Assembly (NCBI GenBank): GCA_018296165.2
Contig: JACKQL020000023.1
Location: forward strand, 248,001-312,000
Direction: 5' to 3'
Length of the DNA: 64,000 bases
DNA from: Termitomyces sp. T153
Lineage: Eukaryota > Basidiomycota > Agaricomycetes > Agaricales > Lyophyllaceae
The translations under genes and the position numbers were made by a program. This document shows positions 1 to 64,000 of the stretch, in pieces (the stretch's first letter is position 1; the number at the start of each line of letters is the position of its first letter). The notes under the pieces are model-generated. The model did no database searches and was not told where the DNA came from. It worked only from the letters and a program-made list of their open reading frames with translations.

Positions 1-1723
1 AGGAATGAACTCCACCAGCCCCAGGGACAAAGTTTGCTCATGGGATAACTCCACCTGTTCTGCTCCCTAGGCACTCAACGTCTGCGACAGCATTTCCTGT
101 GGGCATAACATCTAAACTGACAGATTCACAGTTTGAGATGGATCATGCTCGGAGCCAGAGCCAGAAACAAAGCCAAAGTCTGGAGGACTCATTTTTCAGA
201 GCAGGTTATCATCCCCTTTGACCAGATGATGGTCGGTAATGGTTTTTTATGGTTTTTGAGTCAAATCAAAGTAGCACTAGAAACCCACATGATGATGCGA
301 TTTGAGTTAACTTTTGTTATAGGTTATGGATGTTTTTCTTACCTTTTTATGTTTCCATGGACTATCTCTCTCTTCTTCAGTTTTCCGTTTCCTCGCTTTC
401 TCCTTGCTCTCTCTGTTCTTCCGCTCTCTTGACTCCTGGCTGTACAATAGGTATGTCTTTTCCATAAAGTATTTCTAATGCTCACTGGGAATAACCTGAC
501 CATTGTCCTCCTCATTCACAAGCCTCCTTGTCATCTTCATCTCTTCTCCAATCCCTGTGCATTTTGACTTCCACTTCCTGGTGCCCTGTCACCTTTCCAT
601 GCAGATTGAGGCCACACAGAGCGAACGCCGATCCAGTCACACGCCTGCCTGACGATGGAGGACTGCTCAAAGCATTTGGAAGGGTAGCAGAAATCGTTGT
701 ATGTTGAGCGGCGGAGGTGGCCCAGTTCAAAGACGATAAGTTTTGCAATATCAAGGTTGTTGTAGTTAGTTTTGACAGCGAAGTCAGATGCTGATGTCAA
801 GACAGGGATTGCAACAAAGGCAGGGATAGGACGTAAGGTGGAGTAAATCAAGATTCATTGCTAGGATCATAGTATAGCAGTCAATACAACGCGAATGAAA
901 CAAGAGTTTTTGGGTAACTTCATACATGTAGCACGTGTTACGACCCTTGGTACCACATAGATCTTATTGACTTCAATATAATGTACACTTGAGGCCTGCA
1001 ATTGAATTGTTGTAGGGCTAGGTTGTTGATTGTATACAGTTTTGGACATCCAGGCCGATAACAAGCAATGCTGCTGAGGTTGGACACCTTACGGAGTATT
1101 GTTACCATATTGGCATCTGAAGTGTTTCAATACTCATGATCGCAGAGTGGGGTAACCGCCCAAGCATACTCAAGGTGACTAGTACTGACACGGGCAGACG
1201 AACTCGAACACGAAGAAGGGTACATACTTTTGAACTTTGGATATGGTAAAATCACAACATCTTGTTTCTTATACCGTAAGCGTTCGCTTGCTACATCTTA
1301 GTCTATGCGGTGGATAAGGATAGTAGGTAAATTATCAACAGCCTGAGTAAGGGTTGATTGAAAAGTGCTTGAGATTGTTTCCACGACACTGCTGCTACTT
1401 ACAGTCGTATTTGAAGTTAGGGATGAGGCAAGATGTTGGATTTGATTGCTGACGAGAATTGTAGTTTGGGTAGCATGAGGAATATTGCTCCAAACTTTAC
1501 TAACAAACTTAGACTCGGAAGCGGAAGCAAAGGTTTCAAACACGAGCCTTCACTGAGTGATCATTGGTATATATTTCAAAGACACGAGATTCGGAAATTC
1601 AAACAAAATGGGAGGCTACAATACAATATCACTAGGATGCTTATCATAGGTGGGTTCCTGGTCATTCCGTCGTGTGAGTAAAAGTTCGGCTGGAGAGTGT
1701 GCGCCACTAACCTAAGTTGGCGC
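1..1723. other. Intergenic, no gene I can support
   Basis: No open frame here has a recognisable domain or good intron-exon logic. The best candidate is a 104-codon minus-strand frame at 537-851 that reads as ordinary protein for its first 40 residues, and a second minus frame at 512-754 overlaps it, so it could be a broken gene. A Ser/Thr-rich 81-codon minus frame at 1298-1543 lies downstream of the DUF7770-like gene. None was recognised. CpG is not depleted, unlike most of the window after 14.7 kb. Confidence 0.4.
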
Positions 1724-2407
1724 TCAATAGAAGGTCCCCTGGTGCATAGGATATGGAATCCACTGGTTTCCATGATCGCGATTAAGGCCTAAGAAGAAGT
1801 CCTCAAGCAGATCAGAAGAACCCTCGGCAATGATCCGATTCTCTTCCAAATCGCCGATAACAGTCTTGCACCAGTAACGACACCCGCTACCTCGCTCATT
1901 CAGCATGTATCTATCTCTTGCTTTGCTGGGGCCTAAGACTATATCGATAACATCCTGCACTGTGACATCCTTTCTAGCAAAAGGGATGTCGTATTCACCC
2001 ATCTTTTCAACTCTAGTCGAAACCCGGTAGTTTCGCTTTGTGATGAAGAGATTCGTGATTCCTCCTACGATCCTTTTTTGAGAGTTGAATTCGACGGATT
2101 CTTTGACAGATTCCTCGACGGATTCCTCTACTTGGTCCACTGCAACGCAGAGTTGGAAGTAGAGGCGCCAGTGGACATAGCCTTCCGCCACATTCTTTGA
2201 ACCATGAATGATGATGGACCTGACTACCCGTCCTCGAATGGCATCTGGCAAGGTGAGTGAGACGGTGTCCCCTGAGATACACAAAGTAGGATAAGTACCC
2301 ATACCAACTCCATCAACGAGCAAAAACTCACTGAGCTCTGGATTGTTCCGGTAGCGTTCACTTTTAGCTGCTGCAGCGTCAAGAATACTGGAGAATATGC
2401 TCTGCAT
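1724..2407 (-). CDS. DUF7770-like fungal protein, 227 aa
   Basis: An uninterrupted 227-codon frame starts at ATG 2405-2407 and stops with TGA just after the terminal GTFY. The order of blocks resembles the fungal DUF7770 family, whose biochemical role is unknown: an N-terminal beta-rich part with an HWRLYFQL segment (about residues 80-87), an acidic repeat rich in VEESV units (about 95-107), then a conserved C-terminal part with a DVIDIVLG stretch, a GCRYWCKTVIGDLE block (about 175-188), and a closing GTFY. No signal peptide or membrane segment is visible. The length fits the family's usual 180-230 residues and no intron is needed. It is a single-copy-looking host gene with no operon-like partner. 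The family call rests on recalled motif similarity, so it should be read as probable. Confidence 0.6.
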   Translation of the reverse strand: MQSIFSSILDAAAAKSERYRNNPELSEFLLVDGVGMGTYPTLCISGDTVSLTLPDAIRGRVVRSIIIHGSKNVAEGYVHWRLYFQLCVAVDQVEESVEESVKESVEFNSQKRIVGGITNLFITKRNYRVSTRVEKMGEYDIPFARKDVTVQDVIDIVLGPSKARDRYMLNERGSGCRYWCKTVIGDLEENRIIAEGSSDLLEDFFLGLNRDHGNQWIPYPMHQGTFY

Positions 2408-3512
2408 CCCAATCTGACTTGAATAACAAGATATAGAGGACTTTGGAGAGTGACGACGTCAGAACTACTGGTCGTCAACAAACTTTTCTTATAGTTCTTA
2501 TAGTGGCAATGTGCGACATCAGCTTGGTGGTCATGAGACACTCATATACCATGCGGCAAATCACATTTGTTCATGTCATAATCCAGTGATGGTAATATCA
2601 CAGCCAAATGGCATTGATCGGCTACAAATGTATTGTCTCAATAACAACTCAGGAACAATGAAATAAGGACCATCCGCCTCGTTTAAGTGTGGCGTATCAC
2701 TTGACTCACAATGTCAAAGTTCAAGTTGACCTGGACGGCATCCTATTCCCTGTTAAGTGATCACAGCCAGACAAGTCCTAGATTATCTATTCTAAATTAT
2801 CTTTTCTCTGGTGTGAATTGTCGTTCAGAAGAAGCTTCGGTAAAAAATGAAGATAATCAGGCACGCATATACCACGCTGAGATACTCCATCCATCAGGCA
2901 CCTTGTCACAAGCCGTAGGCCTATGTGAAAGGGCACGGCACGCCTTGGACAGTGAACTTAAGTAAATATTCAGGGTTGAAAGGGAAAAATGCGATGTCAC
3001 ATCCGGAAAGCCTTCCGGATCCAGGGATTGACGGATGCATACCCAACCAACACAAAGCCTACTGACTCACTTATGTTCAGATTCAAATCAGAATCTATAG
3101 CTCAATGCAGAATCACCCATATTAGTATATATATCTTGTTGGGAAATATTATGACAGTCGAGCAGTCCAGCAAATTTCATGATCACATATGTAGGATAAT
3201 CTGAAAAACTATGTAAAAATGACATCGATATCAGGGAGGCCAAGGATTGGTGCATTCATGCACAGCCACTTTTATCCGTGCCATTGTTGCTCACAATGGA
3301 CTTCTATGCGTCTACAATGCATTTCCCCGAGCTGACATCCGGTCGACTGTACGTTTGCCGATTTAGGAAGCCTTGGAGTCATCACTGAATGGATGAAACC
3401 ACAGTCTACATTCATCAGGAGCTCTCAAACCTGTCCAGTGACTCCATTCCCAAGATAGAACGACATGTAGCACATAATCTAGACTGACCTCCATGCCAAC
3501 GAAATCCCGATT
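2408..3512. other. Intergenic, nothing clear
   Basis: AT-rich spacer. An 84-codon plus frame (2711-2965) and a 71-codon plus frame (2989-3204) show no recognisable motif. No repeat or RNA gene was recognised. The right edge abuts the inverted partial copy of the phosphotransferase gene. Confidence 0.4.
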
Positions 3513-3845
3513 CCCACCAAGCTGGAGAGATGGGATTGAAACCTGAGGGTAGTCAGCAAGGCAATAACCATATAACGGCAGTAATCAAAGCATGACATAG
3601 ATTATAATCTAATCTAAACGGTCTAAAGTTCAACATCCCGTTAATCAAATCCGTCAAATGCATAATGAGCAATACCAGTAAAGTTCTTCTTCAGAAAATC
3701 CAACTGCACTTCATACTGGCTGGCCAGCAATCAAAGAAATGAACTCTTCCCAGAGTTTGTTGACAGACTTGGTGGCATAAGCCATCATGTTGGCATATTC
3801 CCAAACCCGTGCCATCCTTGCGAATGCGGGATGTTGAGATCAACC
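3513..3845 (-). pseudogene. Inverted partial copy of the phosphotransferase gene 3' end
   Basis: Read on the minus strand, this stretch follows the coding 3' end and downstream flank of the gene at 3987-4985 almost base for base: the codons around GKDG, the YANMMAYATKSVNK block, the C-terminal HYAFDGFD codons, the stop, and about 130 bp of 3' flank down to the phrase CATCTCTCCAGCTTGGTGG. It lacks about 36 bp covering the catalytic IDWERAG codons and has small indels near the LWPAGW region, so it cannot encode a working enzyme. It begins around the codons of the HGDLS loop, so everything N-terminal of that is absent. It is a pseudogene fragment created by inverted duplication. Confidence 0.85.
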
Positions 3846-3986
3846 ACTTCGGAACCTCAGCCGGCCGAAGTAATTGGCCGACAATTTAAACAAGGCACAA
3901 CATAGATAAACTTAGTACTTACGTAAGTTTGTAAGCTTTGTCCAAACACTCCTAGTAAGTAGTTTGGACTGCAAGAACCCCACGAT

Positions 3987-4985
3987 ATGCCAGTCAGTGC
4001 GCATCTCTCCGCTATTGTCCCGGCCTCTCCCAACAAAAACAAAAAGATGCGAGTCGTCGTAAATACTTCTTCTGCCCTTTCGTCCCGTTCATGTGTCAAC
4101 CTTTCTTCACAGAAACCCTCTCCTTTCGATACCGTTGGGGACAGTGAGGCTATTCCACTGATGCGAAGCTACAAACCGACTCGCTTGGGTTTTTTTGACG
4201 GCCATGGACATGCTGCAAATGTGTGGCGGCTGACTCCCGACACTGTCGTAAAGATTACGTCTTCGCCCCACGAAGTGTTCATGATGGAATTTGCATCATC
4301 CCAAACTTCCATACCTATTCCGAAAATCCGCAAATGCGTCACACGGAACGACTACCAATACTTATTCATGGAATGTATCGAGGGCGATGACCTTTACGAG
4401 ATCTGGCCGTCGTTAAGTTCCGAACGCAAGTATTCTGTGGCTTGTACCCTTCAAAACTATGTACAGCAGCTCCGTGCTGTCACACTCCCGAATAGTGATG
4501 TTCCTGGACCCATACAAGCCTCAGGTGAACCTCTCAGGTGTGAAGGGCATCATTTTCCGGATATCGGTGCAGGTCCTTTTCCATCTTACACAGCGTTGAC
4601 CGCTTGGTACAATGGACGGAGCCGCTTGAACACCTTGCTTTGTGATCCATCTATCAAGGATATATCCATGATACCCGAGTCCAAGGAATTCTTCGACGAT
4701 TCAATGCCACTGGTATTCACTCACGGTGATCTCAGCCCGGCTAACATCCGCATCGGCAAGGATGGCACGGTTTGGCTGATTGATTGGGAGCGTGCCGGTG
4801 CTTATCCGCAGTGGTTTGAATATGCCAACATGATGGCTTATGCCACCAAGTCTGTCAACAAACTTTGGCCGGCTGGTTGGGGAGAGTTCATTCCTTTGAT
4901 TGCTGGCCAGTATGAAGTGCAGTTGGATTTTTTGAAGAAGAACTTTACCGGTATTGCTCATTATGCATTTGACGGATTTGATTGA
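3987..4985 (+). CDS. APH/choline-kinase-fold phosphotransferase, 332 aa
   Basis: Intact 332-codon gene without introns. It belongs to the aminoglycoside-phosphotransferase-like family that is expanded in fungi; these proteins keep the protein-kinase fold and phosphorylate small molecules, usually with unknown substrates. Visible landmarks are a short N-terminal lobe with VVKIT as the likely ATP-lysine strand, a hinge-like LFMECIEGDDL, the catalytic loop HGDLSPANI with His246, Asp248 and Asn253, and the metal-binding IDWERAG with Asp266. No signal peptide or transmembrane segment is seen. The first ATG at 3987 gives a Ser-rich leader of about 60 residues; a later in-frame Met (MRVVV or MRSYK) could also start it. 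It has no cotranscribed neighbour. An inverted fragment of its own 3' end lies 140 bp upstream, so a hairpin could form across it. Confidence 0.85.
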   Translation: MPVSAHLSAIVPASPNKNKKMRVVVNTSSALSSRSCVNLSSQKPSPFDTVGDSEAIPLMRSYKPTRLGFFDGHGHAANVWRLTPDTVVKITSSPHEVFMMEFASSQTSIPIPKIRKCVTRNDYQYLFMECIEGDDLYEIWPSLSSERKYSVACTLQNYVQQLRAVTLPNSDVPGPIQASGEPLRCEGHHFPDIGAGPFPSYTALTAWYNGRSRLNTLLCDPSIKDISMIPESKEFFDDSMPLVFTHGDLSPANIRIGKDGTVWLIDWERAGAYPQWFEYANMMAYATKSVNKLWPAGWGEFIPLIAGQYEVQLDFLKKNFTGIAHYAFDGFD

Positions 4986-5134
4986 CGGGATGTTGAACTC
5001 TAGACCGTTTAGATTATATTATAATCTATGTCTTGCTTTGATTACTGCCATTACATGATTAATGCCTTGCTAACTACCCTAAGGTTTTAATTCCATCTCT
5101 CCAGGTTTTAATCCCATCTCTCCAGCTTGGTGGC
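4753..5134 (+). repeat. Right arm of a long inverted repeat
   Basis: This arm covers the last ~77 codons of the phosphotransferase plus its 3' flank and pairs with 3513-3845 in inverted orientation. The loop between the arms is about 0.9 kb and holds most of the gene. The right arm has a small tandem duplication of the phrase AGGTTTTAATYCCATCTCTCC (near 5083-5123) where the left arm has a single copy. Confidence 0.85.
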
Positions 5135-5253
5135 AATTCTACCAACCTGTTACTGCATGCCACGATTCTTGTCCAGTCAATGTCAAACCGAGCACAAAGA
5201 GTAATCAATAAATGAACAATGTATTAGTATTGATGATGACAGATGAGTAGGCA

Positions 5254-7587
5254 TCAAAGTACAAATTTAAACTGAGGAATCTGGCACAATTTCGGACTGC
5301 TTAGCTGTGAAGGTACCTCGCCCTCACACAGTCCTTGAGGATTCTGCCTCGGCCATCTTCTTCTGCCATTGATCAATGAGCTTGCTAACACCCTGATATG
5401 GTGGCTCCGGTGAAGATGAAGAGACACGCTCCGTATGAGACAAGGAACCATCAGTGGTCGAGGATGTGGGAAACTTGGGCACTCGAACAGCCTCCGAATC
5501 GAGAGGTGTTGAAGGGGGTATAACATCCGAACCCTTGTTGAGGGTATTATGACGAATGGCAACGGGTCGGCCATGCACCGGAGTAGCAGAAGCAAGACTG
5601 AACTCTGTAGGGTGAAGGATGGGAATCGGACGGCTAGTAATCGGAACTGTAGGCAGGATGTTGGACTCGGTAGGACTCTTGGGACGTCGACTTGACACGT
5701 AGTCACCCACGGGCAGTGGCACAGCGGATTTCGCTCTCTCCTTTTACGATTTGGGAGGAGGTTTGGAGGAAGAACATCGTTTTCAGCAAGTCCTACCAGT
5801 GGTAACTTGATTCCTGCGCGGGACGCCGTGGGTGACGCTGGATTGACTGATCCCGTCAGCTTGATTGCCCCACTAATGTCTTCATAATGTTGCACAATGT
5901 CGGATATAGATGTGCGGTGAACATCACGATGTTATATCCTCGGGAGGCGCAAGTTCTGGTGAAGGAAGAGGCTGACTAGGAGACAGAGGAAAAGAATCCA
6001 CTGATTTTGATGGGAAGATGAACATAGATTGAGATCGAGGACGGGAAGGTGATGACGAAGGGCCAGATGTCGGAGTCGTACGCTGTTCGTTACTAGGAGA
6101 CCAACCAGAAACGGCAGTGTTTGTGCTATGGGAAGGGAGCGATGTATTTGATACAGCAGATAAGGAACTAGATCGAGGTATGGTAGGCTTAGACGGCGCT
6201 ATTGAGTGATGTTTCTGACTTTGCATATTGGAACCTAGATATCAAGATTCAATGGTCGAGCAGTAGGCGTTTCTCGCTCCTTATCTTTCTGGGAAAGGCC
6301 ACCGCCATACAGATCGACCAAATCATGTAATGAGTTTTGCCTCCCTTTGTGGCCCCTTCTCTCGGTCTGAGCTCTCCTGACTGGCCGTATGATGCCGACA
6401 GCAACCTCTGGTCCTTCGTCCCCACTAGAACCTGATCTGTCTTGCGACATACTTGGAGTGGGTTTCATAGCAAGGTTGGGTCTCGCTGGAGGCTCTTTGG
6501 CAAGCTTATCGAAACCAATCGGTGGAAATGAACGAGTAAACTTGGATGCTATCTGAGTGGTGAGCGAAGGCGGTCGTTCTATATGGTCATGATTTGCAAC
6601 GGCAGCGGATTGAACAATAATTTCATTATTTAGGATTAGTGAACTTCGTTTGCTGGGAGAATCTCTTAGTACAGGTGTCCCGTCTGGGGCCGGAGGCACG
6701 AGATGGGAACTGGAAGGGACACCGAGAGTATGACCATCGTCATCTCTACTGACCCAATCTCAGGTTTCATATGTGTAGGTAAACGAGGACTCGAAGTGTG
6801 AACTTTGGAAGATGGATTGGCATCCTGCAACAGATTAGTTGTATTTAGTCGATGGTTACGTTAACATCATCCATTAACGCAGGCCTTGCATGTTTTGGCG
6901 CCAAGTCTGATCGTGATCCGTTGTCGTTCTCGTCTCGACTCCGCGAACCACTGATCGGCTTGATTTCCTCTCGGCGCGAGTCAACAGGTGTCTTGCTACG
7001 AGGTAGATTGGCGCTGTCGGAACCTTGAGTATCTTTGGTAGCAGCGCTTGTCACCTGTGCAGATCTAGTAGCTTCTCGTGCGTGGTAATCACGAAGACGC
7101 GAGTCAAGGTTCAGTAAACCCGCGTCGTTCACACCAGGTCGCCCCAAAATGCCGTTGCGCCTGGTTAAGGAAAACAAGTCCCTCCTGCATCGGATGTAGT
7201 TGGGATGGTATAGGTACCGAGAATCCAGAATCGAGTTCTTCTAGTGAAGGAAACCGACTTTCGGCAGGACTTCCATCAGACTGGAGGAAAATCCCTTTAT
7301 CAGGTGCAGGGAGCGGCGACAGTCTGGGAGAGGGGGAGGGGGCTTTGGATATATTAGGTGTCAAAGAAGCGGTAGATGGGGGATACAACTGTAGGTGTGA
7401 CGATAACGGTCGAGGTGAGGGCGTAGGTCTCTGCATGCCCAGAGGCCGATCGGGATTGGTCCGGAAACCATTGTTGTACATGATAGCTAGCTAATCCTGT
7501 CCTCAATTTTCGAGCCCCAGCTAGTGTCGGTTCGGGCTTCTCAGCTGACAGAAGTCCTAATCCATCGAAAGCATTTTTTTCTGGCAA
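5254..7587 (-). pseudogene. Decayed gene resembling NAK/ARK (AAK1-like) kinase C-terminal tail
   Basis: Minus-strand blocks in consistent order resemble the low-complexity C-terminal region of fungal NAK-family (Ark/Prk/AAK1-like) endocytosis kinases: an APTL-type segment ending KLRTGLA (about 7500-7587), then RFPSLEELDSGF (7230-7260), SLHDLVDLYGGG (6295-6340), SQSMFIFP (6010-6040) and LIDQWQKKMAEAE (5340-5380). No kinase domain is found upstream. The frame breaks at 7484-7493, where TAGCTAGCTA is a 4-bp tandem duplication that throws TGLA out of frame with the next MYNNG block. More shifts are needed near 7140-7180, 6700-6840 and 5720-5920, some of which could be introns. The family assignment is from remembered motifs and is moderate. 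The 5' kinase part was lost or lies outside what I can see. Confidence 0.45.
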
Positions 7588-7662
7588 TGTCCGCTTGTTG
7601 ATACAGTGAGAAAGGCGAAAGCTTCTTCGTATTGAGGTATGTCTGTGATGGTAGTTTATCTG

Positions 7663-7887
7663 TCACAACTTGATCCCAAGTTTTGCCGCGAAATCATCTC
7701 CAAATCCGATGTTCATCTCCTGAGCATTATCCAACCGTGGTTTGTCACCTCCAATATACCAGGCATCAGTTGGATCACCGTCACCAAAAAGAGAGATTGA
7801 TGTAGCCCACGAGTCTGCTCCAGTAACAAACCCGCCAGATGGGTAATCCTTACCGGGCCCGAAAGTCTTGAGACTACCAGGCTTCAA
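7663..7887 (-). CDS. Unassigned small ORF, 74 aa
   Basis: A 74-codon frame with globular-looking composition: a Gly/Pro-rich start, then a block with ADSWATSI, IGGDKPRL and GFGDDFAAKLG. It reads like a fragment of a conserved fungal protein rather than a random frame, but I do not recognise the family. It lies 76 bp upstream of the kinase-tail relic on the same strand, so it could be an exon of the same locus or the remains of another gene. No signal peptide or membrane helix is seen. Confidence 0.3.
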   Translation of the reverse strand: MKPGSLKTFGPGKDYPSGGFVTGADSWATSISLFGDGDPTDAWYIGGDKPRLDNAQEMNIGFGDDFAAKLGIKL

Positions 7888-8444
7888 TTATGTTCGCGTA
7901 GAATCCCTGATGGGTGGTCGGCCGCGTCGTATAAATTGTGGTTATACGGCTGGCTGAAGATTCGGAGTGGAGGAGGAAGTCTCAGGAGTCTTTGAAGGTA
8001 CTTGGTCTCCTCGACGCAATGGTACAATGTCTTCCATAACCTTTTACGAACCTGGACACCCTGTCTGCTCGAAGATACCGACGTTTCGACCCTGTTCGGT
8101 CGAGGTACATTCAGTTCCCGACGTACAATCGTTGAACGTAGTTTGCTGGCATAGAGGAAGGGGCTTCTGAACAGGGATTGAGTATTTGAAGCGAGATTTC
8201 GTCCCGCGTAATCGATGAATAAACACTAAGCTGCCTTACTCCATGCTCCTGAAGCATTGATGGCTGAGAACCAAGGGGGGAATGAAATTTGAAAAAAAAA
8301 AACATATCGGGTCGAATTTTTATAAGAGCTATATGGGTGACCTACCTGCTGACTAATATTCCAAATAGAGTAATCGGATCACCGGATAATTCCAACCCGG
8401 TCGAGCTTATTCTCGACGCTGTTTTCCACCACCGTTTATCAGCC
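7888..8444. other. Intergenic, nothing clear
   Basis: Short frames on both strands overlap each other and none has a motif. A run of ten A's (8291-8300) is the only notable feature. I see no gene or repeat boundary here. Confidence 0.4.
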
Positions 8445-8903
8445 TCACAAGCCTCGCACATCCACCCATTCACTCAATGCCCTAGTCCTATGCAAATGTA
8501 GATGATACTTGATGATGCAGGTGAGCCAGGTCCTTTTTGTAGTAACATGGATGTAGGTTTGGTTGGGTTGTTCACAGTGAAGAGAAGTTGACTGTATGGG
8601 TGGTGGTGCTGATACTGTAGACTTAACGTGAGGAGCTTTTGGTGTGAGAAAGCTTGCTGTCTTAGTTTGAGATTTCTCAATAGTTTGAACAGCATTCCAT
8701 TTTTTCAAGTTTTCAGCACATTTCTTGCTGCCTTCATGTACTTTCTGCCAGTTTGGAAGATCAACTTTTCCAATATTAATGCATGTATGGCAGTACAGAC
8801 AGAGTACATGATTATCTGCATTGACAACCAAGTTTGATTTGTCAATTTCCAATCCATTGAGTTTAGCAAGAGTCACAGTGATGTAAGCATAAATGGAGTA
8901 CAT
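8445..8903 (-). CDS. Hypothetical protein with CxxC...W..H...C zinc-finger-like motif
   Basis: A 152-codon minus frame. Residues 34-62 contain CLYCHTC, then PNWQKVHEGSKKC, a spacing (CxxC, Trp, His, Cys) like small fungal zinc-finger proteins of unknown function. A Lys/Ser/Pro-rich tail follows, and the last ~40 residues look like read-through into noncoding DNA. The first ~15 residues may be intronic, so the true start is uncertain. It could be a fragment of a transposon-associated gene, since retrotransposon DNA starts about 360 bp away at 9262. From 8904 to 9261 I see no gene. Confidence 0.3.
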   Translation of the reverse strand: MYSIYAYITVTLAKLNGLEIDKSNLVVNADNHVLCLYCHTCINIGKVDLPNWQKVHEGSKKCAENLKKWNAVQTIEKSQTKTASFLTPKAPHVKSTVSAPPPIQSTSLHCEQPNQTYIHVTTKRTWLTCIIKYHLHLHRTRALSEWVDVRGL

Positions 8904-9261
8904 ACTGTCATTCCTGAGTTACAGCCATTTTCATAATGTTAGGCCCCTTTGACTTCTGGTTGTTTAGTTGTTTGGCCTGATATCCGTAGTTGCTGGGCTT
9001 GCTGGAGAATATTTGTGTAAATGAACATCTTACTTTACCTTCCTATGAGGTGTCACTTCCATTTTTGGATAGGTACCAAAAAATATTAACAGCTCAAGCC
9101 TTTGCCTACCTACCCATCCTGATATGACATATTGTGCATGTGACTCCCACTTGCTGAGAACAAGGAGTATTGACACATGACATAGATTTTTTTTGGCCAT
9201 ATGTTGATTCATCTGAGGTGAGTAGACAGGATATAGAGGAATTGTGTATTGAACATTCAAA

Positions 9262-9569
9262 ACAGCAAGTGCCCAATGTGACCTTGTATAGGCACTACAA
9301 GACACTAATCCCCTAGTCCCCATTGATTATGAATCTGCTGAATCAGTTATTCTAGTGGTTGACACTTTGTACATTGCAGTCAGGTTCTACCTCTGCCAGT
9401 GTCATAGCAACAATCACAAACAATGTTGTTACAATTGATTTGGGTCCATTATGCTTAACAACAGGGAAGTGTGCTTCAGCTAGCCCAAGCTTGAACTCTA
9501 TGGTCTGTTTAGAGTGCTACAGGCATTGCACATGTACCTCCTCAGCATCTGCAATCTCATCAGTAAAGT
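9262..9569 (+). pseudogene. Gypsy relic G1b: RNase H part, left piece
   Basis: Read in plus frames this encodes RNase H sequence of the same gypsy family as G1: ALQDT.PLVPIDYE, VILVVDT, YLCQC, IMLNNRE, PKLELYG and NLISKV all align in order with the minus-strand G1 copy at 24454-24890. Similarity to G1 starts abruptly at about 9262, so the 5' part of this copy is missing. The coding sequence breaks at 9569, inside the RNase H domain, and resumes at 15656 with the next codons. The two pieces are separated by the SINE-like element and copia C1. In-frame stops are present and it is nonfunctional. Confidence 0.8.
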
Positions 9570-9576
9570 TGAGGGG

Positions 9577-9945
9577 TGTAGAGTCAAAAATACAACGTAA
9601 GTCCTCAGAGGCTCTACAAAAAGTGGAGACGACTTTATTGACCTGTAGAGTCAAAAATACAATGTAAGTCTACAGGTATGTAAGTAAATATTGACGAAAC
9701 GGTAGTAAGTGATGCTCACCCTCAGAGGCTCTACAAAAAGTGGAGATGACTGAGGGTGGCGACTATGCGTACGTAAATTTTATAGTAACAAAAATAAATT
9801 CCTCCAAAGATTAGTAAACAACGAACTCACCGGCACACGAGGCTAGCGGTGGCAGTGTCCAAAAATAGAAGTAATAAGCAAAATAAAAACTAAAAGGAAA
9901 GAAAACACCGAGATATCCATGCATCCTAGTATATCTCCCTTAACA
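9577..9945 (-). repeat. C1 3' LTR (369 bp)
   Basis: On the plus strand it begins TGTAGAGTC and ends CCCTTAACA. It contains two internal direct repeats shared with the other LTR: TGTAGAGTCAAAAATACAA-like units at 9577 and 9642, and CTCAGAGGCTCTACAAAAAG units at 9604 and 9720. The gag-pol stop codon (TAA at 9940-9942) lies six bases inside this LTR. Confidence 0.97.
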
Positions 9946-12900
9946 CTCCCCCAGATATGTTGGGCGCACGGATGTAATAAGACCTGGTTTTGTTATAAGG
10001 TAGTCGTGCTGAGCACGCGGTAAGGATTTGGTGAATAAGTTGGCTATATTTTCGGTGGACGGCAATGGTTTGATCTCGATGTCGCCGTCCTGGACTCATT
10101 TGCGAATATAGTGGTGGCGTATGTTGATGTGTTTAGCTTGCGAGTGTCCCTTGGTCGACTCTGCCAGGGCTATAGATGAGTGATTATCAGCGTTAAGTAT
10201 GATAGGCAAAAGTTGCGGCAGATCAATTTCGACAAGAAAGTTGTGCATCCATAGTCCCTGCTGAGCCCCTCGAGTCAGGGCCATATACTCGGCCTCAGTC
10301 GTTGATAGTGCAACAGTATGCTGGCGCTTTGAGCTCCAGGAAACCGCTCCCCCTGCCATCATGAAAACGTAGCCACTGGTCGAGCATCTGGTGTCGAGGT
10401 CCCCCCTGAAGTCCGCATCAACATATCCAATCGGCTTAAGTGAGGTGTCTGGCTGTCGGGAATACATGATGTGGTAACCAAGAGTTCCTTTTACATAGCC
10501 AGCGACGTGGGTGAGCGCGTTCCAGTGGGCTGGTCCTGGGTTTGATTGGAACCTAGCTAGGATGCCGACTGCATATGATAAGTCAGGCCTGGTAGCCACT
10601 TGTGCCCACATTAATGAGCCCAACAATCTGCGGTACAGTTTGTCAGCCATGAAGAGTTTATCTGCTTCCGTTTGGGGACTCATTGATTTGGTGAGTCGGA
10701 TCCCCGTTGGTAGTGGTGTGTGATGGGCGTTGCAGTCCTGCAATCCAAAACGTTCAAGAACTCTTTTGAGGTATGATTGCTGCGAGAGTGAAATGGAACC
10801 GGTCTGGTGGTCATGTTTGATTGCCATCCCTACAATGAAGGATGGGTCTCCGAGGTCCTTGATCTCATAGGCATTTCCAAGCTCTCGTTTGGCATCTGCC
10901 GCGCCCTGGGCAGCTGTCGATAGTCCAAAGGTGTCATCGGTAAATGTATTTGTGATAGTATGTTCCCCATTGATCATCCTTGTCTGTACACAGCTGTCTG
11001 CGTGAGATGTTTTATACCCAAGGTTTTTGTAGGCTTTGTCCAGGGTGCGCCACCAGTCTCTTCCACCCTGCATCATCCCGTAAATGGTTTTCAATAAGCG
11101 GCATACCTTGCCCTCTCCCCCTTGGAAACCTGGCGGGACCTGCATGTACACCGTGTGTTCTGGGACACTATTGAGATATGCTGAGACAAAATCGACTTGC
11201 CATATGTGTAAGTTGAGCTGCACTGCTATTGCCGCCGAGATTCTCAAGGACTCGAGGCGCACCACTGCTGCGTACATCTCATCAAAATCCTCCCCTGCAA
11301 CCTGCAAATAGCCCTTAGCCACAAGTTGTGCTTTCTGTCGTACCACATTTCCCTCCGCATCATACTTGTTTGCATAGACCCAACAGCAACCAATGATCTT
11401 CTTCTCCTCAGGCACCTCCTTGCATGGCACGAGCTCAAAGACCTTCCTGTCTGCCAGTATCTTGAGCTCCTGCTCCATCACTGGTACCCATAGGTCCGCC
11501 CGTCTCATGGCCTCGCCATAGTGCTCAGGTATGTATTTGTCATCGTCCGCCATGTCCGACTCGTTCAGTGTGGCTAGGAAAGCGAATGCGTCCTCAGCCA
11601 GGTACGACCGTGGTGGAATGTCCCTCATCTCGGTGCTCTGCTTTGCTGCCAGTCGCTCTGATTGGCAAGGATGAGGTTGGTCAGCCGCCACAGGCACCAG
11701 CACCGTCGCCAAGTCTGTGTCAGGCACCAGGGCGCTGGAGGGGTCAGGGTTGTTCCCACTTGGCTCATGGAGTGGTGCGTCAGTCGGGTGGATGCATGGC
11801 GCTATGGGTTGGCGGGTAGGCAGCACACCTGGGACAGCCGGGTTGGGCGGAGGAACTGAGTCAGACAGCAGTACATCATCATCAGTGTCCCCAACAACCG
11901 TGAGAGACTGGTGTCTGGTCCCCTCGTCAAAGATCACATCACAGGATGTAACCACCATGTGATTTCCTCAGTTGTACAGTCGGTATCCATTGTCACAGTA
12001 CCCCACAAAAGTGTATTTCATGGACCTGGGGTCAAGTTTTGACCGCACCAGCTCCTCTGGTACTTTTGCAAAGGCCACACAACCAAAAGGGCGTAAGAAA
12101 TCGACCCCCTGGCGCCTTCCAGACCATGCCTCCTCAGGTACAGCATTCGGGTGCCATGACGAAGGGATCAGATTCCTTGTTAGTATCTGCGTTGCTGCGG
12201 CCTCAGCCCACAGGGTCTTGGGGAGCCCACTCTCTGCCAGGAGGCATCTAATGCCCTCAATCATGGTCCGGATGCATCGCTCTGCCAAGCCGTTTTGGGC
12301 ATGGGCATAGGGAACAGTGATGTTCATGTATATGCCATTTGATGCGCAGTAAGTAATCCAGTCGCTGTTTATCCATTCGCGCCCCATGTCGATCCTGACC
12401 ATCTGTAGTTTTCTCCCTGTCTGTCTTTTGGATTCGGCATGATAAGTTTTGAACGCAGACAAGGTAGTCTCTGCGTCCTTCCGTGAGAGGAAATATCCAG
12501 TGAGGTGAGAGGTGCCACCATCTACCGCAATCATCATATATGATGCTCCCCCTAATGACGCCACTGACACTGGTCCCCAGAGATCGATGTGCACACACTA
12601 GTTTGGTTTCAATTCTACCTCCACCTCAGCGTCATAAGGTCAGGCTGCGTGCTTCCCATACACGCAGTCCTTGCAGATCCCTTTCGCATCACCACTGCCT
12701 GTGATTGTTAGGCTGTCGACCAAACCCTTTGTAGCAAGATCGCGTATACTTTTCACCGCGGTGTGGCCAAAACGTTGGTGCCATAAGTCAATTCCTGCTG
12801 GCTTGGATAGCGACAATGCCACCATAGCCTGTGTCCCTGGCGGCATGTCGGGGTCAAAAGAGGTAAGCGAGTACATACCCCTCTCCTGTCGGCCAATCAG

Positions 12901-14259
12901 TACCTCTCTCCCAGACGCATCTTGGAAGATGGCCTTGTCCTTGGTAAAGGTCACTGAGAAGCCTGCCTCATCGAACTTCCCAACTGAGACTAAGTTTGCC
13001 GCCAAGTCTGGCGTGTGTAGTGCCCATCCGAACACAAGTTCTGATGATCCCAACGGTGTCTGGACTGTCTTCCTCACCGTCCCCTGACCAATAATTCAGA
13101 AGACACCACCAACAGGGGTGGACTGGCCCTCCCATGGTGTGCTGAGCTCCTCATAATCAGAGAACACATTACGGTCTACAAAACAGTGATCGCTCGCTCC
13201 AGAATCCGTGTATGTGGGCACCGGTCCATTTGCTTTAATGGCATACAAACTCGGCGCTTTGGGGTGGGCCATGAGTGCGTACGACACATGGGAGATTGGA
13301 GTGGATGTATCGGCAAGTTTGGCTTGGGGTGTGGTAGTGTCAGTCTTGGGGTTTGCTGACTTTTTTGCTGCCTCTAGCGCAGCAAGGGCACTCTCGCGGT
13401 TCCGGAAAGTCTGCGGGAATTGGCCCTCCTTCCCGCCACCTCGCCAGTAGCAGTTCTCCATTGTGTGGCCCGTGCATTTACAATCCGGGTTGAGGCACAT
13501 GACTTTGGGTCTGGAGGGTTTAGCATCGGCCTGTAGTGGAGTCACCGTGGTCCCCGCAGCCTGTTTCTGCATCTTGAGCCTTTCCCAGTGAACAGAGAGA
13601 CCCGCTATAAGTGTTGTGGAAGTTGTTGTGGTGTAGAGGCTCGCCACAATAGTGTTCCAGGATTCTGGTAGGGAGTTCATGATGATTGTATGGAATGTGG
13701 CATTGCTAATCGATGCGCCCCTCTCAACAGCTTCTTGCCACTTTGTCCGCAAGTCTGCCAGGTGTGCCATGAAGTCCGACCCATCAACATACAAAGTAGT
13801 GCGCAGTCTGTTCTCGGCGCCCATTGCTGCAAGATCAGAAACCGTGCCCTAGGTGTTGGTGAGCGCTTTCCATGCCTCTGCTGCTGTACCTCCCATTTTA
13901 ATGCCAAGTCCGATCGGATTTTTGCAGTTGTTGACGATCAACGACAAGGTCCAGGCATCCCTCATGTCCCACTCCTCTGCCGTGGGGTTTTGGGAGGTCC
14001 ATCTCATTGGTTCGTCTGAAGTGGGTGTAGTTTTGGTCTCATCGGCAGTCTGTTGTTCCGCTTTGACCTTTTCTGTGGGTGCCATCATCCTGTTTTCGGT
14101 GTCGGGGTTGACAATACTGCCATCAAGGTACCCCCTTGCGCCACGGGTCCGTGTTGCAATGAGAACCCTGTCCCTGAACGACGCAAAGTTTGTCCCGTCA
14201 AAATGTGATTCGTTGGGGAATGTAGGGGGGTTAGGTGTGTTTGTGTTGCCAGTAGACAT
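9940..14259 (-). pseudogene. C1 copia gag-pol polyprotein, six nonsense codons
   Basis: One reading frame of 1440 codons starts at ATG 14257-14259 (MSTGNTN) and ends in the 3' LTR at 9940. It has no frameshift and is interrupted only by TAG 13849, TGA 13096, TGA 12640, TAG 12598, TGA 11968 and TGA 10096. Domain order: UBN2-type gag; Cys/His zinc knuckle (CLNPDCKCTGHTMENC); protease DSGASDHCF; gag-pre-integrase with H..H and CKDC; integrase HIDLWGP with RIDMGREW and AERCIRTMIEG; RT with WQVDFVSAYLN and an active site reading FTDDTF; RNase H YVDADFRGDLDTR, SSKRQHTVALSTTEAEY and HIRHHYIRK. The four TGAs fit CGA-to-TGA change. Frames that appear to start at 14493 are artefacts reaching into the LTR. 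In life it would encode the virus-like-particle and reverse-transcription proteins. Confidence 0.95.
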
Positions 14260-14336
14260 TTTTCTGTGTGCAATTGCAAGTTTAAAAGAGTCGTCTGTGT
14301 TGATGGTTAGGCTTGCCGCAGTGGGAAGAGCTAACA

Positions 14337-14350
14337 GGGGCCTGATAACC
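14337..14350 (-). other. C1 primer-binding site (half-tRNA type)
   Basis: Directly after the 5' LTR (minus strand) comes GGTTATCAGGCCCC. It resembles the copia-type site that pairs with the anticodon stem-loop of a cleaved initiator tRNA (GGTTATGGGCCC), with two changes. The matching polypurine tract CTGGGGGAG is at 9946-9954, next to the 3' LTR. Confidence 0.7.
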
Positions 14351-14719
14351 TGTAGAGTCGAAAATACAACGTAAGTCCTCAGAGGCTCTACAAAAAGTGG
14401 AGACGACTTTATTGACCTGTAGAGTCGAAAATACAACGTAAGTCTACAGGTACATAAGTAAATATTGACGAAACGGTAGTAAGTGATGCTCACCCTCAGA
14501 GGCTCTACAAAAAGTGGAGATGACTGAGGGTGGCAACTATGCGTACATAAGTTTTATAGTAACAAAAATAAATTCCTCCAAAGATTAGTAAACAACAAAC
14601 TCACCGGCACACGAGGCTAGTGGTGGCGGTGTCCAAAAATAGAAGTAATAAGCAAAATAAAAACTAAAAGGAAAGAAAACACTGAGATATCCACGTGTCC
14701 TAGTATATCTCCCTTAACA
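14351..14719 (-). repeat. C1 5' LTR (369 bp)
   Basis: Same length as the 3' LTR with identical ends. It keeps CpGs that the other copy has lost (GAGTCG against GAGTCA) and vice versa (GGCG against GGCA), and at several sites each copy decayed differently from a shared CpG. Immediately inside it is the primer-binding site. Confidence 0.97.
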
Positions 14720-14724
14720 AGGGG

Positions 14725-15642
14725 GCATGGTGGCTCAGCTGGCACCATTGTGTTCCCAAAGCAGGTCAGCTGACTTGTGAGTACAAGGTTGGGGTTTTGA
14801 CTCTGGCTGAGTGTGCCTGTGTGGAAAACACCTTAGACACCATGTGGGTTACTTCAACACCACTGGAAAGCCACTGCCTGCATGTGTTGATTAGGCAGGC
14901 TTTGTAGCGCAGGCTGACTTAGACCGACCAATCAGCACATGATACAATGAGGCACAGTGACCACCATGCTTGTGACCAGATGAGAAAAACAGATGGTTTC
15001 CATGGTGTGACAGATTTGGGAGAGGGCTAAGGTCTTTGCTGACCAAGTGGGTCGTGGTATGGGTAGGCATGAGAATAGGATGTCAATAGTTCAATCAGGC
15101 TGCTGACATTACTGTGTGGTCCATTGGATGGTGCCGGTTATGACAGCAATGTTCAATCAGGTGCCTAGCCAAAAGGTGCGGCATGTCTGTCACTAGTGGT
15201 ATACTGGCCCATACCATTGCAGGTTCTGAATCTCGGGATTGATCTTCTGAAGGTAGCGTCTGGGCATGGGGAAGGGTTAGTTGTGAGACCCTTACTGGTG
15301 TGTGGGAGTGGGAGCCTGGAGCTGGGCAATGCACCTTACATGGGGCATACCAGCACACATACAGTAAGCCCTGCTGAGTATAGCTGGGTTTAGAAATTGG
15401 GATGGCACATTAGCGACAGATGGTATGGGACTTAGGTGTGGGAAGTAGTATGAACTCCAACAAAGTCAAATTGTAGTAAAGTGGCTATGAGGCATAACTG
15501 GCATCAGCTGAAAAGGGATTGGGCTGGAGAACTAGTTGGAGTGTCCGTAATCACCACCCCCATTATGTACTGTAGGACCTAGGACACTTACGGGTCATGT
15601 GTAAAATAGGTCTTAAAAGAAATAAAAAGATCAACTAACCAA
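14725..15642 (+). mobile_element. SINE-like element with tRNA-type pol III promoter
   Basis: When copia C1 is removed, the seven bases at 9570-9576 join to 14725-15642 as one ~925-bp insert flanked by the 13-bp direct repeat TCATCAGTAAAGT (9557-9569 and 15643-15655) inside G1b RNase H. Close to its 5' end is TGGCTCAGCTGG, which fits the pol III A box TRGCNNAGYNGG, followed at a tRNA-like distance by a degraded B box (GGGTTTTGACTC against GGTTCRANNC). The 3' end is A-rich with AAATAAAAAG-like runs. No ORF with a protein motif is present. A variable-length TSD, a tRNA head and an A-rich tail are SINE hallmarks, though 925 bp is long, so the body may be composite. I infer mobilisation by an unseen LINE. 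Confidence 0.65.
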
Positions 15643-15655
15643 TCATCAGTAAAGT

Positions 15656-17530
15656 CAACCATATACTACATTAAAGATATACTTCAAAACCCCAACATTC
15701 AGCCCTCTGCTAGCATGAATTGCTGGATTATGGCAATCTTAATGTTTCATTCTGAGTTGGTGTACATCAAGGGCACTTTCTATGGCCATAATAGACTGTT
15801 GTGATGCCCTCTGCAGCCTGGTGACCCTGAGCTTGATGATAGTAACAATGATGTCTTTGAGGGTTTGATGGACTGCATGCATGGCTTTGTGCATGCTATA
15901 CAGCTGCCAGTACCCCTCCTTTGCATCTCAGCACCAAACTGTTGCCTGCTACCTTTAGTCACTTATACTCCCCCACCTTTACCACTAGTTGTTTCCCTCC
16001 TTAGCAATGACCCTGGCCATGACACTAGCAACTCATATGAACTGCTTCCTTTTTGCCTATCTCCTGCCAATGAGCCTCAGCCCCTTCACAATGACAGCAG
16101 TACTCTGACCTATGATGTCATACCCCATAGTGCCAGAGCCTTAGCAGAGGACCAGCACCTCCTCACTGTGTGCCAGTGGCTTAGCAACCTCAAGCAACCT
16201 GAAGACCTTAGCAACACCAACTATGCCACATTTGTTTGCTATGCTACCATGTTCTTCTTAGCTGACAGCAAGCTTTAGTAATGGAATCATGATGGCACTC
16301 ACAAGCTATCTGTTGATGCTAGCCACTGTATCCACATCTTGTGTGCTACACATGATGAACTTGAGCACAGAGGCCTCTTTGCTACCAGGGCAGCCCTGCT
16401 GGAGTGCTTTTGGTGGCCTCACATTAGCACCAACATTTCCTGATACATCCACACCTGCCACCTCTGCCAGATCCATCAGACAACCAAAGTCCTCATCCCA
16501 CCAACTGTCACTATGCCCACATCCTTGTTCAGCAAGATTTACATTGACACCATGTTCATACTGCTGTCTAACAAGTTCAAGTACATCATCCAAGGTTGCT
16601 GCTCCCTGATCCACTACCCAGAATTACACATGCTTCAATGCAAGAACACTGCTGCTATTACCAAGTAGATCTTTGAAAATATCATCTGTTGCTGGGCTGA
16701 CCTTTGCAAGATCATTACCAACAATGGGCCTCCTATCATTAAAGCAGTTGCCTACCTAGTGAAATACCACTTGAACCACATTCACATCTCTGGCTACAAC
16801 AAGCACACTAATGGTATAGTGGAGTAACCTCACTTCAATGTTTGGCAAGCACTCTTCAAGGCAGTGGATGGCAACCAGTCCAAGTGGAGTAGTGCCACCT
16901 ACTCAGTCTTCTTGTCTGAAAGAGTCACAGTACACAAGTGCATGGGATGCTCACCTTACTATGCAGCTACAGAAATGCACCCCCTCTTCCCTGCTGACAT
17001 CTTAGAAGCCACCTACCTCCAGCCTCCACCAAACTCAGTATTATCCTCCACTGACCTTATTGCCAGATGCATCATTGACCTCCAGTGACAACCAAAAGAC
17101 CTTAAGCAACTTCACAAGAAAGTCTTTAGTGCCCACCACCAAGCTGCTCTTTGCTTTAAAAGGGAACATGCTGCCACTATCCTCAACTACAACTTCAAGC
17201 ATGGCAACCTTTTCATCATGCACAATACCAGAATTGAAGTCACTCATAACAAGAAGATGTGCCCCTGTTACTCAGAGCCCCTACTGATATTTTCTCATAA
17301 CCATGGTGGTGCTTATATCCTTTGCAAATGAGAGCCATAAGTCCTACATCAACCAGTCACTGCCTTTTGCTTACTCCCATATTTTGCTATCAATATGCCT
17401 AGTAACTTTCTCAACATTGACATGTCAAAACTTTGCCAGTTGGAGGAAACCAACCTCTTGGATGACAAAGACCTGCCTGACATCACTAGTGATGATGACA
17501 ACTAGTGCAGCCCATCCCTTTGCTAAGCCC
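15656..17530 (+). pseudogene. Gypsy relic G1b: RNase H end and integrase
   Basis: This continues the 9262-9569 piece. The RNase H tail YIKDILQNPNIQP is followed by an acidic linker, the integrase zinc-binding region (CHLCQ at about 16450), the core starting at IYIDTMF with ITNNGPP and NKHTNGIVE, then the C-terminal NTRIEV and GAYILCK blocks, closing at DITSDDDN. Each block aligns with G1 on the other strand (22760-24560). The expected second catalytic Asp of the integrase core (TDNGPP in relatives) reads TNNGPP here and in G1. Several in-frame stops and at least one frameshift (near 15664) make it dead. The family corresponds to the agaricomycete gypsy group whose polyproteins carry a DUF4100-type region. 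Confidence 0.85.
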
Positions 17531-17879
17531 TTATACTTTTTTTTTTTTGATTTCTTGATACTATACTGAAAATTGTCTTAAATACTCTACAGAATTGTTT
17601 TTTTTGTTGTCATTTCTTGTTGCTACCTCAAGATGCAGTACTATACCTTTGCTAAGCTGCCTTGCACAAACCTACAGGTTTTTCTTTGCTATAGTGATCT
17701 ACTGAGTATTTCCCCTTCAAGGTCCTTTGCTACTGCTATGTGTTTCTTTTCTGTTTTGCTTGTTTTTGCTTTCCTGGTGCTAGCAGTAAATCCTTCTCAC
17801 ACTTCTTATTTTTCACACAAGAATCACTATATTACATTTTCATTTTGTCCCTGATAAGGGCACTACACTATATACTATT

Positions 17880-17975
17880 AGACCCCTTAAGAGGGTCAGT
17901 CTGCATGCAAAGGGCCCCTTAGGGAGGCTAGTCCATCCACAATAACTATGAAATCAAAAGACCCCTTAAGGAGAT
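17880..17975. repeat. CCCCTTAAGGGG-like palindromes between convergent genes
   Basis: Three copies of CCCCTTAAGRGG or CCCCTTAGGGAGG followed by CAGTC/TAGTC-type bases lie in the ~500 bp between the end of G1b pol (+) and the antisense gene (-). A related CTCCCTTAAGGGGCC stands at the equivalent place in G1 (22380-22395). The position suggests 3'-end formation or termination for converging transcripts, which is inference. The rest of 17531-18029 is T-rich noncoding DNA alignable with 22321-22759 of G1. Confidence 0.5.
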
Positions 17976-18029
17976 CAGTCAGTCATGTCCATGGCAGGGT
18001 CAAGCAGTTCAAAGTCACTGGATGGGAGT

Positions 18030-18420
18030 ATGGGAGGATTGACTAGTGCTAAGTCCACCTCTCATAGGTTTTTTGCTAACTGCCAAGTGATGGCAGTATT
18101 GCAATCATCCTGGAGCCTCTGAAGGATCTCCACCATCCTCTCCAAGATCCAATACCTCATTGATGCAGCCACCAGGTCCCTCTCCACAGCAACAAACTCC
18201 TGTTCAAACATCAGCTCTGCTGCCACCACGCACTCAATTGTGCTCCAAGTGAGTGTGCAAATCCAGGGCCAACACAGACACTACAAAGTCCTCACTGAGC
18301 CAGTCCAAGTTGTCCTGTGTTGCTTGGAATCAGGGGAGTTCAGTCCATTCCCCAGGGCACTAGGGGAGATATCAGAACAAAGTTAGTAAGCAACAAATTG
18401 AGGACTTACTGGAACCTCCT
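18030..18420 (-). pseudogene. Antisense accessory gene of G1b, terminal exon relic
   Basis: Minus-strand translation gives a helical segment (EFVAVERDLVAASMRYW, then a LQRLQDDCNTAITWQ-type stretch) that aligns with the last exon of the G1 antisense gene (RELEVAREELVVARAWH and YQCNCQAFLAWQ at 22100-22240). It lies downstream of G1b integrase and on the opposite strand, as in G1. Frames are broken and upstream exons are separated by insertion of copia C2 at 18517-18521. DNA just right of C2 (48566-48700, minus strand) may hold part of the preceding exon, but similarity there is weak. Confidence 0.55.
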
Positions 18421-18521
18421 GCCAAGGCACAGAGGTGTTGCTAGTGGTTGGCACCTAAGGAGCCTGCTCAGGGGGGGGGGGTTTGCTAGCACTACAATAA
18501 AAAATCACTAACAGGACTATA

Positions 18522-18800
18522 TAACAGACAGGTAGTTTGAGTACATGCAGGGAAGGTTGCAGTCAGCATGGGGAGGCAACAATAGAGTCTTGACTTAGAA
18601 ATCATGCAAGGAGCTGGAGTTTAATAGGAACAGTTTTATTGGATATGTAAGGACACAATGTAATTATTATGCTCACCTGGAGTTCAATGGGAATGGTTGA
18701 ACTCCATGTGAGCAATTGCAAGCACAAAAAACTCAGAGAGTTTGTGAGTGTTAGCATTTGTGGGTCTAGATGTGATGACAATTGAGGAATACTTCCATCA
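18522..18800 (-). repeat. C2 3' LTR (279 bp)
   Basis: The ends in element orientation are TGATGGAAGTATT and CTGTCTGTTA. It is followed on its internal side by the polypurine tract AAGTGGGAG (18801-18812). It closely matches the LTR at 48282, the differences being mostly transitions. Confidence 0.95.
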
Positions 18801-19070
18801 CTCCCACTTGACAAAATTCATCCACCCATAACTAATGACTCCCAATGCATTGCTGAATTTTTTGAATGCTTCACATGGGCAGGAGAGATTTTGTAAAGAT
18901 GTCAGCTAGCATATCCTTAGTAGAGCAGTAACAAAGTTCAATTTCTTTGGTCTCAATGTGCTTGCATAGGAAATGATGCTGAATGTCAATGTGCTTAGCT
19001 TGTGAATGTGCAACAGGGTTCTGTGCCAGTGCTATGTAACCTTGGTTGTCCATGCGGATGACCATTGAGG
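18801..19070 (-). pseudogene. C2 copia RNase H C-terminal end
   Basis: The minus frame carries the end of copia RNase H: MDNQGYIALAQNPV, HSQAKHIDIQHHF and KDMLADIFTKSLL, followed by a short tail to the polypurine tract. These motifs pair with the tRNA-primed copia polyprotein C-terminus. The sequence is cut off at 19070/19071 by the G1 LTR, and the upstream RNase H and RT codons do not resume on the far side of G1. Confidence 0.9.
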
Positions 19071-20126
19071 TGCTCCTATGCTGCCTAATGCCATGCAGGA
19101 CACCTAAAAAGAGAACCTAGCACTAATCACTAGATAGGGTAGCTGGCAGTAGGAAGTTAATAGTAAAGGGCAAGTCAGTAACCATCCCAGAGAATGAGAG
19201 TGATAGTTGTGTTATAAGGTGAAGTTGAAAGGATTGCTATTGCTAGCCTAAGTCACTAGTGACAGAAAAGGGAGTAGGTGAAGACAAGAAGCATCACTAA
19301 GACAAAGCAAACTCTTAATGGTGGTGGTAGAATTAGGGAGTAAGGTAAAAAAAAAGGAAGATGGTAATAGAGACACTGAATCAAGGGGATGAATGTAAAC
19401 TGGTTGCTAGCTGCAGTTGCTAATGTAACTAAGTTGAAATAATGTCAAAGGGCACCCACAGTTGGTACCACACTAAGTCAAGGTCGAAGTTGATAAGACT
19501 TGTCACAAAGTCAAAGTCAACAGCAAGGAAGGAATAGAGTGATGAGAGAAGCAAAGTGAAATCCCAAGCTGGTAAGCTTAGACCATACTGCTTGAGGGGG
19601 GATCTATCTGAGTCAATTCTCCTCCTTCCTAGTGTCTATGTACAGGCAGTATTTATATGGTTCCAAAGTATAGTATGGGAAAGTAAGCAAATAGTCATCA
19701 CTAGTGACAGCATCTGTCAAATGTTTATGGTCTGTACAAGGTGTCAGTCTGTAACTAAGTAAAAAAAAAACCATAAGCAAAGTCTCTGACATGTAGACAC
19801 CATTCAAGTATGTTGGTCAGCTTGACAAAGGGAATGATAGCAAAAAGGTATGCATCTGGCAATATATCCATATATAGTGAGACAACGTCATTTTGTTACC
19901 AGAGTCGCTAGGATCACTAAAGTCACTAGGAAGAGTCTAGGCCTTGCTGATCTAAGCCCAAGTTCCAGGCTCCACATGCTAAAGTCCCATGCTAAGGCTA
20001 CCTCAGTCCAGATTTTGGGCTAAGCCCTGCATGCTGAGTGTTGTGACTTGTGCCAAATTTAAAATAGTCAGCTGCCACTAAGTCTGAAATGCCAAAATGG
20101 TGCTCAGTGACAACTGGGACTCATCA
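19071..20126 (-). repeat. G1 3' LTR (1056 bp)
   Basis: In element orientation it runs from TGATGAGTCCC to CATAGGAGCA. A TATA-like ATATAAATA lies at about 19650-19658 on the minus strand. The polypurine tract AGAGGAGGA is just inside at 20127-20136. Two further copies of the LTR exist: 39691-40335 (truncated) and 58870-59959 (full length, younger). Confidence 0.9.
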
Positions 20127-20297
20127 TCCTCCTCTATACTGAAATCTTGACTGCCCTCAGTCAACCCCAAAGTCACATGTTTGATCACCTGGTCTGTGCA
20201 CCAAAAAGATTTGAATAAAAGTGGCTGGCAGTTTTGCTTGAACTTCATCACCCCACTTTCCTCCCATCTAATCTTCTTCTATCTCAATCTTATCGCT
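20127..20297 (+). promoter_or_regulatory. Upstream region of the G1 antisense gene
   Basis: A 171-bp spacer between the 3' LTR and the ATG at 20298. It holds TTGATCA at 20181-20187 and a TATA-like AATAAAAG at 20214-20221, about 80 bp before the ATG. The same two signals, TGATCA sites then an ATTAAAAG box, occur upstream of the G2 and G4 antisense genes. Promoter activity is inferred from position and conservation only. Confidence 0.5.
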
Positions 20298-22320
20298 ATG
20301 GCCAACCTTGCCTCTCAACTTGAGAAAATCACTATGGCCCATGCCTTCCTCAATTAAGTTGACCATTTGCTCTCCATGGCCCATGTGTCTTTGGCAAAGG
20401 ATCCTTGCTTAGCAGTCACTGCCATTTTCCAGACGTGGCTTCAGTGGTTCAAGACCACAGGGAGTGGGGTTGAGTGGCCAGAGCTGGTGAACGTTGAGAA
20501 GGAGTGTTGCTAGCTCTATGAGCAGTACAAGAGTGAAGAATGGGTTTGCCCATATGATGTGCACTTTGTAAGTTCCTTTCTTTTCTTCTTCTTCTTTTAG
20601 CAACAGTTCTAACAAGATTGCTAGGCTCCAGTCAATCCCTCCTTGGAGTTTTTGCTGGACAATTTAATGGCAGGAATGATGGTAAATGCCCTGGCAGTTG
20701 CTAGCACTAATAACACCACTAAGGTATGTTAGCTTTTTGAAGATTTGTTGCCCAATGACCAGTTCTTCTTCCAGCACCCAGTAGGTGCATTAGCAGTGGT
20801 GAGGGGGAAGGAATGGAGTGAGGGCTGTGGTGGGAAGGAGAAGGCAGATTGTGGGGACATTCAAGAGTGCCCCTCTACTATTAAGGCTGTGACTGGCAGT
20901 GTCACTAGGGGTTTGGTGATGTTGCCAAGATTGGTGACAACCCCAAGGAGCAAAAGGAAGGGAAATGCTCAAGAAGAGAATGACAAAGACATAGAAGTAA
21001 GTCTTTTATTTTCACTAACTCTTGGCAATGATTGCTAAGTTTTCTTTTCAGGAACAAATTGAAAACACTTTTTCCAACAAGCAATTGGCAACACTTCTTT
21101 GCTGGCAAAAGGCCTCAACCATGGTAGATACTGGGTTGGGGGCTGGGGTGGTGTTGAAGAAGGCTCAAGGGAAGATGACCATGTCACTAGAGAAGTGACA
21201 AGAGTTCAAGTGCATGCAAGGAGCAGTAAGTCACTTAGTGGTTGTTTCTTGATTAGTCACTAACTTTTTCTTAGTGTGATAACTGCTGGGCCAACAATGA
21301 CCTAGAGGGCTGCTGGTACCCAACAGGGGCCCAGCCCTGCTATCATTGCAATAGCACAAGGAAGAGCTGTTCACACAGTGGACAGTTGTTGAGGAGCACT
21401 GGCAGCAAGTTTGCCAAGAAGATTGCGGCGAAGGCAGCATTGGTAAGAAATGCAAGGGCTTTTGTGGAGCAACAGAGGGAGTTGAAGAGGAGAGGGGAGC
21501 CTATCAAGGTCAAGCCCTCTAGCTTGCACCTGCCAACATCACAAGGGGGGGTGGCCATTGGAAGTAGCAGGGTTGTTAAGGGGAAGATTAGGGAGCTGGT
21601 GGAGAGTGACGAGGGCAATGGTGATCATGGCAGCAACAATGACAGTGACAACAATGTGCCTCTGGCACAGAAATGACCCACAAGTCCCGCCTTAGTTGCT
21701 AGCACTAAGTGACCATGAATGGTCACTAGCAAGGAGGGTGAGGGAGATGTGGAGATGAGGGAGATGACTCCCTTAGTGGTGGTCACTGAGGTTGAGCAAG
21801 AAGCAAGCAACATGGAGGTCAAGAGTGAGGAGGAGTTTGAGGCTGCCCCAGTCGCCATCAAGGAGGACAAGGAGAAGGACAAAGGGGCAGAGGAGACCAG
21901 AGTTCAATGATGGGTAAGTTGTTTGTATTTGCTAATCTTTTTGATTGCTAACTGCTTTGCTAGGGGACCTGGAGTGACATGCCATTGTGCCAGGTTGGCA
22001 ATGATGAACTGGAGTGGCTAGGCAAGGACTTGACATGGCTGATGCTACTAATGCCAGTAGTGTTGCTAGAGGATTTTGATGAGAGGGCAGCAGGGGTAGA
22101 ATGGTGGTTCCAGAGGGAGCTGGAGGTGGCAAGAGAGGAGTTAGTGGTGGCAAGGGCATGGCATGCTGTCACCAAGCAAACATTGGCAACACTGGCGGGA
22201 TATCAGTGCAACTGTCAGGCCTTCCTGGCCTGGCAGGAGGAAAACAACATTAGAGAGGGAGATTGGGAGAAGAAGGATCCAGGGGAGGTGCCTGACAACA
22301 ATGCTGACCTCAATGCTTAG
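20298..22320 (+). pseudogene. Antisense six-exon zinc-cluster gene carried by gypsy G1
   Basis: Opposite in strand to G1 pol. Exons 20298-20567, 20625-20723, 20775-20996, 21052-21225, 21275-21913 and 21964-22320 join in phase 0 throughout to 587 codons. Introns are 49-57 bp with GTAAGT or GTATGT donors, mostly CTAAC branch sites and TAG/CAG acceptors. Exon 5 opens on a six-cysteine cluster, CDNC, then C13, then CYHC and a final C (C-x2-C-x8-C-x8-C-x2-C-x6-C), followed by a basic Ala/Lys/Arg stretch, an acidic coiled segment and a helical last exon. Seven in-frame stops (TAA 20355, TAG 20511, TGA 21196, 21674, 21710, 21716, 21908) inactivate it, mostly as CpG decay would. The cluster resembles fungal zinc-cluster DNA-binding motifs, so a nuclear regulatory role is inferred. 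Function is unknown. Confidence 0.75.
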
Positions 22321-22759
22321 TGATGGTCACCTCCTATAGATATTTTTTTTTTATAGTTTTTCTATAGTGGACACAGACTAGCTCCCTTAAGGGGCCCCAA
22401 AATGTCTCATATTTACAACAGATCAGCAACTTTGAGAGAAAAACAAAGAAAAGCAAAATCAATAAGGCGGTATGCACTAGTGACCATTGCTTGACACTAG
22501 CAATGCTTGAAGGCAAACACTCAGTAAATCATCATAGCAAATTACCTCTAGAGGCATGCTGAGTGTTGGCAACAGAATGGCCAAGCACAGCATTGAAAAC
22601 AAGAGAATAGTAGAGTGTCTATGAAAGTCTTCTTAACTAAAATAATAACAAGGTAAGAGTAGCAAGAACAAAGGGACTTAATGTTTTTGATGATTTTTCT
22701 GGATAGTAGGAATGAGGGTAGTGAGAAATTTAGGCAGAATCAAGAAAAATTGCTAGGGC
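22321..22759. other. G1 spacer between convergent pol and antisense gene
   Basis: Noncoding DNA where G1 pol (-) and the antisense gene (+) end toward each other. It includes a CTCCCTTAAGGGGCC palindromic box at 22380-22395 and a T/A-rich run at 22340-22352. Parts align with 17640-18029 of relic G1b, which shows it is a fixed part of the family. Confidence 0.6.
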
Positions 22760-25700
22760 TTAGTGAAATGTATATTTGCAATTTTCTTCTTCACTGGCAA
22801 TGTTGCCAGTATCATTGTCATTTACAAGGTTGGTTTGCTCTAGTTCTCTAAGGTGTGAGGTATTGATGTCAAAGGCATTGCTAGGCACTGTTATGTGTTC
22901 TCTAGCAAAATAAGGGACCAAACAAAAGGCTGCTACAGGGTGATGCAGTACTGAACCATCTAATTTGCAAAGAATGTAGGTGCCTCCATAGTTATGGAAG
23001 ATTACCACCAGTGGGCCTAGGTAATGAGGCTTCATTTTCTTGTTATGCATCACCTCAATTCTAGTGTTCCTCATTAGTATGAGATCACTGGTTTTGAAAT
23101 TGTAATTGTGGATCGTAGCAGCATGTTCTGCTTCGAAGTGAATGGCAGCTAGGCAACAAGCGCTAAGGACATTACTGTGAAGGCAGTCAAGGTCCTCTGG
23201 GTGACATTGAAGATCTATTGCTCTGTGGGCTATGAGGTCAGTTGTTGACAACAGCAAGTTTGGTGGTGGCTGCAAATATGTTGCTTCCACTATGTCGGCC
23301 AGCAGAAGAGGGTGGGTACCAGTTGTCACATAGTAAGGGGAGCAACCCATTCACTTGCAAACTGTAATATGTTCTGACCAAAAGACAGAGTAAGTAGCAG
23401 TACTCCACCTGGACTGATCACCATCAACTGCTTTGAAGAGGGCTTGGCGGACATTGAAATGGGGTTGCTCAACTACTCTGTTGGCATGCTTATTGTAGCC
23501 AGAAATTCAAATATAGTGCAAGTTGTACTTCTTCACCAAGTAAGTTACCACCTTCATAATTGGAGGTCCATTGTTGGTAACAATTTTGCTAAGTGCTCCC
23601 CAGTGACAGATAATGTCCTCATATAGCCATTTAGCAATAGCTTCAGTGTTCTCCCTGGTGAGCATACAAAACTCAGGGTAATGAGTTAGCAAACAATATC
23701 CTTGGATGATATATTTAAACTTATTGGAGGGTGGCATGAACATAGTGTCAACATATATCTTGCTGAACAAGGGCTTGGGCATAGTGACAGTTGGCAGGAT
23801 GAAAACTTTAGCCATCTGGTGTACCTGACAGAGGTGGCAAGTCCAGATGTACCATATGATATCAGTGCTAACTTGAGGCTACTAAAATTGTTCTAGGAGG
23901 GCTGAGTGGGTAGCAAAGAGGCCTCTATGTCCCAACTCATCATGCATGGCTTTCAAGACTTGCAGGCAACTGGCAGTGGGAACAAACAGCTTGTGAGCAC
24001 CATCCCAATTTCTTCAACAAAGTTTGCCTCCCATAATGAAAACATAGAGGCATAGCAAATAAATGTGGCATACTCATTGTCACTAAGGCCTTCAGGTCTG
24101 CCGAGATTGTGAAGCCATCTCTTGACTAGATGTATGTGGGTGTCACTGGCAATAGCTTTAGCACTGCAGGGCACATTGCTATATGTGGTGGTGCCATCAT
24201 CTTGGAGAGGCTGAATATTGTTGCTGATTGCTAATCATGGTGCAGTGTCTGTATCGCTGGCAAAAGTCACTAAAGGTTGCAAGTAAGGGTACTTGACCAG
24301 AGGAGGTAGGCAATGGGAAGCTGTGGAGACTTGGCAAAGGAGCGGTAGTAGTAGCTGAACTTGGTGAATGAACCTGTGCAAATGATCTATCCAATCCTCA
24401 TAAACAGAGTTGTTGCTATTGTCAACTGGCAGGTCACCAGGCTGTGGTGGGCATCACAAAGAACCATTGGGGCCATGGAAAGTTTCCTTGACATGGACCA
24501 GCTTGAAGTGAAACATTAAAATTGCCATAATCCAGCAGTTCATGCTAGTGAAGGGCTGGATGTCAGGGTTCTGAAGCATACCCTTAATGTAGCAAGCATT
24601 GACTTCAATGATGAGGTTCCTAATGCCAATAAGGTACATCTGCAAAGCTTGTAGTGCTTGATAAAGACCATAAAGTTCCAACTTAGGCTGACTGAATTTG
24701 GCTTCTCTATTGTTTAGCATAATCAATCCAAAGCAATTGTAGTGACGTTCTTTGTGATTCTTGCTAGTGCACTGGCAAAGGTAATGACTGACCACTATAT
24801 ATGAAGTGTCAACCACTAAGATGACAGGGTCAGGCAATTCATAGTCAATAGGAACTAGGGGCTTAGTGTCTTGTAAGGCTTTCACAAGGTCACATTGGGC
24901 ATTTATCTGGTTGGGGCCAAACTCAAAAGGGATGCCAACATGAGTAAGTTTTGTTAAGTTGTTGGCTTGGTGTGCAAAGTTCTTGACAAAAATTCTAAGT
25001 ACCCCTACTGTACCCAGAAATGCTCAAACTTCTGATAGTGACTTGCAAAGGCCCCACTGCTCAATTAGGGCTAAGCAACTTTTGTCAGGGATATGACTGT
25101 TAGGAGTGCAAACATGGCTGAGGATCTTGAAAGTAGGTGCACATATAATGAGTTTGTGGCCAGAGAAGGTGCCACTGCAGTATTTCATTTGCTAGAAGAT
25201 CTTGTTAAGAAGTTCAAAGAACTCCCATAGCGCTAGGTGAATGTGTGAGTTAGCAGGATGCTTAGTGGGTTTACCATCAACAATCCTTTAGTCCTTGGGT
25301 CCTTTAGCACCAACATCATTGATAAAGCTGAGCACATTATGGGGGATCTCTGGCTGCAAAATGAAGGTAATGTTGTTGTGAAATATAGGCACAGAGTTGG
25401 TCCATCCCATCAGCAAGGTTACTAAGCAAAGAGTGCCAAACAGAGTCTGGAATGTCATGACATCATGCTTTGTCAGGACAAAAGGTGGCAGGTTTGGATT
25501 GAGTGGAGGGATTGTAGCTAGTGGATTGCCAATAATCTGGCACTTGATGTGGAAGTCCTCGCTAATGTGGCTAGTGACCAGTTTGGTCTTCATGGTGACA
25601 GGTTTGTACTTCTTCTTCACCTGTACTCCTTTTCACTTATGAGGTTCATTAGCAACAAATTGAGTGGGGAATGGAATGTTAATGTAGGTAGGGGCAGGGT

Positions 25701-27935
25701 TTGTATCATTTGTATCAAGGAGTAAAGTCTGTCCAAGAATCAAGGGATTGGATGTATCAGTAGAAACAAGATAGGAATGGGGTAGAAGGGACAAATCAGT
25801 AAGGTCACTAGCAGTAGTGTAAAGGTATGCTAGAGCAGGGTTGGTTGATGTGTCAGAATTAGCAAGTAAAATGTCTTTGTCCAAATCACAAGAAGCTATA
25901 CAAATTGCTAGACCAGTTGAATGGTCATAGCTGATAATGATTGCTATGTTGCTATCTTCTTTGTCAATGCCTTTGGCAATGAAAGCAATGGGGTGCTTCA
26001 GTTTCAAAGTGAACATTTTGTTGGTTGGTTCTTTTGGATTTGCCGCATGGAAAGGTAGGGATAGTGCACTATTGGCCAGTGTTGGGATCCATGATTGTTA
26101 TTGTAGTCTTGACATTGCTAAGCATGTTGACCATACTTTGGGTTAAAACATCAAAAGGGCATCCAAGGAAAATATTGTAGGTGGGGGAATGTAAAACATG
26201 AATCTGGAGATAAACTGTTATGTTGCCAATAGTGCATGGTACATTCTGAGCAAGTCCTAGCAATTGATCCATAGTACCATTAGTGCTCTGCATATTCAAA
26301 ACGATGTTGGGGTTGTGAGATAGCCCTAGATTGCTAGTGATTTCTGTGGGCATTGAGATTATCTGGGAGCCACTATTGTAGATGCATTCCACTTCCTCTT
26401 TGTTGTTGATCAGCATCATGATGGAACAAAGTGACTGAGAATCCTTAGCAACAGTGAGCACCATAGGCTCTTCTCCATGGGGTAGCAAATCAATATAGGC
26501 TTTGATGGGGTTGACAGATGTGAGGGGTGCCTTGTCTGAGGTAAGTCCCTTAGCGGTATTGGTGTTGGATCCAAGTGAAAACTGGGGTGCTTTAATAGCA
26601 AAAGTTGGCAAAATATCTTCAAAAATGTTGCTGGAGTCCTGTACTGTGTTAGCGCTAGTGCCTACTAGTTGTTTGGGCATAACTGCTGTCCTAAATTGAT
26701 TTCTGATGTCCTGGGATACTGAGCAAAGTTTGCCAACCAATACTGTAACCTTTGTGCTTAAAACCCATTCAAAGACCAATTTGGACTGCTTGATGTCATA
26801 AATGGGTGGCATAGTTTGATATGCACTGTCATTAGACCCATCAGGGGCAGCAAAATTCCTATTAGTGGGTGGGACATAGTGACCAGGGATGCCAGAAAAT
26901 GGGTGGATGGGAGGTTGAGTGATGGGTTCCTTAGCAATGGGCAGCTGTTTGTTTGTGACATTTTGTTCAGGTGCTTTGCCTTTGTCTGCAGGCTTAGCAG
27001 CAGGAGCTGGAGTAGAATTGGAAGGGGATGAAGTTGTTGGGGTGTTGCTAGTCAAGGGTGCTGCCTTGGAGGTATTGTTTGCTGGTCAATATGCCATGTG
27101 GGGAACTTGTACACCATCAAACTTTTTGCCATGTTGCTTGAGTGCAAAGAGTTCACATTCCAAAGCCTCAATTCATTCTTCCTTGCTTAGCGCTTGGCCT
27201 GTAGTGACATCCTGTTGCATTACCTCATGAATTAGAGACTGCTGCATAGCTGCCTGCTCTGGGTCTGGGTTAGTGTTAGAAGAGAGTCTGCTAGTAATGA
27301 TTTGTCCTGGATTAAGTCTGTGCCATTCTTAAATGCATTCAATATATAACCACTTGCCAAAATAATTGGGAATCATAGCGCCAGATGGTAAAATGATCTT
27401 GCCTTCAGCATTACAATGGATCTTACCCTGTTGAATTATTTGCTCCAGTTTCATACAAGTGCTGCGGACCATAGTGTGACCTATTTCACCACAAAAGTGG
27501 CAAGTGCTATTGGAAAACTGTTGATGAGGTTGAGCATTACTGTTGGTCAAAAGAGCTTCCAGCCATTCCAGGGCACTGATGATTGCTGTGGTTGTCACTA
27601 ATTCCAGAGTTTCCTGCTTAGGCATAGGTGACAGAGGAACCGGTGTGCTAGCAATTGTCAATGAAGAAATGCCACTGGTGGTATTGCTGGTCTTAGTCAT
27701 TGAGGTGTCTGTTCCCTTTAAAACCCACTTAGCACCTTTGAAGACTTGGTTGACATCATAAGGGTCCTCAGAATGATGGTCAGGAAGAGTGATTTTGAGG
27801 TGGTGAAGAATCTTAGACCATAGTGATGTAGGGATACCTTGTTGGAACAAGCAACATTCCTCATTACAATAGAGTTTGCTGTTAGTGAGTAACCATCTGG
27901 TGATATGTTGGAAATCCCTGTAGTAGTCCAAGAAC
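22760..27935 (-). pseudogene. G1 gypsy gag C-terminus and pol, degenerate
   Basis: From high to low coordinates: gag end with the zinc knuckle CHFCGEIGHTMVRSTC (about 27500); a linker and protease region whose catalytic motif reads YNSGSQ instead of DSGSQ (about 26370); a KKYKPV block and RT remnant PPFVLTK joined directly to TFQTLFGTL, showing that the RT N-terminal half is deleted (about 25450); the RT active site read as FINDV; RNase H with VVDTSY, LNNREAKF and PKLELYG; the integrase core IYVDTMF with VTNNGPP; and a C-terminal domain ending near 22760. Frames shift near 26040 and 23900 and many stops are present. Motif order and the gag-protease linker fit the agaricomycete gypsy group with a DUF4100-type region. 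Confidence 0.88.
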
Positions 27936-27940
27936 CTTCC

Positions 27941-28936
27941 TATCACAACCCGCTCCCTAGACACTGTTCCCAACCCCTCCCAAGTTCCCGTCTAACTCCC
28001 CTGAACCCCGCCCACACTTTCGCGCCCACACTGGATAACTCTGACACTTCTCCGGCAAACCCCAATGACAACTCCAACACCCTCTCCATAGCAATCAACA
28101 CTCCCCCTGAAACCTTCCCCCACCGTTCCTGGCCATGTCATACATTCCCGACCCCCTACCCTAGTTTACCCAACCTGTCCCGGAGTATCACGACGTCCTT
28201 GGAGCGGCCCACGCCCCCAACTGATCCCATCAGAATACCACCGCAGCCCGCCCTTGGATCATACCCGACACCTGTCAACTCCGCACAGCTCTGTCGACTC
28301 CCGCTGCCATATCCACCGCCCTCCAGGGTACCCAGTAGTTGGTATATAAGTCGTAGAATAACTCCTCGAACTTTAGTCTTGATATTACATTTACCAGTTT
28401 CCTATGTTTTGTCTCTTGTCTCGTCTCTGTTTCTGTTTTTAAGCTTTGAATCTATCTTTTTCCTCAGTCTCGTCTCGTCTCCATCTTGTCTCGACTGTAC
28501 ATATTTCCTTTGTTCTTCTAAGTTCCTCTTGCTCCCTACATCAGTACGAACTCCATGCATGCGCCATGACCCAAACATTCCTACAACAACTCTGACCCTT
28601 GCTCCCCACTCGGCCCAGGACCCATCAAGCTCTGGTAATCCCCTATCCAACTCCGGTCCCGCCCCCATCACTCAAGAAGCCTCCGCTCACCCCATAATCT
28701 ATTTGTGTGCCCACGAACTAGCCCTGACACCCACCCTGGGTCAACAACCAATACCTTTGGTCTTAGACTTCTCCGAGCCATTCAGAACTTGCTCGGGCCA
28801 TTTTCCCTAGAACCCCCTCGCAAGCCTCCCCACCTCCACTCCAACTCCGGATGCCTGGTTATAAGCGCAGGACATTGCGTCCACCTAGTAAGGACTTGCC
28901 AGTGTACTGAGCCCCCATTGTCAGCGGAACCTGACA
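27941..28936 (+). repeat. G2 5' LTR (996 bp)
   Basis: It begins TATCACAACC, where the partner LTR has TGTCATGACC (decayed from TG), and ends CGGAACCTGACA. A TATATAAG box is at 28343-28350. The internal sequence TAATATCAAGACTC follows directly and is shared with G4 at the same place, so it is the likely primer-site region. Long frames across this LTR are not genes. Confidence 0.95.
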
Positions 28937-28968
28937 TAATATCAAGACTCCCCCTTACCCCATTCTCA

Positions 28969-31470
28969 ATGTCTGTGTTTAACCCCACGTACAACCCCGC
29001 CGGTTACCCAACTGATGCCTATGGCCAACCCCTACTGGAAAATCCCTATGCCCCCTTCTACCCAGGTCCCTTTGCAGATCAGTACGTGCCCCATCACTGG
29101 ACTCCTGACCCCAACCAGGCATTCTACGCCTCCTCCATCAGCCAGGGAGTACCCCCAGGCTGGCGCCGCCCTCCCGCATTCCATGCTGATGGCAATAATC
29201 CCCGTATTAACCCCAGAGAATACTCTGCAGCACCCCCCAACCCCGCCTACCTTTCCCCCACCCATTACTATGCGTATCCAATCCCCGCTGCAGCCCCAGT
29301 CCCTCTGGAGCCCATGGATAACTATTCCCCCCCGCCCACCGTTCGCCACTCAAACTCCTCCTTCTCCTAGGCAGCAAAGGGTCAAAGCCTATGCCCAGCA
29401 ACACGACGAAGTCCTCCGCTTCCTCCACCTGTTCCCCGTGGAATTTGCAAGGCATACCTGCACCCTCCTCACCAACCTAGGCTACCCCGACGCCTCCACA
29501 ACTCCAGAGGTCTGGGCGGATCGACTCCTTGACTTCCATGAACGCTACCTGCAAGGGAACCTCCCGGAGAATATGCAAGGCACCCTGGGCATCAACGATA
29601 ACTTACGGAACGAGCTCCGTGCCTTGGTCAAAGAAATCCACACTAGCCTGAACCCCCACCCCTTTGAAGACCCTGCTCCTTCCACGTGCAATGCGAGGAA
29701 CCCATCAGAACATGAAACGAAGCCCCATCTTCTGTTCCCCGTCAGCAGGAAGAACTCAACGCAGCCTCCAGCATCTTGAGGAACCTCAACCCCACGGGGG
29801 GGTTGTTCGACCAACCCACCGCCCACACCTTGGGCTCTCTCCGCCCGGCCCCGGGCCAGTTCCGTGCCCAGTGCCTTCCAAACCTGGGACCAACCCGCCG
29901 CTCCCGAACTCCGTTCCCAACAACCACCCCTACGCGTCGATGACAACAACCGGACCCTCTCCTATATCGACAAGCCAGGCAACCCCGCTGATGAACATGC
30001 CCCGCGCAACGGACCTCAACGAGACCGACCCCCCCACTTCAATCTCCGTGTCCCTCGTATCAATGCCCCTCCACCCTGTCCCAATGCCCCAGTTCCCCCG
30101 CAACAGCCCATGGGCCCCGGGGCACCCCGACCCCCTTTTTTTGCCAACCCCTCTCGTCCTCCGCCTGCCCCGATGCCTAATCCCCCCACCAACGCCAATT
30201 ATTTCGGACCCCCGACCCCCAGAGGACCCCCTCCCCCTTGATGGGCCCCAGGACCCGCCCCGGGTAGCATGGGTCAAAACCCCAGTGGAGGACCACCCAA
30301 TGGCAGGCTCCCTGGAGGATGGGGCCCAGCAATGGACAACTTTCCCCCCCAGCGCGGAAACGGAAATCATTACTACTACTACTACAACGCCGGACCCCCA
30401 CCTCGAACTCAAAATTCACAGGACAATACCTGCGACACACTGGCCCAGGAGGGCAAACTCAACATCCAGAAGCCTGAACCCTTCACTGGCCACGACCCTT
30501 GGAAGTGGCGAATCTTCCTGACTCAGTGTTTAACTATGTTCCAAGCTAAGCCCATCACCTTTCAGCTTGAGAGCTCACGAGTAGCCTTCGCCGCATCATA
30601 CTTACAGGGCATCGCCTTTGACCACTACACCGTGCTACTCCAGTTCGACCCAAACAACCCCGTACTCTCCAATTGGCTCGCTTTCACCCAAGAGTTCTCA
30701 AGTAAGTTTGGCGTCTTTGACACCGTAGCGGAGGCGGAGGAAAATCTCTTCAACCTCCAAATGCGCGACAATGAACACTTCATGATCTTTATCGTACGAT
30801 TCAAACAAGAGGCCTACAAGACCGGCTGGAATTACAATGCCCTCCGGTTTGCCCTCCATTGTGCCCTACCCCAACGGATCAAGGACGTCCTTCGCCTCGC
30901 ACCCAAGCAAACCACCTAAACTATGATGGGTACAAGGCGCTCGTTACCCAGGTCAACCAACGTTACTGGGAAGACCGCAGCGAAAACACGGCGCCCCGGA
31001 CCTCTTGGAACACCTCCGGTAACACCAACTGGCAGGCTGGAGCAACCAATGGCATTTGATCCTCAATCCCCGCTAACCCCGCCAACCCCACACCCCGCTT
31101 CCCTCTGGGCCAAGGAGTCCCCAACACCAACCCACCCCCGGGGCAGTGCCCACCCGCCCAGCTCAATGCCGCTGACCTCCATGACACCCCAGTACCCCTG
31201 GATACCAACCCCGATGACCACAACAACATCCTGGACCCTGCCAACAATCAAGAAGCCCTATGCACAAACAGAATCCAGGACAGCCTGTAGATCGACGTGC
31301 CGGAGGAAATGCAGGAGAAATGATGGAAGGAGGGCGTGTGCATCCTATGTGGTGAGCAGGGACACTTTATTCGCAGTTGTCCTAAACAACAGGTGATGGG
31401 ACGCGCCATGTGGATGATTGATGGAGAGGACTGTAACTACCAGTTCACGGAAAATGAGTCAGCAGTTTAG
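28969..31470 (+). pseudogene. G2 gypsy gag
   Basis: Starts at ATG 28969 with a Pro/Tyr-rich N-terminus (MSVFNPTYNPAGYP) that matches the G4 gag at 60629-60988. A frameshift in the C-run near 29325-29340 moves the reading frame, and TGA codons at 29777 and 30239 interrupt it. A retrotransposon-gag domain follows at 30450-30915 (EPFTGHDPWKWRIFL, ASYLQGIAFDHY, RFKQEAYKTGWN). Another shift is near 30900, and a CCHC knuckle CILCGEQGHFIRSC stands at about 31340-31385, after more stops. It would form the capsid of the virus-like particle. Confidence 0.85.
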
Positions 31471-34400
31471 GTCTGGGAGACACACTAGACCATGGACCAT
31501 ACCCCAACGTCTTCTCCGCCCCAGCCACACTCCTCCGCGCAACAGTACTCGCCCCGAATAATCCCCCAGCACACCTCCCCTCCCACTCATCCACAAACCT
31601 CCTCCTCTGCACCACTCTTCCCTTCACCAACAAACCCGTCCCCACACTAGTCGACAGCAGCGCCACCAATAACTTCATTGATGAATCCCTGGTGGCGCTT
31701 GCCCCACAACCTCTCCATTGCCTCCCCACCCCGATCCTCCTCAAACTCTTTGACGGAGACTCTACCCCAGCAGGAGACATCACTCATTGCCTAGAAACAA
31801 CCATGACCTTCACCGACGGACAACAGCAAGAACTCCGACTACTCATCACAAAATTACACCCCTCTGCCCCTGTTGTCTTAGGGTTCTCATGGCTCCGCTC
31901 CACCAATCCCCGCATTGATTGGCCCAGTCTCACCCTCCGCCTCGACTGGGACAACCCCACCGACTCCGGGCTGGTACCCTTTGATGTCTCACCCCCCTCT
32001 GAGAACTCCGAGACCACAATCGACCAACCCCGGACCCCTCTGCAACTTCGCTCTAGGTCTGCACGGTTGTTAGTCATCTATGTCTGACTTGGCAACTCGC
32101 TCAAGGTCCTCCCTGCCCTCATAGACAGTGGTGCCTCCAGTGTCTTTGTCAGCAACCAACTCAATCTCCGACACAATGACCTCGACAAACCCCTCGAGCT
32201 CCAACTCTTTGATGGGAGCCCCACCACGACAAGAATCACGCAGTACCATGACAACACCCTCACCCTCAATAATGACCTGCAATTCCAGGCCCGACTCCTC
32301 GTTACCCAACTACCCCCGTCAACCCCAATCATGCTCGGACTCCCATGGCTGCGAAATGTCAATCCCGACATCAACTGGAAGAACCTCACCATGCAATTCC
32401 CCGGCCCCGAAGCAAGCTTAGCAGCCACCATCCACCTCCACCTCCAGTCTATCTCTGATCTCAACGTTCCCCACCCCGACACCATCACCTCCAGAACGAC
32501 TCAGGATTCCCCAACCCCCGACGCCAACCCCGACGGAGAAAGAAGCACAACTCTGTCTCGAGCACCCTTGGACAAATTACGACGGCTGCCCCCCAACATA
32601 CCCCAAAATTGGTATAAGGGCCCGCGCTACCCCAACCAGCAATGCCCAAAGCCCCTGACCAACCCCGATGTCACCCCGGACCCAACTGTTACACCTACGG
32701 TACCCAACCCTGTCGACCCCGGAGACCTTGACATTAAAATCATCGGCGCTGTCCCCTTTGCATGCCTCCTACGAGAAGGCACCCCCACCTTCCAGTTGCA
32801 AGTCACGCCAGCCCTACCCAAGGAATACCTCTGCGCAGGGACTACCGCGCCAGAAAGCAAGATGGAGGAACAGATCCTATCTGAAGTAGTTCCCCCGGAG
32901 TATCATGAGTTCACTAACATGTTCTCCGAAGGAAGTGCCAAGGAACTCCCTCCACACCGCTCCTACGACCACAAGATTGACCTCAAAGAAGGTACCTCAC
33001 CCCTGTTTGGCAAGATCTACAACATGTCCGAAATCGAGCTCCGGGCCCTGAAGGAATACCTCGACAACATGCTCGGCAAAGGTTTCATACGCCCATCGAT
33101 CTCCGCGGCTGGCGCCCTGGTTCTGTTTGCCAAGAAAAAAGGCGGATCCCTCCGACTCTGTGTGGACTATCGGGGACTCAACAAAGTCACCAAAGAGAAC
33201 CGGTACCCCCTCCCCTTAATCAGAGACCTTGTTGATCGTCTTCGCAGCGCCAAGATTTACACAAAAATCGACCTCCATTCCGGCTACAACAATGTCCAGA
33301 TCGCCCCGGGACATGAATGGAAGACCACCTTTTGCACCTGCTATGGCCTCTTTGAGTATCTTGTAATGCCCTTCGGAATGACTAACTCCCCCGCCACCTT
33401 CCAGTACTTCATGAATGACATCTTCCATGACATGAACGATGTTTTTGTCATCATATATTTGGACAATATCCTGATCTACTCAAACTCGCCAGCGGAGCAT
33501 TTGGAGCACGTCCGCCGTGTCTTGGAATGACTCTGAGAATACCACCTTCACGCTAAACCTGAGAAGTGCTCCTTCCACACGACGGAAGTCGAATATCTCG
33601 GAGTCATTGTCACCCCCGACGGTGTGCGCATGGACCCCGCCAAGGTCAACACAATACTCAACTGGCCCTCCCCACGGAACGTCAAGGAGGTACAGTCATT
33701 CTTGGGGTTTGCTAACTTCTATCGCCGCTTCATCAACAACTACTCCGGGATCACCAAACCCCTCAACCAACTCACATGGAAGGACACCCCTTGGGACTGG
33801 GACAGCAAGTGCCAGAGTGTATTCCTCCTCTTGAAGAAGGCCTTCACCTCCGCTCCGGTCCTCCGCCACTTCGACCCCTCCCTACCAATCGTGCTCGAAT
33901 GTGACACCTCCGACTACGCTATCGCCGGGATACTCTCCCAGTCGAACTGGGGGGGCAAGGATCTCTGCCCCATTGCCTTCTACACCCGATCAATGATCCC
34001 AGCGGAACTCAACTACAATATTTACGACAAGGAACTCCTTGCAATCGTTGAAGCCTTTCATCAGTGGCGGGCCTACCTCAAGGGGTCCCCGCACTGCATC
34101 CAAGTCTACTCCAATCACAATAACCTGAAATATTTTACGACCATGAAACAGCTCAGCTGCTGCCAAACTTGATGGTCCGAAACCCTTTTGGAGTACAATT
34201 TTACTATTCACTACCACCCCAGGTGACTCGGCGCAAAACCCGACACCCTCACTCGAAGACCTGACGTGTATCCGAAGAAATCATTCAAAACCAAACAAAA
34301 TGCATTCAACCATTGAGTGGTAATCCCACCCAAACATCTACATGCTGTGCTGATTTTAAATGAAGAAGGAATCCTCCAGCAAATCAGGAATTCACCCCCG

Positions 34401-35792
34401 GACCCCTTCTTCAACCAGCACGACCCCCGCAACAACCCCGACGAGTCGAGCGTAGACAACCCCTTTTTGCTATCCCCGGACCACCGCCTCCTGCTCTGGA
34501 GTGGACAAATCTATGCCCCGGACCACAAGTCCATTCGCCTCGACATACTCCGACAGCACCACAATCACAAACTCTGGGGGCACCCAGGAATTTGTAAGAC
34601 CCTTCAACTCATCTCCTGGACTTATTTTTGGCCAGGAATGAAGAAGGACATCACGCAATACGTAAGGGCCTGTGAACCCTGCCTACAGGCCAAAGTACCC
34701 CACCACCGCCCCCACGGATTACTGAAACCCCTCCCCGTTGGTCGCCGCCCCTGGTCCTCAATATCAATGGATCATATCGTCAAACTCCCCGACTCTGAAG
34801 GTTTCGACACAATCCTCATTGTTGTCTGCCACCTTACTAAACAAGCCCTCTTCATCCCCTGCCACACCACTGACACCGCTCCGGACTTCGCCAAACTATT
34901 TCTTGAACACGTATTCTCCAAACATGGACTTCCCGATGACATCGTCTCCAACTGCAGACCCCTATTCATATCCCATTTTTGGCAATCACTGTGCAAGGCG
35001 CTCAAAATCAAAACCAGCCTCTTTACTGCCTATCATCCGGAAACCAACAGACAAACCAAACACGTAAACCAGATGTTAGAACAGTATCTTCGCTTCTACA
35101 TTAACTATTTACAGAACGACTGGCATGCGGAGCTTCCCCTCGCTGAATTCACCTACAACAACATGCCTCACTCCACCACTGGAGTTTCCCCCTTTTACGC
35201 CAACAAGGGCTACAATCCCCGACTCACACTGTCCCTCAAAGACATCCCTTCCCACATTGCCCATGAGGTTGCCGAGGACCTCCGATCCCTCCACCAATTC
35301 CTCCGGGACGAGATCAACACTGCCAACCAAGCCTACTCCAAGCACACCAATACCCATCGCAAGCCGACCCCTGACTGGCCCCCCGGCACCTTGGTCTGGC
35401 TCGACCGGCAAAATCTCAAGACCTGGAGGCCTTCCATCAAACTTGACCACAAACGCCTCGGCCCATTCAAGGTCCTCTGGAAGGTCTCCACCCACGCTTA
35501 CAAGCTCGACCTCCCTCCGGGCCTGAAGGGCCTCCACCCTGTGTTCCACGTTCGACTCCTTGAAAAGCACGCTCCAGTCCCCTTCCCCAGCCAACACCCC
35601 AGCCGACTGTCCCCCATTGAAGTCGAGGACAAGTATCACTACGAGGTCGACGAGATCCTCAACTCCTGGATAGTCTGCAGCCAACTCCAGTACTTGGTCC
35701 GCTGGAAGGGCTACGGACCTGAGGACAACACGTGGGAACCTCAAAAGAACCTTGACAGAGCCCCCAATGAACTCCGGGACTTCCACCGATGA
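31471..35792 (+). pseudogene. G2 gypsy pol with two protease domains and chromodomain
   Basis: A single frame with only TGA interruptions at 32085, 33528, 33534, 34170, 34224 and 34314. It opens with two tandem retropepsin-like domains: TLVDSSATNNF (about 31650) with LGFSWLRSTNP, then ALIDSGASSVF (about 32120) with LGLPWLRNVNP. RT follows with LRLCVDYRGLN, MPFGMTNSPATF and an active site reading YLDNILI where family members have YLDDILI. RNase H has LECDTSDYAIAG. Integrase has HHNH..C..C, core MDHIVKLP, then SNCRPLF where SDRG is expected. It ends with a chromodomain ([29 protein letters not shown]). The chromodomain marks it as a chromovirus. Confidence 0.93.
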
Positions 35793-36051
35793 AATCCTGC
35801 CAAGCTCTGGAACCCCCGGGACTGATCCAACACAGATGGCAGTAGTGGGCATAACCCCTGCCTCTGGGTTCACCAGGGATTCAACTCCCACCAGTACTCT
35901 CCTACGTGTTTTCACTTACTCCTCTCTTTGCTCTATCTGAAACTTCCCACACTCAGCAGAAGGACCAGAGAATGTATAGCAACAAGCGGTGAATATACAT
36001 ATCGAACAAGAATAGACAGAGAACAATTCAACAACGGGGTCTGAGTTCCCC

Positions 36052-37733
36052 TCACTCCTCCTCCAACCCTAACCCTGCTACCCTTCCCACCATGAACACT
36101 TCCAACTGCGCCACTACCGTTGCCAGAACCTTGGGTTGCCCGGGAAGCAGTTCCCCCATGTCCGTCGCCATCTCCCACCACGCTCTGGGGTCTGCCGTTG
36201 CCCTCCACCAATGCCCTGCCAACAGATGCCCCATCTGCGTAACCCCTTGACCCAACTCCAGTGGAAGGTCCCCAGGCATCCTTGCCAACCCATCATGGAT
36301 GGACCCCAGCGCTGCCGACGCTCTGTTGAGAAGGATGCGATGCTCCCGGGCCCAGTCTATGGAAATGGAATCAGTGCTTAGGAGATGGGAACCACTCATG
36401 AAGCACTCCTTGCTGGCCCAAGGCCGCCTCGTTGGCAAGCCATTCCTCCCACTGCCGCGCCCTCTCCGCTGCCACCCGGACTTCCCCAGTGCTGGAACCC
36501 TGCTGATCCTCCCACGCCCCCAAGCCTCCCGCCTGCTGCATCGCCACCTCTGCCACCTCTGCCCGCGCCTGCAAATGCACTGTCCACACCTCCAACTCCT
36601 GCAGATGAGACAATCACTCCATGGCAGTCCCCATGGCAATGTCCTTGTCCTTCCGCGCCAAGTCCCGTTCCCTCCAAACCTTGTCCAGCTCCTGTCAAGC
36701 CCCGTTCCTCTCCTCCCATACCCCCTGAACCTCCTCCTCATGTGCAACCAACAACCGTTCTAAGCTCTCTACCCAACACTGCAGAAAGGCCTCCGCAACT
36801 GACCACGACCTATCCGCAGACTGCTCAATGGGGGCTCCGGATGTAGGGGAGTATACCGCGGAACCAGGGGGGCCCCCCATTACCTGCTCGCCCCATGCCC
36901 GCTTACTGGGACCTGCCTCAGGTGAAGGGGATGCTCTCCGTTTCCCTTTCTCCTGCATGGAAGGGGCCCCCTCCCTCCATCCACCCTGCGGGGGCCCCAC
37001 CTTCATGGCAGGCATGCTAACCCGTTCCCCTTCCCCACCCCCAGAGCCCCTCCCCGACACCCTGCCCTTCCGCCCTTCCTCCAGTTGCGCTGCAACCCAA
37101 TCTTGATCCCACCCTTGCTCTGCCGCGATGCAGGCGGCATGCCAACTCAGGGTAACGGAGCACTTCTTGTGCCGCGAACGGCACAGAAGGCACACCGACA
37201 TATCCTGCTGTACCCCTGATGCAGGCGCCTCAAATTCACACTGCTCCCCTCGTTGGGTGCAAGACGCACACTGCAGGGGCATGTTAGTCCGGGAAACATA
37301 AAGCTAAGTAACCACTCACTGGGGCCGCCGCCTGACACCACTTGAAGGTGGGGGGACCCCTCACCCGACCCACTGCCTCGGCAAACTGCTCCAGCATCAC
37401 CTCCGCCTGTACCACCCTCGAACCCTCTGGAACAAGCTGGACCACCCCCAGACAAATGCCAGACTTGGAGTGCGTAGAAGGGGCCACGCCTGCCAGTGGC
37501 TGCATCACATCCACACCAGACGATGGCCCTGAGGGACCTGCCATGGCCACAGACAACTCTGCGAAGGACCGATCAGTACTCTGGGGTATATGAGACAGAC
37601 CGCCCTCATGGCTACAGTACATTGCCTCGATCCGACGGCAATCTTGGTGACCCTCTGAATCCTCGGAAGATGATGGCTGGGATGGCGGGGATGGTGACCT
37701 AGATGTTGTGGGAGAATAAGCTGAAGAAGACAT
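36052..37733 (-). pseudogene. Antisense zinc-cluster gene carried by gypsy G2
   Basis: Runs opposite to G2 pol. Exon 1 (37733-37320) starts MSSSAYSPTTSRS, Ser/Pro-rich, with a DCRRIEAMYCSHEGG block. A 49-bp intron (37271-37319, GTGAGT donor, CTAAC branch, CAG acceptor) follows in phase 0, and the next exon begins at the first Cys of CASC, then C-x6-C, x15, CLLC-x6-C. In G1 an intron stands at exactly the same point before CDNC. A Lys/Arg/Ser-rich part, a long coiled-coil (about 36700-36400, with QELDKVWRER and LQARAEVAEVA) and a C-terminal part with WAREHRILLNRASAALGS ending at 36052 follow. Stops at 36695 and 36614 (both TGA) and one frameshift near 36400 break it. It is probably a nuclear DNA-binding protein, by inference from the cluster. 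Confidence 0.75.
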
Positions 37734-37946
37734 TACAACAAGCTGGGGGACTCCTGAGTGTGTCCACTCCTTTTAATAACTTAGGAAGGAGCCCCTGGCA
37801 AATGGCGGCCGCACCTCGACTTCCTTCCCCACGCCGCCGCCACTCGCTGTGGTTTGATCAATATTGATCAACTTTGATTCCCATGCCCTACTGATCCCCA
37901 ACTTGCTCCCCGCATCTTGAGGGTCTCGACGCTGAAGGGGGGGTAA
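37734..37946 (-). promoter_or_regulatory. Promoter region of the G2 antisense gene with 18-bp palindrome
   Basis: Lies between the 3' LTR and the antisense ATG. It contains the perfect palindrome TTGATCAATATTGATCAA at 37854-37871 and, nearer the ATG on the minus strand, a TATA-like TTATTAAAAGG (about 37770-37785). The G4 copy (58391-58614) aligns along its length and keeps CAATATTGATCAA and CATTAAAAGA. The G2 polypurine tract AAGGGGGGGTAA also lies here, at 37935-37946. A protein-binding role for the palindrome is inference. Confidence 0.6.
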
Positions 37947-38932
37947 TGTCATGACCTGCTCCCTAGACACTGTTCCCAACCCCTCCCGAGTTCCCATCTA
38001 ACTCCCCTGAACCCCGCCCACACTTTTGCGCCCACACTGGATAACTCCAACGCTTCTCCAGCAAACCCTGATGACAACTCCAACACCCTCTCCATAGCAA
38101 TCAACACTCCCCCTGAAACCTTCCCCCACTGTTCCTGGCCATGTCATACATTCCTGACCCCCTATCCTAGTTTACCCAACCTGTCCCAGAGTATCACGAT
38201 GTCCTTGGAGCGGCCCATGCCCCCAACTGATCCCATCAGAATACCGCTGCAGCCTGCCCTTGGATCATACCCGACACCTGTCAACTCCGCACAGCTCTGT
38301 CAACTCCCGCTGCCATATCCACCACCCTCTGGGGTACCCAGTAGTTGGTATATAAGTCGTAGAATAACTCCTCGAACTTTAGTCTTGATATTACATTTAC
38401 CAGTTTCCTATGTTTTGTCTCTTGTCTCATCTCTGTTTCTGTTTTTAAGTTTCAAATCTATCTTTTTCCTCAGTCTCGTCTCGTCTCAACTGTACATATT
38501 TCCTTTGTTCTTCTGAGTTCCTCTTGCTCCCTACGTCAGTACAAACTCTGCGCACACGCCATGACCCGAACATTCCTACGACAACTCCAACCCTCGCTTC
38601 CCGCTTGGCCCCGGGACCCATCAAGCCCGGGTAATCCCCTATCCAACTCCGGCCCCACCCCCATCACTCAAGAAGCCTCCGCTCACCCCATAATCTATTT
38701 GTGTGCCCACAAACTAGCCCTGACACCCGCCCTGGGTCAACAACCAATACCTTCGGTCTTAGACTTCTCTGAGCCATTCAGGACTTGCTCGGGCCATTTT
38801 CCCTAGAACCCCCTTGCAAGCCTCCCCACCTCCACTCCAACTCTGGACGCCTGGTTATAAGTGCAGGACATCGCGTCCACCTAGTAAGGACTCACCAGTG
38901 TACTGAGCCCCCATCGTCAGCGGAACCTGACA
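37947..38932 (+). repeat. G2 3' LTR (986 bp)
   Basis: Begins TGTCATGACC and ends CGGAACCTGACA, then TSD CTTCC. It matches the 5' LTR apart from transitions and a short deletion in the T/C-rich part after the TATA box (near 38480), where one CTCGTCTCGTCTC-type repeat unit is shortened. Confidence 0.95.
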
Positions 38933-38937
38933 CTTCC

Positions 38938-39690
38938 TAAAGTCACTAAGCCACTGTTGAAAGTCTGGTTGACAAGTTGTTCCAAGTTGCCAAGGTTATA
39001 ACAAGTGCTAGTGTCAGCATCAGGGTACAACCTGAGCACTGCCACCTTCCATTCCTGGTAAGTGTAAGGTTGGGGAGCATTGTTGCTGATAATAATGTTG
39101 TTGCTAAATTTGGGTAAGCCAAGCCAAGTTTCTGCCATGTCATAAGAGACATATCAAGATGCGTACTCCTTCTTCTGAATGTCATCAGTGATACTGCAGT
39201 CATCGAAAAGGTATTTCAGTTCTTTAAAATATTGGGGGAGTTCCCTGGGGTGACTCTCATTCTATTTAGGTGCAGTTGTGTCATTGCATGGTGGCATTCT
39301 AACATGCCAAGTGGTGGGGTCATTGTTCATATTAGTGATTGTCAAGATTGGTGAAGGAGGGGGGTTTATGGGTGATGAGGGAATGGATTAGGCAGCTGGG
39401 AAGAAGATAGAGTTGGTAGGAGTCAAAGGAGAGAGGGGTGCATCAAGAAAACTTTTGATAAAGGCACCAGGAAAATTGGCAAGGATTTTGCTAATGTCAC
39501 AAAGGTTTCTAGCAGTTTTGAGTTCATCAGCAAGAGGTCTAGGCTGGGCTGCTGGCAAAGAGTGTTGAGGGGTTGAAGAGGAAGACAGGGGTGATTCAAT
39601 AAGGTCTTCCAAGCAACATTTTGCTTGAGCTCTAGTTTCTGGTGGAATGGTTAACTTTAAATACCCCTCACAGTGGGCTCCAAAATGATG
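38938..39690 (-). pseudogene. G1 gag N-terminal half
   Basis: This is the part of G1 gag on the far side of G2. Going down in coordinates it carries a start region after the LTR (YLKLTIPPETRAQA, then LCDISKILANFPG) and a second block with MTWQKLGLAYPN, YTYQEWKVAVLRLYPDAD and LGNLEQLVNQTF. This type of gag is typical of the agaricomycete DUF4100-region gypsy group. Removing G2 and one CTTCC copy continues it in frame into the sequence at 27935. A shift near 39150 and stops are present. Confidence 0.8.
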
Positions 39691-40335
39691 TGCTCCTATG
39701 CTGCCTAATGCCGTGCAGGACACCTAAAAAGAGAACCTAGCACTAATCACTAGATAGGGTAGCTGGCAGTAGGAAGTTAATAGTAAAGGGCAAGTCAGTA
39801 ACCATCCCAGAGAATGAGAGCAATAGTTGTGTTGTAAGGTGAAGTTGAAAGGATTGCTATTGCTAGCCTAAGTCACTAGTGACAGAAAAGGGAGTAGGTG
39901 AAGACAAGAAGCATCACTAAGACAAAGCAAACTCTTAATGGTGGTGGTAGAATTAGGGAGTAAGGTAAAAAAAAAGGAAGATGGTAATAGAGACACTGAA
40001 TCAAGGGAATGAACGTGAACTGGTTACTAGCCACAGTTGCTAACATTGCTAAGTCAAAATAATGCAAAAGGGCACCTGCAGTTGGTACCACACTAAGTCA
40101 AGGTCAAAGTTGATAAGACTTGTCACAAAGTCACAACAGCGAGGAAGGAATAGAGTGATGAGAGAAGCAAAGTGAAATCCCAAGCTGGTAAGCATAGACC
40201 ATACAGCTTGAGGGGAGATCTATCTGAGTCAATTCTCCTCCTTCCTAGTGTCCATGTACAGGCAGTATTTATATGGTTCCAAAGTATAGTATGGGAAAGT
40301 AAGCAAATACTTGCCACTAGCGATGCTGTCTGTCA
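39691..40335 (-). repeat. G1 5' LTR, truncated (645 bp)
   Basis: Matches the 3' LTR from TGCTCCTATG onward but stops at about 40335, lacking roughly 420 bp that would be its U3 beginning. It is joined directly to C2 integrase codons. The truncation probably arose in the same deletion that removed C2 RT. Confidence 0.88.
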
Positions 40336-40952
40336 CATTTTGTGAAGTTCTCTGTTTTGACAGCAGAAACTAGTGAGTAACTCCTTCAGGTATTCCATCC
40401 CAACATCTGAACACATTCTTTTCAGTTTTAGCCCTGACTGTCTTTCAAGCATTGCAATTATGTCTCATAGCACAGCACCAGCTTTGCTCTTCTGTTCTAG
40501 TAGTTTACCAACAGTAAAATGAGGGCTGAATTTGACAACAACTAGGGCATATTGCATTCCTGTCCATGTCTCAATGGACATTGGACCAGTAAGATCAACT
40601 ACAACAAGGCCCATCTTCTCATAAGTAGTGGTGCTTGCATGAGGAAATGGTTGGCAATGTGATTTGCCAAGAGTGCATCCCTTGCAAACATGGTCATAGG
40701 TGGGGGGGAATGAGATGATAAGGCTAGTTACCATGTTCTTCTGTTGCATATCCCTGATTGTGTCATGGTTCAAGTGTCCTAGGTGATGGTGCCATAGATG
40801 GAGACTCCTACTTGCAATGTAAGCAGACTCATTTTGAATTGCAATGCAGGTGATATGATACAAGGTACCTGTGCTACCCAATAATGACACACAGAATAAC
40901 TCTGTCCCACTCTTTGAATTGACTAGTCCAATGCCTGGTCCCTCCATGTAGC
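40336..40952 (-). pseudogene. C2 copia gag-pre-integrase and start of integrase
   Basis: Minus-strand copia coding sequence: LHLWHHHLGHLNHDTIRDMQ (gag-pre-integrase His pair), CKGCTLGKSH, the first integrase strand VVDLTGPM, and a degraded MCSDVGMEYL, the usual position of the second catalytic Asp. The apparent upstream start of this frame lies in the G3 LTR and is an artefact. The true upstream codons are at 47077, on the other side of G3, in the same frame once G3 and one TSD copy are removed. Confidence 0.92.
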
Positions 40953-41302
40953 TGTAAGGGCAACCTCCAGAGCAATGGATTAGAGTCATGCAGCTAGCAG
41001 AGGGGAATCCAAAGTATATTAGCAGAGTAGACAACAATACAAATTAGTAACTAATCACCTAGTAGAGGGAAATCCAAAGAGAACAAGTCTAAGGATTCCC
41101 GCTGCTTGGTGTGGTGCATCAGCAGGCAGCAGAGGCATGGGAACTACTGTACAGGTGACCAGAGCTACTCCTAACCCTAGGGCAATGGTTGCTGAGGTAA
41201 TATGGAGAACTCTGGGGTGCTAGAAAGAGCCCCAGAGACATTGAACAAGCTGTGGAGGTGCTGGAACTAGTCACAGAGGTTGGAAATGGAAGTCCCCTGA
41301 CA
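40953..41302 (-). repeat. G3 3' LTR (350 bp)
   Basis: Plus-strand ends are TGTAAGGGC and CCCCTGACA. The polypurine tract AGAGGGGGGGTGA (minus strand) lies directly inside at 41303-41315. Confidence 0.95.
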
Positions 41303-41328
41303 TCACCCCCCCTCTAGCATGCAGTGTC

Positions 41329-44300
41329 TCAATGTGCAGGGTAGAAGAAGTCCCTGATTGCTTGGTCTGCTGGTGAGATAGGGTAGATTCCTTGTATGGT
41401 GCACAGCACATCTGGATGTCTCTGGTGGAACTCTTTAACAAGTCTGGGGGCATGTACATTCTCCTGTGGCTCCCAGGAAATATCCTTGATTCCATAGCCT
41501 TTCCACTTCACCTTGTACTGTAGTCATCTCTGGAATAAATGGCTGTCCAGGATTTCTTCCACTTCATACTCTTTGTTGTTGTTGACCACTACTGGGGGTG
41601 GTGGAGGTGGTGGATGTTGCCCTAGGATAGGATCTTTAGGGGCCAGGGTAAGTTTGACCACATTGAACACTGGATGAAGCTGGTGCATCCCTGCAGGAAG
41701 TCAGAGTTGATAGGCCAAGGATCCTACCTGTCATTCCACTATGAATGGCCCTAACTGGCAGTGTGACAGCTTCTTCAAGGGACAGGTGGTCATAATGTCA
41801 GAGGCATCCAGGTAGACTTGATCCCTGGGCTGATATCTGCACTCCAGGGTCCTCCTGCAGTTGTAGTATCATGCCATGTCATCTTTTGCCTTTGACAGTG
41901 CAGCCCAGACCTCTTCTTGTGGCCTCTTCATCTGGTCCACAAATTCATTTACTGCCTCATTCTCTGAGAGTTGGGCCTGGGGTTCAAACCCCATACACAG
42001 GTGCTGTCCAGTGTTGAGGAAGAATGGGGAAAATTGGGTGGATGTGTGAACATGGTTGTTGTACTGGAATTCAGCATTGGGGAGGAGTTTGTCCCAGTCA
42101 TCTTGGCACTTGTTGCAGAAGAGGCAGAGATACTGTTCCAACTCCTGGTTTACATGCTCTGTCTGGCTGTCAAACTGTAGATGGTAGGCAATGGTGGTGT
42201 GGAGCTTTACTCCAAGCAGTTAGTAGAGCTTGCGGGTGAACTCTGCCATGAATTGCGGTTGCTGATCTGAGACATAGGCATTGGAGAGGCCATGGAGCTT
42301 CTAGACATTCCTCCAGTACAGGTTTGTGGCACTCATTGCAGAGCAGGTGGTGTGAGTTGGAATGAAGTGCACTCTCTTGCCATACAGGTCCACCACCATC
42401 ATAATCATGTCATAACCATGGGCATCAGGGAGCTCTACAATGAAGTCCACAGATGCTACACTCCATTGTTCTGCAGGCACTGGTAGCGGGTGTAAGTGTC
42501 CATAGGGGAGTTGGCATTGGGGCTTGGTCTGGAGGCAGAGATCGCAGGTACTAGTGTAGGACCCAATGTACCGGGACATCTGGGGCCACCAGTAGTTCCA
42601 TGATACTAACTCTAGTGTCTTCCACCACCCAGAGTACCCTGCAATGTGGGGGTCATGGTGTTGCTCCACAATCCTCCAATGGAGCTCCAAGATGTTGGGG
42701 ATGTAGATATGGACTTGGAAGGTCAGGATTCTGTCTTAGAGGGTCCATTCATCAGCATGGACTGCCTTAACACCAGTAGCATGCCCCAACTTCAGCATTC
42801 AAGCAGCCTGCACTACAAGCTCCTCCTGTCAACTGTCCTTATTACCCCATCAGATGTCCTGGAGAATGTCTGCCTCTGCTCCATTGACAACTAGGCCCTC
42901 CATGGCTCAGATCACAAACAATTTAGAGCAGAGGAGCATGATGTTACTGTTATCCCCTTCCCCCATTCCATGGTCCACCCTCCAAGACAGGGCATCTGGT
43001 TTCCCCATGCTTTGGCCAGGCTTGTGGTGCAAGGAGAAGTCAAAGTTGGTAAGGTAGAGGGACTATTGGGCCTACCAGCAATTGAGCTTCTTGGCTGTCC
43101 AGAAGTATTCAAGGTTCTTGTGATCCATCCAGACCTTGAACTTGTGCCACACACCTTCCAAGAAGTGCTGCCACTCCTCAAATGACTGGATAATGGTCAA
43201 CATCTCCTTGTTGTGGATCTCATAGTTCCACTCCACTGCATTAAGGCTTTTGGAGTAAAAGGCCACTGGGTGCCACTTTCCATCCTCTGGAGATTGCTGT
43301 GAGAGCACCACTCCAGTGGCAAAGTCGGAGCTGTCAGCCTTTATGCAGAAGGGAGAGTTGTTGTCTGGAAAGAGGAGATCAGGTCTAGAGGTCACAGTGC
43401 ACTTGAGAGTGTCAAAGGCTGTCTGCTCCAGAGGCCCCCAGCTCCACATAACATCTTTTCCTGTGAGGTCAAATAGCAAGCAGGCATGATGCAAGAAGTC
43501 CTGGATGAATCTCCAGTAGAAGTTTGCAAAACTAAGGAACACCTGTACCTTCTTCTTGTTCTGGGGCTCCAGCCACTCCACCACACCTGCCACCTTCACT
43601 GGGTCCATCTCCACAGTTCCATAGGAGATGATCAGGCTGAGGTACTTGATCCAGGTTTGTTTGAACTTGCACTTCTCTGGCTTGAGGTAAAGCTGGTGCT
43701 GGCAGAGGCATTCCAGAACAAGACAAGTGATCTGATGGTGTTCCTCCAGCATTTTGGTGTAGATGAGGATGTTGTTGAGGTACATGCATACTACACCCTC
43801 TGCAATGAGGTCCCAGAAGATGTTGTTCATCATGGTCTGGAAGGTGGCTGGGCTGTTGGTGAGACTGAAGAACATAACAAGTGGCTTGAACAATTCCTGA
43901 TTGGTCCGGAAGGCCGCCTTCCACTCATCTCCCTCCTGAATGTGCACATTTTTGTAATCCCACTGGATGTCCAGTTTAGTGAAGTATCGTGCACCCCAGA
44001 GGTTGTTGATGAGCTCGGAGATGAGGGGAAGAGAGTAGCAATTCTTCACTGTTATGGTGTTGAGTACCCAATAGTCCTGTACTAGTCAGAAGGAGCCATC
44101 CTTCTTTTTGATGAAGAAGACCAGAGAAGCCATTGGGGATTTGGATGGATGGATATGACCAGAGTCCAAGTTCTTCTGGAGGAAGGCATCAAGCTCGTCC
44201 TGCTCTCTGGGCATGAGGGGGTAGACCTTACAGCTAGAGGGTGCTGAGTCAGGCAGCAGTTTGATGGCATGGTCCCACCTCTTGTGCTCCAGAAGCAAGT

Positions 44301-45177
44301 CAAAGGAGGCCTTGGAGAACACATCCTCAAATGCATGCAAGTAGGGGGGTACTACATCTCAGAACTCTTGAAGCACAGCATTGGTGGCAAAGGCCTGGGC
44401 CAGCCACTGGGATGTAGTCTGGCTAGCCCTGATCTCTGCAACGGAGGGCAATGAGTGGACAGTGGTAACATAAATTCAATCCCCTGCCTCTATTGCTTCA
44501 TCCAGAAGCTCTGGTTCATGTATACCACCAAACTCCCCTCCACACTCCTCCTCCAGGGCTCCACCATTGCTCCAATCATCCTCATAGAGGGCCTCCCCAT
44601 GAGGGAATGCCAAAGGCAGGGGGTCCAGGAGGTCTAGATCAGCAAAGGAGAGAGGGCCAGCATGACATACTTGGATGGCTGCATGCTCTTGGACTTGAGT
44701 CCAATGCTCTGCTCTGGCCTCTGTAGCACAGGCAGAGCACTTCCTGGGGCATCTACTCATGGTCACCTCTCCTTTGGTCCAATCAACCTCAGAGTTATGC
44801 TCTTGGAGCCATGTGAACCCAAGGATCATGTCTTGCCTTCCCAAGCTGGTGACAGCAAATATGGTGCACTCTGTGTGGTACCAATAGCAGAGAACCAGGT
44901 TGACTACAGAGCTAATTGCACCAGCTTTGTTGGGCATTCTGTCAATGTTGTAGACAGGAATGGGCTTGGGAAGGGGCTGCATGGTCAGGCTATGGTGTTT
45001 GACAAACTCTGAGTCCAGGAAAAGTCCTGTTGCTCTGCTGTCCAGGAGAGCTGTAGCTCCACAGTTTTGCTGGGTGTCTGTTGTCTTGATCTCCACATTG
45101 AGGCGCAAGGAATGGATGGATGAGCTAGAGGCCATCACATACTGTTGGGGCATTCAGCATGCCCAGGTGGGGCTGCA
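41329..45177 (-). pseudogene. G3 gypsy pol with chromodomain
   Basis: One minus frame with many stops. Protease near 45030 reads LLDSRATGLF (DSGAT in relatives) with LGFTWLQEHN. RT (43072-44340) has VFSKASFD, SLTNSPATFQTMMN and an active site YLNNILIY in which both aspartates of YLDD are asparagine. RNase H has KADSSDFATG and DHKNLEYFWTAKKLN. Integrase (41869-42690) has a zinc finger H..H...CDLC, a core at SVDFIVELPD and a KLLPNAEFQYN-like segment. The C-terminus carries a chromodomain (VKWKGYGIKDISWEPQENV) ending at 41329. The RT active-site changes alone would abolish reverse transcription. Confidence 0.92.
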
Positions 45178-45371
45178 CTGTTAGACCTTCAGAGGTGTGG
45201 GAGAGCTTGGCAGAGGCTCTGGAGTTAGTGTTTGTACATCTGGAAGGGTGCTTTGAGGTTCTTCTGTCTCAGAATCAAGGGCATTGGAAAAGGCAATTTC
45301 ATTTTCTATTGACAGACAAGAGAACCTGTTAGCACCTAGTGATGGAGGCATACACCTCATCTGTTGCTTGA

Positions 45372-46595
45372 CTAAAAATCCCCCTCTAGCTCTGCAGGTG
45401 AGGTGCTCTTGTTGGCTTTCTCTGGGGTTAACTCTGATGAGGGCTTGTCCAGCAATGGAGCTCCAGCAGTGTCTTTTGCAGCCAGGAGCTGCAGGAGAAG
45501 TTTCTCCTGCTCCACTGCAGAAAGGTAGTGGACCTCCAGGCCCAGGGGACAGTGCCATGCAAAGTGCCCAGGCTTCTTGCATATCTGGCATAACAGCAGG
45601 GCTGCATGGAGTTGTTGTGCCATGTGCACATCCATGGGAATCCCTGGGAGTAGGAGATGAGCAGTGGGGGCAGCTGGAGCAAGGGCTGGTGCTGGGTAAG
45701 TAGGTGCAGAGTGGTGGAAGCTGCTGACCAGAACAGGGTGCATTATGGAATGGGGGCAGTGGAGCTCCCTCTGTATCTCCATGAGCTGCCATTGGTCCTG
45801 GGCCACCTCATACCATGACACAATCTTTTCATCATTGGGGTGACCCTCCACCAGGTTGTCAATGCATTCTACCAAGGCAGGATATAAGCCATCCTAGAAG
45901 GTGAGGCACAGCTGGAGGCCGTCAGAGTAGGCAACCTGTTTGACCAGGGCTTGGAATGAGTCAATGTACTCATCCAATGTACACTTCCCTTGTCCATACT
46001 GCTCCCTGTCACACAGCATCAGTGCCACCATCTTGGCAGGGTCCAATGGAAAAGACTCTGCACAAAAGTCCTTCTTGAAGGTGGCTCAGTCCAGAAAGCT
46101 CCCCACACCTCTGGGATGGTAGAAAACTCACAGCATATAGGTGGAGGCACATCTGGTCTTTATGTATGACAGCACCCAGGCTATTTTCAATGCATCAGAG
46201 TCAAAAGTGTCCCTACTAAGGTGGATGTAGGTGAGGCAGGACTGTAGGAATCATTCCCTGCCAGAGCAAGCACCATTGTATGCATCTGGCAGTGCTGGGC
46301 AAGGGATCTGCAGCTGCAGAGTCACTAGAGTTGCCAGAGCAGGTGCCATGGCAGGCAGAGATGGTTTCTCAGCTGTAGGAGGGGCAGAGCTAGGGCTTAG
46401 GCATTCTAGCAATGCCTGGAGGGACTGGGAGATAAAATCCATTGTCTGACAGAGGATAGAGAGTTTGGTTGTATGGTGGGTGAGAGATGATTGCGTTAAT
46501 TGCACCTGGGTTTCTAGGTGGAGCAGGCGAGTCCAGGCTTTGTCCTGCAGGGCTGGAGCCTCCAAGGGTGTGTCTGGGCTGGCAAGCTGAGACAT
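45372..46595 (-). pseudogene. G3 gypsy gag
   Basis: Starts MSQLASPDTPLEAP at 46595, runs through a helical LTHHTTKLSILCQTMDF segment and a capsid-type region (SCLTYIHLSRDTF, LDEYIDSFQALV, CLTF) with stops, and ends with a CCHC knuckle CQICKKPGHFAWHC at about 45560. Gag and pol are in different frames, so either a programmed shift or an indel separates them near 45370. The second copy at 62912-64000 gives the same gag on the plus strand. Confidence 0.9.
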
Positions 46596-46701
46596 AGAAA
46601 TCTGTGATGCTTAATCCTGACAGAGAAATGATGGATAGCAGCTCATAAGTTCCTTGTGGCTATGTGGAACTTCCAGGCCAGTTTTAGGAAACTTGTTCTG
46701 C

Positions 46702-47071
46702 TGTAAGGGCAACCTCTGGAGTGACAGATCAGAGTCACACAGCTAGCAGAGGGGAATCCAAAGTATATTAGTAGAGTAGATGATGATACAAATCAGTAAC
46801 TGATCACCTAGCAGAGGGGAATCTAAAGAAAACAAGTCTAAGGATCCCCACTGCTTGGCACAGCACATCAGCAGGCAGCAGAGGCATGGGAACTACTGTA
46901 CAGGTGACTGGAGCTACTTCTAACTCTAGGGCTATGGTTGCTGAAGTAATACAGAGAACTCTGGAGATCTCTGGAGATCTCCAGGGTTCTGGAAAGAGCC
47001 CCAGAGACATTGAACAAGCTGCAGAGGTGCTGGAACCAGTCACAGAGGTTGGAAATGGAAGTCCCCTGACA
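46702..47071 (-). repeat. G3 5' LTR (370 bp)
   Basis: About 20 bp longer than the other LTR, partly because of a local duplication of GGAGATCTCT near 46961-46980. It is followed by TSD GTAGC and then C2 coding sequence. Confidence 0.95.
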
Positions 47072-47076
47072 GTAGC

Positions 47077-48277
47077 TCCTGTAAGTTGTGCCCTGGCATT
47101 ATAAAGTTCCAAAACTAACAAGGTTGGTGGTGATTTTGGGAATGTGGAGGACCCTAGCAAGAATGACAGTCTTGGGGCCATTTGGTAACCATGTTTGAAA
47201 CTTAACAGTTCCATGCCCTGCAATGGGTATGTTGTGGGTGTCTCCCACTGAGATCCAGTTGTTGTCTGAGCTGATGGTGACAGGTGTGTACATGACAAAG
47301 AAGGAGGGGTCAAAGAACATGTATGATGTTGTGCCTGAATCAAGGAGCACATTACCAGTACAATCAAATCTTCCAGCCATGTACACTTGTCTAGGCTCAT
47401 GACAAAGTTCTTGGAGGTCAGTGACAGTGAGGTTGGCAGCTCCAAAACCTTTGCTGGTCCTCTTTCTCTTCTCATCCTCAATGTGCTTGGGGCACTTGTT
47501 GGTCCAGTGACTGAGTGCCTTGCAGTAGTGGCTTTCATCATTGGCTTTGGGCTTTTAGCATTTCTTCTTGCCATCAGACTTCTTTGAGGCAAGAAGAGCA
47601 GTCTTTCTCTCTTTCCTGCAGAATTGGCAGTTGTATTCAGCCTGAAGATGGGTTGACATGTCTTCAGAGGTGAGTGTTTCCATTTCAAACAGCTGGATCT
47701 TGATGAGATCCCAGGATGACATGTGTGGCAATGAGAGAACAAGTGCAAGGGCAACATGGATGTTGGAGAGTTCCTTGCTGGCCGCTATGATCTTGTTCTT
47801 GATGTCAAGCATTGCAGCAATGTGGTTGGCCATACTGGTTCCATCAGCATACTTCTGAATGTACAGTTTCTCAAAGTAGTAATGTATGTTGATTTTTTGC
47901 TGATTTCTGACATGTATGGCCTTCCAGCCATCCCACATAGCTTTGGCAGTAAGCTTATCTGCCACATGGGGCCACCGAGAGCTCTCAACCACAGACTTCA
48001 TCAGTTCATGTGCTACCTGATCCCACAACATCCACTCAAGATGTTCCTTCTTCTCAGCTTTCTAAGTGACCTCACCTGGTCCTTTGAGCTTGATGGTAGA
48101 CAGTTTTGAGGGTGGTTCCTCATTGCTGGTGATAATGAACCAGAGGTAGTGAGATTGCAGAGTGGCTTTCATGTGTTTGGCCCACAGTGCATAGTTATCA
48201 CTATTGAGTTTTGGAAATTTGAATGCATCTCCATGGCTAGAGGATGCAGCATTGAGTAGACTGCTTGTGGGGCCCAT
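47077..48277 (-). pseudogene. C2 copia gag and protease
   Basis: Starts at ATG 48277, which lies inside the primer-binding site (MGP from ATGGGCCCC). It contains FKFPKLNSDNYALWAKHM, a UBN2-like gag (DGWKAIHVRNQQKINIHYYFE, YADGTSMANHIAAMLDIK, ALVLSLPHMSSWDLIKIQL), a degenerate zinc knuckle (CKALSHWTNKCP) and the protease LLDSGTTSYMF. It stays in a single frame with stops at 48062 and 47555, and stops reading as C2 at 47077, where G3 inserted. The last intact block is the LVSFGTL segment typical just before gag-pre-integrase. Confidence 0.93.
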
Positions 48278-48281
48278 AACC
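48268..48281 (-). other. C2 primer-binding site, initiator-tRNA half type
   Basis: Immediately after the 5' LTR, GGTTATGGGCCCC matches the site used by Drosophila copia for a cleaved initiator methionine tRNA. The gag start codon overlaps it. No other ATG-led gag start is seen nearby. Confidence 0.8.
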
Positions 48282-48560
48282 TAACAGACAGGTAGTTTGA
48301 GTACACACAGAAAAGGTCATGGTCAGTGTGGGAAGGCAACAATAGAGTCTCAACTTAGAAATCACACAAGGAGCTGGAGTTCAATGGGAATGGTTTTATT
48401 GGATACATAAGGACACAATGTGAGTATTGTGCTCATCTGGAGTTCAATGGGAATAGTTGAACTCCATGTGAGCAATTGCAAGCACAAAAAACTCAAGGAG
48501 TTTGTGAGTGTTAGCATTTGTGGGTCTAGATGTGATGATGATTGAGAAATACTTTTGTCA
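48282..48560 (-). repeat. C2 5' LTR (279 bp)
   Basis: Same length as the 3' LTR at 18522, starting TGACAAAAGTATT in element orientation. Followed by the TSD CTATA at 48561-48565. Confidence 0.95.
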
Positions 48561-48565
48561 CTATA

Positions 48566-50050
48566 ACAAAAAGTCAAAGCTTACTAGTCACCACTAGGAC
48601 CAGCAACTGGCCTTCCTCTTCCACCTCATCTTCTCCCCACTCAAGCTCCTAGTGACTGCCATTGCCACATCACATCACTCAGCCAGTGGAGTCACTTCCG
48701 TGTCTTCTTTGTCACCATTAACCACATAGAGTCATACATATGTAGTGTGTCATACAGTACAGCAGAGCATTCTTTGTGTGGTATCCTACATTACTGGCAG
48801 AGTCTGCTACACCATAGCAGACTCCTCACAATGTAGTGTATTATGTGGATGCCATAGAGGCTGTATATTGTGCCATATTATACATATCCAGCAGAGTTCT
48901 TTTACCAGGATCTGTAGCTGTTATTACAACTGAACCCATTGCAATTACATTTTAAGTGACTGGACTGTTGTGGCTGCTTAACACTACAATTCACTGGTGT
49001 CAGTGGACCAGCAGCAGGTCTACCATCAGCTAATGTAATTTCTCATGACCTGCCACTGCTTGTGAATGAAATCTGCCCTCCTTCATGAACATATCTGCCC
49101 ACCACCAGTAGAAAGCTGCTGAGAAGATGAGGTGTGGCCAAAGCCAGTACCATCATTGGTTAGAAGCCACCTGATTGGACACATTTGGCCCAGATTCTCT
49201 CCACATGACAACATGAGAAAAGTGATATGAAGATCTATTTTAACCCCAGAAATAATAATCAAGAAACAAAAACACAGCATTATGCCAGTTGAACAAAATC
49301 AATGAGGCATACATCATATTGGTCATGGTTTTCTGTTAGGACCACAGTCCTGGAGGGGGACTCTTACAGGAGCCAAAACCACTTTGGGGAGGCAATGCCA
49401 ATAGCAAGTATGTAAATAGGGAAAGAAACTAAGAAACTAAGAAATGAGAGCAAATAATGAATGGAGAGAAGATCAGATAACTATAGAACACAAACAAGAT
49501 ATCGGGTAAAGACAAAGCTGGGGTGGTGGCTACAGTTTCTGGTTTCCCATTGTATGGTGGAGTAGCAACAAAGTAGAAATAGATACAAGATACTAAATCA
49601 AGTATCATCAAAAATAAAAAGGGGTACAAGATGCAATATACCAAGTCCAGTACACTAAGTGGTGATGGGAGTAGGGCCAGGTCTTTAGATGCAGGCCTTG
49701 GGAGTAGCAGCATTGGCAGATAGGAGAGCCAACTTGAAGACAGCCACTACTCATTGATGTAGCCAATAACCCCCACCCAGAAGCAGATGATGTCAGAAGA
49801 ATGTGCTGTAGTATCAAAATAAGGTGATCTGTCCATAAAGATTGAAGGTAGTAACAATGTAACACACTTTGAAGAGGCAAAAGGTGAACTATGTTGAATG
49901 TGCTTTGGGAGGAGACAGAAGGGAAACTATGTTGAACATGTGCCAGAAGAATGAGGCCACTCAGAAGGTTGTATCATGGGTGCAAGAATTTTTAATGTAC
50001 AGAGCTATATGCTCCAGACATCTCCAATGTTGCAAGAATGCATCTGGGGT
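48566..50050. other. Unassigned repeat DNA
   Basis: The first ~130 bp may continue the antisense gene of G1b beyond the C2 insertion (minus strand, GTGACTCCACTGG-type similarity to G1 exon 5). Beyond that I see no gene. There are short imperfect repeats with GCAGAGTC and CACAATGTAG (48780-48900) and a palindromic AGGACCACAGTCCT at 49338-49351. The right part may be the degraded 3' end of the DIRS-like element. Confidence 0.4.
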
Positions 50051-50619
50051 TCACCTCCTCAGAATTTTCACAATGTCAGGGAAACAGTGGTGTGAGATTA
50101 CAGGATTACCCACCCAGATGCAGGTTGTGTTGAACCTGGACAAAAATATGTATTGTGTTAACAACACCCAACACCCTGTATTTGTTGTGTAAGATGCCAG
50201 CATATGTGTGTTGTTCCAACCATTCACTCTCTTATGTCTTTTGAGGGCATTCATAGGATTGATGCAGGTTTGTCTAGATAGGATTACATCCTTGCTATGA
50301 GAGCCCCACTTAATATTTGGCACATGAAGCATTCATGAGCCTCTCAGTGATGATGACTGGTAGAGGTCACTTCAAGAAGGGAAGAGTGTGCTCTCAATTT
50401 TTTGATCATCTAGAGGTACAATTTTGCCTAGGTGTCTTAAATTTTTTGATTGCTCAGAGGTAGAATTTTGTCTAGACAAATCTGCCCCCCAAAACTTGCC
50501 AGAGCAATACAGTAGATGCAGGTATCTGATAGAGACAATCTCTCATTGGTGATCTTCACTGAGGTTAAGAATGCATCAATGTGATAGTCTGCAAGAAGGT
50601 GTAGGACATCTATAATCAT
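50051..50619 (-). pseudogene. DIRS tyrosine recombinase remnant
   Basis: Two blocks resemble the phage-integrase-like recombinase of basidiomycete DIRS elements: ALASFGGQICLDKILPL (about 50460-50510) and, after a gap, a VPNIKWGSHSKDVILSR segment followed by GNPVISHHCFPDIVKILRR (50060-50330). The His-x-x-Arg catalytic box appears as HCF with the Arg/Gly region deleted, and the C-terminal catalytic Tyr block is not visible. It would have joined circular cDNA into the genome. Confidence 0.55.
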
Positions 50620-50931
50620 TTCCAGAGAGCAATCAATTGTGCTACTTACAAGGTTGTATTTTCATTGTACTGAATTTGACCTTCAATGTCAATCAAATTT
50701 TGAAACCATGTGTTTACATGAAAGTCAATCCTTGTACACTAGGGACATGGTTGAAGCTTATCTGTACAGCAACCATATGGCTGACCAGGAGCCCTCAATT
50801 TCAAGGATTCAGTATGAGTGGCTAACTGCCAATACTTCCTTTGACTCTTCCCCAGGAGGACCACTGATGTAACATGCCATTTGTGAGATTGTAATAGTAG
50901 AAGGTGGCCAAGATCTATCACTAAACAGTTA

Positions 50932-51551
50932 CTAGAAACATAGTTCAATAGTACAAGAAGAAGTATCAGATGCCGGGTAGGCTAGAGTGCACAACACTTG
51001 GAGATACAAATGTTCTAAGATAAGGTGGTAGTGCAGGAGGAAATGGAAATAACAAATGTCTTGATGGGAATACATCACACAATGGATCATCTGCAAGATT
51101 CTGTGCTGTTGAAACCCATGAGGTAGTGATCCAAATGCCATGAGACTGGAAATTTGACACAATATTGCACAAAATGAAATTGCAGGTAGAGTTTCAAGAA
51201 CAGCCAGCTGCTAGAGTCCCAATGCAACCTGTGCTGTCACAATGAATGATTATATGACAGTCCCTATACTTTGCTGTAATGATTGTTTGCACAGCCAGAT
51301 TGATTGCTACCATCTCAGCCAAGCCTATGTTGCATTTGGGAGACATCCATCCTGGTAACAGCTTCCAGGCCAGCCACTCTGAATATGCATAGACTAGGTA
51401 ATCTTGAATGACCATCAGGCACAACCAACATGACATGATTGAGAGTGCCAATAAGGGATTCAGCAACTTGCAAAGATATGAAGGCACCAAGAGTCCATGG
51501 CTCTAGCTTTTCCAAATATTTCAAGTGTTTTGCTGCTGGCAGTGCTACCAT
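50932..51551 (-). pseudogene. DIRS RNase H remnant
   Basis: Blocks in order: YLEKLEPWTLGAFISLQVAE and SLIGTLNHVMLVVPDG (51450-51550), EWLAWKLLPGW and EMVAINLAVQTIITAKYRD with HCDSTGCIGTLAAG (51200-51380), then AQNLADDPLCDVFPSRHLL (51030-51110). This is the RNase H-like domain following RT in DIRS elements. An acidic residue of HSDNTG-type motifs survives as HCDSTG. Several frameshifts are present. Confidence 0.6.
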
Positions 51552-51714
51552 TTTCTCTGTAAGTAACTACTTGAAGCCTATGTAGACAAACAAGTCTGTG
51601 AAAGGTATAAATTTCTCAGGAGCCTAGGGCCAGCCCAAGTCATGCACCAAGAATCAAATGGGCTCCTCCAAATATTTGTAGTGAGGTGTACTTACTGTCT
51701 TGATGATAGTGTAG

Positions 51715-52777
51715 TTAACAGAAAAATATGAAGTCATCAACCCACTTCAGTACAGCCTCAATACCCTTAGTAAGGAAGATGTGAACAATAGTATCAGCAA
51801 CCAAGCTAAAGATGCCAGGGGCTGGCAATATGCCAAAATTCAGCTGATGGTCAAAGACTACTCTATTGTCAATAGATAAAGCCATGAAGAGCCTATCATG
51901 TGGCAGAGTGGGTATGGTGCATAAGGCTGATTTGACATCAGAAACCACTACCTGAGTACCTGTTGGAGCATCTGCAACCAACAACCAGCATGCTAAGAAG
52001 GTCCCCCAGTCACATTGAAAGTGCTTAGTGTCAATCTGTGAGTTAACTGAATGGATCAGGGGATTGTTTCATGGGTAGGAGTGATCTACAGTAATGCAAA
52101 GTTTGTCCAGTATGTGCTCAATGACATTCAGTGGGGCAGTACAATAACACCCAAATAGATGTTCTGCTGTGTCAGGAGGGACTCCTTCTGAGACTCTCCT
52201 GAGTTCATGTTCCTTGGCATACTTTGCCTGGATAAAATCATGATGTTCAGTGGTATAATAATGATTAGGTGGAGAGAATGTACAGTCTAGTTTAAAATGT
52301 TTTAATCCTATCACAGGTGATTAGAGGAGAAAGAACAAGGTATCACAGGTAAGAACCTAATGAAAAATCATAGTGTAAGCCATCCAGGATGTGTAAGAAG
52401 CATTCTGAGCTGCTTGACTCAGCTAGTGCAGCCACTCAGCAGTCAACCTTGATTGGCATCATGATGGGAAAGAACTCCTCAAGCAGGGTATTCTTGAGCA
52501 GAGTGTTGTCCCTTGCTACATAAGGAGCAGGCATGGCAATTGTGACAGTCTGACAGTGAGGGCTATCAAAGGCATAACAGAATGAGTTGCCTTTGGAGTC
52601 AACAAACTGGCCATTGACACAGTGGAGGATGTTTCCAACCTTCTTACACATGAGGAAGCAATGGTCATTGTCCCCACATATCATGCACCTTGTGGCTCTA
52701 CCAGGTCTGGAGCCTTGGCCATCCTGAACATATGGCCTGCAACAACCAGAACCTAATCTTTGTGTACCTGCCTTCAA
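51715..52777 (-). pseudogene. DIRS reverse transcriptase remnant
   Basis: The RT palm is recognisable at 51715-51984: VVVSDVKSALCTIPTLPHDR, then an active site read as KWVDDFIFF with both aspartates intact. Upstream blocks (52069-52314) contain LKHFKLDCTFSPP and a HILDKLCI segment, and 52436-52777 contains a Cys-rich CMICGDNDHCFLMCKK knuckle likely at the gag end. Stops and frame changes separate the blocks. Confidence 0.65.
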
Positions 52778-52939
52778 ACAATTGGCTGATGATCAAGACA
52801 AAGTCACTTTCAGAGGACAAGTCACAAAAGGACTCTTGAAAGGACTGAGAGGAGTGATAGTTTGATGCAGAGGTAGAAGAGCCAGAAGAAGAGGTGCTAG
52901 TAGGGTTTGCATCATTGAAGAGAAGGTCAGAGTGTTGAC

Positions 52940-54676
52940 TCACAGAGCAATGAATCTGATCCATTGTATGGTCCTGTAATTTTTTCTCAAAAAGTAGTTT
53001 GTGCCAGAGATCAACTCAAATGTTGCCAATGTTCTGAAGGAAGGCATGACATATGTAAATGTCATATGCAAGGTAGACTGGAAAAATGTCCCCAAAGTCT
53101 GAATGGTGCTGGATGTAGTCATAGTGAGCTTGGAAAGAGTGAGCAATGGCATTAGCTGTAGGGCCACCAATAAGAGCTTCTAGGCCAGCATGCAGGCAGT
53201 ATCATATTAGCCAGACCAGTATTGCTGAGGCTTGCATAAACTCAAGTGCTGTGATGAATCAGTCCTTGCTGTGATCAAATCTTGAGTTTGAGACTTGGAG
53301 TTTTCCTGAAGAAGTGAGGGACAAGGAAGAGTCACCATGCCTGTTAGGTGCAGTAAGAGCCTTGTGACAAGCCATGTTTGTAAGGAGATCCAAGAGCATA
53401 TAGATGGTCCATCTGGCATTAAACACTCATTGGATATGGAGCGGAATAAGCATTACATATGGGTCCAGTTCAGTTGCTGCCTGTGGAGGGGCTGCCAGAA
53501 GTGGCCATAATGAGGGAAGACCTGCAAGAGGCACAGTAGAATGAGCTTGTGGTGGTGCAATGGAGTGAGCCTGCAACATTGCAATGCCATACTGCTGTAT
53601 ATAAGATGTAGGTGCAGAAAGACTTGGTGGAACATATGCTGAAGTCAAAGTAGGTAATTGAGGAAAGGGAGTGAGAACATAAGGCTCAGAGGAGGGGTCC
53701 ACCCTACAACCAGGCATTCTGGAGGCAATTTTAAGTGGGGGTAGTAGGGCCAGAGGTATGGATAGCTGGCTAGGCCTGGAGGGATTGCAAGGAGGAAGAG
53801 CAGGCTGTAAGCCTGGGTGATGAAGAGCTGATGAAGGGCCTGTAAGTATGTTAGGCAGTCATAAAGCTGCAGCCAAAAATCACATATGAGGTAAGGTAGG
53901 CTATAAAACTCCAGACTCAGCACCCAGAGTGATATTGATTGGTGGGACTAGTAGCTGTTGAGCTATGGAGGGGGCCAACTGTGTAATGTCTGTGCTGTAC
54001 CTCTGCAGGAGATGGGAGAGTGCTGAGCAAGATATCATGAGGCATTCTGAAGTAGGTGCAGCAATTGCCACAGCTGCTGATGTAACTGGTGCTGTAGGTC
54101 CAGAAGGATTTGCTAGAGAGTGTAGGAAGGAATCTGCTACCTCAACCAAGAGTTGAGGAGCTGGAGATTGTGCCAGATGCTTAGAAGCCCATCTCTGGGC
54201 AGCCTTCTTTAGGGAGAGGGGTAAACTAGCAGTGGAGGGAGAGTTTTTTGCCACAGGAGGTGGAGAGGAAGCTTGAGCAGGAGAGGTGGCACAAGAGGGC
54301 ATAGATATTCAAGCAGGAGAGGTGGTGTGAGAAGGTATATATACAGGCAAGATATTGATGGTAGTACAGAGCCAGAAATAGCCTGAGGTCTCACAGGGTC
54401 AGCCAAGGGATGAGGAGGTAAGGAAGTAGTTTGTGCCATGGAGAAAGTAAGGGATGGATCAGAATGAACCAGTTCTGCTGATTTCTTGCCAGATGGCATC
54501 ATAATATTGGAAGGGAATGAAGCAGTGGTGATGTGTTTGTGGGCATACCCTTTCTCAAGTCCCCCAGTTGCAGAGTCCTCAAAGTTGACACCAAGTTTGT
54601 TGTTGGAGTTGGAACCATCACACATCAAATAGTCAGGGTAGTCTTTCTCAGGAATGTCTGCCATCACAGTCTGCAA
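52940..54676 (-). pseudogene. DIRS gag-like region, low complexity
   Basis: Minus-strand frames give a start region with DIPEKDYPDYLMCDGSNSN (54600-54660), then long Ala/Pro/Ser-rich stretches (54300-53900 and 53700-53430), and a more globular part (52940-53170) that reads into the RT side. It lies where gag should be. I cannot identify a capsid domain, so the call rests on position. Confidence 0.4.
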
Positions 54677-54969
54677 AGAAGACTAGGCAGGTGGCTTGCA
54701 AAAGAAGTAGGTTGAGAATGCATTCACAGATGATGTGCCATAGACAACAAGGTCTGGGTCTGACCAGGGAGTATTGCAGAGCAGGAGCCAGTCACAGCCA
54801 TGACTCAGTAGAGAACACACAAAGTGGAAGACTTGTAAATTGTGAGAAATAAGAGTAGAATTTACAAAAACAAGCATGAGTAATCTGTGTGTAGATGACA
54901 GTTCAGAGTAGAGATGGCACAAAGCATGTGACTACAACTGATCAGCAGGAAAAGCATTCCACTTTCATT

Positions 54970-55722
54970 CTATGTCTCCCTTCAGCAGACTTTCAAGTAG
55001 GAGAGCTTATATACAAGTAGGCTACTACCTAAAGAGATAGCCAAGACATAGTCTCAGACAGGTCTAAGATAGAGAAAGACCAAGGGCAGGAACGTCTAAC
55101 ATAGGAAAGGTCTCAGACAGACACTGGGTGTGATCAGAGATGTAGTCAGAGACAGTGGGTGTGATCAAGGATGTGATCAGCAAAAGTGGATGTGATCAGG
55201 GATATGATCAGAGACAGTGGGTGCAGTTCAAGACAGGGAAGTGATCTGGGACATGGAGGCCATCTGAAACATGTCTGGACTGAATAGAGGTTGCTGGGAG
55301 GGAGATTTGGGGAAAACAATTGGGTCATGACATTTTCTTAGATGCTTGGAAATGCATCAGAATTCTTCATAAGGGATCAGACTCTTTGGAAGGCATCAAT
55401 CTTCTTTTGGCAGCCATCAAAATCTCATCAAAGCATCAAATCATTTGGAAGCTGTCAATGTTCTTTGGCAGCCATACTTCTTTTGGATGGTACATGTAAC
55501 TAAACAGAGGCACATGATCCTTATGGTTCACACCTCATAAGTCAAAACCAGTTGATTGGTCTAGTCTATAAAGTATGAAGTAAGGCACTGCCTTACATAA
55601 TTACAATATGAGTATTTAATGGTAGTATCATGTGATGCTACTTAATAATAATATAAGTAAATCAAGATAAAAGAGTATTGCTACTGAGGGGTGACAGGGG
55701 CTCCATTACATACCCCCCTTTT
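54970..55722 (-). repeat. LTR-like relic with TATA box and polypurine tract
   Basis: On the minus strand AAAAGGGGGGTA (55711-55722) is followed by TGTAATGGAGCC, which looks like a polypurine tract beside the start of a 3' LTR. Within the LTR are AT-rich U3 DNA, tandem GTGATCAG-type repeats (55115-55235) and a TATATAAG box (about 55004-55014). The other end is not defined and no partner LTR was found, so identity and the left boundary are uncertain. Confidence 0.45.
55115..55235. repeat. Imperfect tandem repeats GTGGGTGTGATCARRGATGT
   Basis: Three to four degenerate units built around AGTGGGTGTGATCA followed by GATGTGATCAG, spaced roughly 30-40 bp. They lie in the presumed U3 of the LTR-like relic, upstream of its TATA box, the usual place of LTR enhancer repeats. 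A second loose repeat (TTTGGCAGCCAT with CATCAAA) follows at 55390-55490. Confidence 0.5.
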
Positions 55723-56103
55723 GAGTCCATTGACAGACTCAAAAAAAATCAGGTCACCCATAAGAGGGTGGAATATGGCATCTCACTTGAAAGTCTCACT
55801 GGAATCTAAGCACAAATCCCTATGTTAAAACAGTGGTAGGATCAACTGATTCTACTTAATAAGATGGACATGGTACCATCTCAGCATGCTGCCCAACTGT
55901 GCTAGGTATTAAGGTAGGCACTCAGTGAGCCTGCATTTGTTTTTTAAATTTGGATGGTGACTGGAGCCACTTGATTCAGCCCCCAGGAACAGATGAAGTA
56001 GCTATGTTAGTGGCTATGGCTGCATTTTAGGGGCTGGGGATGACTTGTGGAGTTGTCGCTGGTTGGGGGTTTGTGGGTGCTGAAGAGTTGTTGGCATAGT
56101 CCA
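55723..56103. other. Unassigned, probably internal 3' end of an old element
   Basis: This would be the internal side of the LTR-like relic. No coding block was recognised; it is AT-rich and CpG-poor. Confidence 0.3.
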
Positions 56104-57244
56104 TGTCATGACCCACTCCCTAGACCCCCAAACATTGTTACCAACCCACTCACTTCCCTGGAGTCCCCCCCAATGCCCTGTCAAACTCCTCCAACCATCA
56201 TACACCCTCAGTGCCCACTCCAGGTAACTTCAACACTTCTCTGGCAAATCCAGATGGCCCCCTGGCTAACTCTGATGCCTTCTCTACAGCTGTCAATGCT
56301 TCCCTTGACTCTTCTAAGCCCCTGGGACCTTCCCCCATTGTTCCTGACTCTGCTGCACATCACCAACTCCTCCCACTGGTTTGCCCAACCAACCCTGGAG
56401 CATCACAATGACTCTGGAATGGCCTGCATTCTCAACTGATCCTATTAGAATATCACCATAGCCCATCTCCTGATCACAACTGACACCTGTTGACTCTGTG
56501 CAACTCTGTCAAGCCCTGCTGCCACACCTGCTGTCCCCCAGAGTTCTCCAGTAGTCAGTATATATATTATAGAGTAGCTCCTCATACTCTAGTCTTGAGA
56601 GTGCTTAACATTACCTATGGTCTGATTGCTTCTGTCTTGTATTTTGTGTTCTGTATTATGTTTCCTTTTCTCTCAGTCTCCTGGCCTTATCTCAGTCTCC
56701 TGGTCTTGTCTTGTCTCTATTTCTGTAATTGTTCTTGTTATCATTATATACCTTCACTTGAATCCATTTTTGTTCTTGTCTCAATCTCATCTCAACTCCA
56801 TCTTGTCTTGTTTGACTCCATTTCCATTATTGTGCTCAAGTCCTTCCAGCCCTAATGCCTTTACAAACTCCATGCTTACAATTACAAACTCAGACATTCT
56901 TCAAACCAACCCCAGACCTCACTATTTGCTTGCCTCCAAAAACTATCAACCTCCATTAATTCCCCATCAAACTCTAGCCCCACTTCTATTGCTTGCATAG
57001 CCTCTGTTTATCCTGCACCTCTAGTACTCACTTCTAGACTTGTACCTGGCACCCCATCAGGCCCAACACATTCCTCACAACTCATCCTAGACCTCTCTGG
57101 ACCACTCTGGACTTGTTTGGATCACTCTCCATTGCTTATCCTCACAAGTTCCCAATGTCTAGACCTTCTCCAAACACCCAGTTATCAGTGTACAACATCA
57201 TGTCTGTCTAGTAAGGATTTGCCCAGTGTAGCTGAGCCCCCATG
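56104..57244 (+). repeat. G4-type LTR, plus orientation
   Basis: Begins TGTCATGACCCACTCCC and follows the G2 LTR plan: the same start, a TATA-type TATATATTATAG near 56560-56580, a C/T-rich R region, and the end phrase CTGAGCCCCCATG. It lacks the last ~17 bp found in the other G4 LTRs. No internal sequence follows it; an oppositely oriented LTR is joined directly. Confidence 0.8.
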
Positions 57245-58390
57245 TGTCAGGTTCCACTGACCATGGGGGCTCAGCTGCACTGGGCAAATCCTTACTAGGT
57301 GGATGTGATTCCCTACACTGATGACTGGGCACTTGGAGAAGTCCTAAACATAGGGGGCTTGTGAGGATAAGGGGTGGGAAGTGATCAGAGCAAGTCTGAG
57401 GTGGTCCAAAGGAGTTGGGGACAGGTTACAGGAAAAGGGTTGGACTTGGCAGGGCACTAGATACAAGTCTGTAAGTGATTGTGTGGGTGTGGAGGAGGCA
57501 GAGGCTACACAATTGATGGGAGCAGAGGCAGAGCTTGATGGGGGATCAACAGAAGTTGATGGAGTTCAGAGCTGAGCATGTAGTGAGGTCTGGAATTGGT
57601 TAAAAGAATGTGTTGATGTTTGTAATCATAAGCATGGAGCTTGTAAAGGCATTAGGGTTGGAAAAGACTTGAACACAATAGGTGGAATGGATCAAACAAG
57701 ATGAGACAGCTGAATGGAATGAAATGGAGTCAAGACAAGATTGAGATGAAAACAAAAATAGATTCAGGTGGAGATACAAAACAATAACGAGAATGATGAT
57801 GGAATAGAGACAAAATAAGACTGGGAGACTGAGATAAAGAGAAACGTAACACAGAACATGGAACACAAGAGAGAAGCAATCAGACCATAGGTGACTTTAA
57901 GCAATAGATAATATTAAGACTGGAGTATGAAGAGCTACTCTGCAACTTATATACTGACTACTGTGGAGCTCCAGGGGACATCAGCTGTGGCAGTGGGACT
58001 TGGTGGAGCTCAGCGGAGTTGATGGGTGTCAGTTGTGATCAGAGGGCAGGCTGTGTTAATATATTGATGGGATCAATTGGGAATGCAGGCCATCCTGAGG
58101 TCATTATGATACTTTAGAGTAGAGCTGAGGAACCAGGGTGGTGAGTCGATGACATGTGATGGAGTTAGGAATGGTGGGGGGATGGTTCCAAGGCTCAGAA
58201 GATCTAGGAGAAGCATTGGTGGCTGCAGGGAAGACATTGGAGTTGGCCAGGGGGCTGTCAGAGTTAGCCAGAGTGGGCATGGAGGGTAGACAATGGTTGG
58301 GAAAGTTTGACAGAGCATTGGAGGAGGCTCTAGAGGAGCAGGAGGGTTGGAGGCAATGTGTGGGAGTCCAGGAAATGGGTTGTGATATCA
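57245..58390 (-). repeat. G4 3' LTR, minus orientation
   Basis: Plus-strand ends are TGTCAGGTTCC and GTTGTGATATCA. Its internal neighbour is the polypurine tract AAAGGGGGGG at 58391-58400 (minus strand). With 56104-57244 it forms an inverted LTR pair whose terminal ~35 bp around 57244 are near-perfectly palindromic (AGCTGAGCCCCCATG against CATGGGGGCTCAGCT). Confidence 0.85.
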
Positions 58391-58614
58391 CCCCCCCTTT
58401 AGCATCAAAACCCTCGAGATGCAGAGTGCAGGTCAGAGATTGGCAGGGGTGTGAGAATCAAAGCCAAGCAATATTGATCAAACTGCAGCAAGCAGCAGTG
58501 GCATGGGAGACAAAGTCAAAGCGTGGCTGCTATTTATCCAGGGGGCTCTTTCCAAGCCATTAAAAGATCAGACATACCCCAGGGGTTCCCAAAATTTTTG
58601 CCATATCTTCTTCC
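58391..58614 (+). promoter_or_regulatory. Upstream region of the G4 antisense gene
   Basis: Aligns with 37734-37946 (minus strand) of G2: CCCTCRAGATGC near the tract, CAATATTGATCAAAC (the remaining part of the G2 palindrome), GGGGGCTC, CCATTAAAAGATC as the TATA-like box about 55 bp before the ATG, and a pyrimidine stretch CTTCTTCC next to the ATG. Conservation across two diverged elements supports function. Confidence 0.55.
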
Positions 58615-58869
58615 ATGTCATCACATTCTGCATTGCCAACCCCTCCCCCTTCTGGCAACAATCATGTGGTGATCTGGGCGGAGTACAAGCATTGTCAGCA
58701 GGAGTTTGAGCAGCAGCGGGACTATAGGAAGGTGGAGGCAATGACCTGCCATTATGAGTGTGATGTTTTTCTTGCTCTGCAATTGCTGATTGAGCTCTGC
58801 AGAGTTGTCCTTGGCAGTGGTGGGCTCCTCCAGGAGTTTTTTGTGTATGAGGGGGTTAGAGCCTTGATG
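58615..58869 (+). pseudogene. G4 antisense gene, first exon
   Basis: Starts MSSHSALPTPPPSG and continues with RDYRKVEAMTCHYECDVF, which matches the first exon of the G2 antisense gene (MSSSAYSPTTSRSPSPP, then QDCRRIEAMYCSHEGGL). It begins 225 bp from the LTR edge; in G2 the distance is 214 bp. The exon is open over its 85 codons before being cut at 58869/58870 by a G1-type LTR. The zinc-cluster exon is not present in this rearranged copy. Confidence 0.65.
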
Positions 58870-59959
58870 TGCTCCTATGCCACCTAGTGCCATGCAGGAA
58901 ACCTAAAGAGAGGACCTGACACTAGTCACTAGATAGGGTAGCTGGCAGTAGGAATTTAATAGTTGAGGGCGAGTCAGTAACCGTCCCAGAGAACTAGAGC
59001 AAAAGTTGTGATGTGGGGTGAAGTAGAAAGAAGGCGCTATTGCCTGCTGAGGTTGTCGTAACAGTGATGAGAAGAGTAGGGAAAGAGAAGATGGTAAAGG
59101 AAGGAGGGGAACTAGGGGACAAACGTGATTTAGTTACTAGCCAGAGTCGCTAGTGTCGCTAAGTTGAATTAACGTAAATAGGCACCCGCAGTTAGTACCA
59201 AACTAAGTCAAAGTCGAAGTTGAGGAGGTTCATTGCTAAGCCGAAGTCAAAGACAGAATAAGGGAAAGAAAGGCAAAGTGTAATCTCAAGCTGGTAGGCT
59301 TAGAGAGAGAGCAGCTAGTTGACTTCGAAGGGGGTTCTCTGTTCTCTTCTCCATGGGTATGTGTGTATATGTAGTGTCTATGTACAATCAGTATTTATAT
59401 GTTTTGAAGTATAGTATGTGAAAGTAAACAAATAAATACTACAAGCAACGGCGTCTGTCACTGTGCTTATGGTGCATACAAGGCGTCAGTCTGTAACTAA
59501 ATGAAAAATCCTAGGCAAAGTCTTGGTGATGCTTAATTGCTAACAAAAACCAAAACAAGAAAAGAGTCCGATGTCAACACCTGAAGTGTAGATGCCATTC
59601 AAGTATGTTGGTAAGCTTGGCAAACAAAATGATAGTAAAAAGGTACACATCTGATAATTTGTCCATATATGGTAGAAGAACATCATTTTGTTCACCAGGA
59701 TCACTAGGGTCGCTAATAGTCATCACTAGGGGGTCTAGGCCTTGATGATCTAGGCCCAAGCTCCAGACTCCACATGATATTTCTCGTGCTCGATAAGCCT
59801 TGTGGTTGCTAGGGTCTCGTGCTTTGGTCCAACCCTTGGGCTTGGTCCCATGTGCTGAGTGTTGTGACTTGTGTCAAATACAAAGTAGTCAGCTGCCGCT
59901 AAGTCTGCAATGCCAAAAGAATGCTAAAAATGGTGCTCAGCAATAACTGGGGCTCATCA
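58870..59959 (-). repeat. G1-family LTR, apparently solo (1090 bp)
   Basis: Full-length relative of the G1 LTR at 19071 (TGCTCCTATG...GGGCTCATCA on the plus strand). It holds many CpGs where the 19071 copy has TG or CA, so it is clearly younger. It lies between a G4 internal segment and a G4 LTR fragment, with no G1 internal DNA attached. The flanking 5-mers (TGATG and CCGGA) do not match, so recombination or deletion followed insertion. Confidence 0.85.
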
Positions 59960-60628
59960 CCGGAGAGGTCCAGAGGAGTAGAGGATGAGTTGTGGGGAAG
60001 AGGGATGGGCTTGGTGGGGTTCAGGCGTAAGTCTGTGTGTGAGTATTGCGGGTGCAGAGGAGGCAGAGGCTACACAGATGACAGGAGTGGAGCTGGGGTT
60101 CTGATGGGGGATCAACAGGGATTGATGGGGTTCAGAGCTGAGTGTATAGCAGGGTCCGGGGTTGGTAACAAGTGTCGAAGGTTTGTAATTATAACTGCAG
60201 AGTTTGTGAGGACATTATGGTTGAGAGGGCTTGAACACAATAGACAGAATCAAACGAGATGAGATGGAGTCAAACAAAATGAGATGAAGACAAGATGAGA
60301 ATGAGAATAGATTCAGGCAGAGACATGGAACAATAACAAAAAGATAATGGAGTAGAGACGAGATCAGACCAGGAGACTGAGAATAAGGAAAACAAGATAT
60401 GGGACACAAAACACAAGAAGAAACAATCAGAAACACATCAGGAAAGGCCAGTACATAGGTAAGTAATCTCAAGACTAGAGTACGAGGAGCTACTCTATGT
60501 CTTATATACTGACTACTGAAGAGCTCCGGGGACGTTGGCTGTGGTGGCAGGGCTTGGCAGAGCTTGATGGAGTCGACAGGTGTTAGTTATGACCAGAGGG
60601 CAGGCCATGTTGATATGTTGATGGGAGG
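59960..60628 (-). repeat. G4-type LTR fragment
   Basis: Internal part of a G4 LTR in minus orientation, starting in the R/U5 side (GAGGTCCAGAGGAGT) and ending around GTTGATATGTTGATGGGA, where it is joined abruptly to gag. It aligns with both 57360-58060 and 61140-61820. The junctions show a rearranged element. Confidence 0.75.
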
Positions 60629-60988
60629 AGCTGCAGTGGGAACTGGGTATGCATAGTAGTGAGCAGATGGAAGATAAGCAGGGTTGGGGGGTGCTGCAGA
60701 TTATCCTCCAGGGTAAATGCAGAGGTAGTTGCTATTGGTGGGGAGTGCCAGAGAGTAGCACCAGCCCAGAGGTATTTCCTGGCTGATGGAGGGAGCATAG
60801 AATGCCTGGTTGGGGTCAGGGATCCAATGGTGGGGAACATACTTATCCACAGGTGGGCCTGGGTAGAATGGGGCATATTGATTTTCAGGGACCAGCCAAC
60901 TGTAGATGTCAGTTAGGTAGCCAGCAGAGTTGTATGCAGGGTTATATGCAAACATCAAGAATGGGGTAAGGGAGAGTCTTGATATTAT
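60629..60988 (-). pseudogene. G4 gag N-terminus
   Basis: Minus-strand coding region matching G2 gag: the leader TAATATCAAGACTC, then FAYNPAYNSAGYLTDIY, ENQYAPFYPGP, YVPHHWIPDPNQAFY and SAAPPNPAYL. A TGA interrupts it (after CIYPGG). The rest of gag and all pol are missing from this copy. Confidence 0.85.
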
Positions 60989-62158
60989 GTCAGGTTCTGC
61001 TGACCATGGGGGCTCAGCTACATTGGGTGAATCCTTACTAGGCAGATGTGATTCCCTGCACTGATAACTGGGCACTTGGAGAGGTCCTAAACACAGGGGA
61101 CTTGGGAGGATAAGCAATGGGGAGTGATCCAAACAAGTCTGGGGTGGTCAAGAGGAGTCTAGGATGAGTTGTGGGAAAAGGGACAGACTTGATGGGGTGT
61201 TAGGTACAAGTCTGGAAGCAAATATTGTAGGTGTGGAGTAAGCAGAGGCTATGCAAGTGATGGGAGCAGAGCTGGAGCTTGATGGGGGATCAATGGAAGT
61301 TGATGGATTTTGGGGCCAAGCAAATAGCAAGGTCTGGAGTTGGTTTAACAAATGTTTGGGAGTCACAATCATAAGCATGGTGTTTATAAGGGTGTTAAGG
61401 TCAAGAGAACTTGGACACAATGATGGAAATGAATCAGACAAGATGAGATGGAGTTGAACAGAGCAAAAAGGAGTCAAGACAAGATTGGGATGAGAACAAA
61501 AATAGATTCAGGTGGAGATACAAAACAATAACAAGAACAATAATGGAGATAGGAATGAGACAGGAATGAGAGGCTGAGATAAGGCCAGAAGACTAAGAGA
61601 AGATAAAACATAACACACAACATGAAACATGAGACAGAAACAATCAGACTATAGGTAACATTAAGCAATATCAAGACTAGAGTATGAGGTGCTACTCTAC
61701 AGGTTATATACTGACTACTGGAGAGCTCTGGAGGACAGCAGGTGTGGGAGCAGGGCTCAACAGAGCCATGTGGAGTTGACAAGTGTTTGGTTGCAATCAA
61801 GAAGCAGGCTGCAGCAATATTCTGATGTGATTGGCTAGGGATGTGGGCCACTTGGGGCTTGTTGTGATGCTCTGGAGTAGGTTGGGTGAACTAGGGTAGT
61901 GAGCCAGGAATATACAACAGGGTCAGGAACTGTGGAGAAGGGTTTCAGAGGCTCAGGGGAAGTGTTGATGGCTGCAGAGAAGGCATTGGAGTTGGCCAGG
62001 GTGCCGTTAGGGTTTGCCAGAGAAGTGTCAGAGTTACCCAAAGTGGGTGTGGAGAGTGGTACAATGGTTGGCGGGTTTGACAAGGCATTGGGGGAGGGAC
62101 TCCAAAGAAGCAAGCAGGCTAGGAACAATGTCAGGGGTCTAGGAAGCAGGTCATAACA
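60989..62158 (-). repeat. G4 5' LTR (1170 bp)
   Basis: Plus-strand ends are TGTCAGGTTCTGC and GGTCATAACA. It is full length and adjoins the gag leader directly. The flanking CAAGC at 62159-62163 does not match the bases left of 57245, so the element limits have been altered. Confidence 0.88.
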
Positions 62159-62436
62159 CAAGCCAGCTATGCTACTAGTTAGTTAGCATAGGGGTGGAGA
62201 TACTTTCTCAAAGTTGGGTTTGCTCATTCTTGTAGTCCATCAATCTCCAAGCATGGGGGGGTTGATGGATTGATTTCAAGAGTAGAGAGTGTCTAGAGGT
62301 TTGTGTTTTGGTGGGGGTGTGGTTGGGGAGGGGTTTGCTGAGCTCTAGAGTATTGTGTTTTGTTGGAGACATGCTTGGTTATGGGTTTGCTGTGCTCCAG
62401 AGTATTGGTGGTGAGGTGGTGGGGTTCTAAGGTGAC
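62159..62436. other. Spacer with hairpin and local duplication
   Basis: No gene is visible. TCCATCAA at about 62237 and TTGATGGA at about 62263 can form a stem, and a ~50-bp imperfect tandem duplication built on GGGTTTGCTG.GCTC.AGAGTATTG occurs at 62320-62412. Confidence 0.4.
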
Positions 62437-62805
62437 TGTCAGGGGACTTCCATTTCTGACCTCCATGACTTGTTCCAGCACCTCTGCAGCTTGTTTGGCA
62501 TCTCCAGAGCTCATTCCAAAACCCCAGAGATTTCCAAAGAACTATGGAGTTCTCCATATTACCTCACTAATCATTGTCCTAGGGTTAGGATTAGCTCCAG
62601 CCTGCTGTACAGTAGTTCCCACACCTCTGCCATCTGCTGATGCACTGCACTAAGCAGTGGGGATCCTTAGACTTGTTCTCTTCAGATTCCCCTCTGCTAG
62701 GTGATTAGTTACTGATTGTACTGTTGTCTACTCTACTAATATACTTTGGATTCCCCTCTGCTAGCTGTGTGACTCTGATCTGCCACTCCAGAGGTTGCCC
62801 TTACA
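62437..62805 (+). repeat. 5' LTR of a second G3-type gypsy (369 bp)
   Basis: Runs TGTCAGGGGAC to CCCTTACA, the reverse complement arrangement of the G3 LTRs at 40953 and 46702. The internal start GCAGAACAAGT is the same as in G3. The element continues past the window end. Confidence 0.93.
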
Positions 62806-62911
62806 GCAGAACAAGTCTCCAGAAACTAGTCTGGAAGCTCCTCATAGCTGCAAGAAACATCCAAGCTATTATCCATTGCTTCTCCACTAAGATTAAGCAC
62901 CATAGAGTTCT

Positions 62912-64000
62912 ATGTCTCAGCTTGCCAACTCAGACACACCCTTGGAGGCCCAGCCCCACAGAACAAAGCCTGGACTTGCCTGCTACACCTAGAAACCCAG
63001 GTGCAGTTAATGCAATCATTCCTTACTCATCATACAACTGAACTCTCTACCCTCCATCAAACAACAGATCTTATCTCCCAATCACTCCAGGCACTGCTCA
63101 AACTCCTAACTCCTGCCTCCACCCTTCCCACAGCTGCAGAACTAGCCCCAACTGCACTGGCACCCATTTCTGCAGCTCTAGTGACCCTACAACCATGGAT
63201 CCCATGCCCTACACTACCAGATGTATACAATAGTTCCTGCTCTGGCAGGGAACAATTCCTGCAGTCCTGCCTCACCTACATCCACCTCAGTAGGGACACC
63301 TTTCACTCCAACACATTGAAAATAGCCTGGATACTGTCATACATAAAGATGGGATGTGCCTCCACCTACATGCTACAAGTCTTCTGTCACCCTGGAGGTG
63401 TTGGAAGTTTTCCTGACTGGGCTGCTTTTGAGAAGGACTTCCACACAGAGTTTTTTCTGTTAGACCCTGCTAAGACTGTGACCTTGACACTATGTGATAG
63501 GGAGCGGTACAGGCAAGGATGATGTATGTTGGATGAGTACACATTCCAGGCTCTGGTTGAGCAAGCCACCTACCCTGATAGCCTTCAACTATGCCTCACC
63601 TTTTAGAATGGCCTGCACCCTGTGCTGGTGGAATGCATCAACAATCTTGCAGAGGGCTGCCCAGACAATGAAAAGGTTGTGTCATGGTGCAAGGTGGCCC
63701 AGGACCAGTGGCAACTCATGGAGATCTGGAGGGAGCTCTGCCACCCACATTCTGTGATGCACCCCACTCTATTCACCAATCTCTGCAACCCCATACCTGC
63801 TTGCCCAATGCCAGCCCTTTCTCTAGCTGTTCCTGTGACATGCCCCCTGCTGCCAGGCATTTCCATGGATATGGATGTGGCTAGGTAGCTCCATGCCACA
63901 CTGCTATTGTGTTGGAGATGCCAGAAGCCTGGGCACTTTGCATGGCATTGTCCCCTGGGCCTAGAGGTACATTGTTCCTCCATGACAAAACAGGAAGAAC
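62912..64000 (+). pseudogene. Gag of the second G3-type gypsy, cut by window end
   Basis: Begins MSQLANSDTPLEA at 62912 and follows G3 gag: LTHHTTELSTLHQTTDLIS, CPTLPDVYNSSCSGRE, SCLTYIHLSRDTF, DPAKTVTLTLCDRE, LVECINNLAEG, and the CCHC knuckle CWRCQKPGHFAWHC at about 63915-63955. Stops early in the frame and near 63520 and 63880 break it. Pol lies beyond the window. Confidence 0.9.

Follow-up and report, generated by a model that had tools for sequence, protein, structure and literature searches.

Does an intron-bearing gene that lies antisense between pol and the 3′ LTR of a gypsy retrotransposon belong to the element, and what might it do there? Two gypsy elements, G1 and G2, raise the question in a window of 64,000 nt of Termitomyces sp. 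T153 (contig JACKQL020000023.1), the whole stretch of DNA that was analyzed. Copies were surveyed across the 72-Mb host genome, and all copy counts, linkage counts, and dN/dS values refer to this one genome. Sequence comparison indicates that the gene is very probably a protein-coding, spliced antisense accessory gene, retained on the element by selection.

Antisense genes of the window

The extra gene of G1 lies in the interval separating pol from the 3′ LTR and is antisense to pol. It has six exons and five introns, every intron being GT..AG and in phase 0. Its 586 codons plus stop (with the acceptor of intron 1 set by open relatives) are close to the approximately 587 codons of an earlier note on this DNA, and the five splice donors named there (20568, 20724, 20997, 21226, and 21914) were the ones found. 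An acceptor of intron 1 at 20600 was dropped; open relatives place the end at 20624 (57 nt). The cysteine spacing of the G1 protein is C-x2-C-x8-C-x8-C-x2-C-x6-C, and the window copy contains seven in-frame stops.

19066..19693, minus strand: G1 3′ LTR, a repeat of 39686-40309 (95%), ends approximate
20298..20567, plus strand: G1 exon 1, 90 codons, 2 in-frame stops
20568..20624, plus strand: G1 intron 1, 57 nt, GTAAGT..TAG; GT..AG in 17 of 22 copies measured and AT..AG in the other 5; lengths 50-57 nt
20625..20723, plus strand: G1 exon 2, 33 codons
20724..20774, plus strand: G1 intron 2, 51 nt; GT..AG in 19 of 23 copies measured
20775..20996, plus strand: G1 exon 3, 74 codons
20997..21051, plus strand: G1 intron 3, 55 nt; GT..AG in 17 of 21 copies measured
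21052..21225, plus strand: G1 exon 4, 58 codons, 1 stop
21226..21274, plus strand: G1 intron 4, 49 nt, immediately 5′ of the first cysteine; GT..AG in 19 of 21 copies measured; lengths 48-53 nt
21275..21913, plus strand: G1 exon 5, 213 codons, 4 stops; six-cysteine cluster, acidic and bipartite basic stretches
21914..21963, plus strand: G1 intron 5, 50 nt; GT..AG in 12 of 16 copies measured
21964..22320, plus strand: G1 exon 6, 118 codons plus stop
22760..23350, minus strand: C-terminal part of the G1 integrase, opposite in strand to the antisense gene; the same frame holds the integrase zinc domain further upstream
39686..40309, minus strand: G1 5′ LTR, repeat partner of 19066..19693

The G2 gene is likewise antisense to pol and between pol (stop at 35792) and the 3′ LTR (from 37947), at 36052-37733. 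The window copy is damaged by two stops and by a frame break between 36404 and 36390; the window copies of the G1 and G2 genes are both pseudogenes. Of 12 relatives inspected, 7 had both G2 exons open, and the gene was assigned one intron because exon 2 reads as a single exon (405-410 codons) in these open relatives. A second intron near 36390 was dropped, the site being a frame break through which open relatives read. The cysteine spacing in an open G2-type relative was C-x2-C-x6-C-x15-C-x2-C-x6-C. All seven close G2-type copies shown carried TTATTAAA(A)GG as a TATA-like box.

27941..38932, plus strand: G2 element, nested in G1, with the 5-bp target duplication CTTCC on both sides
34317..35792, plus strand: G2 integrase with chromodomain, opposite in strand to the antisense gene
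36052..36390, minus strand: last part of G2 exon 2, in a different frame from the first part in the window copy
36404..37270, minus strand: first part of G2 exon 2; six-cysteine cluster, basic stretch, coiled-coil-like region; 2 stops in the window copy
37271..37319, minus strand: G2 intron, 49 nt, GTGAGT..CAG, immediately 5′ of the first cysteine; GT..AG in 21 of 22 copies measured
37320..37733, minus strand: G2 exon 1, 138 codons, open
37769..37779, minus strand: TATA-like TTATTAAAAGG of the window copy, 5′ of the G2 ATG and outside the LTR

Relics had been claimed in the same position and orientation in two further elements; the claim was confirmed for G1b and supported for G4. The G1b relic matched G1-type exon 6 (E = 1.4e-9) and adjoins an integrase relic on the opposite strand (16942-17502, plus). 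The G4 relic matched G2-type exon 1 (E = 3.9e-5) and lies opposite in strand to the G4 gag, which is on the minus strand; the reversed-DNA control for this search gave one match (E = 0.002).

18005..18353, minus strand: G1b relic of G1-type exon 6
58699..58851, plus strand: G4 relic of G2-type exon 1

Elements of G3 do without the gene, as had been stated: the G3 integrase ends at 41422, an LTR-like repeat (40951-41302) begins approximately 120 nt on, and no cysteine-cluster gene was seen when the plus frames past the integrase were inspected by eye.

Copies and linkage to the integrase

Each type is present in at least 150 scored copies in the host genome (150 scored of 1437 candidates for the G2 type and of 267 candidates for the G1 type). 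Many of these were open; the earlier note had counted many intact antisense copies under purifying selection as support. With the copies in the window included, 19 of 20 G2-type and 17 of 20 G1-type loci had an integrase on the opposite strand. Starting from the integrases, among the matches listed, the gene was 3′ and antisense in 77 of 87 G2-type cases, mostly at 909-930 nt, and in 111 of 150 G1-type cases, which bears out the shared place and orientation across gypsy families; 1 of 87 G2-type and 2 of 150 G1-type integrases had it on their own strand. Five of the 10 remaining G2-type integrases were retrieved, and all five had the gene. In young families, pol was open (frames of 1284-1394 codons around the integrase) and so was the antisense gene.

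Selection and conservation

Median dN/dS was 0.34-0.41 in G2 exons vs. 0.40 in the integrase, and 0.19-0.38 in G1 exons vs. 0.22 in the integrase. The dN/dS check named in the earlier note thus revealed purifying selection, with values near those of the integrase in both types. Between G2-type lineages, dN/dS was 0.16-0.29. When the whole G1-type gene was compared between two open young families, dN/dS was 0.147 (126.7 synonymous vs. 74.3 nonsynonymous changes; binomial P = 4e-30 on 117.7 to 70.3). The third codon position was the most variable in all eight exon sets.

The six cysteines were conserved across copies: all six were kept in 22 of 22 G2-type copies, and each cysteine place of the G1 type had at most two misses (23-25 copies covering each). 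One exception outside this count, L061 (C52), is an element with an open pol frame in which the gene copy has lost the second cysteine through a 21-nt in-frame deletion; therefore, an intact cluster is not required in cis in every copy. Taken as a whole, the earlier picture of an element-borne antisense intron gene stood, amended in that the G2 gene has one intron and both window copies are broken.

Intron retention

Introns were present in recently amplified families. The two open G1-type families differed in length at three of the five introns (51/52, 59/57, and 52/50), with the exons in frame. Fused-exon searches, in which most rows were assessed from coordinates only, gave, among the matches listed, eight rows spanning most of both exons, and no clean intron loss was seen among these eight. 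Three copies were ruled out as intron losses: a single deletion takes the end of exon 4 and most of the intron in the C38 copy (L046), exon 4 and the intron are kept in the C52 copy (L061), where the 21-nt deletion is inside exon 5, and the intron is merely shortened in the C9 copy (L062). We propose that retrotransposition leaves the introns in place because they cannot be spliced out of the genomic RNA, which has sense polarity. The lack of a clean intronless copy among the rows checked supports this shielding by antisense orientation, which the earlier note had suggested. The introns are a strand-specific record: an exactly intronless copy would be proof that the antisense mRNA had been reverse-transcribed.

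Protein class and relationship of the two genes

The gene had been described as a zinc-cluster gene, and the six cysteines are indeed conserved, but the family score is below the Pfam threshold: Zn_clus (PF00172) matched the G2-type protein with E = 0.0048 and 17.4 of 21 bits, under the curated cut-off, and the Pfam search found no Zn_clus in the G1-type protein. Membership of the Zn2Cys6 family (PF00172) is therefore not supported by the score. They resemble Zn(2)-Cys(6) factors in the six cysteines with two CxxC pairs and, for the G2 type, in the weak Zn_clus score, but differ in that basic residues are concentrated in the latter half of the cluster (compared by eye with Gal4) and in that the cysteine spacing of the G1 type does not fit. 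In the full G1- and G2-type proteins, Pfam gave no other significant domain. Part of the G2-type protein, searched against PDB sequences, gave one match (E = 0.9), and a scan of viral contigs gave one pattern match and no relative.

The G1 and G2 proteins are likely homologous, judging from the architecture around the cluster. The alternative, that two unrelated genes were acquired separately and became alike by convergence, draws on the profile-profile comparison, which was not significant (E = 0.17-0.19, probability 0.3%), and on the cysteine spacings (2-8-8-2-6 vs. 2-6-15-2-6). However, the sole aligning stretch of the two profiles was the cysteine cluster, and both genes have a phase-0 intron immediately before the first cysteine and a KRxASPS..KR motif after the cluster, and we consider convergence unlikely. 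A global alignment of the G1 and G2 proteins misaligned the cysteines. The integrases of the two elements are approximately 23% identical, and G3, which is missing the gene, is a nearer lineage.

Proposed role and alternatives

We propose that the gene is part of the retrotransposon, a spliced gene that sits past pol and before the 3′ LTR and runs opposite to gag-pol. A promoter of its own, located between the 3′ LTR and the ATG, where the TATA-like box of the G2 type is conserved, would drive its transcription, and its introns would be retained on the sense genomic RNA as unspliceable sequence. The protein (approximately 545-585 aa) may enter the nucleus through the KRxASPS..KR bipartite basic signal, and its cysteine cluster may bind element DNA or chromatin, both steps being predicted from motifs; it would then act in trans to regulate how the element is expressed or persists. 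A nuclear regulator is our tentative reading of the protein. A wider reading, somewhat more speculative, is that one intron-rich nuclear cysteine-cluster gene, a transferable antisense module, was moved between or kept in gypsy lineages approximately 23% identical in integrase and missing from G3, a nearer lineage, and acts in trans for family persistence, as an HBZ-like switch or silencing antagonist.

The protein may possibly, though we would not call it probable, be a host-silencing antagonist instead of a transcription regulator, or a factor that steers integration or the entry of the pre-integration complex into the nucleus. Arabidopsis VANC proteins are silencing antagonists for VANDAL elements, and a nuclear-looking basic signal with a cysteine cluster would fit such roles equally well. 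The Pfam search found integrase zinc and RNase H domains in G1 but no chromodomain; therefore, G1 could use another targeting factor. However, G2 has both a chromodomain and the antisense gene, so targeting alone fails to explain the pattern. Recent capture of a host gene that hitch-hikes on the element is very improbable: the introns and the fungal-type cysteine cluster point to a host as the ultimate source, but among the matches listed each type reaches at least 150 scored copies, the gene holds a constant position in two gypsy lineages that are far apart, and its dN/dS resembles that of the integrase. Least credible of all is an antisense transcript working as RNA (dsRNA or siRNA control) with an incidental reading frame. 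Antisense LTR-element transcripts can work so, according to the relevant passages of PMC7264820, but the dN/dS far below 1, the third-position excess, the conserved cysteines, and the splice sites retained despite non-triplet intron indels all point to a protein.

Comparison with known antisense genes

The earlier note knew of no standard gypsy component like this protein-coding antisense gene, but the kind is known from plant antisense aORFs, Botrytis brtn, and HTLV-1 HBZ. The brtn gene of Boty-like gypsy elements in Botrytis cinerea and Sclerotinia sclerotiorum is said to have been reported by Zhao et al. 2011. Boty-like fungal elements have a chromodomain (PMC4227169) and brtn as an extra antisense gene (PMC8365987). 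By these descriptions G1 and G2 are alike in being fungal gypsy elements with an additional antisense gene, G2 also with a chromodomain; brtn was the only fungal antisense gypsy gene noticed in those parts of the literature that were searched.

HBZ mRNA is spliced and encodes a bZIP protein. One review describes HBZ as an antisense gene that encodes a nuclear regulator (PMC11963269), and another places its antisense promoter within the 3′ LTR (PMC7264820). For the G1/G2 gene, splicing is predicted from sequence and a nuclear role from a basic motif; unlike HBZ, it has a cysteine cluster, up to five introns, and, in the G2 type, a TATA-like box outside the LTR.

The same reviews (PMC7264820, PMC11963269) place plant aORF-3R genes antisense to gag-pol in the interval between pol and the 3′ LTR, conserved in most copies, and name maize Grande gene23, rice RIRE2, Silene Retand (with a TRP28 domain), and PvRetro13. 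There, GENE23 is nuclear, a promoter lies upstream of gene23, and DNA binding is predicted for TRP28. Like the plant genes, the G1/G2 gene lies between pol and the 3′ LTR (G2 coordinates and near-constant distance to the integrase), it is on the strand opposite to gag-pol, and, among the matches listed, most copies have it and it is as conserved as the integrase. In contrast, the plant proteins are TRP28 and SMC and the hosts are plants; neither "intron" nor "zinc" occurs in the main texts of PMC7264820 and PMC11963269. What is new here is a multi-intron six-cysteine antisense gene that very divergent gypsy lineages have in common while a nearer lineage lacks it.

Antisense accessory genes of retrotransposons are a rare and poorly understood kind, and the reviews give those of LTR retrotransposons as of unknown function (PMC7264820, PMC11963269). 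Here each type offers at least 150 scored copies, many of them open, with clear selection at the protein level and introns as strand tags, and the question of function becomes directly testable. The case also demonstrates long residence of an intron-rich gene in a retroelement. Gene predictors may annotate G1- and G2-type genes as host zinc-cluster factors.

Gene structure in the window

The gypsy elements and relics that bear on the antisense gene lie as follows.

27941-38932: G2, a gypsy element of the chromodomain type (zinc domain of integrase, SH3 and chromodomain detected)
19066-19693 and 39686-40309, minus strand: LTR repeats (95%) of G1, a gypsy element
18005-18353, minus strand: relic of the gene in G1b
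58699-58851, plus strand: relic of the gene at G4
60984-60631, minus strand: gag of G4

The LTRs of G2 were 92.6% alike, and the target duplication CTTCC flanks the element on both sides; its insertion site lies within G1, in the gag region. Integrase zinc and RNase H domains were found in G1, and no chromodomain was matched there (Pfam). A copia-type element (9577-14719; RVT_2 at 10096-11967, minus strand) is also present, with flanking direct repeats 96% alike.

The six exons and five introns that an earlier note had claimed for the G1 gene were borne out: all introns are GT..AG and 49-57 nt long, and all exon lengths are divisible by three. The window G1 copy contains seven in-frame stops and is therefore a pseudogene. 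Judged by eye against open relatives, the stops fall on arginine codons in six cases and on a glutamine codon in the seventh; the sequence suggests that the copy decayed by C-to-T change, largely at CpG sites. In the window G2 copy, an intron of 49 nt separates a 138-codon exon from exon 2, which is disrupted by two stops and a frame break. A phase 0 intron immediately 5′ of the first cysteine is common to both types.

The two relics that the earlier note had placed in G1b and G4 were recovered. The G1b relic matches exon 6 (E 1.4e-9) and has an integrase relic on the plus strand, to which it is 3′, and the G4 relic matches G2-type exon 1 (E 3.9e-5) in an orientation that fits a minus-strand element; the reversed-DNA control gave one hit (E 0.002). 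Immediately next to the G4 relic, 58864-59918 resembles the G1 LTR and its adjacent stretch, so G4 looks composite. The G3 integrase is nearer to that of G2 (38%) than is the G1 integrase (23%, E 2e-4). The end of the G3 integrase is approximately 120 nt from an LTR-like repeat, and no such gene was found by eye between the two, in agreement with the claim that G3 has none.

Copies in the host genome and linkage to integrase

In the host assembly (72.4 Mb, 307 contigs, window included), 21 Zn_clus matches exceeded Pfam's cut-off; this domain is characteristic of fungi, and the host is accordingly taken to be one. The genome search scored at least 150 G2-type copies (1437 candidates) and at least 150 G1-type copies (267 candidates). 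Integrase was found on the opposite strand and the expected side at 19 of the 20 best G2-type loci and 17 of the 20 best G1-type loci, the window copy being included in each set. The proposed check for a cluster gene antisense and 3′ of integrase was run in this genome: among the matches listed, it was present at 77 of 87 G2-type integrases, mostly 909-930 nt away (range 876-2089), and 111 of 150 G1-type integrases had the gene. Same-strand genes were seen once (G2-type) and twice (G1-type) among these same matches.

Among the matches listed, 10 G2-type integrases, 39 G1-type integrases and 39 G1-type genes were unpaired; because the counts cover those matches only, an unpaired integrase or gene is no proof of absence. 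All five of the unpaired G2-type integrases inspected hold the gene, several of them broken. Integrase was present at six of nine unpaired G1-type genes inspected (L031, L033, L036, L038, L047 and L055) and was not seen at three (L035, L044 and L046).

Seven G1-type copies with identical scores have an open cluster exon (the exon with the six cysteines, exon 5) of 213 codons and an integrase-containing open frame of 1285 codons; in a second G1-type set these are mostly 212 and 1284 codons. All six exons are open in L051, L052 and L053 (G1-type, 581-582 codons), where the donors read GTAAGT, GTACGT or GTGAGT and the acceptors YAG. Among 12 G2-type copies inspected, both exons were open in seven (L011, L013, L017, L021, L023, L025 and L026); in the remaining five, exon 1 contains a stop or exon 2 is cut short.

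Introns and retrotransposition

GT..AG borders were found in 17/22, 19/23, 17/21, 19/21 and 12/16 copies for G1-type introns 1-5, and in 21/22 copies for the G2-type intron. Copies matching far from the exon edge, or with a gap outside 15-150 nt, were left out of the counts (for intron 1, the exon-edge rule alone was applied). An intronless copy would be expected to rank at the top of the fused-exon search. Among the matches listed, eight rows spanned most of both exons, six of them with 33-51 extra nt at the junction (one row read as L062). Further rows run only some residues beyond the junction, without extra bases; the intron is nonetheless present in one of these (L011, row 39-99), and the remaining short rows are taken to be similar read-on. 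Since the rows spanning the junction give no clean intron loss, nothing seen among the matches listed suggests that the antisense mRNA would be reverse transcribed.

The two of the eight rows that lack extra nucleotides at the junction were candidate intron losses and were rejected: at L046 one deletion removes the end of exon 4 and most of the intron, and at L061 exon 4 and the intron are both kept.

G1-type intron 2 (window 20724-20774) has a length of 51 nt in 19 of the 23 copies that were measured; L051 and L052 share 46 of these 51 bases. Beyond an in-frame TAG it resembles conserved protein (LFEDLSPNDQF-FQ); alternative splicing or recent intron gain is possible.

Selection on the protein

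Pairwise median dN/dS (18-20 copies per exon, decayed copies included, stop codons excluded) was 0.41, 0.38 and 0.34 for the G2 segments, the third being the end of exon 2, versus 0.40 for integrase. For G1 exons 1, 3, 4, 5 and 6 it was 0.19, 0.38, 0.21, 0.25 and 0.21, versus 0.22 for integrase (17-19 integrases). The suggested comparison of intact copies was also carried out: L051 versus L052, both open families, gave a dN/dS of 0.147 over the whole gene (exon 1, 0.03; exon 3, 0.35). L052 versus L055 gave 0.15-0.46 in four exons, exon 6 being saturated. Between G2-type lineages (L013 versus the decayed L049 and L050), values were 0.16-0.29 with dS > 1, near saturation. Third codon positions were the most variable in all eight exon sets. 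The G2 gene does not overlap pol, so its selection signal is not borrowed from pol.

Protein features and possible role

Each of the six cysteines was kept in 22/22 G2-type copies; by place, the G1-type counts were 23/23, 23/23, 23/25, 24/25, 23/25 and 25/25 (only copies whose match spans the place, L061 not included). A loose six-cysteine pattern was absent from 20,000 shuffles of each protein. The Zn_clus match of the G2-type protein was weak (Pfam). The profile comparison of the two types was not significant, and the aligned part was the cluster region alone; the genes are likely homologous, because the intron place and the KR motif are common to both. This motif, KR[PR]ASPS...KR, is a bipartite basic stretch of the same kind as in nuclear proteins.

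At L061 (C52:216200-216900 of the host assembly), a 21-nt in-frame deletion removes the second cysteine, and the gene adjoins an open 1284-codon pol frame (integrase C52:214438-215010). This case hints that the antisense protein might be supplied in trans.

Antisense genes at the same place have already been described from plants and Botrytis (PMC7264820). The plant counterpart GENE23 localises to the nucleus, and DNA binding is predicted for another, TRP28 (PMC11963269). A comparable cysteine-cluster gene with several introns was not found in the literature surveyed, whose coverage excludes most subscription journals and with them the paper on brtn, the antisense gene of Boty-like elements of Botrytis.

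We consider it very probable that the antisense gene is real, abundant, selected and element-borne. That its product is a nuclear regulator acting on the element is a tentative reading, and silencing antagonism or targeting are live alternatives for its role.

Upstream motifs and contig starts

The sequence TTATTAAA(A)GG begins approximately 45 nt upstream of the ATG in the window G2 copy and in all seven close G2-type copies compared; two distant copies have TCATTGAAAAGG instead. The LTR starts at 37947 and does not include the G2 TATA-like box (37769-37779). AATAAAA was found in 8 of 12 G1-type copies compared, and is 77 nt upstream of the ATG in the window G1 copy. We also observed gene copies near base 1650 of five host contigs (C10, C112, C181, C241 and C289) and near base 2200 of two others (C9 and C89), a near-constant distance from the contig start, as if assemblies broke within young elements.
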